A stretch of 49,253 bases of DNA from an uncultured Clostridia bacterium (GCA_904373255.1 CAJFFD010000001.1:1-49253); one strand, 5' to 3'; counted from the first letter of the stretch, positions 1 through 49,253 are shown. Numbers and translations: made by a program. Notes: generated by a model not told the origin, from the sequence alone.

Positions 1-108
1 AAAGTGTATGAAAAGTGAATGAAGTCTTCCGGGCGGAGGGGCATTTACTTGCTTTTTTACCGACGAATGATATAATGTATATAGAAAACAGCGGGAGGCT
101 TGAACGTT

Positions 109-630
109 ATGGCTGAAATTACTGAAAATTCTGTTCCGAAGAGGACGCCGCGATGCATTCGCCGCAATGCGGTTTTGTACACGCTCGGGCGTGCGGCGGT
201 GTTGCTGATGGCTTTGCTCACGGCTGCCGATCTCGTATGTGTTTATCTGCGCGTCGGAACGGAGACGGCGATCGGTCTGATGATTCCGCGAATGGGTGCA
301 ATGCTCGGATACAACGGGGCGGGGGCGGCTGCTGTGGTTTGTCAGATCGTTGCGTATGCGGTATTTGCGGCGGCGGTACTGGCGGCTGTTCTGTCTGGCA
401 GAAATTTTGGCTGGAGCATTGCATCCCTGGTAATTTTTTCCGTGGATACGCTGGTGGCTGCGTGGCTGTTCGCCGCTTCTTCGTGCAGCCTCGGATTTTT
501 GCCGTCGTTCATGCTTCATGCCGCGGCGGAAATATTCCTTGTTCTGGCGGTCGGCTGCGGGCACAGTCTGAAAAATGCGGAGTGTGGGGTGCGCGGTGCG
601 CTGCGCCTTGCTTTCGGGCGGATTTCCTGA
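109..630 (+). CDS. small multi-pass membrane protein of unknown function
   Basis: ORF with several hydrophobic segments; GGGAGG RBS at about 93-98 favours ATG 109 over TTG 100; TATAAT at 71-76. Confidence 0.6.
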   Translation: MAEITENSVPKRTPRCIRRNAVLYTLGRAAVLLMALLTAADLVCVYLRVGTETAIGLMIPRMGAMLGYNGAGAAAVVCQIVAYAVFAAAVLAAVLSGRNFGWSIASLVIFSVDTLVAAWLFAASSCSLGFLPSFMLHAAAEIFLVLAVGCGHSLKNAECGVRGALRLAFGRIS

Positions 631-685
631 CTGTGAAGCGCAGGCGGTTGCTCCGTGGGATTACCGTAAAAATCAAATTGTCAAA

Positions 686-722
686 ATAAAAAAGAACGGG
701 CAGTCTGTCCGCTCTTTTTTTA
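686..722. terminator. Rho-independent, probably bidirectional terminator between convergent genes
   Basis: AAAAAAGAACGGGCAG-tct-GTCCGCTCTTTTTTT imperfect hairpin with A and T tracts. Confidence 0.7.
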
Positions 723-736
723 TTTGCTTATACGAT

Positions 737-1489
737 TCAGATTATAAGCGGCGATTTTTGCCCGCGTGCGCCCCTGTGGGAATTCAGTAAATCGAGAAAG
801 CGGTCTGCCGAATAATTGACGACCAATTCGCGGGGGAAGCCTGTCTCCCTGATCAGTTCTTCTGCATAGGTGAAAACTCCGACGTGTGCTGCTCCGTGGC
901 TGTCTGAACCCATAGCAACAAAAACATCCGCTTTTGCGCATAATTTTAAAAGTTCTGAATCGCGCGCTTTGGCGTTTCCGCGGTAACCGCCCGGTGTCAG
1001 CGACGCTTCGTTCATTTCGATTGCCGTGCCGAATTCCTTGCAGGCGCGGACGAGTTCCTCCGCAAGCAGCGGATATTTTTCGTCGTCGGGATGACCGATG
1101 ATATCGATTTTTCCCGTCCGTACAGCGGCTGTCAGACCTGCCGTGTTTTTCTCTGCATTTTTCGGACGAAAACAAACGGGATGCTGGCTTGCGATGATAA
1201 TGTCTAAAGAGGAGAGGACAACGTCAGATATGCCGAGTCTGCCGTTGGTATCCAGAACATCGGCCTCCGTACCATACAGAATCCGAACGCCGAAGCGATT
1301 TTTTTCGGCATATTTCAGATTCAGAAAGTAGTTTTCCGTGGCGGCGCCCGGTATGGAAGGGGAATGATCGGTTACGCCGAGGATTTTTATCCCCCGCTCT
1401 GCCGCCGCCCTGGCAAGGTCTGTCACTGTGTCGGTTGTCCAATGTCCGCTCGCAATCGTATGCGTGTGTGTGTCGATAAACGGTTTCAT
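737..1489 (-). CDS. PHP-domain phosphoesterase (YcdX/histidinol-phosphatase-like)
   Basis: MKPFIDTHTHT...GVTDHSP...GHPDD...GSDSH metal-binding motifs; start moved to the ATG before the THTH motif. Confidence 0.8.
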   Translation of the reverse strand: MKPFIDTHTHTIASGHWTTDTVTDLARAAAERGIKILGVTDHSPSIPGAATENYFLNLKYAEKNRFGVRILYGTEADVLDTNGRLGISDVVLSSLDIIIASQHPVCFRPKNAEKNTAGLTAAVRTGKIDIIGHPDDEKYPLLAEELVRACKEFGTAIEMNEASLTPGGYRGNAKARDSELLKLCAKADVFVAMGSDSHGAAHVGVFTYAEELIRETGFPRELVVNYSADRFLDLLNSHRGARGQKSPLII

Positions 1490-1639
1490 ACTTTGATTAT
1501 ATAACCAATTCCCGAAAAAAACAATCAAATAGCCTTTCGTTTCAGAAAAATTTACAAAATTCAACGTGGAATCGTGTTGCAAACGACGAAAAATTAAACG
1601 TGTAGTCAGTTTTTCTCCTCGATAAACCACATAATACAA

Positions 1640-1669
1640 CAAAAAATTAACAAAAAACCACAAAAAATT
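1640..1669. promoter_or_regulatory. A-rich direct repeats (CAAAAAAtt / CAAAAAAcc / CAAAAAAtt), candidate DeoR-type operator
   Basis: three CAAAAAA units starting at 1640, 1651 and 1661 (10-11 bp phasing), directly upstream of the -35 box. Confidence 0.4.
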
Positions 1670-1680
1670 CTTTCATACTA

Positions 1681-1709
1681 TTGACAAGGCGAAAAATGTC
1701 AGGTATAAT
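1681..1709 (+). promoter_or_regulatory. sigma-A promoter of the BMC operon
   Basis: TTGACA (1681-1686), 17 bp, TATAAT (1704-1709); both boxes match consensus. Confidence 0.85.
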
Positions 1710-1741
1710 TAAAAAGGAATAAATTAAGGGAGTGGTTTTAT

Positions 1742-4249
1742 ATGGCGAAATATTATTCGGATGTTATCGCGATGAAGGACAGGATCGGAAGGCTGAAAGA
1801 TAATCTTTATAAAAAGATGCCGGAGATCGAGTCTTCGAGGGCGAAACTTATTACCGAATCATATAAAATGACGGAAGGAGAGCCGATCGTTACGCGGCGA
1901 GCAAAGGCCTTCCTGCATATCCTGCAGAATATCCCCATCATTATCCGCGATGAGGAGCTGATCGTAGGGAGTACTACGCTTGCTCCGCGCGGCTGCCAGA
2001 CTTATCCGGAATTTTCTTATGAATGGCTGGAAGCGGAGTTTGACACCGTTGCAACGCGTAAGGCAGACCCCTTTTATATTTCAGAGGAAGCAAAAAAAGA
2101 AATCGCGGAAGCGGATAAGTATTGGAAGGGGAAAACGACGAGCGAATTAGCGACTGCGTATATGGCTCCCGAGGCAATCCGTGCGATCGATCATAATATG
2201 TTCACGCCCGGCAACTATTTTTATAACGGCGTCGGGCATGTCACCGTGCATTACGATTGGGTTCTTGCGGTCGGGTTCAAAGGAATTGCCGCAAAGGCGA
2301 AAAAAGCTCTTGATGCGCTGAACTTCGGCGACGCCGAATATGCGCGCCGTTCGCACTTCCTGAATGCGGTGATCATGAGCTGCGAAGCGGCGATCATCTA
2401 TGCAAAGAGATATGCGGCGCTGGCGCGGGAAATGGCGGCGAAGGAGTCGAATTCCCGGCGCAAAGCGGAACTGCTCCGCATCGCAGATAACTGCGAGAAC
2501 GTTCCCGAAAACGGAGCGCGCGATTTCTGGGAGGCGTGCCAGTCCTTCTGGTTCGTGCAGCAGCTGTTGCAGATCGAGTCGAGCGGGCACTCCATTTCGC
2601 CCGGCAGGTTCGACCAGTACATGTATCCTTATTATTGTAAGGATATAGAGAGCGGCAAGATCACCCGCGAATTTGCGCAGGAACTCATCGACTGCATTTG
2701 GATAAAACTCAACGACCTGAATAAGTGCCGCGACGCGGCGAGCGCGGAGGGTTTTGCCGGATACAGCTTGTTCCAGAACCTGATCGTCGGCGGGCAGAAC
2801 GCGGAAGGGGTGGATGTTACGAACGACCTTTCGTTCATGTGTATCACTGCATCGCTGCATGTGCAGCTGCCGCAGCCTTCCCTGTCCATCCGCGTATGGA
2901 ACAACAGCCCGCACGACCTTTTGATTCATGCGGCGACTCTGACGCGTACCGGCGTAGGCTTGCCTGCCTATTACAACGACGAGGTGATTATCCCTTCGCT
3001 GATGAGCAGAGGACTCACCTTGGAGGATGCGCGCGAGTACAACATTATCGGCTGCGTCGAGCCGCAGAAGGCTGGTAAGACGGAAGGCTGGCACGATGCG
3101 GCGTTCTTTAACATGTGCCGCCCGCTCGAACTCGTATTTTCGGACGGTATGGACAAGGGCGAGCTTGTCGGCGTGCATACCGGCGACGTGACCAAGTTCA
3201 AGACCTTCGACGAGTTCTACGACGCATATAAGAAACAGATGAATTACGCGATCTCCCTGCTCGTCAATGCGGACAATGCCATCGACGTGGCGCACGCGAC
3301 GCTGTGTCCGCTCCCGTTCCTTTCGGGAATGATCGAGGACTGCATCGGGCGCGGCAAATCTGTGCAGGAGGGCGGCGCGATCTACAACTTTACGGGGCCG
3401 CAGGGCTTCGGCATCGCCAACATGGCGGATTCCCTCTATGCAATCAAGACGCTCGTATTCGATAAGAAGGAAGTTACCCTCGCCGAGTATAAGCAGGCGT
3501 TGGAAGACAATTACGGCAAGGGGCTGGACGCGGAGAAGACGCAGAAGGTCGTCGCCGAAGTCGTAAGAGAACTGTCCGCCTCGGGCAGGAAGGTTTCCGA
3601 AGAGGAGATCGCCGCGGCTGTCGGCTCACTCGTGAACGGTTCGGATAAATACGACAAATTGTTGGAAAAGATCGACGCTGTGCCGAAGTACGGCAATGAT
3701 ATCCCCGAAGTGGATGCCTTCGCGCGCGACGTTGAATATACCTATGCGAAGCCGTTGGAAACATATAAAAACCCGCGCGGCGGCATGTTCCAGGCGGGAA
3801 TGTATCCCGTTTCGGCAAACGTGCCGTTGGGCGCACAGACGGGGGCTACTCCCGACGGTAGGCTGGCTGGCAAGCCGGTCGCGGACGGCGTTTCTCCTTC
3901 CGCCGGCAAGGACGTGCATGGCCCGACCGCTGCGGCGAATTCGGTTGCGCGGCTGGATCATTACATTGCGTCCAACGGTACGCTGTTCAACCAAAAATTC
4001 CATCCTTCTGCATTGAGCGGCAGACAGGGGCTGGAAAATTTCGTGGCGCTCATCCGTTCCTATTTTGACCAGAAGGGCAGCCATATGCAGTTCAACGTAG
4101 TATCCAGGGAAACCCTTTTGGACGCGCAGAAATATCCCGAAAAATATAAGCACCTCGTCGTCCGCGTTGCGGGATACAGCGCTTTCTTTACGACGCTGTC
4201 GAGGAGTTTGCAGGACGATATCATCAACCGCACCGAGCAGGGAATGTAA
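1742..4249 (+). CDS. glycyl radical enzyme, B12-independent diol (propanediol) dehydratase type
   Basis: active-site Cys motif NIIGCVEPQKAGKTEGWHDAAFFN; glycyl radical motif RVAGYSAFF near the C-terminus; next to an activase and BMC genes. Confidence 0.92.
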   Translation: MAKYYSDVIAMKDRIGRLKDNLYKKMPEIESSRAKLITESYKMTEGEPIVTRRAKAFLHILQNIPIIIRDEELIVGSTTLAPRGCQTYPEFSYEWLEAEFDTVATRKADPFYISEEAKKEIAEADKYWKGKTTSELATAYMAPEAIRAIDHNMFTPGNYFYNGVGHVTVHYDWVLAVGFKGIAAKAKKALDALNFGDAEYARRSHFLNAVIMSCEAAIIYAKRYAALAREMAAKESNSRRKAELLRIADNCENVPENGARDFWEACQSFWFVQQLLQIESSGHSISPGRFDQYMYPYYCKDIESGKITREFAQELIDCIWIKLNDLNKCRDAASAEGFAGYSLFQNLIVGGQNAEGVDVTNDLSFMCITASLHVQLPQPSLSIRVWNNSPHDLLIHAATLTRTGVGLPAYYNDEVIIPSLMSRGLTLEDAREYNIIGCVEPQKAGKTEGWHDAAFFNMCRPLELVFSDGMDKGELVGVHTGDVTKFKTFDEFYDAYKKQMNYAISLLVNADNAIDVAHATLCPLPFLSGMIEDCIGRGKSVQEGGAIYNFTGPQGFGIANMADSLYAIKTLVFDKKEVTLAEYKQALEDNYGKGLDAEKTQKVVAEVVRELSASGRKVSEEEIAAAVGSLVNGSDKYDKLLEKIDAVPKYGNDIPEVDAFARDVEYTYAKPLETYKNPRGGMFQAGMYPVSANVPLGAQTGATPDGRLAGKPVADGVSPSAGKDVHGPTAAANSVARLDHYIASNGTLFNQKFHPSALSGRQGLENFVALIRSYFDQKGSHMQFNVVSRETLLDAQKYPEKYKHLVVRVAGYSAFFTTLSRSLQDDIINRTEQGM

Positions 4250-4251
4250 TT

Positions 4252-5049
4252 ATGGCGGAAAATTATTTAGACACAAAGGGCAGGATCTTCGATATACAAA
4301 GATTCTCCATTCACGATGGAAAGGGGATACGAACCATCGTTTTTTTGAAGGGGTGCGTTCTTCGCTGCAAATGGTGCTGCAATCCCGAGTCGCAGGAATA
4401 TAAAATCCAGACGATGCTTGTGCAGGGCAAACCGAAAACAATCGGCGAAGACGTTACCGCCCGCGAGGTTTTGGAAGTCGTTGAGAAGGACAGACCGTAC
4501 TACAGACGCAGCGGCGGCGGACTTACGCTTTCGGGCGGAGAGAGTCTTTGTCAGCCGGACTTTTGCGAAGCGCTGCTGCGCGGGGCAAAGGAGCGGGGGC
4601 TGCGTACTGCATTGGAAAGCATGGCGTGCGCGGATTATAAAGTCATAGAACGCATGTTGCCCTATCTCGACCAGTATTTGATGGATATAAAGCATACCGA
4701 CCCGTTGAAGCATAAGGAGTTTACGGGCAGAAGCAACGAACTGATGCTGGAAAATGCAAAAAAAGTTGCGGCGAGCGGAATGACGGAATTGATCATCCGC
4801 GTGCCGGTCATCCCGACATTCAATGCGACGGAAAGGGAGATCGAGGGTATTGCGAAGTTTGCGGCGTCGCTTCCCGGCGTGAAAAAGCTGCATCTCCTTC
4901 CTTACCATCGGTTGGGGCAGGACAAATATGAGGGGCTTGGGCGAGATTACGAGATGAAGCACATCGTTCCGCCGTCGAGCGACACGATGAATAAACTTCT
5001 TGCGGCGGCGAAGGCTGTGTCCGGTTTGGATTGCCAGATAGGAGGCTGA
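4252..5049 (+). CDS. glycyl-radical-enzyme activating enzyme (radical SAM)
   Basis: CVLRCKWC (CX3CX2C), GGGLTLSGGE; directly downstream of the GRE. Confidence 0.92.
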   Translation: MAENYLDTKGRIFDIQRFSIHDGKGIRTIVFLKGCVLRCKWCCNPESQEYKIQTMLVQGKPKTIGEDVTAREVLEVVEKDRPYYRRSGGGLTLSGGESLCQPDFCEALLRGAKERGLRTALESMACADYKVIERMLPYLDQYLMDIKHTDPLKHKEFTGRSNELMLENAKKVAASGMTELIIRVPVIPTFNATEREIEGIAKFAASLPGVKKLHLLPYHRLGQDKYEGLGRDYEMKHIVPPSSDTMNKLLAAAKAVSGLDCQIGG

Positions 5050-5050
5050 T

Positions 5051-5431
5051 ATGGACGTAAATGATTTGATCAGCGATAAGAGCGGAAAAATGCGCATCGT
5101 GCAGGAACTCGTTCCCGGCAAGCAGATCACGCTGGCGCATATCATCGCCAATCCGGACAAAGTTCTGTATCAGAAACTCGGCTTGAACCCGGCGGTGGAT
5201 TACAGTCAGTCGGCTATCGGCATCGTGACGGTCAGTCCGGCGGAAACGGCGATCATCCTCGGCGATATTTCCATTAAATCGTCGGGCGTGGATCTCGGGT
5301 TTGTCGACCGCTTCAGCGGCACGCTGATCGTGACGGGCACGGTCTCTCAGGTGGAAGCGGCGCTCGATGCACTCATTAAATACAGTTCGGAAGTGCTCGG
5401 CGTCAGTTGCTGCGCCATAACAAAGACTTGA
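5051..5431 (+). CDS. BMC shell protein, EutS/PduU-like (circularly permuted BMC-H)
   Basis: VQELVPGKQITLAHIIANP...AIGIVTVSPAETAIILGDISIKSSGVDLGFVDRFSGTLIVTG. Confidence 0.9.
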   Translation: MDVNDLISDKSGKMRIVQELVPGKQITLAHIIANPDKVLYQKLGLNPAVDYSQSAIGIVTVSPAETAIILGDISIKSSGVDLGFVDRFSGTLIVTGTVSQVEAALDALIKYSSEVLGVSCCAITKT

Positions 5432-5435
5432 TATT

Positions 5436-5942
5436 ATGCGTAAAATTGTTCTGATGGGCAGGAGCGGCGCGGGAAAAACGACGCTCACACAAGCGCTTCG
5501 CGGCGAAAAGCTGACGTATCATAAAACGCAGTATGTCAATTTTCAAGGCGCGCTCATCGATACCCCGGGCGAATATGTGGAAACAAAGAGACTCGGATAT
5601 GCGCTTGCGCTGTACGCTTACGAAGCGGATGTGGTGGGGTTGCTCCTTTCTGCAACGGAACCCTTCTCCCTGTATCCGCCGAATGTGACCTGTATGGTCA
5701 ATCGCGAGGTCGTGGGTATCGTTACAAAGACGGACGATCCTTCGGGCGACCCGCAGCAGGCTGCCGCATGGCTGAAACTCGCCGGGTGCGGAAAGATATT
5801 TTTTGTGTCTTCCGTGTCGGGGGAGGGCATCGCCGATATTTTTGAATATCTGCGGGAGCCGAATGATGTGCTTCCGTGGGATAAAACCAAACAAAAACAA
5901 CAAAAACAACAAAATCAAAGCAGTTTTCAAAAAAATATTTGA
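5436..5942 (+). CDS. EutP/PduV-like P-loop GTPase
   Basis: GRSGAGKTTL, DTPGEY, TKTD; location within the BMC operon. Confidence 0.88.
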   Translation: MRKIVLMGRSGAGKTTLTQALRGEKLTYHKTQYVNFQGALIDTPGEYVETKRLGYALALYAYEADVVGLLLSATEPFSLYPPNVTCMVNREVVGIVTKTDDPSGDPQQAAAWLKLAGCGKIFFVSSVSGEGIADIFEYLREPNDVLPWDKTKQKQQKQQNQSSFQKNI

Positions 5943-5950
5943 TTAAAGTG

Positions 5951-5979
5951 TTGACTTTTGTGGTTTTATGTTATATAAT
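5951..5979 (+). promoter_or_regulatory. internal sigma-A promoter upstream of the aldolase
   Basis: TTGACT - 17 bp - TATAAT. Confidence 0.75.
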
Positions 5980-6017
5980 GAATTTGAAAAATAAATCAAA
6001 TAAACAGGAGAGTCAAA

Positions 6018-6815
6018 ATGGTCAACGAGTACGAGATCAAAAAAGAGATCTGTGATATCGGTAAGCGCATCTACAATCGCGGGATGGTTGCGTCGAATGA
6101 CGGCAACATTTCCGTGAAGCTGAACGATCACGAATTCCTCTGCACCCCGACGGGTGTCAGCAAAGGGTTCATGACGCCCGAATTTATCTGCAAAGTTGAC
6201 GAAAACGGTAACGTTTTGCAGGCGAACAAAGGGTTCAAGCCTTCTTCCGAAATCAAGATGCATATGCGCGTCTATAAGGAAAGACCCGACGTCAATTCGG
6301 TCGTGCATGCGCACCCGATGTACGCCACCTCCTTTGCGATTGCGGGTATTCCGCTGACGCAGCCGATCATGCCCGAAGCGGTTATTGCGCTGGGATGTGT
6401 TCCCATCGCGGAATACGGTACGCCCTCCACAAACGAAATCCCGGATGCAGTTTCGAAGTATCTGCAGCATTTTGATGCTGTGCTTTTGGCGAACCACGGC
6501 GCGCTGGCTTATTCCGATTCTTTGCTGAACGCTTATCATAAGATGGAGTCGGTTGAGTTCTATGCGCAGCTTCTGTTCCTTTCCAAGCAGCTCGGCGGCC
6601 CGAAGGAACTGTCCAAAGAGCAGGTCGAAAGGCTGTATGAAATTCGCCGTAAGTTCGGTATGAAGGGTAAACATCCTGCCGATCTTTGCCCGAATGCGAA
6701 AGAGGGCAAGCCCAGCTGCCATTCCTGCGGCGGTTGCTCGTCCGGCAAGAGCGCAAGCGATGCCGATTTGGTTTCGGAAATCACGAAAAAGGTCATGAAG
6801 GAACTCGGTCTTTGA
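6018..6815 (+). CDS. class II aldolase (fuculose/rhamnulose-1-phosphate aldolase-like) with C-terminal encapsulation-peptide-like helix
   Basis: VVHAHPMYATSFAIAG, NHGAL; C-terminal DADLVSEITKKVMKELGL amphipathic helix after a Cys-rich linker. Confidence 0.88.
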   Translation: MVNEYEIKKEICDIGKRIYNRGMVASNDGNISVKLNDHEFLCTPTGVSKGFMTPEFICKVDENGNVLQANKGFKPSSEIKMHMRVYKERPDVNSVVHAHPMYATSFAIAGIPLTQPIMPEAVIALGCVPIAEYGTPSTNEIPDAVSKYLQHFDAVLLANHGALAYSDSLLNAYHKMESVEFYAQLLFLSKQLGGPKELSKEQVERLYEIRRKFGMKGKHPADLCPNAKEGKPSCHSCGGCSSGKSASDADLVSEITKKVMKELGL

Positions 6816-6816
6816 T

Positions 6817-7320
6817 ATGGACGAGCGGGCAATTGCAGCCGCGGTTGAAAAAATTGTACGCGGCTTAAAACCCGAGGGGGAGCATTCCTGTAAATGTAGC
6901 GCCTTTAAGCTGACGTTGGATAAGGCAAAGAGGCTGTGCGAAGCAGTCGAAGCGCGGGCAAAGGAAATGGGCGTCAAGGCTGTCGTCGCGGTTGCGGACA
7001 ACGGCGGAAATCCGGTTGCCGTACAGTCGATGGACGGGGCGTATCTCGCAAGTTGGGATATAGCCTTGCAGAAGTCGTATACCGTAGTTGCCTTGAAGAT
7101 GTCCACAAAGGAGCTCGCTGCTTTGGCGGCACCCGGTGCGCCTCTCTACGGCATACAGTTTACGAACCAGGGTAAGATCGTCATTTTCGGCGGTGGAGAA
7201 CCTTTGGTTGCCGGCGGCAAGATCGTCGGAGGATTGGGTGTCAGCGGCGGTACGGCTGAACAGGATACTGCACTTGCCGCTTACGGCAGAGATCGATTTA
7301 AGGAGATGACGGAATGTTGA
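6817..7320 (+). CDS. GlcG/HbpS/PduO-C-like protein with N-terminal encapsulation-peptide-like helix
   Basis: ALDKAK...AVVAVADNGGNPVAVQSMDGAYLASWDIALQKSYTVVALKM; N-terminal ERAIAAAVEKIVRGL. Confidence 0.82.
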   Translation: MDERAIAAAVEKIVRGLKPEGEHSCKCSAFKLTLDKAKRLCEAVEARAKEMGVKAVVAVADNGGNPVAVQSMDGAYLASWDIALQKSYTVVALKMSTKELAALAAPGAPLYGIQFTNQGKIVIFGGGEPLVAGGKIVGGLGVSGGTAEQDTALAAYGRDRFKEMTEC

Positions 7321-8699
7321 ACGAGCAGGCAGTTCAGGAGATTGTAAAAGAAGTCGTCGCAAAACTGAATCTCGGTACAGAAACAGAAACGGGCATGGGG
7401 ATTTTCACCGACATGAATGAGGCGATCGCGGCAGCAAAAAAGGCGCAGGCGATCCTTCACAGGATGTCGATGGATCAGCGGGAAAAGATTATTTCTTCAA
7501 TCCGTAAAAAGACATTGGAGAATGCCGAAACATTGGCGCGCATGGCGGTCGATGAAACGGGCATGGGCAATGTCGGGCATAAAATTTTAAAACACAGGCT
7601 TGTTGCGGAAAAAACGCCGGGAACAGAGGATATTACGACGACTGCTTGGTCTGGTGACCGCGGACTCACTCTTATCGAGATGGGGCCGTTCGGGGTGATC
7701 GGGGCGATTACGCCTTGCACAAACCCGAGTGAAACAGTCATTTGCAACAGCATAGGCATGATTGCGGGCGGCAACACGGTTGTGTTCAACGCGCATCCTG
7801 CAGCGATCAAAACTTCGAATTATGCTGTCAGGATGATCAACGAAGCGTGCGTCGAAGCGGGCGGGCCGGAAAATGTGGCTTGTTCCCTCGTCAAGCCGAC
7901 GATGGAATCGAGCGCGATCATGATGAAGCATAAAGATATACAGCTGATCGCAGCGACCGGCGGCCCGGGTGTCGTTACGGCAGTTCTTTCCTCCGGGAAA
8001 CGCGGCATCGGCGCAGGCGCGGGAAATCCTCCCGCTCTTGTCGATGAAACGGCGGATATACGCAAAGCAGCAGAGGACATTGTAAACGGTTGCACGTTCG
8101 ACAATAATCTTCCCTGCATTGCGGAAAAAGAAGTGGTGGCTGTCGATTCGATTGCCGATGAGCTGATGAATTACATGCTCACGGAGCAGGGGTGCTACCT
8201 TGCCAGCAAGGAGGAGCAGGAAAAACTTATTGCCACGGTTCTTACGCCGAAGGGGTTGAACCGCAAATGCGTCGGAAGGAGTGCAAAGGTGCTCCTCGGC
8301 ATGACCGGCGTGGAAGTTCCCGACAGCATTCGCTGCATCATTTTTGAGGGCGAAAAAGAACATCCGCTTATTTCGACGGAATTGATGATGCCGATCCTCG
8401 GTATTGTCCGCGCCAAAGATTTTGACGACGCGGTGGAAAAAGCGGTGTGGCTGGAACATGGCAATCGCCATTCCGCGCATATTCATTCCAAAAACGTTGA
8501 CAACATAACGAAATACGCAAAGGCGATCGACACGGCGATTCTCGTGAAAAACGGGCCGTCTTATGCGGCAATCGGATTCGGCGGCGAAGGGTTCTGCACT
8601 TTTACGATTGCGAGCAGAACGGGCGAGGGACTTACCTCGGCGGCAACCTTCACCAAGCGCCGCAGGTGCGTAATGAGCGACAGCCTGTGCATTCGTTGA
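7314..8699 (+). CDS. CoA-acylating aldehyde dehydrogenase (PduP/EutE-like)
   Basis: ITPCTNPSETVICN, TGGPGVV, GAGAGNPPALVDETAD, FDNNLPCIAEKEV; N-terminal QAVQEIVKEVVAKL helix. Confidence 0.93.
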   Translation: MLNEQAVQEIVKEVVAKLNLGTETETGMGIFTDMNEAIAAAKKAQAILHRMSMDQREKIISSIRKKTLENAETLARMAVDETGMGNVGHKILKHRLVAEKTPGTEDITTTAWSGDRGLTLIEMGPFGVIGAITPCTNPSETVICNSIGMIAGGNTVVFNAHPAAIKTSNYAVRMINEACVEAGGPENVACSLVKPTMESSAIMMKHKDIQLIAATGGPGVVTAVLSSGKRGIGAGAGNPPALVDETADIRKAAEDIVNGCTFDNNLPCIAEKEVVAVDSIADELMNYMLTEQGCYLASKEEQEKLIATVLTPKGLNRKCVGRSAKVLLGMTGVEVPDSIRCIIFEGEKEHPLISTELMMPILGIVRAKDFDDAVEKAVWLEHGNRHSAHIHSKNVDNITKYAKAIDTAILVKNGPSYAAIGFGGEGFCTFTIASRTGEGLTSAATFTKRRRCVMSDSLCIR

Positions 8700-8711
8700 A
8701 TATTTAAGGAG

Positions 8712-9929
8712 ATGGACATGGATACAAGCAACAAAAATATTGAAGAAATTGTCCGCAGGGTGCTTGAAAATATGACGGGCGGAGCGAAGGCTTCTGCGCC
8801 TGCGGCAGCTTCTTCCGGGGCGGCTCTCCCCAAAACGGCGCGCGTTGCCATGCTGGTGGAGAAAGAAAAATATGAAATTAAAGAATATCCGCTTCCCGAA
8901 GTCGGAGACAACGATATTCTCGTGAAGGTCGAAGGCTGCGGCATCTGCGGTACCGATGCGCATGAATTCAAGCGCGACCCGTTCAATTTGATCCCGGTCG
9001 TTTTGGGACACGAAGGAACGGGTGAAATCGTGAAAATGGGCAAGAATGTCAAAAAGGACAGCGCCGGCAAAGATCTGCACCTCGGGGATAAAGTCGTCAC
9101 CTGCATGATCTTTAAAGACAATCCCGACATCACGATGTTCGACCTCAACAAGCAGAATGTGGGCGGGGCAGACGTATACGGTCTTCTCCCCGACGACGAT
9201 ATTCACTTTAACGGTTGGTTCTCCGATTATTTGCTCGTCCGCGGCGGCAGCACGATTTTCAATGTCAGCGACTTGGATTTATATTCGAGAATTCTGATAG
9301 AACCGTGCGCTGTTTTGGTGCATGCTGTGGAGCGCGCAAAAACGACGGGTATCCTCCGTTTCAACAGCAGAGTGGTCGTGCAGGGCTGCGGGCCGATCGG
9401 TCTGATCTGCATTGCCGTTTTGCGCACGATGGGCATTGAAAATATAACTGCGGTGGACGGGGAAGAAAAGCGCCTTGCGTTTGCCAAAGAAATGGGCGCC
9501 GATAAGACGGTGAATTTCAAAGAATACAAGGGTATCGAAAACCTTGCAAAGGCTGTGGAAGATACTTTTGGCGGTCATCTTGCCGATTTTGCATTCCAAT
9601 GCACCGGTTCGCCCGTGGCTCATTCCAACATTTATAAATTTATCCGTAGCGGCGGCGGGTTGTGCGAACTGGGATTCTTCATCAACGGCGGCGACGCTAC
9701 GATTAACCCGCACTTTGACATTTGCGCGAAAGAGATCACAACGGTCGGGTCTTGGGTATATACCCTCCGCGATTATGCGACGACTTTTGATTTTCTGAAA
9801 AGAGCAAAGGGCATCGGGCTTCCTATGGATAAACTGATCACGCATACCTTCCCGCTTGAAGAGATCAACGAAGCGCACAGAACAAATCTGCGCATGGAAG
9901 GTCTGAAGATCGCCATTATCAATAAGTAA
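8712..9929 (+). CDS. zinc-dependent alcohol dehydrogenase (medium-chain, threonine/sorbitol-DH-like) with N-terminal encapsulation-peptide-like helix
   Basis: GCGICGTDAHEF, GHEGTGEIV, VVQGCGPIGL; N-terminal NIEEIVRRVLENM followed by an Ala/Pro/Ser linker. Confidence 0.88.
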   Translation: MDMDTSNKNIEEIVRRVLENMTGGAKASAPAAASSGAALPKTARVAMLVEKEKYEIKEYPLPEVGDNDILVKVEGCGICGTDAHEFKRDPFNLIPVVLGHEGTGEIVKMGKNVKKDSAGKDLHLGDKVVTCMIFKDNPDITMFDLNKQNVGGADVYGLLPDDDIHFNGWFSDYLLVRGGSTIFNVSDLDLYSRILIEPCAVLVHAVERAKTTGILRFNSRVVVQGCGPIGLICIAVLRTMGIENITAVDGEEKRLAFAKEMGADKTVNFKEYKGIENLAKAVEDTFGGHLADFAFQCTGSPVAHSNIYKFIRSGGGLCELGFFINGGDATINPHFDICAKEITTVGSWVYTLRDYATTFDFLKRAKGIGLPMDKLITHTFPLEEINEAHRTNLRMEGLKIAIINK

Positions 9930-9939
9930 AAGGTAAATT

Positions 9940-10254
9940 ATGGCAAAGGCAGTCGGGATCATCGAAGTTTTTGGTTTGGCTTGCGCGTTTGTCGCTTCGG
10001 ACGCAGGTTGCAAAGCGGCGGACGTGACCGTCGAAAATTTTGATAAAAATAAACCAGCGAACGCGGACAAATTACCCGTGCCGTTGATCGTTTGCATTAA
10101 ATTCCGCGGGGATGTTGCCGCGGTAGAAGCAGCGATCGAGGCAGCGGCGGCGGCGGCGGAAAAATTAACGGGAGTCGTCAGCAAGTACGTTATCGCGAAC
10201 CCCGAAGACGGCACGCAGAAGATGTTGAAGCTCAACGCCTTCGACAAAAATTAA
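9940..10254 (+). CDS. BMC-H shell protein with extended pore-loop region
   Basis: AVGIIEVFGLACAFVASDAGCKAADV...GDVAAVEAAIEAA...SKYVIANP. Confidence 0.88.
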   Translation: MAKAVGIIEVFGLACAFVASDAGCKAADVTVENFDKNKPANADKLPVPLIVCIKFRGDVAAVEAAIEAAAAAAEKLTGVVSKYVIANPEDGTQKMLKLNAFDKN

Positions 10255-10292
10255 GAAAATTCATCGGATAACTTTTAGGAGGATATATAGTT

Positions 10293-10568
10293 ATGGCTAA
10301 GGAAGCATTGGGAATGATCGAAACCAGAGGTCTGGTTGCAGCGATCGAAGCGGCAGATGCCATGGTCAAAGCGGCTGAAGTTACGCTGATCGGCACCGAG
10401 AAGATCGGTAGCGGGTTGGTGAGCGTCATGGTTCGCGGCGACGTCGGCGCTGTAAACGCAGCTGTCGAAGCGGGCGCAACGAACGCATCCAGGCTCGGCG
10501 AATTGGTCGCGAAGCACGTCATTCCCCGCCCTCATGCAGACGTTGAAAAAATACTCCCTAAACTGTAA
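10293..10568 (+). CDS. BMC-H shell protein (PduA/J-like)
   Basis: [26 protein letters not shown]...[25 protein letters not shown]...KHVIPRPH. Confidence 0.95.
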
Positions 10569-10593
10569 TTGTCTGGGTTAGCCGGAGGACATA

Positions 10594-10917
10594 ATGGAAA
10601 AATCACTCGGTTTTATCGAAATATCCGGCGTAACGGCGGCGATAGATGCGCTCGACATCATGTGTAAAACAGCGGATGTCGAATTGGTTACATGGGAAAG
10701 GAAACTCGGCGGCCGATTGGTAACGCTTATCGTAAAAGGCTCGGTATCGGCTGTTACGGAGGCTGTCGAAGCGGCGGCGGCGCATGCGATCAAAAAACCG
10801 GTCGCCAAAGCCGTAATTGCAAATCCGCACCCTGAAACGGAGCGGCTTGTAGCGCTTTCCGCTTCGCGCCTTGCAAAGAAAAACGGCAAGGATGTGCCGA
10901 TGGTACACGATACCTGA
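10594..10917 (+). CDS. BMC-H shell protein with C-terminal extension
   Basis: SLGFIEISGVTAAIDALDIMCKTADVELVTWERKLGGRLVTLIVKG. Confidence 0.9.
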   Translation: MEKSLGFIEISGVTAAIDALDIMCKTADVELVTWERKLGGRLVTLIVKGSVSAVTEAVEAAAAHAIKKPVAKAVIANPHPETERLVALSASRLAKKNGKDVPMVHDT

Positions 10918-10993
10918 TACAACGGTAGTTCGGGCGTTGACGCCCAAAATACAAATAAAAATTGTCAAATATCTCTAAAGGAGGAGAAACAAA

Positions 10994-11275
10994 ATGTCTT
11001 TGGAAGCATTGGGAATGATCGAAACGAGAGGTTTGGTTGCCGCTATCGAGGCTGCCGATGCCATGCTCAAAGCTGCAAACGTTACGCTGATCGGCACCGA
11101 GAAGATCGGTAGCGGGTTGGTGAGCGTCATGGTTCGCGGCGATGTCGGCGCGGTCAATGCGGCTGTCGAAGCGGGCGCTACGAATGCGTCTAAACTCGGC
11201 GAATTGGTTGCGAAGCACGTCATTCCTCGCCCTCATTCTGATGTTGAAAAGATCCTTCCTACGCTCAACAAGTAA
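10994..11275 (+). CDS. BMC-H shell protein (PduA/J-like), paralogue of 10293..10568
   Basis: near-identical protein to the BMC-H at 10293. Confidence 0.95.
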
Positions 11276-11309
11276 TTGCCGTAGCGGGAAGAGGATTTTC
11301 AGTATTGCG

Positions 11310-11354
11310 GAACGGTTCCACCCCGCCGTAACGGCGGGGTGAAGGAAACCGTTC
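11310..11354 (+). other. strong intercistronic RNA hairpin without T-tract
   Basis: GAACGGTT cc ACCCCGCCG taa CGGCGGGGT gaagga AACCGTTC. Confidence 0.75.
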
Positions 11355-11477
11355 GGATGATGACGTTTATTTGAGTTCCGTCGAAATCGGCGGAAAGGTT
11401 TTTTGTACGCTTTTTCCGGTATATACCGATGCGGTAATGTATCGGGAATATCCGAATAGGCGATCGGGGTTGGTTTT

Positions 11478-12122
11478 ATGGTTGAAGAAAAGACGGTCGA
11501 ATTGATAACAAAGCTTGTGTTGAAATCGTTGGAAGAGCAACAGGAATCCGGGAGTGGTTTTTTGGTGCCCGTCGGCGTATCGGCAAGGCATGTACACCTC
11601 ACCCAAGAAGATGTGGAAACGCTGTTTGGCCCCGGGCATACGCTGCATAAGAAAAAGGAGCTGATGGGCGGTCAGTTTGCGGCGGAGGAGTGCGTGACGA
11701 TCGTCGGATTGAAGCTCCGAGCCATTGAAAATGTGCGTGTTTTAGGCCCTTGCAGAAAAAAATCGCAGGTAGAAATATCCGCAACCGACGCGCTGAAGCT
11801 CGGTGTCAAAGCGCCGATCCGCGAATCCGGCAACATTGCAGGAAGCGCTCCGATCGCGTTAGTGGGGCCGCGGGGCGCCATTTATATGAAGGAAGGCTGC
11901 ATCATCGCAAAACGCCACATTCATATGTCGCGCAAGGATGCCGAAGCGGCCGGCGTAAAGGATGGTGACGTTGTGTCCGTGCGTGCGGATAATGAACGCG
12001 GGACAATATTCAATCATGTGCAAATCCGCGTTGACGATAGTTTTACGTTGGAAATGCACATTGATACGGACGAGGCGAACGCCGCCAAGATTTCGACAGG
12101 AATGACTGTCAGGATCATTTGA
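11478..12122 (+). CDS. pduL: phosphate propanoyltransferase PduL-like, N-terminal encapsulation-peptide-like helix
   Basis: VPVGVSARHVHLTQEDVETLFG, HIHMSRKDAEAAGVKDGDVVSV; N-terminal VELITKLVLKSLEEQ. Confidence 0.93.
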   Translation: MVEEKTVELITKLVLKSLEEQQESGSGFLVPVGVSARHVHLTQEDVETLFGPGHTLHKKKELMGGQFAAEECVTIVGLKLRAIENVRVLGPCRKKSQVEISATDALKLGVKAPIRESGNIAGSAPIALVGPRGAIYMKEGCIIAKRHIHMSRKDAEAAGVKDGDVVSVRADNERGTIFNHVQIRVDDSFTLEMHIDTDEANAAKISTGMTVRII

Positions 12123-12137
12123 GCGAGGAGATGTCGT

Positions 12138-12401
12138 ATGATTATCGGAAAGGTTATCGGCAGCGTAGTTTCGACACGGAAATGTGACAATCTTGTCGGA
12201 AATAAATTTATGATCGTCGAGCCGATTCCCAGTTTGAAAGTTTCGCACAGGATCGTGGCGATCGATAAAATCGGCGCCGGCATCGGTGAATTTGTATTGG
12301 TGGCGCAGGGTAGTGCCGCCAGGATCGGTTGCGGAATGGATACGGCTCCCGTTGATGCGGCGATCGTGGGTATTCTTGACGAAGGACAAAATTTGGAGTA
12401 A
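12138..12401 (+). CDS. EutN/CcmL-family BMC-P vertex protein
   Basis: MIIGKVIGSVVSTRK...LVGNKFMIVEP...DKIGAGIGEFVLVAQGSAAR...VDAAIVGILD. Confidence 0.93.
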   Translation: MIIGKVIGSVVSTRKCDNLVGNKFMIVEPIPSLKVSHRIVAIDKIGAGIGEFVLVAQGSAARIGCGMDTAPVDAAIVGILDEGQNLE

Positions 12402-12410
12402 CGGCTGTTT

Positions 12411-13742
12411 ATGGAGATAAAAGAACTGGCCGACATTTTGCAACGGAACGGCGTTGTCGGCGCCGGCGGTGCCGGGTTTCCTACATATGCAAAGTTGGAT
12501 AAACGCGCCGAAACAATCATTATGAACTGCGCGGAGTGTGAGCCTTTGCTCAAATTGCACCGTCAGTTATTGGAAAAGCATGCGGATGAGATCGTGTCCG
12601 TATTCCACCTGATCATGGAAACGGTGGGGGCGAAAGAGGCGATCATCGGCATTAAAAAGGCATATAAAAAGACTATTGAAGCCTTGAAAGGTGTTATACC
12701 GCAGTATCCGGGGGTAAGACTCGGACTTTTGGACGAGGTATATCCTGCAGGCGACGAAGTCGTTTTGATATACGAAGTTACGGGCAAAGTCGTCCGCCCC
12801 GGCGGGCTGCCCATTGAGAGCGGCGTCATTGTATTCAATGTCGAAACGCTCTACAACCTTTACCGCGCGCTGCATAAGCAGGAGCCGGTAGTGGATAAAC
12901 TTGTCAGCGTGGTTGCGGAAGTTAATTCGCCTGTTACGGTCAGGATGCCTCTCGGTGCAACGGTTGAAGAGGCGGTAGCGTTGGCGGGCGGCGCACGAAT
13001 CAAAAATCCCGTTTATTTCGTGGGCGGGCCCATGATGGGGAATATCATGCCGGGTACCGCGCCGATTACAAAGACGACGAATGCGATCCTCGTTCTTCCG
13101 GAAAACCATTATTTGGTGCAGCGTAAGCGTGCCAATACAGAGGTTATGCTCAAACGCGCGGCGGCGAGCTGCTGCCAATGCAGCATGTGTACGGATTTAT
13201 GCCCGCGTCATTTGTTGGGGCATCCCATCCAACCGCATCTGTTTATGCGCGCGGCGACCTGTAAGGATGTTCAGGATCCGAATATTTTTCTCGATACATT
13301 TTTCTGCTGTTCCTGCGGACTTTGCGAATTGTATTCCTGTTTCCAGGGTCTTTCGCCCCGCACTTTGATGGCGGAGTATAAAAACGGACTTCGCGCTGCA
13401 GGAATAAAAGCTCCGCAGGTACAGGCAGCGCCCGTTTCCCCTGCAAGGGAATTCCGTAAAGCGCCGATGAAGCGTTTGATGGCGCGGCTGGATTTGGCGA
13501 AGTACGATGTTTCCGCGCCGTTGCAGGACGAATGTGTCGCGGTCGGAAGCGTAAAAATACCCCTGCGCCAGCATATCGGCGCTCCGGCGGTTGCCGCGGT
13601 CAAAGCCGGCGATATGGTTGAGCGCGGGCAGGTCATCGCGGCTCCCGCAAGCGGTTTAAGCGTTGCAATCCATGCTTCCATATCGGGGCGTGTGCGTTCG
13701 GCGGATGCAAATTTCATTATAATCGATAAGGCAGAGAGGTAA
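12411..13742 (+). CDS. PduS/RnfC-like ferredoxin-type electron transfer protein
   Basis: GVVGAGGAGFPTYAKL, MNCAECEPLL, CCQCSMCTDLCPRHLLGHPIQPH and FFCCSCGLCELYSC motifs. Confidence 0.92.
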   Translation: MEIKELADILQRNGVVGAGGAGFPTYAKLDKRAETIIMNCAECEPLLKLHRQLLEKHADEIVSVFHLIMETVGAKEAIIGIKKAYKKTIEALKGVIPQYPGVRLGLLDEVYPAGDEVVLIYEVTGKVVRPGGLPIESGVIVFNVETLYNLYRALHKQEPVVDKLVSVVAEVNSPVTVRMPLGATVEEAVALAGGARIKNPVYFVGGPMMGNIMPGTAPITKTTNAILVLPENHYLVQRKRANTEVMLKRAAASCCQCSMCTDLCPRHLLGHPIQPHLFMRAATCKDVQDPNIFLDTFFCCSCGLCELYSCFQGLSPRTLMAEYKNGLRAAGIKAPQVQAAPVSPAREFRKAPMKRLMARLDLAKYDVSAPLQDECVAVGSVKIPLRQHIGAPAVAAVKAGDMVERGQVIAAPASGLSVAIHASISGRVRSADANFIIIDKAER

Positions 13743-13745
13743 CCT

Positions 13746-14294
13746 ATGAGCAGAGCAATCGGAATGGCGGAATTCAAAACAGTATCTGCCGGCATGACTG
13801 CGGCCGATACTATGGTAAAAACCGCGGATGTGGATATTATTGAGGCGGAAACTGTCTGCCCCGGGAAGTATATCGTTATTATCACGGGCGAGCTGTCCGC
13901 GGTGAATGCTTCGGTTGAGGCGGCAAAAACAGTGCATTCGATGCATCTGATCGATTCTTTTGTCCTCGGCAATCCCGCAGACGAAATTTTCCCAGCGATT
14001 TATGGTGCCTCGAAGGTCGAAATCGTCAATTCACTGGGCATCATCGAGACGTACGACGCAGCTGCGATCATCGTTGCCGCTGATCAGGCAGCAAAGACTG
14101 CCGAAGTTTCGTTAATTGAGATCAGGCTTGCGCGCGGAATGTGCGGTAAGAGCTATCTTTTGATTACCGGCGAAGTCGCTGCGGTAGAAGCGGCGATTGC
14201 GCGCGCTCAAAAAGCGGTTGAACCGCGCGGAATGTATCTGGATAGTTCCGTAATTGCACGGCCCGATAAGAAACTGATCGATCAGATTTTATAA
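13746..14294 (+). CDS. BMC-T trimeric shell protein, PduT-like
   Basis: two tandem BMC domains; TVCPGK with Cys at residue 38. Confidence 0.92.
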   Translation: MSRAIGMAEFKTVSAGMTAADTMVKTADVDIIEAETVCPGKYIVIITGELSAVNASVEAAKTVHSMHLIDSFVLGNPADEIFPAIYGASKVEIVNSLGIIETYDAAAIIVAADQAAKTAEVSLIEIRLARGMCGKSYLLITGEVAAVEAAIARAQKAVEPRGMYLDSSVIARPDKKLIDQIL

Positions 14295-14304
14295 TATGCT
14301 TTTG

Positions 14305-14334
14305 GGTTCGGCGCATTATTGCTCCGAACCTTTT
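14305..14334 (+). terminator. weak terminator-like hairpin between the shell operon and deoR
   Basis: GGTTCGG ... CCGAACC followed by TTTTG. Confidence 0.45.
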
Positions 14335-14375
14335 GTGCTTATTTTTGCTGTAAAAAAGAAAAAGGGGAAAGATCG

Positions 14376-15155
14376 ATGTTCGCAATCGAGAGAAGAAATG
14401 CAATCCTCGCCGCGCTGAAGGAAGAAAAGCACGTCGTGGTCAGCGAACTTGCCAAACAATTTGATGTTTCGGAAGAAACCATCCGACGCGATCTTGATAA
14501 GCTTGAAAAAGAAGGATACGTCGTGAAAACTTACGGCGGAGCCGTTATCAGCGAAGGCGCGGCAATCGAGCTGCCGTATGTAGTGCGCAAGAAGGCAAAT
14601 GTCGAAGCAAAACAGAAGATCGCAGAGCTTGCCGCCGAACTGATCATGGATGGAGACACGCTGATTTTAGACGCAAGCTCTACAGCGCTCTTTATCGCGC
14701 AAAAAATAAAGACAAAAAAGGACATTACGCTTTTGACAAACTCGTTGGAGGTTCTGATGGAACTTTCCGATGTCACGGGTTGGAAAATACTTTCCACGGG
14801 CGGGTCGCTGAAAGAGCGGTCGTGCGCGCTGATCGGAAGCCAGGCAGAGGAGTGCTTGGAGCGCTTTCATGTTGATAAAGCATTTATTTCCTGTAAGGGC
14901 GTAGACGCGGAGCACGGTTTTTCCGACAGCAGCGATGCGCATGCGGCTGTCAAACGAAAGATGATTGCGGCGGCGTCGCAGGTATTTTTTGCGGTAGATT
15001 CTTCTAAATTCGGAAAACTTTCCTTCACATCGATCAGCGGTTTTTCGGGCGTCGACGCCGTAATCACGGAAAACTGCCCGAACGAAGACTGGAACAGGCT
15101 TTTCATCACAAACGACATCGAGTGCATTTATCCGAGAGGTAACGGAAATGGCTGA
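14376..15155 (+). CDS. DeoR/GlpR-family transcriptional regulator
   Basis: RRNAILAALKEEKHVVVSELAKQFDVSEETIRRDLDKLEKEGYVVKTYGGAV; start chosen after RBS AAAGGGGAAAG. Confidence 0.92.
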   Translation: MFAIERRNAILAALKEEKHVVVSELAKQFDVSEETIRRDLDKLEKEGYVVKTYGGAVISEGAAIELPYVVRKKANVEAKQKIAELAAELIMDGDTLILDASSTALFIAQKIKTKKDITLLTNSLEVLMELSDVTGWKILSTGGSLKERSCALIGSQAEECLERFHVDKAFISCKGVDAEHGFSDSSDAHAAVKRKMIAAASQVFFAVDSSKFGKLSFTSISGFSGVDAVITENCPNEDWNRLFITNDIECIYPRGNGNG

Positions 15156-15933
15156 AACGCGCGTTATCTGTTTTGCAAACAATAAAGGCGGAAGCGGAAA
15201 GTCCACGACTTGTTCAAACGTCGGCTATTTTATGGCGTCGGAAGGCAAAAAAGTTTTGCTGATCGACGGGGATATGCAATTGAATTTGTCCCTCGCGTAT
15301 TTTGACGAGGAAAAAGTTCTTTCTCTTGCCGCAGGAGACAAAAATCTGTACTGCGCAATCAGAAAGCAGGACGATTTGACGGATTATGTGCTGCCGACGG
15401 AATATGAAAATTTGGATATAGTCCCTTCGTCTACGCTGATGAGTTCTATTGAATTTGAGTTGTTTTCCAAGTGGCAGAGAGAATACGTTCTGAAGAAATG
15501 TTTGCAAAAATTGAAGGAGTCCGGCAAGTACGATTATATTTTGATCGATTCTCCGCCCACGCTCGGCGGTTGGGTCATGAATATTTTGGCTGCGTCGGAC
15601 TATCTGGTCGTTCCGGTCGAAGCAAGCCCGTGGGGATTATTCGGATTGTCGAATTTGTTTGAATTTTTATCCGAGGCAAAAGGTGTGGCTCCCGATTTAA
15701 AAATAGCGGGTATTGCTGTAACCAAAGTAGACGGAAGAAAAAATTACTTCAAGCAGACGATGGAGACATTAAAGGAACTTCCCGCGCGCGTTTTTGGCAC
15801 GCAAATTCATCTTGACAGCAATATTGAATGGGCGCAGGACAACAGTAAACCGGTCGGGAAGTATAAGAGAAGTTCAAGAAGTAGTAAAGAATACAGCGAA
15901 TTAACCAAGGAGGTCATCGAGGTATGCCGATAG
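15148..15933 (+). CDS. ParA/MinD-family ATPase (candidate BMC positioning ATPase)
   Basis: NKGGSGKST deviant Walker A, VLLIDGDMQLNLSLA (Walker A'), YDYILIDSPPTLGG (Walker B), basic C-terminal stretch GKYKRSSRSSK. Confidence 0.9.
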   Translation: MAETRVICFANNKGGSGKSTTCSNVGYFMASEGKKVLLIDGDMQLNLSLAYFDEEKVLSLAAGDKNLYCAIRKQDDLTDYVLPTEYENLDIVPSSTLMSSIEFELFSKWQREYVLKKCLQKLKESGKYDYILIDSPPTLGGWVMNILAASDYLVVPVEASPWGLFGLSNLFEFLSEAKGVAPDLKIAGIAVTKVDGRKNYFKQTMETLKELPARVFGTQIHLDSNIEWAQDNSKPVGKYKRSSRSSKEYSELTKEVIEVCR

Positions 15934-16406
15934 GAAATGCAAGCATCAAACGCGCTACGGGCGCGATCGAAAAAACCGGCGAAAAGAGCAAGAAAAATTT
16001 GTTCCGTGCGGAAACCGTTCTTTCTGAAATAGAGATCGATACGATTAAAGGAGTTTTGGACGGGGCGGCGCCGGCAGAGCTGATCAGGTCTATTAAAAAA
16101 TACGGAGTGCTTCATCCGGTTTTTGTCCTCCGTGACGGAGAGTCTTTTACTTTGCTGTCAGGGAAGAAGCGGATTCAGGCGGCAAAGGCTGCCGGATTGA
16201 CGGCGATCAAGGCGCTGGTTCTTACGCTGGAGGGGAGCGGTGCGCAAGCTGCAAAAAAGGATGCGGCGTTGCGTTTCTGCAGCGCGGAATTAGGTTCGGA
16301 AATTGCCGTTGCGGCGGAGCAAAAGGAATCCGTTTCGAATATCCATGAAGAAAAATTTAATGCAATCCGCAGCATCGGCAGCGATCTTCCCGATTATTTG
16401 CTTTAA
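15924..16406 (+). CDS. ParB/sulfiredoxin-fold-like small protein, candidate partner of the ParA-like ATPase
   Basis: AELIRSIKKYGVLHPVFVLRDGESFTLLSGKKRIQAAKAAGLTAIKALVL resembles the ParB N-domain; no recognisable HTH; 160 aa. Confidence 0.75.
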   Translation: MPIGNASIKRATGAIEKTGEKSKKNLFRAETVLSEIEIDTIKGVLDGAAPAELIRSIKKYGVLHPVFVLRDGESFTLLSGKKRIQAAKAAGLTAIKALVLTLEGSGAQAAKKDAALRFCSAELGSEIAVAAEQKESVSNIHEEKFNAIRSIGSDLPDYLL

Positions 16407-16430
16407 TATTATTATCCCCGGTGAAAAACG

Positions 16431-17576
16431 ATGAAGAGTTTCGACATAAAAACAAAAATATATTTCGGTGACAATGCGATCGGGCGCTTAAAGGAAATTC
16501 CGTATAAGCGTGTCCTGATCATAACGGATAAATTCTTTTCGGGCAACGAACTTTTACGGCTTGTGACGCAGCCGTTAGCGGAAACAGGCAAGGAATATCG
16601 GGTATTTAACGATGTTGTTCCCGATCCCCCGGTGGAAAAAATTGTAGGGGGAGTGAAGGTTGTTCTCGACTACAAGCCGGACTGCCTTATTGCAATCGGC
16701 GGAGGCTCCGTAATTGATTCGGCGAAGGCGATCCGCGAATTTTCCGTTAAGATGGATGAAAGCGAAAAAATTGCCTTGATCGCCATTCCTACGACGAGCG
16801 GCACCGGTTCAGAAGTGACCGCGTTTTCCGTGATCACCGATTCGGTTCATCATATCAAATATCCGCTCGTATCGGAGAGCATGTTGCCCGAAGAGGCGAT
16901 TTTGGACGAGGAATTCGTCAAAAGCGTTCCGCCCAATGTTACGGCGGATACGGGCATGGACGTTCTCACTCACGCAGTGGAAGCATACACGAGCATCAAC
17001 AACAACGAATTTTCTGCCGCCTTGGCGGAAAAGGCAATCGAGATATGCGGCGCATTTTTGCTTCGAGCCTATCTCGACGGCAACGATTGGCATGCGCGCC
17101 GCAAGATGCATGTTGCGTCCTGTTTGGCTGGTTTGGCTTTCAATTCGGCGTCGCTCGGTTTGAATCACGGAATGGCGCATCAGCTTGGTGCAAATTTCCA
17201 TATTCCGCACGGGCGCGCAAATGCAATGTTACTTCCTCACATCATCGAGTACAATAGCGGAATCAATATACATTCCCGCAGTCAAAAAGAGTATCCGAAG
17301 CAGGTGGAAAAATATGTTTCCATTGCGCGGTTGTTGGGGTTGCAGAACTTTAATACGATTACGACTGTACGCGCTTTCGTCAACTGGGTGCAGTTCATGG
17401 ATAAAGAAATGAATATACCGCTGTCCGTCTCGCAGATCGGAAATATAACGGAGAGCGAATACCGTTCTAAAATCCCTGCAATGGCGGAAGCTGCGCTCGC
17501 AGACGGATGCACGGCAACAAATCCGAAAGTTCCTACCAAGGCTGATATTATCAATATTTACGAAAATCTTTGGTAA
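16431..17576 (+). CDS. iron-containing alcohol dehydrogenase (PduQ/EutG-like)
   Basis: IGGGSVIDSAKAI, PTTSGTGSEVTAFSVI, LNHGMAHQLGANFHIPHGRANAMLLPHIIEYN. Confidence 0.92.
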   Translation: MKSFDIKTKIYFGDNAIGRLKEIPYKRVLIITDKFFSGNELLRLVTQPLAETGKEYRVFNDVVPDPPVEKIVGGVKVVLDYKPDCLIAIGGGSVIDSAKAIREFSVKMDESEKIALIAIPTTSGTGSEVTAFSVITDSVHHIKYPLVSESMLPEEAILDEEFVKSVPPNVTADTGMDVLTHAVEAYTSINNNEFSAALAEKAIEICGAFLLRAYLDGNDWHARRKMHVASCLAGLAFNSASLGLNHGMAHQLGANFHIPHGRANAMLLPHIIEYNSGINIHSRSQKEYPKQVEKYVSIARLLGLQNFNTITTVRAFVNWVQFMDKEMNIPLSVSQIGNITESEYRSKIPAMAEAALADGCTATNPKVPTKADIINIYENLW

Positions 17577-17690
17577 AAATTCTTTTATACGCAATAGAAC
17601 GACTGTTTTGTAGAGTACTGTGTGTGACGTATTTTTGCAATTTTGCGATAAAATGAATTCAAAGGGTAAAATTTTTAAGCGTTAAAATCT

Positions 17691-17719
17691 TTTACTTTTT
17701 TTGCGGAATGCTATATAAT
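17691..17719 (+). promoter_or_regulatory. sigma-A promoter of pta-ackA
   Basis: TTTACT - 17 bp - TATAAT. Confidence 0.7.
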
Positions 17720-17808
17720 ATTAAGCGGGTAATCGCGGGGATGCCGCGGTATGCCGCGGGCATTCTGTTTGCGGTAAATGCAAAATAATGGAAGAAACGA
17801 GGTTTATT

Positions 17809-18843
17809 ATGGCGAAAGCAAATGCGAACGCAGAGGCGGAAAAGACGAATCCGTTTTTGGAGAAGATCAAGGAGAAAGCAGCGGCGCTCAATAAGCGTAT
17901 TGTGCTGTGCGAGGGCGAGGACAGCCGCGTTGTAAAGGCGGCGTCTGACGCGGTGAAACAGAAGATCGCACGGATCGTTCTGCTCGGCAATCCCGAGGAA
18001 ATCAAAAAGGCGAATCCGGATATTGATTTGTCCGGTGTCGATATTGTTGACCCCGCAACAAGCGAAAAAAGGAGCGAATACGCCTCGCTTTTATATAACT
18101 TGCGGAAAGCGAAAGGAATGACGGAAGAAGAGGCGGAAAAACTTTCGTATGACAACACTTATTTCGGTGTTCTGATGCTGAAGGCGGGCGATGTAGACGG
18201 CTTGGTTTCCGGGGCTTGCCATTCTACGGCAAACACTTTGCGCCCGGGGCTTCAGATCGTGAAGGCTGCACCCGGCGTTCCTTTGGTTTCCAGTTACTTT
18301 CTTATGATTGCGCCCGCGTGCGGAAATCAGTATTGCGAAGATGGCGCCTTCATTTACTCGGATTGCGGACTGAATGAAAACCCGACGAGCGAGCAGTTGG
18401 CTGATATTGCGATCATTTCTGCGAAAACGGCGGAAAAAATCGCAGGACTGGATCCGAAGGTGGCGATGCTTTCCTTCTCGACGAAAGGAAGTGCAAAACA
18501 TGCGGATATTGATAAGGTAACTGCGGCGCTGAAACTTGCAAAAGAAAAGGCGCCCGAGCTTATGATCGACGGTGAATTGCAGCTTGATGCGGCGATTGTT
18601 CCTTCTGTTGCAAAATCGAAAGCACCGGGGTCAAAAGTTGCCGGGCATGCCAATGTTTTGATTTTTCCCGATCTTGACGCCGGCAATATCGGATATAAAC
18701 TTACGGAACGCCTTGGCGGGTTTCAGGCGGTCGGGCCGCTTTGCCAGGGTTTTGCAAAACCTATCAACGATCTTTCCCGCGGTTGCAAGGCGGAAGATGT
18801 AGTGGCTGCCGTTGCAATTACAGCACTGCAAACGCAGCTCTGA
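17809..18843 (+). CDS. pta: phosphate acetyltransferase
   Basis: RIVLCEGEDSRVVKAA, LVSGACHSTANTLRPGLQIVK, PINDLSRGC; ATG 17809 has the better RBS (AACGAGG). Confidence 0.93.
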   Translation: MAKANANAEAEKTNPFLEKIKEKAAALNKRIVLCEGEDSRVVKAASDAVKQKIARIVLLGNPEEIKKANPDIDLSGVDIVDPATSEKRSEYASLLYNLRKAKGMTEEEAEKLSYDNTYFGVLMLKAGDVDGLVSGACHSTANTLRPGLQIVKAAPGVPLVSSYFLMIAPACGNQYCEDGAFIYSDCGLNENPTSEQLADIAIISAKTAEKIAGLDPKVAMLSFSTKGSAKHADIDKVTAALKLAKEKAPELMIDGELQLDAAIVPSVAKSKAPGSKVAGHANVLIFPDLDAGNIGYKLTERLGGFQAVGPLCQGFAKPINDLSRGCKAEDVVAAVAITALQTQL

Positions 18844-18889
18844 AACCAGTCAAAAAAAACAAGAATCAGGCAATTCGGAGGGAATGAAA

Positions 18890-20086
18890 ATGAAAATTTT
18901 GGTTGTAAATGCCGGCAGTTCTTCTCTTAAATATCAGCTCATCGATATGGATACGGAGGAAGTGATCGCAAAGGGCGGTTGCGAGAGGATCGGCATCCGC
19001 GGCTCCGCTTTGAAACATAAGACTGCGAAGGGTGAAACGGTTATCGAAAAGGATATGCCGAACCATAAGGTAGCCATAAAGATGGTTTTGGACGCCTTGG
19101 TCGATAAAGAATACGGAGCGATTCGTTCGATGAAGGAGATCGATGCGGTCGGGCATCGGCTCGTACACAGCGGTGAAGATTTCAATAAATCGGTTTTATT
19201 GACGGATGAGGTTCTGGAGATTTGCCGCCGCAATGCAGAATTGGCACCTTTGCATCAGCCTGCCAACCTTCTCGGTATTGAGGCGTGCAAGGAGGTTATG
19301 CCCGATACCCCTATGGCGCTCGTTTTTGATACGGCGTTCCATTCCACGATGCCGCAGTACGCCTATATGTATGCGATCGATTACGACGATTATGTGAATT
19401 TCAAAATCCGCAGATATGGTTTTCATGGCACCAGCCATAAGTATGTTTCGCAGGAAGCAATTCGCTACCTCGGCAAGAAAGCAGAGGATACAAAAATTAT
19501 CACATGCCATCTCGGCGGGGGCTCTTCGATCAGCGCAATACAAGGCGGAAAGAGTGTGGATACAAGTATGGGATTTACGCCGCTTGCGGGCGTTCCGATG
19601 GGTACGCGTTCGGGCGATATTGACCCGGCGGTTTTGGAATATCTTGCGGCGAAGAAAAATTATACCCTCCTCGATTGCAATGAGTATCTCAATAAAAAAT
19701 GCGGCGTTGCCGGTGTCAGCGGCATTTCCAGCGATTTTCGCGATCTCACGAAAGCTGCCGACGAGGGCAATGCGCGTGCAAAACTTGCCATCGATATGTT
19801 TGTCTATGCCTGCAAAAAATATATCGGCAGCTATGTTGCTGCGATGGATGGGCTGGATTGCCTCGTCTTTACTGCCGGCATCGGTGAAAACACATGGCAG
19901 GTTCGTAAAGGGATTTGCGACGGTTTGAAATTTTTCGGGATTGCGATCGATGAGGAGAAAAATCGGCAGAAGAATGACGGCGCTATACACGATATATCAG
20001 CAAAAGACAGCAAGATCAAGGTGCTTGTCATCCCCACGAACGAAGAGCTCGTAATTGCGAGAGAAACGAAAGAATTGTTGCAATAA
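18890..20086 (+). CDS. ackA: acetate kinase
   Basis: MKILVVNAGSSSLKYQLID, VFDTAFHSTMP, HGTSHKYVS, CHLGGGSSI, FTAGIGENT. Confidence 0.96.
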   Translation: MKILVVNAGSSSLKYQLIDMDTEEVIAKGGCERIGIRGSALKHKTAKGETVIEKDMPNHKVAIKMVLDALVDKEYGAIRSMKEIDAVGHRLVHSGEDFNKSVLLTDEVLEICRRNAELAPLHQPANLLGIEACKEVMPDTPMALVFDTAFHSTMPQYAYMYAIDYDDYVNFKIRRYGFHGTSHKYVSQEAIRYLGKKAEDTKIITCHLGGGSSISAIQGGKSVDTSMGFTPLAGVPMGTRSGDIDPAVLEYLAAKKNYTLLDCNEYLNKKCGVAGVSGISSDFRDLTKAADEGNARAKLAIDMFVYACKKYIGSYVAAMDGLDCLVFTAGIGENTWQVRKGICDGLKFFGIAIDEEKNRQKNDGAIHDISAKDSKIKVLVIPTNEELVIARETKELLQ

Positions 20087-20158
20087 TAAGCGGCGCGATG
20101 GTCTGGTTAAGTTTTGCTTTAAGTTTAACTATGACCGTGTCATAAATCGATGCGAACA

Positions 20159-20201
20159 GAAAAAGGGAAAGCAAAGGAATGCCTTTGTCTTTCCCTTTTT
20201 T
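20159..20201 (+). terminator. Rho-independent terminator after ackA
   Basis: AAAAAGGGAAAGCAAAGG aatg CCTTTGTCTTTCCCTTTTTT. Confidence 0.9.
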
Positions 20202-20282
20202 GCGTAACAGATTGGGAATCCGTCGGAAGTGTCGGGTGCGGCAATAGAGGACAAGAAAGAGTTCTTTCTTCTCTTTGTAATT

Positions 20283-21173
20283 TCAAATAAACCGCCTTGT
20301 TTCAATATAATAGCTCCAACGCTTTGCGCTGATCTGTTCGATTACAGCATAGTCTGTTGCCGTATGCAGGATGTAATTTTCTCCGAGATAGAGCGCTACA
20401 TGCCCGATTCTTTCCGTGCCCGTTTTGTTGTATCGCTGCGAATTTGTAAAAAATATCAGGTCGCCGCGCGCAAGGTCTGTCTTTGAAACATAGCTTCCCT
20501 GTTTTACCTGCGTTCGCGTTGTCATGTTCAGATTTACGCCCGCTCCGTGGTAAAACATGTATTGCATGAGCGAAGAACAATCATATTCCGTCGGGTCAAA
20601 ACCCCGTATCAGATTTCCTGCGCCGTCATGCAGGCGGGTTGCTCCATATACATAGGGAAAACCAAGTAACTGCAGTCCTTCTCCGATTACTTTTTCAACA
20701 ATATCATTGTCATGTAAATTCATTTCGAACAGTTCAGTGTAAGCGCTGCTTGCACTTATGTAGGCGGTTTTGTTTTTATACATAGTTTTGTACCAGCTTC
20801 CGGTTTTGTCGATAAATACAACCATGTCGTCTTTATCGATGTATCCGACTGAAGAATATCCTGAACCGGGGCCGCTGCGCAGGTTTAATCCGTTCACCTT
20901 TGCGCGAATGTAAGTTGCTTTCGGGGCGGGGGCTGGTATGGGAGTTTCCTCGCTCGGCGGTGCGGGTTTTTCTTCGGGGGTGTTTGGTATTGTCACTTCG
21001 TCGGAGTTATCCGGTTTGCTCTCTTCCTCCTGATTCGGTTCGCCGTCAGGTAAGGGGGCTACTGTTTCTTTCATGGTATCGCTGAAAAAAGGCGCAAGAC
21101 ATACGGCAACGTAGCTGACAGCCATTGCAGCCGCGAGTGTCAATATAACTACCTGTAGTGCAATTTTTCTCAT
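20283..21173 (-). CDS. secreted SH3b - NlpC/P60 cell wall hydrolase
   Basis: N-terminal TM/signal, Pro/Glu-rich linker, VNGLNLRSGPGSGYSSVGYI SH3b; YDCSSLMQYMF, GDLIFF, IGHVALYLG. Confidence 0.85.
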   Translation of the reverse strand: MRKIALQVVILTLAAAMAVSYVAVCLAPFFSDTMKETVAPLPDGEPNQEEESKPDNSDEVTIPNTPEEKPAPPSEETPIPAPAPKATYIRAKVNGLNLRSGPGSGYSSVGYIDKDDMVVFIDKTGSWYKTMYKNKTAYISASSAYTELFEMNLHDNDIVEKVIGEGLQLLGFPYVYGATRLHDGAGNLIRGFDPTEYDCSSLMQYMFYHGAGVNLNMTTRTQVKQGSYVSKTDLARGDLIFFTNSQRYNKTGTERIGHVALYLGENYILHTATDYAVIEQISAKRWSYYIETRRFI

Positions 21174-21312
21174 GTTTGTTTCCTCCGCTGTATATAATAC
21201 TAAAAATTATTCAAAAAATCAATGCAAAGATTTTGCCATAAAAGGCAACTTTGTGCCAAATACAAAGTACTATGCGTGAGATAAACAGTTGAAAATGCGC
21301 TTTTTGGGGCGC

Positions 21313-21341
21313 TTGACAAAGGATTGCGTATAAGTTATAAT
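21313..21341 (+). promoter_or_regulatory. sigma-A promoter of the alpha/beta hydrolase gene
   Basis: TTGACA - 17 bp - TATAAT. Confidence 0.8.
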
Positions 21342-21374
21342 CTATCTGTTGCAGATTTAAGGAAGGTGTTCGGT

Positions 21375-22403
21375 TTGGTAATTGCTTTAATTGTCGTCGT
21401 TTCAGGCACTGCGGCTGTTATTTTCGCTGTATTTGTGTTGGCGCTTTTTGTCTTTAACCGGATCAATAACAAGCGTTACAATGGCAACAAATTCTTAAAA
21501 TATTTTTCGGCGGATGATTTTCCGGGGTTGCTTGCCGAGCCGATTTCGTTTCTTTCGGATTGCGGACAGACGCTTCGCGGTTTTTTATATCAAAGAAAGG
21601 AGTGCCAACCGAAAGCCTTGGTAATCTTTGCCCATGGATTTGGTGCCGGACATCGGGCATATACGACAGAATTGAACACAATCGTTCAGGCGGGATATTG
21701 GGTATTGGCATATGATGCCACTGGCTGTGCGGAAAGCGACGGAAAAAATTTGCGCGGTTTTGACCAAGGGGTTTACGATTTGTGTGCTGCCGTGCGTTAC
21801 GCGAATAATTGTGCCAGATTTGACGGAATGAAAAAAATTTTGCTGGGACATTCGTGGGGGGCGTTTTGTGTTTTGAATTCATTGGAAGAAGAGAGTATCA
21901 GCGGCGCGGTCGCGATGTGCGGATTTATTTCCGGAGCGAAGGTTCTTTCGCAAAATACGATCGGGAAATATTTTCCTGCGCTGACCTTTTTGGAGGAAGC
22001 TTTTTTACGTCTTTTTTATCGGATGCGATTCGGTAGAAAGGCAAATAGAAACAGTTTGAAGAGCCTGCGAAGAACGAAAAAAAAGGTGTTGCTTATTTAT
22101 GGCGATGCAGACAGGACTGTTAATTATAAGAAAAACGGCGCGGTTTTTCTTCGTGAGTTTTGCGGGGCAGAAAATGTCGTCTGTAAAGTTTGCGAGGGTA
22201 AAGCGCACAATCCGTATCTGACGAAGGATGCGGAAAGAGCGATGAATGAAACTTTTTCAGCGATCGCTGATCAGAAAAAGAAGAACTATCAAAAAGCTGT
22301 GGAAATGTATGCCGGGATTGATTATGCGAAAATCACGCAGGAGGATCAGCTGGTTATGCGTACAGTTATTGAATTTTGCGACAGTATTTCTGCGGGACAA
22401 TAA
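21375..22403 (+). CDS. membrane-anchored alpha/beta hydrolase
   Basis: VIFAHGFGAGH, GHSWGAF; the promoter at 21313-21341 overlaps the called ORF start, and GGAAGG (21361-21366) points to TTG 21375. Confidence 0.75.
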   Translation: MVIALIVVVSGTAAVIFAVFVLALFVFNRINNKRYNGNKFLKYFSADDFPGLLAEPISFLSDCGQTLRGFLYQRKECQPKALVIFAHGFGAGHRAYTTELNTIVQAGYWVLAYDATGCAESDGKNLRGFDQGVYDLCAAVRYANNCARFDGMKKILLGHSWGAFCVLNSLEEESISGAVAMCGFISGAKVLSQNTIGKYFPALTFLEEAFLRLFYRMRFGRKANRNSLKSLRRTKKKVLLIYGDADRTVNYKKNGAVFLREFCGAENVVCKVCEGKAHNPYLTKDAERAMNETFSAIADQKKKNYQKAVEMYAGIDYAKITQEDQLVMRTVIEFCDSISAGQ

Positions 22404-22582
22404 CAGTATCCTTTGCCTGAAATATCGTGAGAAGCTGTTGTGCTGTCAGGCGCCGACCGTGCGTGGGTTGCTGCATTTTATGCCGGTGATGTTCGGGGCG
22501 GGTATTGCGTATTGCATCAGGCGAGACCAGACATTGGCTTGGTTGTTTTTTTGATACACTTATAAAAAAGGATGAGATGATG

Positions 22583-22621
22583 GAGTGCAAGAACCGCGGA
22601 ATTTTGGAGACTCTTGCACTC
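22583..22621. repeat. perfect inverted repeat (10-bp arms)
   Basis: GAGTGCAAGA ... TCTTGCACTC. Confidence 0.7.
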
Positions 22622-22838
22622 TGCGTTTCAATAGAAATATAAATAGAATGACTTTAACTGCATCGTGACAGATTTGTGTGTGCGGTCAAAAGGAAAATTT
22701 TTTATTGCAGAGCGTGGTTATTAAAAAAGAAGTCGGCTTTTTGCGTTGGTATACTGCATCATTGGCGTGCTGTTAGAGCTGTTTTAATGGGAAAAAGCGG
22801 ACGTAAAGAAAAGGGCTGATGAAAAATTTTGATAATTG

Positions 22839-22870
22839 AAAAGCCATCGCCTTTTCGGGCGGTGGCTTTC
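22839..22870. terminator. terminator-like hairpin in non-coding region
   Basis: AAAGCCATCGCC ttttcg GGCGGTGGCTTT. Confidence 0.5.
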
Positions 22871-23116
22871 GTCATATTGAAAGGGGTGTTTGCTATTGTT
22901 TGCTACCGAACCCGAAAAAGGCAGTTTTTGAGCGTTTTGGACAGTTCGAAAAATGGCTTTTCAAATTCTTGCAGCAAGTCAGGATAAAAGTCAAAAAAAT
23001 AGCAAAAAGTGTTTGCTGCCGTGTTTGCTATTGATTTTGTGTTTTTCCTTGGTTGTGTAAAACGGTGTCAAAAATAAAGAAAAAGCCACAAGATATTGTG
23101 GTTTTTCTGTAGAGCT

Positions 23117-23214
23117 GATAGCGGGATTTGTAAGGAGCGGCAAAAGCCGCGACGGAACAGCGATTGTTCGCCGCAGGCGCAATCGCGTCACGTTATTTCG
23201 GTAATCCCGCTATC
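23117..23214. repeat. structured element: 12-bp outer inverted repeat enclosing two hairpins
   Basis: GATAGCGGGATT (23117-23128) / AATCCCGCTATC (23203-23214), inner GCGGC-aaaa-GCCGC and GCGATTGttCGCCgcaGGCGCAATCGC. Confidence 0.75.
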
Positions 23215-23220
23215 GCGAGA

Positions 23221-23255
23221 AAAAAGGAACACCGAAAGTTTATTTCGGTGTTCCG
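23221..23255 (-). terminator. terminator downstream of tRNA-Thr
   Basis: GGAACACCGAAA gttta TTTCGGTGTTCC, T-run on the minus strand. Confidence 0.8.
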
Positions 23256-23259
23256 TACA

Positions 23260-23335
23260 TGGAGCTGATAGCGGGATTTGAACCCGCGACCTCGTCCTTA
23301 CCAAGGACGTGCTCTACCTACTGAGCCATATCAGC
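23260..23335 (-). tRNA. tRNA-Thr(GGT)
   Basis: minus strand GCTGATATGGCTCAGTAGGTAGAGCACGTCCTTGGTAAGGACGAGG...TATCAGCTCCA; anticodon loop TTGGTAA; CCA encoded. Confidence 0.93.
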
Positions 23336-23631
23336 ATATGAAATTTTTGCTGCGAAAAAATATCTTTCGTCATTGATCCGATAATTCAGTTCAGATTTTA
23401 ACGGAATGGCAAGAGGCAACGCGTAAACAGCTATATTATTATATTAAAAAATGAACAATTAGTCAAATAATTCGCGAGGCTTTTTTTGTGAATTTCAAAA
23501 TTTTTGTGGTCAGACTGATTTTTTGTTTTATGTGAAAGAAAACGGTCGGGCTGTTGCAATTTTTGTCGGATTTTCGACTGTCGCTTGCGCAGGGCGTTTG
23601 TTTGTGATATAATACCTGAGGAGGTGAGAGA

Positions 23632-24531
23632 ATGAAAACTCGTACGGCTCGCAATTTCATTTTAGACTGCTTGTTTATTGTACTTCTCGCTTTTCTTTTT
23701 GCTTTAAACTATGAGCTGTTTATTTCGCAGAATCAATTTGCTCCGGCGGGGATCAGCGGTATTGCGACAATGATCGAATATAAAACCGGTTTCAGCGTCG
23801 GTTATTTTACACTGATCATAAACGTGCCGCTGTGCATTTTTTCTTATTTTTGCATTACAAAAGAATTCGCGGTCAAAACATTCGTGTTTGCAGTGGCAAA
23901 TTCGCTGATGCTGTTGCTGTTGCAGGCGCTCGATATTTCCGCTTTTCAATATGATGCAAACGGTGTCGATACAATTTTCCCGGCGCTGATCGCCGGTGCT
24001 CTCGGCGGATTTGTGTATGGACTGAGCTTTCGCCGCAATTCATCCACCGGCGGCGCTGATATAATTGCAAAGTATGTCAGCAAGCGGAACCCCAGGTTGA
24101 ATTTTTTCTGGATCAATTTTGCGATCAATGCGGCAATTGCTGTCGTTTCATACTTTGTTTATGCGGAACAGGGAGAGAGCGGTGCGCTGATATATAACTA
24201 TAAACCGGTTTGTCTATGCATGCTCTATTGCTTTTTATCCAGTTTTGTGGGGAATACGATTATTAAGGGGGCAAAATCGGCGTACAAATTTTTTATTGTT
24301 ACTCTGCACGCGGATGAAATCGATGCGGAAATCCTGGAAAAATTGCATCACAGCGCCACGCGGTTGCGTGCGAGCGGTGCTTACAGCAACGAGGAACGCG
24401 ATGTCATCGTATGCGTGATCAATAAACGTCAGCTTGTCGAGTTTGAAGATATTCTGAAAAAATACGACAACACATTTGCATTTGTTGAAACGGTCAACGA
24501 AACAATCGGTATGTTTGCAAAGGTTAAATAA
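23632..24531 (+). CDS. YitT/DUF2179-family membrane protein
   Basis: FALNYELFISQNQFAPAGISGIATMIEYKTG, GGADIIAKYVSKR, C-terminal soluble domain. Confidence 0.88.
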   Translation: MKTRTARNFILDCLFIVLLAFLFALNYELFISQNQFAPAGISGIATMIEYKTGFSVGYFTLIINVPLCIFSYFCITKEFAVKTFVFAVANSLMLLLLQALDISAFQYDANGVDTIFPALIAGALGGFVYGLSFRRNSSTGGADIIAKYVSKRNPRLNFFWINFAINAAIAVVSYFVYAEQGESGALIYNYKPVCLCMLYCFLSSFVGNTIIKGAKSAYKFFIVTLHADEIDAEILEKLHHSATRLRASGAYSNEERDVIVCVINKRQLVEFEDILKKYDNTFAFVETVNETIGMFAKVK

Positions 24532-24534
24532 ACT

Positions 24535-24563
24535 GAAAAACAGGCTCATTGAGCCTGTTTTTT
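24535..24563 (+). terminator. Rho-independent terminator
   Basis: AAAAACAGGCTCA tt GAGCCTGTTTTTT. Confidence 0.85.
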
Positions 24564-24658
24564 GGTGCGACGGGTTTTGCCGGATTCGGTATAAAATAAA
24601 AACGCCGTTACAGCTGCAATATAAAAAGGAGGGCGGCTGTAAAGGCGCATTCTGTAAA

Positions 24659-24735
24659 TGGTAGAGACAGTAGGACTCGAACCTACGACCTCTCGCATGT
24701 GAAGCGAGCGCTCTAACCAACTGAGCTATGCCTCC
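24659..24735 (-). tRNA. tRNA-Val(CAC)
   Basis: minus strand GGAGGCATAGCTCAGTTGGTTAGAGCGCTCGCTTCACATGCGAGAGGTCGTAGGTTCGAGTCCTACTGTCTCTACCA; anticodon loop TTCACAT. Confidence 0.9.
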
Positions 24736-24966
24736 GTAAAGCGGCTTTGTGCAAAAGCATGCTTTGTTAGCCGCAAGTGAAATTATTATACCATAAGCAG
24801 GGGAATTTTACAACCGTTTTTCTGAAAAAAATACGTTTTTTTTCAAAATTTTTCTCGTTCGGTCAGCGGTTCAGCCGACGATGGAAAATTCCGACTCCAT
24901 TAAACATAATAACAGAAAAAATTTACAAGCGCGCCAGAATTTGTTGCATTTTTTTTCGACGAACTA

Positions 24967-24995
24967 TTGAAATGCGCCCTTTTTTATTGTATAAT
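24967..24995 (+). promoter_or_regulatory. sigma-A promoter of the glycogen operon
   Basis: TTGAAA - 17 bp - TATAAT. Confidence 0.75.
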
Positions 24996-25029
24996 AAATA
25001 TAGAAGTACATTAACAAAGCGCGGAGGGA

Positions 25030-26907
25030 ATGATGCAGGTAGAGTTTCCGTTATATGTGTTTCATCACGGCAAAAATTTTAAGGCGTATGAATTTTTTGG
25101 CGCTCATCCGTACCGTCAGGACGGAAAAAAGGGATATATTTTCCGCGTATGGGCTCCGCATGCGAAGGCTGTTTCCGTGGTGGGGGATTTTAACGGCTGG
25201 GATCCGGACGCAAATCCGATGGACGAGCTGTTGGACGGAGAGACTTACGAGCTTTTTATCCCCGGGATGAAAGAGTTTTCCGTATACAAATATTGCATCC
25301 GCACGGAGGACGGGCGTTTTTTATATAAGGCGGATCCGTACGCTTTTCATGCGGAAACCCCGTCAAAAACGGCATCCAAAACATTCGATCTGGAGGGTTA
25401 TCGTTGGGCGGACAAAGAATATATGAAAAAACGCCGTTCAGCGAATATTTATTCCTCCCCGATGAATATCTATGAAATGAACGCGCTTTCCTGGAGGCAA
25501 TATGCGGACGGAAATTACTTCAACTTTGACAAGCTGACGGAAGATCTGATCCCTTATCTCAAGGAAATGGGGTATACGCATGTCGAATTCATGCCCCTGT
25601 GCGAATATCCTTACGACGGTTCGTGGGGATACCAGGTGACGGGGTATTATGCAATTACGTCGCGCCTGGGTACGCCGCACGACTTTATGCGCTTGGTCGA
25701 CGCCTGCCACAGGAACGGGATCGGTGTCATTATGGACTGGGTGCCGGCGCATTTCCCCAAGGATGCGCACGGACTGTATGAATTTGACGGGCAGCCGCTC
25801 TACGAAAGCCCTGCATGGGATCGGCAGGAGCATAAAAGCTGGGGTACGCGCAGGTTTGATTACGGGCGCAGCGAAGTGCTTTCCTTCCTGATTTCGAATG
25901 CGATCTTCTTTTTTGATAAATTTCATATAGACGGGCTTCGCGTGGATGCGGTCGCTTCCATGCTGTATCTCGACTATGATAAAAAGCCGGGCGAGTGGCT
26001 GCCGAATAAATACGGTGAAAATAAAAACCTGGAGGCGATCGAGTTCCTGCAGCGGCTCAATGCAAGCGTATTTTCGGAATATCCTGACGCGCTGATGATT
26101 GCGGAGGAGTCGACGGCGTGGCCTCTCGTCACAAAACCGGTGGATATAGGCGGCTTGGGATTTAACTTTAAGTGGAATATGGGGTGGATGAACGACGTGC
26201 TTGATTATATGCAGACCGACCCGTATTTCCGCAAGGGCAACCACAATAAGCTTACGTTTTCCATGATGTATGCTTTTACCGAAAATTATGTGCTGCCCAT
26301 TTCGCACGATGAAGTAGTGTACGGCAAACATTCGCTGATCGATAAAATGCCCGGAAATTATGAAGATAAGTTTGCAAATGTGCGTGCGTTTATGGGATTT
26401 ATGATGTCTCATCCCGGGAAAAAATTGCTGTTCATGGGATGTGAATACGGGCAGTTCAAGGAGTGGAATTATAAAGAAGGGCTGGAATTTTTCCTTAAGG
26501 AATATCCGCTGCACCAAAAACTTTCGGATATGAATGCGGCGTTGAACAAATTTTACAGGGAAACGCCCGCCTTCTATGAGATCGAGGATTCGTGGGACGG
26601 GTTTGAATGGATTGCGCCCAACGATGCGGACAGAAATATTCTTGCTTACATGAGAAAAGACAGAGCGGGCAACGAATACCTCGTCGTCATCAATTTTGCG
26701 GGAGCAAAGGCGGACGGATACCGTTTGGGAGTTCCGAAAGGGAAATACAAGATCGTATTCAATACCGACAGTCCGAAGTTCGGCGGCGCGGGGGAAATGA
26801 CAAAACGCATATTCAATACGGAGAGGAAGCACAGCCACGGCAAGGAATATTCTATAAAAATCGAGCTTCCTAAACTGACGTGCGTATATCTGCAAAAAAT
26901 TCTCTGA
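25030..26907 (+). CDS. glgB: 1,4-alpha-glucan branching enzyme
   Basis: VWAPHAKAVSVVGDFNGWD, HVEFMPLCEYPYDGSWGYQVTGYYA, GLRVDAVASMLYLDY, AEESTAWP, PISHDEVVYGK. Confidence 0.95.
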   Translation: MMQVEFPLYVFHHGKNFKAYEFFGAHPYRQDGKKGYIFRVWAPHAKAVSVVGDFNGWDPDANPMDELLDGETYELFIPGMKEFSVYKYCIRTEDGRFLYKADPYAFHAETPSKTASKTFDLEGYRWADKEYMKKRRSANIYSSPMNIYEMNALSWRQYADGNYFNFDKLTEDLIPYLKEMGYTHVEFMPLCEYPYDGSWGYQVTGYYAITSRLGTPHDFMRLVDACHRNGIGVIMDWVPAHFPKDAHGLYEFDGQPLYESPAWDRQEHKSWGTRRFDYGRSEVLSFLISNAIFFFDKFHIDGLRVDAVASMLYLDYDKKPGEWLPNKYGENKNLEAIEFLQRLNASVFSEYPDALMIAEESTAWPLVTKPVDIGGLGFNFKWNMGWMNDVLDYMQTDPYFRKGNHNKLTFSMMYAFTENYVLPISHDEVVYGKHSLIDKMPGNYEDKFANVRAFMGFMMSHPGKKLLFMGCEYGQFKEWNYKEGLEFFLKEYPLHQKLSDMNAALNKFYRETPAFYEIEDSWDGFEWIAPNDADRNILAYMRKDRAGNEYLVVINFAGAKADGYRLGVPKGKYKIVFNTDSPKFGGAGEMTKRIFNTERKHSHGKEYSIKIELPKLTCVYLQKIL

Positions 26908-26967
26908 GCCGTCTGATACAGCGAAGGGAATAATCAATTATCAATTATATTTTAGTGGGGGTTTAAC

Positions 26968-28173
26968 ATGCAAAGAAAGAAGGAATGTGTAGCAATGTTG
27001 CTTGCGGGAGGGCAAGGCAGCCGGTTGTACGCACTGACGAACAACATCGCCAAGCCTGCCGTTCCGTTCGGCGCAAAATACCGAATCATCGATTTTCCGT
27101 TGTCGAATTGCATCAATTCGGGCATCGATACGGTCGGCGTGCTGACGCAGTATCAGCCGCTGCTCCTGAATGAGTACATCGGCAACGGTCAGCCGTGGGA
27201 TCTCGACCGCGCTTTCGGGGGCGTCCATGTTCTTTCACCTTATCAGAAGAAGTCGAAATCTGCCTGGTACGAAGGTACGGCGAACGCGATTTATCAGAAT
27301 ATCAATTTCATCAAAATGTATAATCCCGATTATGTTCTGATTTTATCGGGCGACCATATTTATAAAATGGATTACAGCAAAATGCTCCGCGCACATATCG
27401 ATACGGGAGCAGACTGTACGATCGCCGCCATAGAGGTGCCTTTGAAAGAGGCGTCTCGCTTCGGAATCCTGAATACCAATCCCGACGGCTCCATCTATGA
27501 GTTCGAAGAAAAACCGAAGCAGCCGAAAAGCACGCTTGCGTCGATGGGGGTTTACATTTTCACCGCCGAAAAGATGTATAAATACCTGGAGGAGGATGAC
27601 GACGATCCTGAATCCTCCAAAGATTTCGGCAAAAATATTTTGCCGAAGATGCTGAATGCCGGCGAGAAGATGTTTGCCTATCGTTTCGAGGGGTATTGGA
27701 AAGACGTCGGAACGATTTCTTCGCTGTGGGAAGCCAATATGGATCTGTTGGGGGAAGAGCCTGCCTTTGACGTCGCTGACCCTGCGTGGAAAATTCACTC
27801 GCGCAACCCTCTTGCGCCGCCTGAATATATCGGCGAGGGTGCTGCGGTACAGAATTCCATGGTCGCGCTCGGCTGCGAAATTTACGGCGAGGTTGAAAAT
27901 TCCGTACTGTCCAGCAACGTGGTTGTGGAAAAGGGCGCGGTCGTCAAAGATTCCGTCATAATGAGCGGAACAACCGTTCGTGCGGGAGCGAAAATCGATT
28001 ATTCCATCATCGATGAAGATGTGGTCGTCGGAGAGGACGCCGTGATCGGTGCGGATAAATCGGAAGCAAAAGGGATTGCTGTTTTGGGCAGGAACATCGA
28101 GGTCGGCAAGGGCGCTGTTGTTTCCGCCGGTGCGATTATTGATAAAAATATCCAGGCAGGGGAGGAGGCGTAA
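26968..28173 (+). CDS. glgC: glucose-1-phosphate adenylyltransferase
   Basis: [40 protein letters not shown]. Confidence 0.95.
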
Positions 28174-28175
28174 TT

Positions 28176-29279
28176 ATGTCGGCAGTAGGAGTCGTTTTTT
28201 CCAATATTCACGATGAAAATGTTCCCGAGTTGTCCCGGCAGAGGACGATGGGGTCGCTTCCGTTCGGCGGAAGGTACAGGCTGATCGATTTTGCTTTGTC
28301 GAACCTGGTAAATTCAGGTGTGACGACGGTAGGCATCATCACAAAAAATAATTATCAGTCCCTGATGGATCATCTGGGCAGCGGCAAAGATTGGGATCTT
28401 GCCCGTAAAACCGGAGGATTGGTTCTGCTCCCTCCTTTCGGCAACGACAACGGCGGATTGTATAAAAACCGGCTGGAAGCGTTGAAGGGGATTACGGGAT
28501 TTTTGAACCGTCGGAACGAAGACTATGTGATCCTTTGCGACTGTGACGGCGTGTACCGCATGGATTTCTCCGATGTGATCGATTACCATGAAGAGAAACA
28601 GGCGGATATTACGATCGTATGCCATACGGAGGAGATCGCAAACTCCGATTTCTATACGGTTGTGGAAGTCGATAAAAACAACCGGGTAACCGATCTGAAG
28701 ATCAATGAAAAGGTTACGGGAAGTTCACATTTTTACAGCAATATCATGGTGATCGGTCGCAGCTTTCTGCTCAGCATTATCAATGACGCGATTGCCCGCG
28801 GTTACAACAGCTTCCGCGAAGACGTGATCATGAAGAATTTGAAGAGCCTGAAAATCTATACCTATGATTTTGAAGGGTATTATGCGACTATTGATTCGTT
28901 CGGTTCTTATTTCAAGCACAATATGGAGCTTTTGGACAAGCAGATTCGCGATGAATTGTTCGGCGCCCGCGATATATATACCAAAGTTCGCGATTCTGCA
29001 CCGAGCAAGTACGGAGATTCGGCGGTGGTGCGCAATTCTCTTGTTTCGGACGGATGCATTGTGGAAGGGACGGTGGAAAACAGTATCTTGTTCCGCGGTG
29101 TAAAAGTCGGCAAGGGTTCGGTCGTTAAAAATTCCATCATAATGCAGGATACCGTCATCGGTGAAAATGTCAGCCTGAATTGTGTCGTCACCGATAAAAA
29201 TGTAGTGATTCGCGACAGAAGAATGCTTTCCGGGTGCGAAATACAGCCGTATTTTCTGCCGAAAGGAAGCATGGTTTGA
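28176..29279 (+). CDS. glgD: GlgD-type regulatory subunit of ADP-glucose pyrophosphorylase
   Basis: GVVFSNIHDENVPELSRQRTMGSLPFGGRYRLIDFALSNLVNSG, adjacent to glgC. Confidence 0.93.
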   Translation: MSAVGVVFSNIHDENVPELSRQRTMGSLPFGGRYRLIDFALSNLVNSGVTTVGIITKNNYQSLMDHLGSGKDWDLARKTGGLVLLPPFGNDNGGLYKNRLEALKGITGFLNRRNEDYVILCDCDGVYRMDFSDVIDYHEEKQADITIVCHTEEIANSDFYTVVEVDKNNRVTDLKINEKVTGSSHFYSNIMVIGRSFLLSIINDAIARGYNSFREDVIMKNLKSLKIYTYDFEGYYATIDSFGSYFKHNMELLDKQIRDELFGARDIYTKVRDSAPSKYGDSAVVRNSLVSDGCIVEGTVENSILFRGVKVGKGSVVKNSIIMQDTVIGENVSLNCVVTDKNVVIRDRRMLSGCEIQPYFLPKGSMV

Positions 29280-29321
29280 CTTTTTGTACATAAAAAACGA
29301 TAAGGAGGTAACGGAGCGAGT

Positions 29322-30869
29322 ATGCCCGCAAAAAAGAAACAACAGGCGAGTGCTGCAGAACAGAACACAACAAAGAAGGTAAAGCCCGCGGCAGTTGAGG
29401 CGGAGCCTGCCGAAGTAAACGAGGTGACGCAGGTTACCGTTGCGCCGAAGAAAAAAATCCTGTTTGTCGCTTCCGAAGCTACCCCGTTTATTGCCACGGG
29501 CGGACTTGCGGAGGTGATCGGGTCGCTGTCAAAGGCGCTCGCGGTGAACAGGGATCTGGATGTGCGCGTTGTCATACCGCTGTATTCGGATATTTCGTGG
29601 GATTACAGAAATAAGTTTAAATACCTCGGCAACATATTTGTGCCTCTCGCTTGGCGCAATCAGTATTGCGGGATATTCAGCTACGAATCGGAAGGCGTAA
29701 CTTTTTATTTTATCGATAACGAGTATTATTTCAAACGCCCCGGTTGCTACGGGTATTACGACGACGGCGAGCGCTATGCGTTCTTCTGCCGCAGTGTGAT
29801 GGAAATAATGCCATTCCTGAATTTTTATCCGGATATTATGCATTGCCACGATTGGCAGGCTGCGCTGGCTTCCATTTATCTGAAAACGATTTACTGTTTC
29901 CGCCCGGAATACCAGTTTATCCGCTCGCTCTTTACGATCCATAACATCGAATATCAAGGAAAGTATTCGCTCGATATATTGGAAGACCTGTTCGGGATTT
30001 CGAACACATGGAAATATTTGCTTGAATACAACAAGTGCATCAATTTGATGAAAGCGGCGATCGAATGCAGCGAAAAATTTTCAACGGTCAGCCCGCATTA
30101 TGCGCAGGAAATCAAGGATCCTTATTATGCGCACGGGCTTGACCCCATCGTCCGCCGCAACGAGTTCAAGCTGTTCGGGATATTGAACGGCATCGATACC
30201 GATTCGTATAACCCCGAAACGGATCGCTCGATTTTCAGCCATTACAGCGCAGATAATATTGAGCCGAAAAAGCGGTGCAAGGAAGAATTGCAGAAGATGT
30301 TCAATCTTCCTGTCAAACCGGATACACCCGTCATTGCGATCATATCGCGGCTGGTGGCGCACAAGGGGTTGGATCTCATCCGTACGGTCATCGAAGAGGT
30401 ATTGCGGCAGGACGTTCAGGTCATAATACTCGGGAAAGGTGATTCGGCATACGAAAATTACTTTACCGACCTTGCGAAGCGCTACGTCGGCAAATTTGTC
30501 GCGGTGATTGCCTTTAACCCCGACCTTTCGCGCAAGATCTATTCGGGAGCAGATTTGTTTTTGATGCCATCCAAATCGGAGCCGTGCGGTCTTTCGCAGA
30601 TGATTGCGAGCCGTTACGGGACTGTGCCGATCGTGCGGGAAACGGGAGGGCTATATGACAGTATAAAGCCCGTCGGAAACGGCGGCAACGGTTTTACGTT
30701 CGCGAATTATAACGCGTATGATATGCTGTATGTGATTCGTGAAGCGATCAACTGCTACTACGACAAAGATTTTTGGTCGCAGCTCGTCAAGCGGGTCATG
30801 TCGGTCGATTTCAGTTGGGCGCGTTCGGCAAAAGAATATGAAAAGATGTACGGGGAAATGCTGAGATAA
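29322..30869 (+). CDS. glgA: glycogen synthase (GT5) with low-complexity N-terminal extension
   Basis: KKILFVASEATPFIATGGLAEVIGSL, HCHDWQAAL, KSEPCGLSQMIASRYGTVPIVRETGGL. Confidence 0.95.
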   Translation: MPAKKKQQASAAEQNTTKKVKPAAVEAEPAEVNEVTQVTVAPKKKILFVASEATPFIATGGLAEVIGSLSKALAVNRDLDVRVVIPLYSDISWDYRNKFKYLGNIFVPLAWRNQYCGIFSYESEGVTFYFIDNEYYFKRPGCYGYYDDGERYAFFCRSVMEIMPFLNFYPDIMHCHDWQAALASIYLKTIYCFRPEYQFIRSLFTIHNIEYQGKYSLDILEDLFGISNTWKYLLEYNKCINLMKAAIECSEKFSTVSPHYAQEIKDPYYAHGLDPIVRRNEFKLFGILNGIDTDSYNPETDRSIFSHYSADNIEPKKRCKEELQKMFNLPVKPDTPVIAIISRLVAHKGLDLIRTVIEEVLRQDVQVIILGKGDSAYENYFTDLAKRYVGKFVAVIAFNPDLSRKIYSGADLFLMPSKSEPCGLSQMIASRYGTVPIVRETGGLYDSIKPVGNGGNGFTFANYNAYDMLYVIREAINCYYDKDFWSQLVKRVMSVDFSWARSAKEYEKMYGEMLR

Positions 30870-30894
30870 TTTCAACTTAACGAGGAGAAGGGAC

Positions 30895-33330
30895 ATGAGC
30901 AATACAGAAAGCATTACCGAAAAGGAAGTACAACTGCTGATCCAGGGAAAATTGTCTAGATATTTCGGGGTTTCACCGAAGGAGGCTTCGCGCGAGCAGA
31001 TATATAAGGCTGTTGTAATGAGTGTTCGGGATATTCTGCTTGAAAAGCGCCAACAATTCCACAAGGTGATGAAGGCGAAAAAGGGAAAGCGGGTGTATTA
31101 TCTTTGCATGGAGTTTCTGCTCGGCAGATCCCTTAAAAACAATATCTATAATCTCGGTCTTGCGGAAGAATATTCCAAGGCCTTAAAATATTTCGATCTG
31201 ACTTTAGAAGACCTGTATGAACAGGAGCCGGACGCCGGGCTCGGCAACGGCGGGCTTGGTCGGCTGGCTGCGTGTTTTATGGACGCTTTGGCTACGGGCA
31301 ATTATCCTGCAATGGGTTTTTCTATCCGCTACGATTACGGCTTGTTTAAGCAGAAAATCGTGGACGGATGGCAGACGGAATTGCCCGACATCTGGCTGCC
31401 GGGCGGCGAAGTGTGGTTGATTCAGAGAAGCGATAAGTCCTGCACCGTCAAATTTGACGGTTGGGTGCATGAGGATTGGTCGGAAAACGGACTGAAAGTC
31501 ACCTACGGCGGATACAAAGAAGTAGAGGCTGTTGCGTATGATATGATGATTTCGGGCAAGGACAGCGAGGCGGTATCCGTACTCCGTTTGTGGCGTGCGC
31601 GGAATATTTCCCGCTTTGATATGAAGCTGTTTTCGCAAGGGGATTACCTGCGCTGTATGCAGGAGGAAAACGAGGCGGAAGTAATTTCCAAGGTCTTATA
31701 TCCCGCAGACGACCACTATGAGGGGAAATCGCTTCGCCTGAAACAGCAGTATTTTCTTGTTTCGGCATCCCTGCAGAACATTATCAACGACCATAAACAC
31801 CGTTACGGGCCGCTTGACCAGTTGCCCAAACAGGCGGCAATTCATATCAATGACACGCATCCGGCTCTAGCCATCCCTGAAATGATGCGAATCCTTATGG
31901 ATGAAAACGGGTTTACATGGGACGACGCGTGGAAGATTACAACGTCGACGTTTGCCTATACCAACCATACGGTCATGGCGGAAGCGCTCGAAACATGGCA
32001 GGAAGATCTGATTGCCCGCCGTTTACCGCGCATCCATATGATTATCAAGGAGATCAACCGCAGGTTCTGCAACGATTTGTGGGATCGCTATCCCGGACAG
32101 CATCAACTGATTGACAGCATGTCTGTGATTTCCAACGGCATCATTAAAATGGCAAACTTGAGCGTTATCGGCTCGCATAAGGTCAACGGTGTTTCGGCTT
32201 TGCACAGCGAAATCATTAAAAACAGCATATTCAGCGGATTTTACCGCCTATGGCCGGATAAATTTACGAATGTAACGAACGGCATAGCGCATCGACGCTG
32301 GCTTTGCCAGTCCAATCCCGAGTTGTGTTCGCTTTTAAACGATTGTATCGGCGACGGATATATTAAAAATTCACTTGAACTTGCTGAATTTAAAAAGTTC
32401 GAAAACGACCAAAGCGTTTTAAAACGTCTCGGCGAAATCAAACAACTCAAGAAAAAGCAGTTCGCCGAGTATGCCTATAAAAAGGAGGGGGTTGTTCTTG
32501 ATCCTGACTCGGTGTTTGACGTTCAGGCTAAACGCATGCATGAATATAAGCGTCAGCTCCTGAATGTAATGAACATCATTTCGCTCTATAACGATTTGCG
32601 GGATAATCCGGGCATGGAAATGCAGCCGCAGACTTTTATCTTCGGAGCGAAAGCAGCCTCGGGGTATTTGCGCGCCAAGCAAATTATCAAGCTGATTTGC
32701 TATCTGGCGGAGGATATTAAAAAGAATCCGAATATACGCGAAAAACTGAATGTGGTCTATATGGAGGACTACAATGTCACCATGTCTGAAGTAATGATGC
32801 CGGCAGCGGAGGTAAGCGAGCAGATCTCGCTCGCCGGCAAAGAAGCCAGCGGTACCGGTAATATGAAGTTCATGATCAACGGCGCGCTCACGATCGGCAC
32901 GATGGACGGGGCGAACGTCGAAATGAGCGAAGCGGTCGGCAGCGACAATATCTTCATTTTCGGACTTCGGGCGAACGAAGTGGACGAAATGTGGACGAAG
33001 GGATATAACGCCAGCCTCTATTATAATCAGGACGAGCGCCTGCGCAAGGTGATTGAAACCTTGATCAAGGGTTTCAACGGAGAATCGTTCTCGGATATGG
33101 CGAATTATCTTCTCACCGGTTCGCCTGTAGCCGATCCGTATATGTGCATGGCTGATTTTGAATCGTATTATAAGACGCAGCAACAAGTTAAGCAGCTCTA
33201 TGCGCAGGATAAGAAGCGCTGGGCAAAGATGTCTTTGAATAATATTGCGGCGTCAGGGTTCTTCTCTGCAGACAGAAGTATTAAAGAATATGCTGAAAAC
33301 ATTTGGAATTTGAAGTCACTTCAAGTATAA
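30895..33330 (+). CDS. glgP: glycogen/starch phosphorylase
   Basis: YLCMEFLLGRSLKNN, EASGTGNMKFMINGALTIGTMDGANVEM (PLP site). Confidence 0.96.
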   Translation: MSNTESITEKEVQLLIQGKLSRYFGVSPKEASREQIYKAVVMSVRDILLEKRQQFHKVMKAKKGKRVYYLCMEFLLGRSLKNNIYNLGLAEEYSKALKYFDLTLEDLYEQEPDAGLGNGGLGRLAACFMDALATGNYPAMGFSIRYDYGLFKQKIVDGWQTELPDIWLPGGEVWLIQRSDKSCTVKFDGWVHEDWSENGLKVTYGGYKEVEAVAYDMMISGKDSEAVSVLRLWRARNISRFDMKLFSQGDYLRCMQEENEAEVISKVLYPADDHYEGKSLRLKQQYFLVSASLQNIINDHKHRYGPLDQLPKQAAIHINDTHPALAIPEMMRILMDENGFTWDDAWKITTSTFAYTNHTVMAEALETWQEDLIARRLPRIHMIIKEINRRFCNDLWDRYPGQHQLIDSMSVISNGIIKMANLSVIGSHKVNGVSALHSEIIKNSIFSGFYRLWPDKFTNVTNGIAHRRWLCQSNPELCSLLNDCIGDGYIKNSLELAEFKKFENDQSVLKRLGEIKQLKKKQFAEYAYKKEGVVLDPDSVFDVQAKRMHEYKRQLLNVMNIISLYNDLRDNPGMEMQPQTFIFGAKAASGYLRAKQIIKLICYLAEDIKKNPNIREKLNVVYMEDYNVTMSEVMMPAAEVSEQISLAGKEASGTGNMKFMINGALTIGTMDGANVEMSEAVGSDNIFIFGLRANEVDEMWTKGYNASLYYNQDERLRKVIETLIKGFNGESFSDMANYLLTGSPVADPYMCMADFESYYKTQQQVKQLYAQDKKRWAKMSLNNIAASGFFSADRSIKEYAENIWNLKSLQV

Positions 33331-33337
33331 TAGTAGC

Positions 33338-35143
33338 ATGGAAATCTATTATAACCCATTAGACCCGGCTTGCAAAAGCGTGCTTGGTGGGGTGCGGCAA
33401 AACGAATCGTTTACGATACGCATATTTGGCAAAAGTGATGAGCCTTGTATATTCGTCCTGCAAAGGGACGGATGCGAGGCTCAATCTTTGCATATGCAGA
33501 ATATTTCCGGCGGATGGGAATTGCAGCTTTCTTTTGCCGAACCCGGGCTGTATTTTTATTGGTTCAGGATTGGGGGGCGCCGCGCGGCGCTTGGGGAAGA
33601 CAGAAACGCGGAGTTTTCGGATTCTGCTTCCGCTTATCAGATCCTGGTTTACCGAGAGTGTTTTGCTACGCCTGCATGGTTTAAGGGCGGAATCATGTAT
33701 CAGATATTTCCCGATCGCTTTTTTAAAAGCGGAGAAACTCTTGCGGAAAAGGGGAAGTGGCTGCACAAGGATTGGCATGAGACTCCGGAATTCCGCCCGA
33801 ATGAAAAAGGGAAAATACTCAACAATGACTTTTTTGGCGGCAATTTTCGCGGAATTTTGAAAAAACTCGATTACCTGCAATCGCTGCATGTAACAGTTAT
33901 CTATCTGAACCCGATTTTCCGTGCTTTTTCGAATCATCGGTATGATACGGGCGATTATATGCAGCTCGATCCAATGCTTGGCTCGGAGGAGGATTTTTCT
34001 GCGTTGGTTTCCGAATGCGGGAAACGCGGCATTCGCCTGATATTGGACGGCGTGTTCAATCATACGGGTGACGATAGCCGTTACTTCAACAAATACGGCA
34101 CTTATGACGAGATAGGGGCGTATCAGTCCAAAGATTCGAAATACTATTCATGGTATAATTTCAGGCACTTTCCCGATAAGTATGACAGTTGGTGGGGCAT
34201 CGATGTGCTTCCCGCTGTCAATGAAAACTGTCCGTCGTACATCGACTTCATCACGGGAGAAAACGGCGTTTTGAGGCGATGGATGAAATATCCGCTCGGC
34301 GGGTTCCGGTTGGATGTTGCGGATGAATTACCCGATGAATTTGTAGCGAAAATCCGTTCTGCCGTAAAGTCGGCAAACGGCGACGCCGTCGTAATCGGAG
34401 AAGTGTGGGAAGATGCTTCCAATAAAATCGCATACAGCACACGCAGAAAGTACTTTCAGGGCGAGGAGCTTGACAGCGTGATGAATTATCCGCTGAAAGA
34501 TGCGATCATCAATTTTGTGGTATCAGGGAATACCTCTCTGCTCCGCCGGACGGTCGGTATGCTTCTGGATCATTATCCGAAATGTGTTTTAGACTCGTTG
34601 ATGAATATTTTAGGTACGCACGATACGGTTCGCGTGCTTACGGCGCTTGGCGGTGTGTGTGCTTACAATAAAGAAGAGATGGCGGTTTTGAAACTTTCGG
34701 CAGAACAGCGCGCGGTCGCGACCGAGAGATTGAAAATTGCCGCGATTCTTTTATACACCTTCTTCGGGGTGCCTTGTATCTATTATGGCGACGAGATCGG
34801 TATGGAAGGGTATTCCGACCCGTTTTGCAGAAAGCCGTTTGCCTGGGATCTGATCGATGAGGATATTTTGTCGCATTACCGCTGGCTTGGCGAGCTTCGT
34901 TCCCGGTACACCGCTTTCCGGGACGGCGATTATCGTGAATTGTATCACGATGATAATTGTATTGTATTTGAAAGGCGCAAAGGTAAAGAAGCCGCTATCA
35001 CTGTTGCCAATTTGGGAAATAACAAATATACCTTGCGCTTCAACGGTGTACTGTACAATCAGCTTTCGGGTGAACGGTGCGTGGATAGAGTCGATATAGA
35101 GCCGCATCATATTGCTGTTTATGGAAATATAAGCATAATTTAG
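33338..35143 (+). CDS. GH13 alpha-amylase family enzyme (cytoplasmic neopullulanase/amylase type)
   Basis: IMYQIFPDRFF, LILDGVFNHTGDDS, GFRLDVADE, VIGEVWED, ILGTHDT; no signal peptide. Confidence 0.9.
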   Translation: MEIYYNPLDPACKSVLGGVRQNESFTIRIFGKSDEPCIFVLQRDGCEAQSLHMQNISGGWELQLSFAEPGLYFYWFRIGGRRAALGEDRNAEFSDSASAYQILVYRECFATPAWFKGGIMYQIFPDRFFKSGETLAEKGKWLHKDWHETPEFRPNEKGKILNNDFFGGNFRGILKKLDYLQSLHVTVIYLNPIFRAFSNHRYDTGDYMQLDPMLGSEEDFSALVSECGKRGIRLILDGVFNHTGDDSRYFNKYGTYDEIGAYQSKDSKYYSWYNFRHFPDKYDSWWGIDVLPAVNENCPSYIDFITGENGVLRRWMKYPLGGFRLDVADELPDEFVAKIRSAVKSANGDAVVIGEVWEDASNKIAYSTRRKYFQGEELDSVMNYPLKDAIINFVVSGNTSLLRRTVGMLLDHYPKCVLDSLMNILGTHDTVRVLTALGGVCAYNKEEMAVLKLSAEQRAVATERLKIAAILLYTFFGVPCIYYGDEIGMEGYSDPFCRKPFAWDLIDEDILSHYRWLGELRSRYTAFRDGDYRELYHDDNCIVFERRKGKEAAITVANLGNNKYTLRFNGVLYNQLSGERCVDRVDIEPHHIAVYGNISII

Positions 35144-35167
35144 CATTTTGCGAAGTACTATGCGTGG

Positions 35168-35173
35168 TATAAT
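35168..35173 (+). promoter_or_regulatory. extended -10 promoter element (TGgTATAAT)
   Basis: TGGTATAAT upstream of ATG 35198, no good -35. Confidence 0.5.
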
Positions 35174-35197
35174 TATTATTCTAACGGAGAATTGCCT

Positions 35198-36172
35198 ATG
35201 AAAAAACGACTGGCGGCGTTGCTTGCCGTGGCAACACTGTTCCTCTTTGCGGGTTGTTCCTTTTCTTTTTACCAGCGCCAGGCTGAAAGCAAGGATATTT
35301 ATAAAGATTATCTCGCGATGGAGACGGATACCTCCGACTCCTATACCGAGCGCGTAGCGGAGCGAGGAGGCGCAGCCGTCGTTACCGTCATCGTCAACAG
35401 TGTTGTGCGGACGAATCGCGGAAGCGAAAGTACTACACAGATTTTTTCGGGGGTCATAATTAATGCGGAGGGGTATGTGCTGACGACTTCGCACGCTGCG
35501 GTTTTGGAAGTAACGAGCGGAGGAAGCCTGTATACCGGTCGCGTTCTGACTGCATATGCCGTGCTGCCTGAAATTTACGGCGATAAAAGCCGCTATAAGC
35601 TGACATTGGTCGACTATAATACGGATGCAGGGCTTGCTCTTTTCCGTTTCTATGATCGCTTTCATTATTATACGGATACAAGCCGCGGTGAGAGTAAGGA
35701 GGGGTTTCAGGTTTTTGCACAATTTTCGGGTAAAAATGCGGAAACGGGCGAGCGCTGCATCGGGATCGGCAATTCCCTGGGCAATGCGCTCAATGAAGGC
35801 GTCAGTGTTCCCGAGCGTGTGAACGAGATCGAGCAGACGGTCATGAGCGGCGTCATATCGGATGCCGACGCCGACAGCGAGGCTCTTGCTCCGGTTTCTT
35901 TCGGCGGCAAAGAGTACAATTATATTTTGACGACTGTTCCGGTCAATATCGATATGTACGGCGGCGCGCTTTTTGATGAAAACGGTTATCTGATCGGGTT
36001 GCTTGCGATGAAGATCGGATATGAGTCGTCATCCGGGGAAACAGGTTATTTTAAACGGGTCGCCGCGGCTTGCCCGGTCAGTTTGCTGACGGCATATATT
36101 GACGGCGCGGCATCCGCAACCGAAACTCCTGTTCCGTATGTTATAGCGATGCCGGCTAGGGAGGCTGCATAA
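35198..36172 (+). CDS. lipoprotein with trypsin-like fold, probably catalytically inactive
   Basis: lipobox LFLFAGC; YVLTTSHAAVL, DAGLALFRF, NIDMYGGALFDENG (Ser position lost). Confidence 0.7.
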   Translation: MKKRLAALLAVATLFLFAGCSFSFYQRQAESKDIYKDYLAMETDTSDSYTERVAERGGAAVVTVIVNSVVRTNRGSESTTQIFSGVIINAEGYVLTTSHAAVLEVTSGGSLYTGRVLTAYAVLPEIYGDKSRYKLTLVDYNTDAGLALFRFYDRFHYYTDTSRGESKEGFQVFAQFSGKNAETGERCIGIGNSLGNALNEGVSVPERVNEIEQTVMSGVISDADADSEALAPVSFGGKEYNYILTTVPVNIDMYGGALFDENGYLIGLLAMKIGYESSSGETGYFKRVAAACPVSLLTAYIDGAASATETPVPYVIAMPAREAA

Positions 36173-36174
36173 AT

Positions 36175-38139
36175 ATGAAAACATCCGCGAAAAAATATTG
36201 CATATCCGTTTTCAGCCTGCTGGCGGCAATCATTCTGTTGTTCTCCGTTACGGCGTGTACCGTCCGCGGGCAGAAAGACGACACTCCTGCTGATGGCAGC
36301 GACCCTGCATTCAGCGGAAATAATTCGGATTATACGGAAAGCGTCGGCTATGAAGAAGGCTCGGTTGAAGGCGCCGATCTGGCTGCGGAATACGAGCAGA
36401 CCTATCGTTCCGTCGTTACGGTCAGTGTTCCGGAATCCGGCGGGGCGTCGAGGTCGGGAACCGGTTTTATCGTTGATTCGGATAGCGGACTGGTTGTTAC
36501 CTCGTCGTCGCTGTTTATGAACGAATCGGGTCGGCTCGCCGCCGAGGAATGCAGCGTCGGGTTGTACGACGGTACCGTGCTTTCCGCCGATTTGGAAGGC
36601 TATGACGCAATATCGCTTTACGGGCAGAATTTTTTTGCCGATATTTCGGAGGCAGGCTCGTCTTTACGGGTTGCCGCCTCCGCCAATTCCGATATTGCGC
36701 TTTTGCGTATTGCCGGCATTGAAAACGGTTCGTTTTCTGACGCCGGCGGCACATCTGAATTGCCGTCAGCGGTCGGGTTTGCCGATTCTGACTCGCTTGC
36801 GTACGGGGAAGAGTGCTTTACGGTTGCAGCGTTGGCGCATGAAGAGGATGTATTGCCGGGATTGCTCAACGAGGGGATTATCACAAAACCCTTTAATGCG
36901 CATTCTTCTTCCTTTTATTATTTGGAATCTGCCGGCTTCGGGCAGAGTACTGCCGTTGCCTTTTTCGACGGCTCTTTCGACTATCTGATTCAGACGGGGG
37001 TGCCGGTCAACAGCGGCAGCGAAGGGGCGCCCTTATTTGATGCGGAAGGGAAAGTTGTCGGCATGGTCAATATGCGCGTCGGCGATACTTATATCTATTC
37101 CGGGAACGCTCCTTTCGGCATTGCGTTTGCAACGCCATCCGAAACGCTGAACGGGGTTCTGACGGAAGCGGGCGTCGGCATAGGATATGAACAGTCGGAG
37201 CCGACGCGGAGCAGCTGCATTGCAAATGCCGATGAATTGCTGCGCCGGCAGGCAACCGACCCGCTTTCGCGCATGCTGATGGAGGAATCGCCCGATTATC
37301 TGATTGTCGACAATACGGCAGAGATTGTGTTCCGTAAACAGGGGGAGACGCCTGAATCCGGCTCGCTGGCGAGCCGCGTTGCGGAGGCGAATCTCGACCG
37401 CACCGTGAAAATCATAGCTTACGCGCGGGTCGGGTCGGAAGAGATTTTGTCGGAAGGTTCCGGTTTTTTGATTGACAGGGGCGGTTACATCATGACTAAT
37501 TTACACGTCATAAACGCGCTTGCTGAACAAAATCAGGAAAAGACCGGTCTTGCAAATACGTCCGTTCGGTTGCCGGATGCAATATATTGCCTGTTCGAAC
37601 GGGGAACAACTTCCGACGGTCGGTTTATCGTGATGCGGATTAACAAGGAAGATATCATTGCTTATCATCAGCAGGGAGATCTCGCAATCCTGAAATTGTC
37701 GAACCCTGTCTGTTACGAGAGCGGAGAGACGCGCGTTTCCGGGTTTGAAAAAGCCTGTACTTTTGCAGATGAACTTCCCCGCGCCGGCGCGGGGGTTGCT
37801 GCCATCGGAAATGCTTTGGGTTATGGAGTTTCCGTTTCGACAGGCGTCGTTTCTATTCCCTCGTTCACTTCGTATTTCGATATATACGGATACAACATGA
37901 TTCAGACGGATTGCCCGATCAACAGCGGAAATTCCGGCGGCGCATTGTTTGATGCGGAGGGAAAGGTCGTCGGCATCAATACGCTCGGGTTCGGCGGCAG
38001 CGGTTATGACAATGTAAGCTGGGCGATCCCCGCTTCGTTTGCCGTTGAATTCGTGAATACGGTCAACAGCGGGGTTTCATCGGGAACCGTGCAGATTCTC
38101 AATCCCGTTGCCGGTGGCGGCATTTCGCTCGAATCATAG
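36175..38139 (+). CDS. lipoprotein with two trypsin/HtrA-like serine protease domains
   Basis: lipobox LFSVTAC; C-terminal domain YIMTNLHVI, DLAILKLS, NSGNSGGALFDAEGKVVGINT. Confidence 0.8.
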   Translation: MKTSAKKYCISVFSLLAAIILLFSVTACTVRGQKDDTPADGSDPAFSGNNSDYTESVGYEEGSVEGADLAAEYEQTYRSVVTVSVPESGGASRSGTGFIVDSDSGLVVTSSSLFMNESGRLAAEECSVGLYDGTVLSADLEGYDAISLYGQNFFADISEAGSSLRVAASANSDIALLRIAGIENGSFSDAGGTSELPSAVGFADSDSLAYGEECFTVAALAHEEDVLPGLLNEGIITKPFNAHSSSFYYLESAGFGQSTAVAFFDGSFDYLIQTGVPVNSGSEGAPLFDAEGKVVGMVNMRVGDTYIYSGNAPFGIAFATPSETLNGVLTEAGVGIGYEQSEPTRSSCIANADELLRRQATDPLSRMLMEESPDYLIVDNTAEIVFRKQGETPESGSLASRVAEANLDRTVKIIAYARVGSEEILSEGSGFLIDRGGYIMTNLHVINALAEQNQEKTGLANTSVRLPDAIYCLFERGTTSDGRFIVMRINKEDIIAYHQQGDLAILKLSNPVCYESGETRVSGFEKACTFADELPRAGAGVAAIGNALGYGVSVSTGVVSIPSFTSYFDIYGYNMIQTDCPINSGNSGGALFDAEGKVVGINTLGFGGSGYDNVSWAIPASFAVEFVNTVNSGVSSGTVQILNPVAGGGISLES

Positions 38140-38173
38140 AAGCTGGGCGGACATATATTTCTCCCGCATACGC

Positions 38174-38202
38174 TTGACAGCCATTGCAATGTATGATATT
38201 AT
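38174..38202 (+). promoter_or_regulatory. sigma-A promoter with overlapping palindrome
   Basis: TTGACA - 17 bp - TATTAT; GATATTA-tag-TAATATC at 38195-38211. Confidence 0.75.
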
Positions 38203-38231
38203 AGTAATATCAAAACAATATCAAGGAGGAT

Positions 38232-39167
38232 ATGATTGTGGCAGAGAATAAGCAAACGGAAGAAAAGGTTCTGAAGGCTAAAAGCGGTTGGGGGATGCTT
38301 ATATTATCCCTTTTGCTGATTATAGCCGGAATTCTTTTGTGTGTGTTCAGTTCGCAGACGGAGTCTGCCCTCGTCATCGTAATGGTTTGCGCGGGCGTTT
38401 TGGTCATTATTGCAGGGGCGATAATGCTCGGCGGGCTAAAAACGGTCAATCCGAATGAGGCTGTTGTCCTCACGCTGTTCGGAAAATATCATGGTACGAT
38501 TAAAAAGGATGGATTCTTCTGGGTTAATCCGTTCTGTTCGGCTTTTAACCCTGCGTCGGGTCTGATTGCCGGCTCGGGCAGGAAAATCTCGCTCAAGGCC
38601 ATGACTTTGAATAATGAGAAGCAAAAGGTCAACGATGAGGAAGGAAATCCGATCGAGATCGGTGTCGTCGTGATCTGGAAGGTCGTCAATACGGCGCGTG
38701 CCGTCTTTGATGTAGATAATTATGTATCCTACATATCCACGCAGTGCGACGCGGCGATCCGCCAGGTCGCCCGCCAATATCCTTACGACGTTTCCGAAAA
38801 CGGGGATGAAAAGTCTTTGCGCGGCTCTTCGGTGGAGATTGCGGAAATTTTGCGCAAAGAAATTCAGAACCGCGTTGAAATTGCAGGTATAGAAATTTCG
38901 GAAGCTCGTATCGCCCATCTTGCGTATGCCCCCGAAATTGCGGCGGCAATGCTGCAAAGGCAACAGGCTTCGGCGATTATTGCCGCGCGGCAGAAGATCG
39001 TTGACGGCGCCGTGAGTATGGTGGAGATGGCGCTCAAAAAGCTCAGCGAGAACGGCATTGTGCAGTTGGATGAGGAGCGCAAGGCGGCGATGGTTTCCAA
39101 CCTGTTGGTCGTACTCTGCGGCAATAAAGATGCGCAGCCGATCGTCAACAGCGGCTCGCTTTATTGA
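38232..39167 (+). CDS. SPFH/Band-7 domain membrane protein
   Basis: two N-terminal TM segments, [57 protein letters not shown]. Confidence 0.88.
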
Positions 39168-39169
39168 TT

Positions 39170-39349
39170 ATGAACGGCTCTAATTCGGATAAGGAAACAA
39201 AAAAGCAGATTCCGCTTCGCATTTCCGCCCGCTTGTACAACGAACTTGCGGCGTGGGCGGAGGAGGAATTCCGTTCCGTGAACGGTCAAATCGAATTTTT
39301 ATTGCACGAATGCGTGGAGCAGCGCAAAAAGGGAAAACGAAAAAGCTGA
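39170..39349 (+). CDS. Arc-like ribbon-helix-helix protein
   Basis: KKQIPLRISARLYNELAAWAEEEFRSVNGQIEFLLHECVEQ; coupled to the SPFH gene. Confidence 0.82.
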   Translation: MNGSNSDKETKKQIPLRISARLYNELAAWAEEEFRSVNGQIEFLLHECVEQRKKGKRKS

Positions 39350-39357
39350 AACTTTGT

Positions 39358-39388
39358 CTCGGAACCGTTAAAACGGTTCCGAGTTTTT
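39358..39388 (+). terminator. Rho-independent terminator
   Basis: CTCGGAACCGTT aa AACGGTTCCGAG TTTTT. Confidence 0.9.
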
Positions 39389-39400
39389 ATGTGAATTTAT

Positions 39401-39429
39401 TTGTGCTTTTTTTTCGGATATGGTATAAT
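39401..39429 (+). promoter_or_regulatory. sigma-A promoter of the ABC-F gene
   Basis: TTGTGC - 17 bp - TATAAT. Confidence 0.6.
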
Positions 39430-39434
39430 GCTAA

Positions 39435-41036
<1,602 letters not shown>

Positions 41037-41048
41037 CAAGAGGAAAAT

Positions 41049-41942
41049 ATGTATCCGTATCCCTTAATCACTTTTCCCGACGGAAGCGGCATCAGCCTGT
41101 ATGAAATTTTCATAGTCGTGGGGGTCATCGCGGCGATCGTGCTTTTCCGCATTCTGGCAGACAGGCGCAATCTGCCCGCCAAATTGCAAAATCTGATTCT
41201 GATCGGTGCAGTCGTATCTTTTATTGTCGGATACTTTTTCGCCGTCCTGTTTCAGGCGATCTACGACATTGCCGAGCGCGGCGCGTTCATTATCGATAAA
41301 AATACGGGCGCGACCTTCTACGGCGGTTTTATCGGCGGGGCTGCGTGTATGCTGCTGATCTATTTTATCGGCGGGTACCTTCTCTTTAAAAAGCAAAACA
41401 ATGAACATCTGTGTTGGTTTCCTTCTTTCGTGAATATTGCGGCGGCTTGCGTTCCTCTCGCGCACGGGTTCGGGCGCATCGGCTGCCTGTTCGGCGGCTG
41501 CTGCTACGGCATGGAAACGGACGCGTGGTTCGGCATTCCCATGGACATCGGCGCTATGGATCATGTGTATGTCAAAGTCGTTCCGACGCAGCTGTTTGAG
41601 GCAATTTTCCTGTTTGCCCTGGCGGCATTCCTGATCTGGCGGAACTGGAAGGGCAAAGGGTTCTGCCTGCCTGCTTATCTGATCGGATACGGGGTATGGA
41701 GGTTCTTGATCGAATATCTGCGTGATGACGACAGAGGGCAGACTTTTCTTTCGTTTCTTACGCCTTCGCAGTTGACTGCCGTTGTTTTGGTATTGATCGG
41801 CTGCGCTCTGATTGCCGCATATTTCATTATTGTGCATAAAAAAGGAAAAGCGATATTTGAGCCGCCTCTGCCCGTCGGAAAAATCGAAAAAAAATCCGAA
41901 TCCGGCACATTGACGAAAGATGGTACGGATGCGAAAAAATAA
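41049..41942 (+). CDS. lgt: prolipoprotein diacylglyceryl transferase-like
   Basis: HGFGRIGCLFGGCCYGMETD, GYGVWRFLIEYLRDDDRG. Confidence 0.88.
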   Translation: MYPYPLITFPDGSGISLYEIFIVVGVIAAIVLFRILADRRNLPAKLQNLILIGAVVSFIVGYFFAVLFQAIYDIAERGAFIIDKNTGATFYGGFIGGAACMLLIYFIGGYLLFKKQNNEHLCWFPSFVNIAAACVPLAHGFGRIGCLFGGCCYGMETDAWFGIPMDIGAMDHVYVKVVPTQLFEAIFLFALAAFLIWRNWKGKGFCLPAYLIGYGVWRFLIEYLRDDDRGQTFLSFLTPSQLTAVVLVLIGCALIAAYFIIVHKKGKAIFEPPLPVGKIEKKSESGTLTKDGTDAKK

Positions 41943-41994
41943 TACTTTTTGCACCCGTTGCATATCCTAATATTAAAAGATCGAGGTGATCGAT

Positions 41995-42441
41995 ATGGAA
42001 GAAGAGAACAAAAAGCCGGAGGGTGAACAACCCGAAGCAAACGAACCCGTTAAGACGGAACACGCAGCGGAGGAGCAGAACGACACAGCGAAAAGTTCGG
42101 AAGGCAAGCCTTCTGCCGACGAGCGCATGCAAAAGAAAGTGATTTGTGCATTGGCTTATCTTTTCGGAATACTGTTTTTCCTGCCGCTTGTTATGTACCC
42201 GAATGATGAGTTTGCAAAATTCCATGCGAATCAGGCGCTGGTCGTATTGCTTGTCGTTGTGATCGGCGAATTGATCCTCGGAATTTTAAACATCGTTCCC
42301 GTTGTCGGGTTTATCTTCGGTATTCTTTGCGGCGTTTTTGGATTGCTGATGCTGATTGCCTGTATCTTTGCGATCCTCGGTGTCGTGCGGGAAGAAAAAT
42401 TCGAATTGCCCGTAATCGGCAAAATCAAAATCCTGAAGTAA
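41995..42441 (+). CDS. DUF4870-like small membrane protein with charged N-terminus
   Basis: ALAYLFGILFFLPLVMYPNDEFAKFHANQALV. Confidence 0.75.
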   Translation: MEEENKKPEGEQPEANEPVKTEHAAEEQNDTAKSSEGKPSADERMQKKVICALAYLFGILFFLPLVMYPNDEFAKFHANQALVVLLVVVIGELILGILNIVPVVGFIFGILCGVFGLLMLIACIFAILGVVREEKFELPVIGKIKILK

Positions 42442-42442
42442 A

Positions 42443-42487
42443 ACGGAAAATCCGCGGCAAAGTTTGCTTGCGGATTTTTCTTTTTTA
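42443..42487 (+). terminator. Rho-independent terminator
   Basis: GGAAAATCCGC ... GCGGATTTTCTTTTTT. Confidence 0.75.
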
Positions 42488-42505
42488 AGCCGCGGTATGC
42501 AGCGG

Positions 42506-42534
42506 TTGCAAAACATTGCCGTATCTGTTATAAT
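42506..42534 (+). promoter_or_regulatory. sigma-A promoter of polA
   Basis: TTGCAA - 17 bp - TATAAT. Confidence 0.65.
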
Positions 42535-42563
42535 ATTCTCAATATCCGGAAAGGAAGAATGGT

Positions 42564-45125
42564 ATGCTCAATCTGGTTTTGATCGACGGAAACAGTTTGC
42601 TGAACCGCGCGTTTTATGCAACGAAACATCTTACGACAAAGAGCGGAATACCGACGAATGCGGTATTCGGCTTTACAAAGCTGCTTTTGAAAATTATCGG
42701 CGACATAAAACCCGACAGGCTCATCGTAACATTCGACCTGAAGGCTCCGACTTTCCGGCATAAAATGTACGAAGGCTATAAGGCGACGCGCAAACCGATG
42801 CCGGACGACCTTGCCGCACAGCTCGGAATGCTCAAAAGCCTGTTACAGTCGATGCGGATTGCCATGTGCGAAAAGGCGGGTTATGAGGCGGACGATCTGA
42901 TCGGAACGCTTTCACATAAGTTTGAGGGCGTTAAAAGCATCGTTATCACGGGCGATCGCGATTCGTACCAGCTGATAGACGAACGCACCGACGTCTATCT
43001 GACGAAAACGGGCGTGAGCGACCTTCTGAAACTGGATAAGGATAACTTTCAGTCAATAGTCGGCTATGCGCCGGAGCAGGTCATCGAAATGAAGGCTCTC
43101 ATGGGGGACAGCTCCGATAATATCCCCGGGGTTGCCGGCATCGGCGAAAAGACCGCGCTGTCGCTGATAACACAATTCGGAAGTCTTGACGGCGTGTATT
43201 CCAATCTTGACAGTCTGCCGTCCTCCGTGCGCTCGAAGCTGGAAAAGGGGAAGGATACGGCATATCTGTCGAAAGAACTTGCTACGATCGACCGAAATGT
43301 AGATCTGTCCGTCGATCTCGACGAATGCGGTATTCACATACCGTTTTCGCAGGAGGTGCGCACCCAATTTTTGCAGCTAGAGTTCACCTCTTTGCTGAAG
43401 TTGGATATTTTTGAACGGGAGTCAGAATCCCGCAATGAGATCGTGCAGCCTGCAATTCCGGTTAAGTTTGTTTCCGATGCGGAGGCATTTGCTGCGGTAT
43501 TTTCGGAGGTGCGGGAATTTTCTCTTGTGCGGTGGAAAAACGGGTTTCATATTTATTCGGGCGGCACGGAATATGTGCTTCGGGAAAGGGAAACTCTGTT
43601 GGACGACGGTTTGCATTCCGCCGACATCGAGCATGCGTTGGGGGGACTGTTCGGGAATCCGCAGGCGACTGCGCTGCTATACGGCAAAAAGGAAATCCGG
43701 AAATTTCTGCATACGTTCGGCTGCGAAATAAAATGTGCGGCCGAGGATATTTCTCTCATGAAATATCTCGCCGATTATACGGGGAAAGACGACAATCTCG
43801 CCCTAACTTTGCAAGGATACGGACTGAGCGAGGAAACTCCCGCATACGGAGTAAGCCGTCTCTATGATATTCTGAAGGTTAAACTCGAAGAAGAAAATCT
43901 GGGTTCGCTCTACCGGCAGGTGGAGTTGCCGCTGTCTGACGTTTTGTGCGATATGGAGGAATGCGGCGTTAAAATCGACAGAGCTGCTTCCGCGCAGTTT
44001 GAAAAGCGCTATAAAGAAGAAATCACACAGGTTACGGCGGACATCTATGCGGAGGCGGGCGAGGAATTCAATATCAATTCTCCGCTCCAGCTCGGAAATA
44101 TCCTGTTTGAAAAACTGCGTCTGCCTGCTCCGAAAAAGGGGAAGCGCGGCGCATATTCGACAAGCGCAGATATTCTCGAAAAGCTGGCGGACGACTATAA
44201 GATTGTACGCGATGTGCTGAAATGCAGGCATTATCAAAAACTTCTGTCCACTTATATCGACGGGTTCAAGCCGCTCATCGATCCCAAAACAGGGTTGGTG
44301 CATACCTGCTTCAACCAGGTGCAGACGACGACGGGCAGGCTTTCAAGCGCTAACCCGAATCTGCAGAATATTCCGATTCGCGACGACGACGGAAGAGAAC
44401 TGCGCAAGTTGTTTATTGCGCGGGGTGCTGACCGCGTATTGATCGACGCCGACTATTCGCAGATCGAACTGCGGCTTTTGGCGCATTTTTCCGGCTGCAA
44501 GGAACTGATCGAGGCTTACAGGGAGGGCAAGGACATTCACGCGCTGACGGCGTCTCAGGTTTTTTCCGTCCCGATCGACCAGGTAAGCTCTTCCCAGCGC
44601 CGTGCCGCAAAAGCCGTCAATTTCGGGATAATTTACGGCATCAGCGATTTCGGTTTGGCAAGCAATCTGAATATCTCCGCAAAGCAGGCGGGCGAATATA
44701 TCAGAAAATATTTTGAAACGTATTCCGACGTAAAAAAGTATATGGATTCCAATGTAGAATTTGCGCGAAAGAACGGCTATGTGACGACCCTGCTCGGCAG
44801 AAAGCGGGTTATCAACGAAATTAAATCCTCAAATTACAACATTCGTTCATTCGGCGAGCGTGCGGCAATGAATATGCCTTTGCAGGGCAGCAGTGCAGAT
44901 ATAATAAAGATAGCCATGCTCCGCATTTTTGAGCGCATGAAAAAGGAAGGGCTGCGTTCCAAGCTGATTTTGCAGGTTCATGACGAATTGGTAATCGACG
45001 CCTATGAGGACGAAGCGGACAGAGTCGGCGAATTGTTGCGGTTCGAAATGGAAAATGCCGTTCAGCTGAATGTGCCGCTCGTGGCGGAGGTGCATCGAGG
45101 GAAAAACTGGTATGAAGCGAAATAA
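42564..45125 (+). CDS. polA: DNA polymerase I
   Basis: N-terminal 5'-3' exonuclease (LIDGNSLLNRAFYA, GDSSDNIPGVAGIGEKTA) and polymerase motifs (DADYSQIELRLLAHFSG, RRAAKAVNFGIIYGISDFG, QVHDELVIDA). Confidence 0.96.
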   Translation: MLNLVLIDGNSLLNRAFYATKHLTTKSGIPTNAVFGFTKLLLKIIGDIKPDRLIVTFDLKAPTFRHKMYEGYKATRKPMPDDLAAQLGMLKSLLQSMRIAMCEKAGYEADDLIGTLSHKFEGVKSIVITGDRDSYQLIDERTDVYLTKTGVSDLLKLDKDNFQSIVGYAPEQVIEMKALMGDSSDNIPGVAGIGEKTALSLITQFGSLDGVYSNLDSLPSSVRSKLEKGKDTAYLSKELATIDRNVDLSVDLDECGIHIPFSQEVRTQFLQLEFTSLLKLDIFERESESRNEIVQPAIPVKFVSDAEAFAAVFSEVREFSLVRWKNGFHIYSGGTEYVLRERETLLDDGLHSADIEHALGGLFGNPQATALLYGKKEIRKFLHTFGCEIKCAAEDISLMKYLADYTGKDDNLALTLQGYGLSEETPAYGVSRLYDILKVKLEEENLGSLYRQVELPLSDVLCDMEECGVKIDRAASAQFEKRYKEEITQVTADIYAEAGEEFNINSPLQLGNILFEKLRLPAPKKGKRGAYSTSADILEKLADDYKIVRDVLKCRHYQKLLSTYIDGFKPLIDPKTGLVHTCFNQVQTTTGRLSSANPNLQNIPIRDDDGRELRKLFIARGADRVLIDADYSQIELRLLAHFSGCKELIEAYREGKDIHALTASQVFSVPIDQVSSSQRRAAKAVNFGIIYGISDFGLASNLNISAKQAGEYIRKYFETYSDVKKYMDSNVEFARKNGYVTTLLGRKRVINEIKSSNYNIRSFGERAAMNMPLQGSSADIIKIAMLRIFERMKKEGLRSKLILQVHDELVIDAYEDEADRVGELLRFEMENAVQLNVPLVAEVHRGKNWYEAK

Positions 45126-45711
45126 AATATTTGTCGCGATTACGGGAGGGATCGGCAGCGGGAAATCGACCGTCGCTGAAATTTTGTCTGGACTGGGTTA
45201 TCCCGTTTTTTCCGCCGATGCCGTCGCGCGAGATATATATAATGATCCGACGGTATTTAAAAGAGTATCGGAACTCTTTCCTCAATGCGTCGAGGGGGAC
45301 AGCGTCAACAGGAAAAAGTTGGCAGAAACAGTCTTTGCCGATGCTTCCAAACTGGCGCAGCTGAACGCGCTTACGCATCCGATTATCATGCGCAGGTTGT
45401 TTTTGCAAATGCAGGAATGCCGGGGGGAAATCGCTTTTGCAGAAGTGCCTCTGCTGTTCGAGAGCGGTTCTGCGGAACAATTCGATAAAGTTATTATCGT
45501 CATGCGCAGCGAAGAATTGCGGACAGAGGCGGTTATGAAGCGCGACGGACTTACAAGAGAAGCTGTTGCCGCGCGCATAAAAAACCAATATGATTATGAA
45601 AGAAATTTGAATACGGGGCATACTGTATTATATAATGACGGGGATATATCCGCATTGAAATGCAAAGTGGTTCGTATCGTAAATGAAATTGTCCGTAATA
45701 ATCGCCAATAG
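45112..45711 (+). CDS. coaE: dephospho-CoA kinase
   Basis: FVAITGGIGSGKSTVAEILSGLGYPVFSADAVAR; overlaps polA end. Confidence 0.93.
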   Translation: MKRNKIFVAITGGIGSGKSTVAEILSGLGYPVFSADAVARDIYNDPTVFKRVSELFPQCVEGDSVNRKKLAETVFADASKLAQLNALTHPIIMRRLFLQMQECRGEIAFAEVPLLFESGSAEQFDKVIIVMRSEELRTEAVMKRDGLTREAVAARIKNQYDYERNLNTGHTVLYNDGDISALKCKVVRIVNEIVRNNRQ

Positions 45712-46228
45712 AAAAGTTCTGTTTTTTTTGTGCCTGGTTTTGCTTCTTTTGGTTGTGGGCGCCGCGCTGTTCTACTCGGTGTATCTGCCGAAAAGATATG
45801 GGGCTTCCGTAACCATGTATGCGGAAGAGTTCGGGGTCGACAAAGACCTTGCCTATGCGGTCATCCGCACCGAAAGCAACTTTCGAGAGGATGCGGTAAG
45901 CAGTGCAGGGGCGCGCGGCTTGATGCAGCTGATGCCGTCCACGGCGCAGTTTATTGCGGGCAGGATCGGGGAAGATCTGTCGGTCGATGACCCGGAGGAC
46001 AATATCCGCATGGGAATATGGTATCTCGCTTATCTGCAGAAGAAGTTCAGCGGACAGACGGAAGTGCTTGCCGCATATAATGCGGGGGAAGGAGCCGTGC
46101 GAAGGTGGTTGAAAGACGGTTCCTGCTCTTCAGACGGTGTTACGTTGCAGGATATTCCGCTGTCCGAAACGAGGCAGTATGTAAAAAGAGTTAAAAAGTT
46201 TTATAATTGTTACAAATTCTTTTACTAA
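45683..46228 (+). CDS. membrane-anchored lytic transglycosylase (Slt-like)
   Basis: VIRTESNFREDAVSSAGARGLMQLMPSTAQFIA, AAYNAGEGAVRRWL. Confidence 0.92.
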   Translation: MKLSVIIANRKVLFFLCLVLLLLVVGAALFYSVYLPKRYGASVTMYAEEFGVDKDLAYAVIRTESNFREDAVSSAGARGLMQLMPSTAQFIAGRIGEDLSVDDPEDNIRMGIWYLAYLQKKFSGQTEVLAAYNAGEGAVRRWLKDGSCSSDGVTLQDIPLSETRQYVKRVKKFYNCYKFFY

Positions 46229-46272
46229 TAACTTGACTTTTTTCCGAAAATCATGTAAAATAACTCTTGCTT

Positions 46273-46354
46273 GTGAGGATGGCGGAACTGGCAGACGCGT
46301 ACGTTTGAGGGGCGTATGGAGAAATCCGTGTGGGTTCAAGTCCCATTCTTCCAA
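46273..46354 (+). tRNA. tRNA-Leu(GAG), acceptor stem apparently imperfect
   Basis: TGGCGGAACTGGCAGACGCGTACGTTTGAGGGGCGTATGGAGAAATCCGTGTGGGTTCAAGTCCCAT; anticodon loop TTTGAGG; terminal acceptor pairs do not match and no CCA is encoded. Confidence 0.75.
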
Positions 46355-46438
46355 TTCCCGCTTTTTTTTGCTTTTAAGCACTATAAAATATAATATTTTA
46401 TAAGTTTAGGCACATTAAGGCACAGATTTATTTTTCAA

Positions 46439-46460
46439 TTTTGGGGTAGTTTTGGGGTAG
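46439..46460. repeat. tandem 11-bp repeat TTTTGGGGTAG x2 (plus partial)
   Basis: ttttggggtag ttttggggtag ttttgg. Confidence 0.85.
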
Positions 46461-46635
46461 TTTTGGTAAAGTTTTTAATATTTGAGTTTGCTGCTGCATC
46501 GCTAAAACTGCGAATCAGCAGGAATATGAAAATTGCTTTAATTGCATACGGAAAAGTAATTGACAGTGTCGGGCGTTCTGTGCTATTATAATTCAGCAAG
46601 ATGTAGATTGTTCTGCGAATGCAAATATTTGACCG

Positions 46636-46653
46636 CTTGCGCAGATGCGCAAG
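46636..46653. repeat. perfect palindrome CTTGCGCA-ga-TGCGCAAG
   Basis: 8-bp arms, 2-bp spacer. Confidence 0.8.
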
Positions 46654-46860
46654 TAATCGCCATACGGACAGGCGGGTCAGCTGCCGGGCGTGTAAAATCG
46701 CGCGCGTGGTATATGCCACATTATTGATTGAGTTAAAAGCTCAAATTTTATAAGTTGATTACTTTATAATCAAAAGCTTACAAAGCATCACTTGTGAAAC
46801 GGTCAATAAGAGTAGTGAAAGTATTTGCATAGGCATACTTACTCGAAAACGGAATGCTGC

Positions 46861-46938
46861 ACAAACCGAATTGCTTCGGTTTGTTCCTCGTGTTGATTTT
46901 TACAGGCATTGCTTTGGCGGCGATGCCTGTATTTTTTT
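46861..46938 (+). promoter_or_regulatory. leader with hairpin followed by terminator-like hairpin upstream of decarboxylase (attenuator candidate)
   Basis: ACAAACCGAA ttgc TTCGGTTTGT (46861-46884); ACAGGCAT ... ATGCCTGT ATTTTTTT (46902-46938). Confidence 0.65.
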
Positions 46939-46956
46939 GTTGCGAGGATGGTTCAA

Positions 46957-48405
46957 ATGGACGACAAAAGCCAAAAACGCGCACCTTTATATGAAGCATT
47001 GGAACGGCTGCGGCGGCAGCGCGTGGTGCCGTTTGACGTACCCGGGCATAAACGCGGGCGCGGCAACCCGGAACTCGTCGCCTTGCTGGGCGAAAAGTGC
47101 GTCGGATTGGACGTGAATTCCATGAAGCCGCTAGACAACCTCTGTCACCCGTCTTCCGTCATCAAAGAGGCGGAAACTCTCGCTGCGCAGGCATTTGGTG
47201 CGCAGGATGCCTTCTTCATGGTCGGCGGTACGACCTCTTCGGTGCAGAGCATGATCCTCTCCGTCTGCAAGGAAGGGGACAAAATCATCCTGCCTCGCAA
47301 CGTGCATAAGAGCGTCATCAACTGTCTGATTTTATGCGGAGCCATTCCCGTATACGTCAATCCCGAAGTCGACCGAAGGCTGGGAATCTCCCTCGGCATG
47401 GAACTTTCGTGCCTGGAGGAAGCGATCAAAGCTAACCCCGGGGCGGTCGCCGTGTTCGTTAACAATCCGACCTATTACGGTATCTGTTCCGACCTGCGTT
47501 CAATTGTTAAGCTGGCACATTCGTACGGGTTAAAGGTTCTTGCGGATGAGGCGCACGGCACACACTTTTATTTTCATGAAAAACTTCCTGTCAGCGCAAT
47601 GGAGGCGGGCGCGGATATGGCGGCGGTTTCCATGCACAAATCGGGCGGGAGCCTCACGCAGAGTTCGCTGCTTCTCCTGAATAAAGGAGTCAATGCCGAT
47701 TATGTCCGCCAGGTCATCAACCTGACGCAGACGACGAGCGCGTCCTATCTTTTGATGGCGAGCCTGGATATTAGCCGCCGAAATCTTGCTTTGAACGGGC
47801 ACGATTCCTTTGAAAAGGTAATGAAAATGGCGCAGTACGCGCGCGACGAAATCAACGACATCGGCGGCTACTACGCCTACGGCAAGGAACTCATCAACGG
47901 CTCAAGCATCTACGATTTCGATATCACCAAACTTTCCGTCTATACCCGCGACATCGGACTGGCAGGAATCGAAGTTTACGACATCCTGCGCGACGAGTAC
48001 GACATTCAGATCGAATTCGGCGATATCGGCAATATGCTGGCGTATATCTCCATCGGCGACCGCATTCAGGACATCGAGCGGCTGGTCGGCGCGCTTGAGG
48101 ATATCAAGCGGCTGTACAGCAAGGACAAGGCGGGGATGCTCGCAGACGAATACATCGCGCCGAAAGTTGCGCTTTCGCCCAAGGCGGCATTTTATGCGGA
48201 GAAGAAATCGCTTCCTCTGCGCGAGACGGAAGGGCATATCTGCGCGGAATTCGTCATGTGTTACCCGCCGGGGATCCCCATTCTCGCGCCGGGTGAATGC
48301 ATAACGAAAGAGATCATCGACTATATCATTTACGCAAAGGAGAAGGGCTGTTCCATGCAGGGCACGGAGGACATCAATGTAGAGCGGCTCAACGTTCTGG
48401 TTTAA
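46957..48405 (+). CDS. Orn/Lys/Arg decarboxylase (PLP, fold-type I; SpeA/YaaO-like)
   Basis: VPFDVPGHKRGRGNPEL, DEAHGTHFYFHEKLP, AVSMHKSGGSLTQSSLLL. Confidence 0.93.
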   Translation: MDDKSQKRAPLYEALERLRRQRVVPFDVPGHKRGRGNPELVALLGEKCVGLDVNSMKPLDNLCHPSSVIKEAETLAAQAFGAQDAFFMVGGTTSSVQSMILSVCKEGDKIILPRNVHKSVINCLILCGAIPVYVNPEVDRRLGISLGMELSCLEEAIKANPGAVAVFVNNPTYYGICSDLRSIVKLAHSYGLKVLADEAHGTHFYFHEKLPVSAMEAGADMAAVSMHKSGGSLTQSSLLLLNKGVNADYVRQVINLTQTTSASYLLMASLDISRRNLALNGHDSFEKVMKMAQYARDEINDIGGYYAYGKELINGSSIYDFDITKLSVYTRDIGLAGIEVYDILRDEYDIQIEFGDIGNMLAYISIGDRIQDIERLVGALEDIKRLYSKDKAGMLADEYIAPKVALSPKAAFYAEKKSLPLRETEGHICAEFVMCYPPGIPILAPGECITKEIIDYIIYAKEKGCSMQGTEDINVERLNVLV

Positions 48406-48417
48406 GGAGATACGGTT

Positions 48418-49253
48418 ATGGAAATGTGGTTTTCCGATATACATACCCCCAACGTCAAACTTTCTATCCGCGTTACGAAACAGCTGTTCAGCGGGCAGAG
48501 CGATTATCAGCAGGTGGATGTGTTCGATTCTGTAGATCTGGGGCGCTTCATCAGCCTGGACGGCGAGATCGTTTTCTCCGAAAAGGACGAATTCATCTAT
48601 GACGAAATGGTCGTCCACGTCCCCATGGCGGTGCATCCGAACGTGAAAAAGGTACTCGTCATCGGCGGCGGCGACGGCGGCGTTGCCAAGGAACTGTGCA
48701 ACTACCCCGAAATCGAGCAGATCGATGTCGTCGAAACGGACGAAATGTTCATCGAGGTCAGCCGCCAGTTCTTCCCCGAGACGGCGGAGGGTCTCAACGA
48801 CCCGCGCGTGCGCATCTTCCCGCAGGACGGGCTTCGCTTTCTGCGCGGAAAAACGGGGGAGTACGACTTGATCATCAACGACTCCACCGACCCGTTCGGG
48901 CCGACGGAGGGGCTGTTTACCAAGGAATTTTACGGCAGCTGCTACAAGGCGCTGCGCGACGACGGCGTGATGGTCTATCAGCACGGGAGCCCGTTCTACG
49001 ACGAGGACGAGGACGCCTGCCGCAGCATGCACAAGAAGGTGTATCGCTGTTTCCCCATCAGCCGCGTATATCAGGCGCACATTCCGACCTGTTCTTCGGG
49101 GTATTGGCTGTTCGGGTTCGCGTCCAAAAAATATCACCCGTTGAACGATTTCAGGCCGCAGGAATGGAACGCGAGAAAGATCAAAACGTGGTACTACACG
49201 ACCAATTTGCATAGGGGCGCGTTTATGCTGCCGCGCTATGTGGAAGATATTCT
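48418..49253 (+). CDS. speE: spermidine synthase, truncated by window end
   Basis: MEMWFSDIHTPNVKLSIRV...GEIVFSEKDEFIYDEMVVHVPMAVHPNVKKVLVIGGGDGGVAKELCNYP...DSTDPFGPTEGLF; not in the ORF track because no stop lies in the window. Confidence 0.93.
   Translation, partial: MEMWFSDIHTPNVKLSIRVTKQLFSGQSDYQQVDVFDSVDLGRFISLDGEIVFSEKDEFIYDEMVVHVPMAVHPNVKKVLVIGGGDGGVAKELCNYPEIEQIDVVETDEMFIEVSRQFFPETAEGLNDPRVRIFPQDGLRFLRGKTGEYDLIINDSTDPFGPTEGLFTKEFYGSCYKALRDDGVMVYQHGSPFYDEDEDACRSMHKKVYRCFPISRVYQAHIPTCSSGYWLFGFASKKYHPLNDFRPQEWNARKIKTWYYTTNLHRGAFMLPRYVEDI

Follow-up and report, generated by a model that had tools for sequence, protein, structure and literature searches.

We found that a ParA-type ATPase gene and the small gene overlapping its 3′ end, located within a fucose/rhamnose-type glycyl-radical microcompartment (GRM5) locus, probably constitute an McdAB-like positioning system for the GRM5 metabolosome. 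The pair lies in a 49,253-nucleotide stretch of DNA from an uncultured Clostridia bacterium (GCA_904373255.1 CAJFFD010000001.1:1-49253; hereafter the window), with parA at 15148-15933 (261 aa) and the parB-like gene, which encodes a putative adaptor, at 15924-16406 (160 aa), both on the plus strand. In such a system, the ATP form of ParA would coat the nucleoid, the adaptor would dock on the microcompartment via its conserved C-terminus (acidic-[LM]P.YLL) and, through the M.hGK.S[IL].R peptide at its N-terminus, would stimulate ATP hydrolysis by ParA, such that microcompartments would follow the ParA gradient and thereby be spaced out and passed on at division. Between its two ends the adaptor would have a spacer, formed by a ParB-N fold in the window's genus and by a Lys/Ala-rich, probably disordered linker in most relatives.

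Judged by gene content, the surroundings of the pair are a complete GRM5-type (fucose/rhamnose, glycyl-radical) microcompartment (BMC) locus, with all of the following genes on the plus strand. It includes a glycyl radical enzyme and its activase (1742-5049; PFL-like and Gly_radical domains, radical SAM), the enzyme being assigned to the propanediol dehydratase type by locus context, an EutS-like BMC-H (5051-5431) and an EutP/PduV-like GTPase (5436-5942; PduV-EutP, 3.4e-49). These precede a class II (fuculose-phosphate type) aldolase, an HbpS/DUF336-like protein and an acylating aldehyde dehydrogenase (6018-8699), and the GRM5 signature gene, a lactaldehyde reductase (Zn-ADH) with an encapsulation-peptide-like N-terminal extension (8712-9929). 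Four BMC-H shell genes (at 9940, 10293, 10594 and 10994, within 9940-11275) were identified by NCBIfam BMC models (9940, 10293), Pfam BMC (10594) and PF00936 matches in their own contig. They are followed by a PduL phosphate propanoyltransferase (11478-12122; PTAC, 4e-77), a BMC-P vertex protein of the EutN/CcmL type (12138-12401; EutN_CcmL, 4.3e-29), a PduS/RnfC-like iron-sulfur oxidoreductase (12411-13742), a PduT-type tandem BMC shell protein (13746-14294; BMC, 1.9e-45; eut_PduT, 2.6e-34) and a deoR-family regulator (14376-15155; DeoRC, 2.6e-51; HTH_DeoR, 1.1e-17) that is syntenic across family loci. The shell set comprises five BMC-H, one BMC-P and one PduT-type BMC-T, and the presence of the glycyl radical enzyme and activase, class II aldolase, lactaldehyde reductase, PduT, PduS and DeoR fits GRM5, fucose/rhamnose type, as described in two published accounts (PMC4207490, PMC6325248). 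Overlaps of 8 nt between deoR and parA and 10 nt between parA and the adaptor gene join the pair to this operon, an AGGAGG ribosome-binding sequence lies shortly upstream of the adaptor gene, and an iron-containing alcohol dehydrogenase (Fe-ADH; 16431-17576; 7e-43) starts 24 nt past it. The EutP/PduV-like GTPase is a second candidate positioning NTPase within the locus; this protein type has also been proposed for BMC movement. Elsewhere in the window, a match to Rfam RF02440 (SpF59 sRNA, ldcC RNA) at 46630-46687 scores 53.4 bits and precedes an Orn/Lys/Arg decarboxylase gene (46909-48405) by about 220 bases, and a glycogen/starch-type cluster (branching enzyme, nucleotidyl transferase, starch synthase, phosphorylase and amylase) occupies 25030-35143.

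The ATPase is of the ParA/MinD type by Pfam (AAA_31, 2e-51; CbiA, 1.7e-20), with the deviant Walker A motif of ParA-type ATPases (NNKGGSGKST, with signature Lys13), Walker A′ D40/D42, Walker B D134 and a basic C-terminus (KYKRSSRSSKEY). KGGSGK, D40/D42 and D134 were invariant in 24 orthologs. Among PDB chains searched with phmmer, the best match was a ParA family protein (112 bits), with segregation protein 1wcv at 87 bits and McdA at 52 bits. In the 24-ortholog alignment an invariant Glu227 aligns with one of the two Soj DNA-binding arginines, which we take to be the R218 equivalent, and nucleoid binding by ParA is therefore not assured.

Pfam returned a single match for the adaptor, to ParB_N (3.1e-7, 30.8 bits against a cut-off of 26.3), covering residues 49-103 on profile positions 26-81 of 95, and detected neither an HTH nor any second domain in the 160 aa. 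The match stops short of the profile end, and neither the ENxQR box nor a C-terminal dimerisation domain was found. Searching with phmmer recovered ParB/Spo0J/Noc chains (best 1.5e-7). A model built from an alignment of 23 family adaptors (a further family locus, L056, has parA with no complete adaptor frame) reached a pLDDT of 73.6 and a pTM of 0.51, with the core at about 80-90 and the linker poorly predicted. Foldseek matched this model to ParB (7bnk, 4.6e-6) and PadC (6ryk, 8e-5), and also to sulfiredoxin, and hhalign aligned the adaptor profile to Spo0J of the same or related genomes at 98.3% (2.5e-14). The core (residues 50-103; 16071-16232), a ParB-N fold, is degenerate: the GERR box is replaced by GKKR in the window and by GAKR, GFAR and similar variants elsewhere in the alignment, the Glu and first Arg being absent in 23/23 sequences and the last Arg kept in 21/23. 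A DNA-binding ParB or Noc was rejected as the identity of the adaptor, given the missing HTH. The preliminary description had portrayed a ParA-type ATPase overlapping a 160-aa gene by 10 nt, the latter with a ParB N-domain-like core, GKKR in place of GERR and no HTH, placed between the shell operon with deoR and the Fe-ADH and away from plasmid functions; each of these points agrees with our results, and the peptides it quoted are present.

The best-conserved parts of the aligned adaptors are the two ends rather than the ParB core. Comparison of regions by pairwise identity gave 0.59 for residues 1-12, 0.42 for the core, 0.29 for the gapped linker (residues 104-139; 16233-16340; pLDDT <50 at 128-138), 0.64 for residues 140-160 and 0.76 for the last six, in proteins whose overall identity to the window's adaptor was 25-72% across family loci. 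Invariant positions were M1, G4, S7, R10, G61, P65, G80, K144, P156, L159 and L160, with Y158 nearly so. The N-terminal motif, M-x-[VIL]-G-K/N-x-S-[IL]-x-R-[AV] (15924-15959), is a proposed ParA-stimulating peptide. Its hGK.S[IL] portion resembles, by eye rather than statistics, the LG-R/K-GL motif through which Spo0J binds ParA, as given in a survey (PMC12704722); Spo0J proteins of the same or related genomes begin GLGRGL or GLGKGL. At the other end, a predicted helix (residues 140-150) and tail (IHEEKFNAIRSIGSDLPDYLL; 16341-16403) close the protein, and the P-x-aromatic-L-L tail, a feature absent from the preliminary description, is likely an organelle-docking element.

We then assessed conservation of the pair. 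Searching 398 genomes of the window's family with the adaptor gave many chromosomal ParB N-domains and a distinct group of short homologs that matched to the last residue. All 24 fetched family loci with a short homolog had deoR followed by parA (ParA identity to the window's 60-92%) in conserved order, and a PduT-type shell gene was located upstream in 23 of the 24, the remaining contig ending inside deoR. The order in the family is rnfC/pduS - pduT - deoR - parA - adaptor, with Fe-ADH next in the window's genus, and the 10-nt overlap of parA and adaptor recurs in most of the genus and in many family loci. Conservation across 24 loci, with the overlap shared by most of the genus, places the pair far beyond chance. 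Other family genera have a second GRM5-like locus (L147, L148, L149) with a different order (ack-aldolase-AldDH-reductase-shell-GRE-activase-eutS-eutP-parA-adaptor), in which parA and a short adaptor follow eutP and the enzymes are about 40-68% identical to those of the window.

Orthologous ParA genes occur in hundreds of Clostridia. A ParA profile scan of 84,980 species gave 463 relatives, and the best 80 of these 463 were, the window's family aside, mostly Lachnospiraceae such as Blautia, Mediterraneibacter, Robinsoniella and Diplocloster. A small gene of the form M/V.VGK.SI.R ... [LM]P.YLL lies directly 3′ of parA in most loci outside a Mediterraneibacter-type clade.

Co-occurrence with GRM5 was strict outside the family. 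In 42 genomes picked mainly from larger contigs, each had a single ParA ortholog (E about 1e-137 or better vs. about 1e-47 for Soj), and 42/42 carried BMC genes as well as the lactaldehyde reductase typical of GRM5, whose identity was about 75-88% overall and 75-84% in most. ParA was on a different contig from the BMC genes in many of these genomes; where the distance could be given, it was about 3-30 kb in several, 64-92 kb in four and >1 Mb in one. The preliminary description had set a microcompartment role against a pair found mostly away from BMC loci in relatives: by location this partly holds, the pair lying apart from the BMC locus in many Lachnospiraceae, but by co-occurrence it does not. 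Within the family sample, 52/251 genomes had ParA and 49 of the 52 also had the reductase, the three others (G314, G328, G338) being MAGs of 71-80% completeness, two with deoR beside parA. Fisher tests of ParA against the reductase gave p = 1e-44 if 3, and 1e-30 if 23, of the ParA-negative genomes are taken as reductase-positive, two counts that bound the table, and both p values are inflated by species relatedness (non-independent samples). Three genomes whose only match was a reductase relative without the N-terminal peptide (G001, G032, G167) had no such ParA. Of 391 evenly sampled Clostridia, 113 were BMC-positive and this ParA was present in 3, all BMC-positive; since only 3/113 BMC-positive genomes have it, the link is with GRM5 rather than with BMCs at large, and a tie to BMCs in general was rejected. 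The pair thereby shows the genomic association with BMCs expected of McdAB-like systems, and its assignment to the microcompartment in the preliminary description is supported by family synteny as well as by strict co-occurrence outside the family.

Two kinds of exception were apparent. Four genomes of the window's genus (G007, G012, G022, G031) have a GRM5 locus with deoR and no such ParA anywhere in the assembly, only Soj, which indicates that ParA is dispensable; in their loci (L140, L141, L142, L143) parA and the adaptor gene are missing after deoR, and these natural deletions are useful controls. In a clade of Mediterraneibacter, Faecalicatena, Ruminococcus faecis and An169, the adaptor gene is not immediately downstream of the ATPase gene as it is in the window; instead an AraC gene follows, commonly with rhamnulokinase and fucose-isomerase-like genes next. 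Loci of this type (L065, L084, L090, L099, L100 and similar) often have, within a few kb upstream, a BMC shell gene encoding two domains. No adaptor was found elsewhere in 14 Mediterraneibacter-type genomes by a strict N-motif DNA pattern requiring Ala at position 11, which recovered both positive controls and which divergent adaptors could escape.

The AraC-family gene of this adaptor-less clade, together with the 8-nt overlap of parA and deoR, would fit a ParA that controls expression of the pathway genes through DeoR or AraC, as a FleN-type antiactivator, with the adaptor linking it to the regulator or the BMC. We consider this unlikely, because the partner kept across most lineages is the adaptor and no regulator, because parA and the adaptor gene form a free-standing two-gene unit adjoining neither a DeoR nor an AraC regulator in Blautia and others, and because FleN is a weak match to the window's ParA.

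Adaptor variants were compared across 80 sequences. G4, R10, P at −5 and L at −1 were invariant in 80/80, which is partly by construction since the set was gathered in part using motifs; for frames adjacent to parA, position counts as independent evidence. The residue at −3, where an aromatic near the C-terminus is the published hallmark (PMC11321042), was Y in 69, W in 5, H in 4 and F in 2, with W in some family adaptors (MPIWLL, PYWLL), and acidic residues were mostly at −7 and −8. The ParB core was present in 26/80 and absent in 54/80. Core-bearing adaptors outside the window's family were three (L085, L111, L152), all passing the Pfam ParB_N cut-off. The core-less adaptors had Lys/Ala-rich linkers (~20% Ala and ~20% Lys, ~40% together) and a median net charge of +9, and the core-bearing group a median of +4. 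The ParB-derived core given in the preliminary description is upheld as a fold but is lacking in most relatives and is less conserved than the ends.

Linkers of this composition raise the alternative that tethering of the organelle to DNA is wholly or chiefly the work of the adaptor, in the manner of the histone-like PhaF and AlgP, with ParA only tuning the process. Two linkers tested (L066, L117) gave weak, below-cut-off matches to histone H1-like HC2, and granule precedents are covered in a review (PMC13052382). The window's adaptor, however, has a folded ParB-N core and belongs to the less charged group, and ParA is kept even where no adaptor was found, such that tethering of this kind seems to us improbable.

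The conserved tail pattern was acidic-[LM]P.YLL, and 30 of 1303 open frames around ParA loci ended in [LM]P.YLL; these 30 are taken to be the adaptors themselves. A conserved C-terminal helix beside BMC genes would also be expected of an assembly or cargo-loading factor, with the helix serving as an encapsulation peptide and the ATPase driving shell or core maturation. We regard this as highly improbable, since the strongest signal is in the final P-x-Y-L-L tail, many adaptors keep the tail only, and some GRM5 loci lack the pair altogether.

Clostridial plasmid-type ParA proteins match this ParA better (38-42%, 193-196 bits) than resident-type Soj does (30-36%, at most 147 bits), and the adaptor's ParB core scores 36-52 bits with Spo0J vs. 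18-31 bits with plasmid ParBs. The nearest non-BMC relatives of ParA found were in plasmid-annotated ParAB pairs of Peptoclostridium and Acetoanaerobium (L212 2264-4142, L213 2486-4190), whose ParBs read SGHNR where GERR is expected. The reading as a plasmid partition pair, domesticated or in decay and without a microcompartment role, although compatible with the ParA affinity and with a similar parA-parB overlap in one plasmid pair, is almost certainly incorrect and was rejected on the GRM5 co-occurrence in 42/42 genomes, the loss of HTH and GERR with strong conservation of both adaptor ends, and the finding of no adaptor relative among 72,556 plasmid records.

Returning to positioning as the preferred reading, the variants bear on how such an adaptor could arise. 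In two ParA trees, rooted on the long Soj branch and differing from each other, adaptors with a ParB core fell at several deep places, which only suggests that the core is ancestral and was then lost repeatedly. We tentatively propose, as a scenario we hold at somewhat less than even chance, that across Clostridia a dedicated ParA positions GRM5 metabolosomes and that the adaptor was built from a ParB whose GERR box was already gone; some lineages would have retained the fold as a spacer, and its repeated loss elsewhere would have left two short end motifs and a disordered linker, in effect a McdB-like adaptor. If true, a ParB-built adaptor would illustrate a route from ParB to organelle adaptors of the McdB type, and may explain the origin of McdB-like adaptors. 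The pair also offers a small system open to experiment in widespread gut bacteria, some of them culturable (Blautia, Robinsoniella), and its natural variants (ParB-core adaptor, linker-only adaptor, ParA with no adjacent adaptor, and GRM5 without the pair) could separate the adaptor parts that matter, the ends, from the middle.

In the sources as available to us, ParA-type positioning is demonstrated for carboxysomes, with suggestions only for metabolosomes. A 2014 paper noted ParA genes in the vicinity of BMC loci, with none in its ancillary gene list for GRM5 (PMC4207490), and the accessible text of a C. phytofermentans GRM5 study reports no ParA (PMC3557285). An McdAB-like class near BMC loci is already known in silico: putative pairs with a C-terminal aromatic have been described near GRM, PDU and EUT operons (PMC8262871, PMC11321042, PMC13052382), and the idea of a BMC-positioning adaptor in the preliminary description is accordingly not new in kind, putative McdB-like adaptors near GRM/PDU having been published. 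What we could not find described in the open-access literature, as far as its available text extends, are a ParB-fold adaptor and the strict GRM5 co-occurrence that includes unlinked pairs; the accessible part of a 2025 ParB-fold survey makes no mention of microcompartments (PMC12704722). According to PMC11321042, McdBs share only ~15% identity with one another, the final five residues of McdB-like proteins near PDU/GRM include a Y or F, and Synechococcus McdB W152Y retains near-wild-type function and still docks on carboxysomes, while no substitution restored positioning in Halothiobacillus McdB.

Compared with known systems, the PhaF/AlgP proteins share the Lys/Ala-rich linkers of the short adaptors but differ in that Pha tethers are without homology to ParA (PMC13052382). 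PadC of Myxococcus xanthus likewise has a ParB fold and links ParA to a scaffold, bactofilin; it is reported to bind CTP (PMC12704722), whereas the adaptor here has lost GERR and its proposed partner is a microcompartment. Spo0J and Noc of ParABS systems share the ParB-N domain, the N-terminal G-K/R motif and the parA-parB order, but the adaptor is without GERR, N-P-x-Q-P-R, ENxQR, HTH and the C-terminal dimerisation domain, and has an added C-terminal P.YLL tail and the linkage to BMCs. McdAB is matched in the ParA-type ATPase gene followed immediately by that of a small adaptor, in the BMC association, and in an adaptor with a charged N-terminus, a variable middle and a conserved aromatic in the last five residues with acidic neighbours. 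It differs in that the cargo here would be a GRM5 metabolosome, the adaptor aromatic is mostly Tyr with W in some, the window's ParA is nearer to ParA/Soj-type chains (112 and 87 bits) than to solved McdA (52 bits), and some adaptors, including that of the window, have a ParB-N fold that goes unmentioned for McdB in the available sources.
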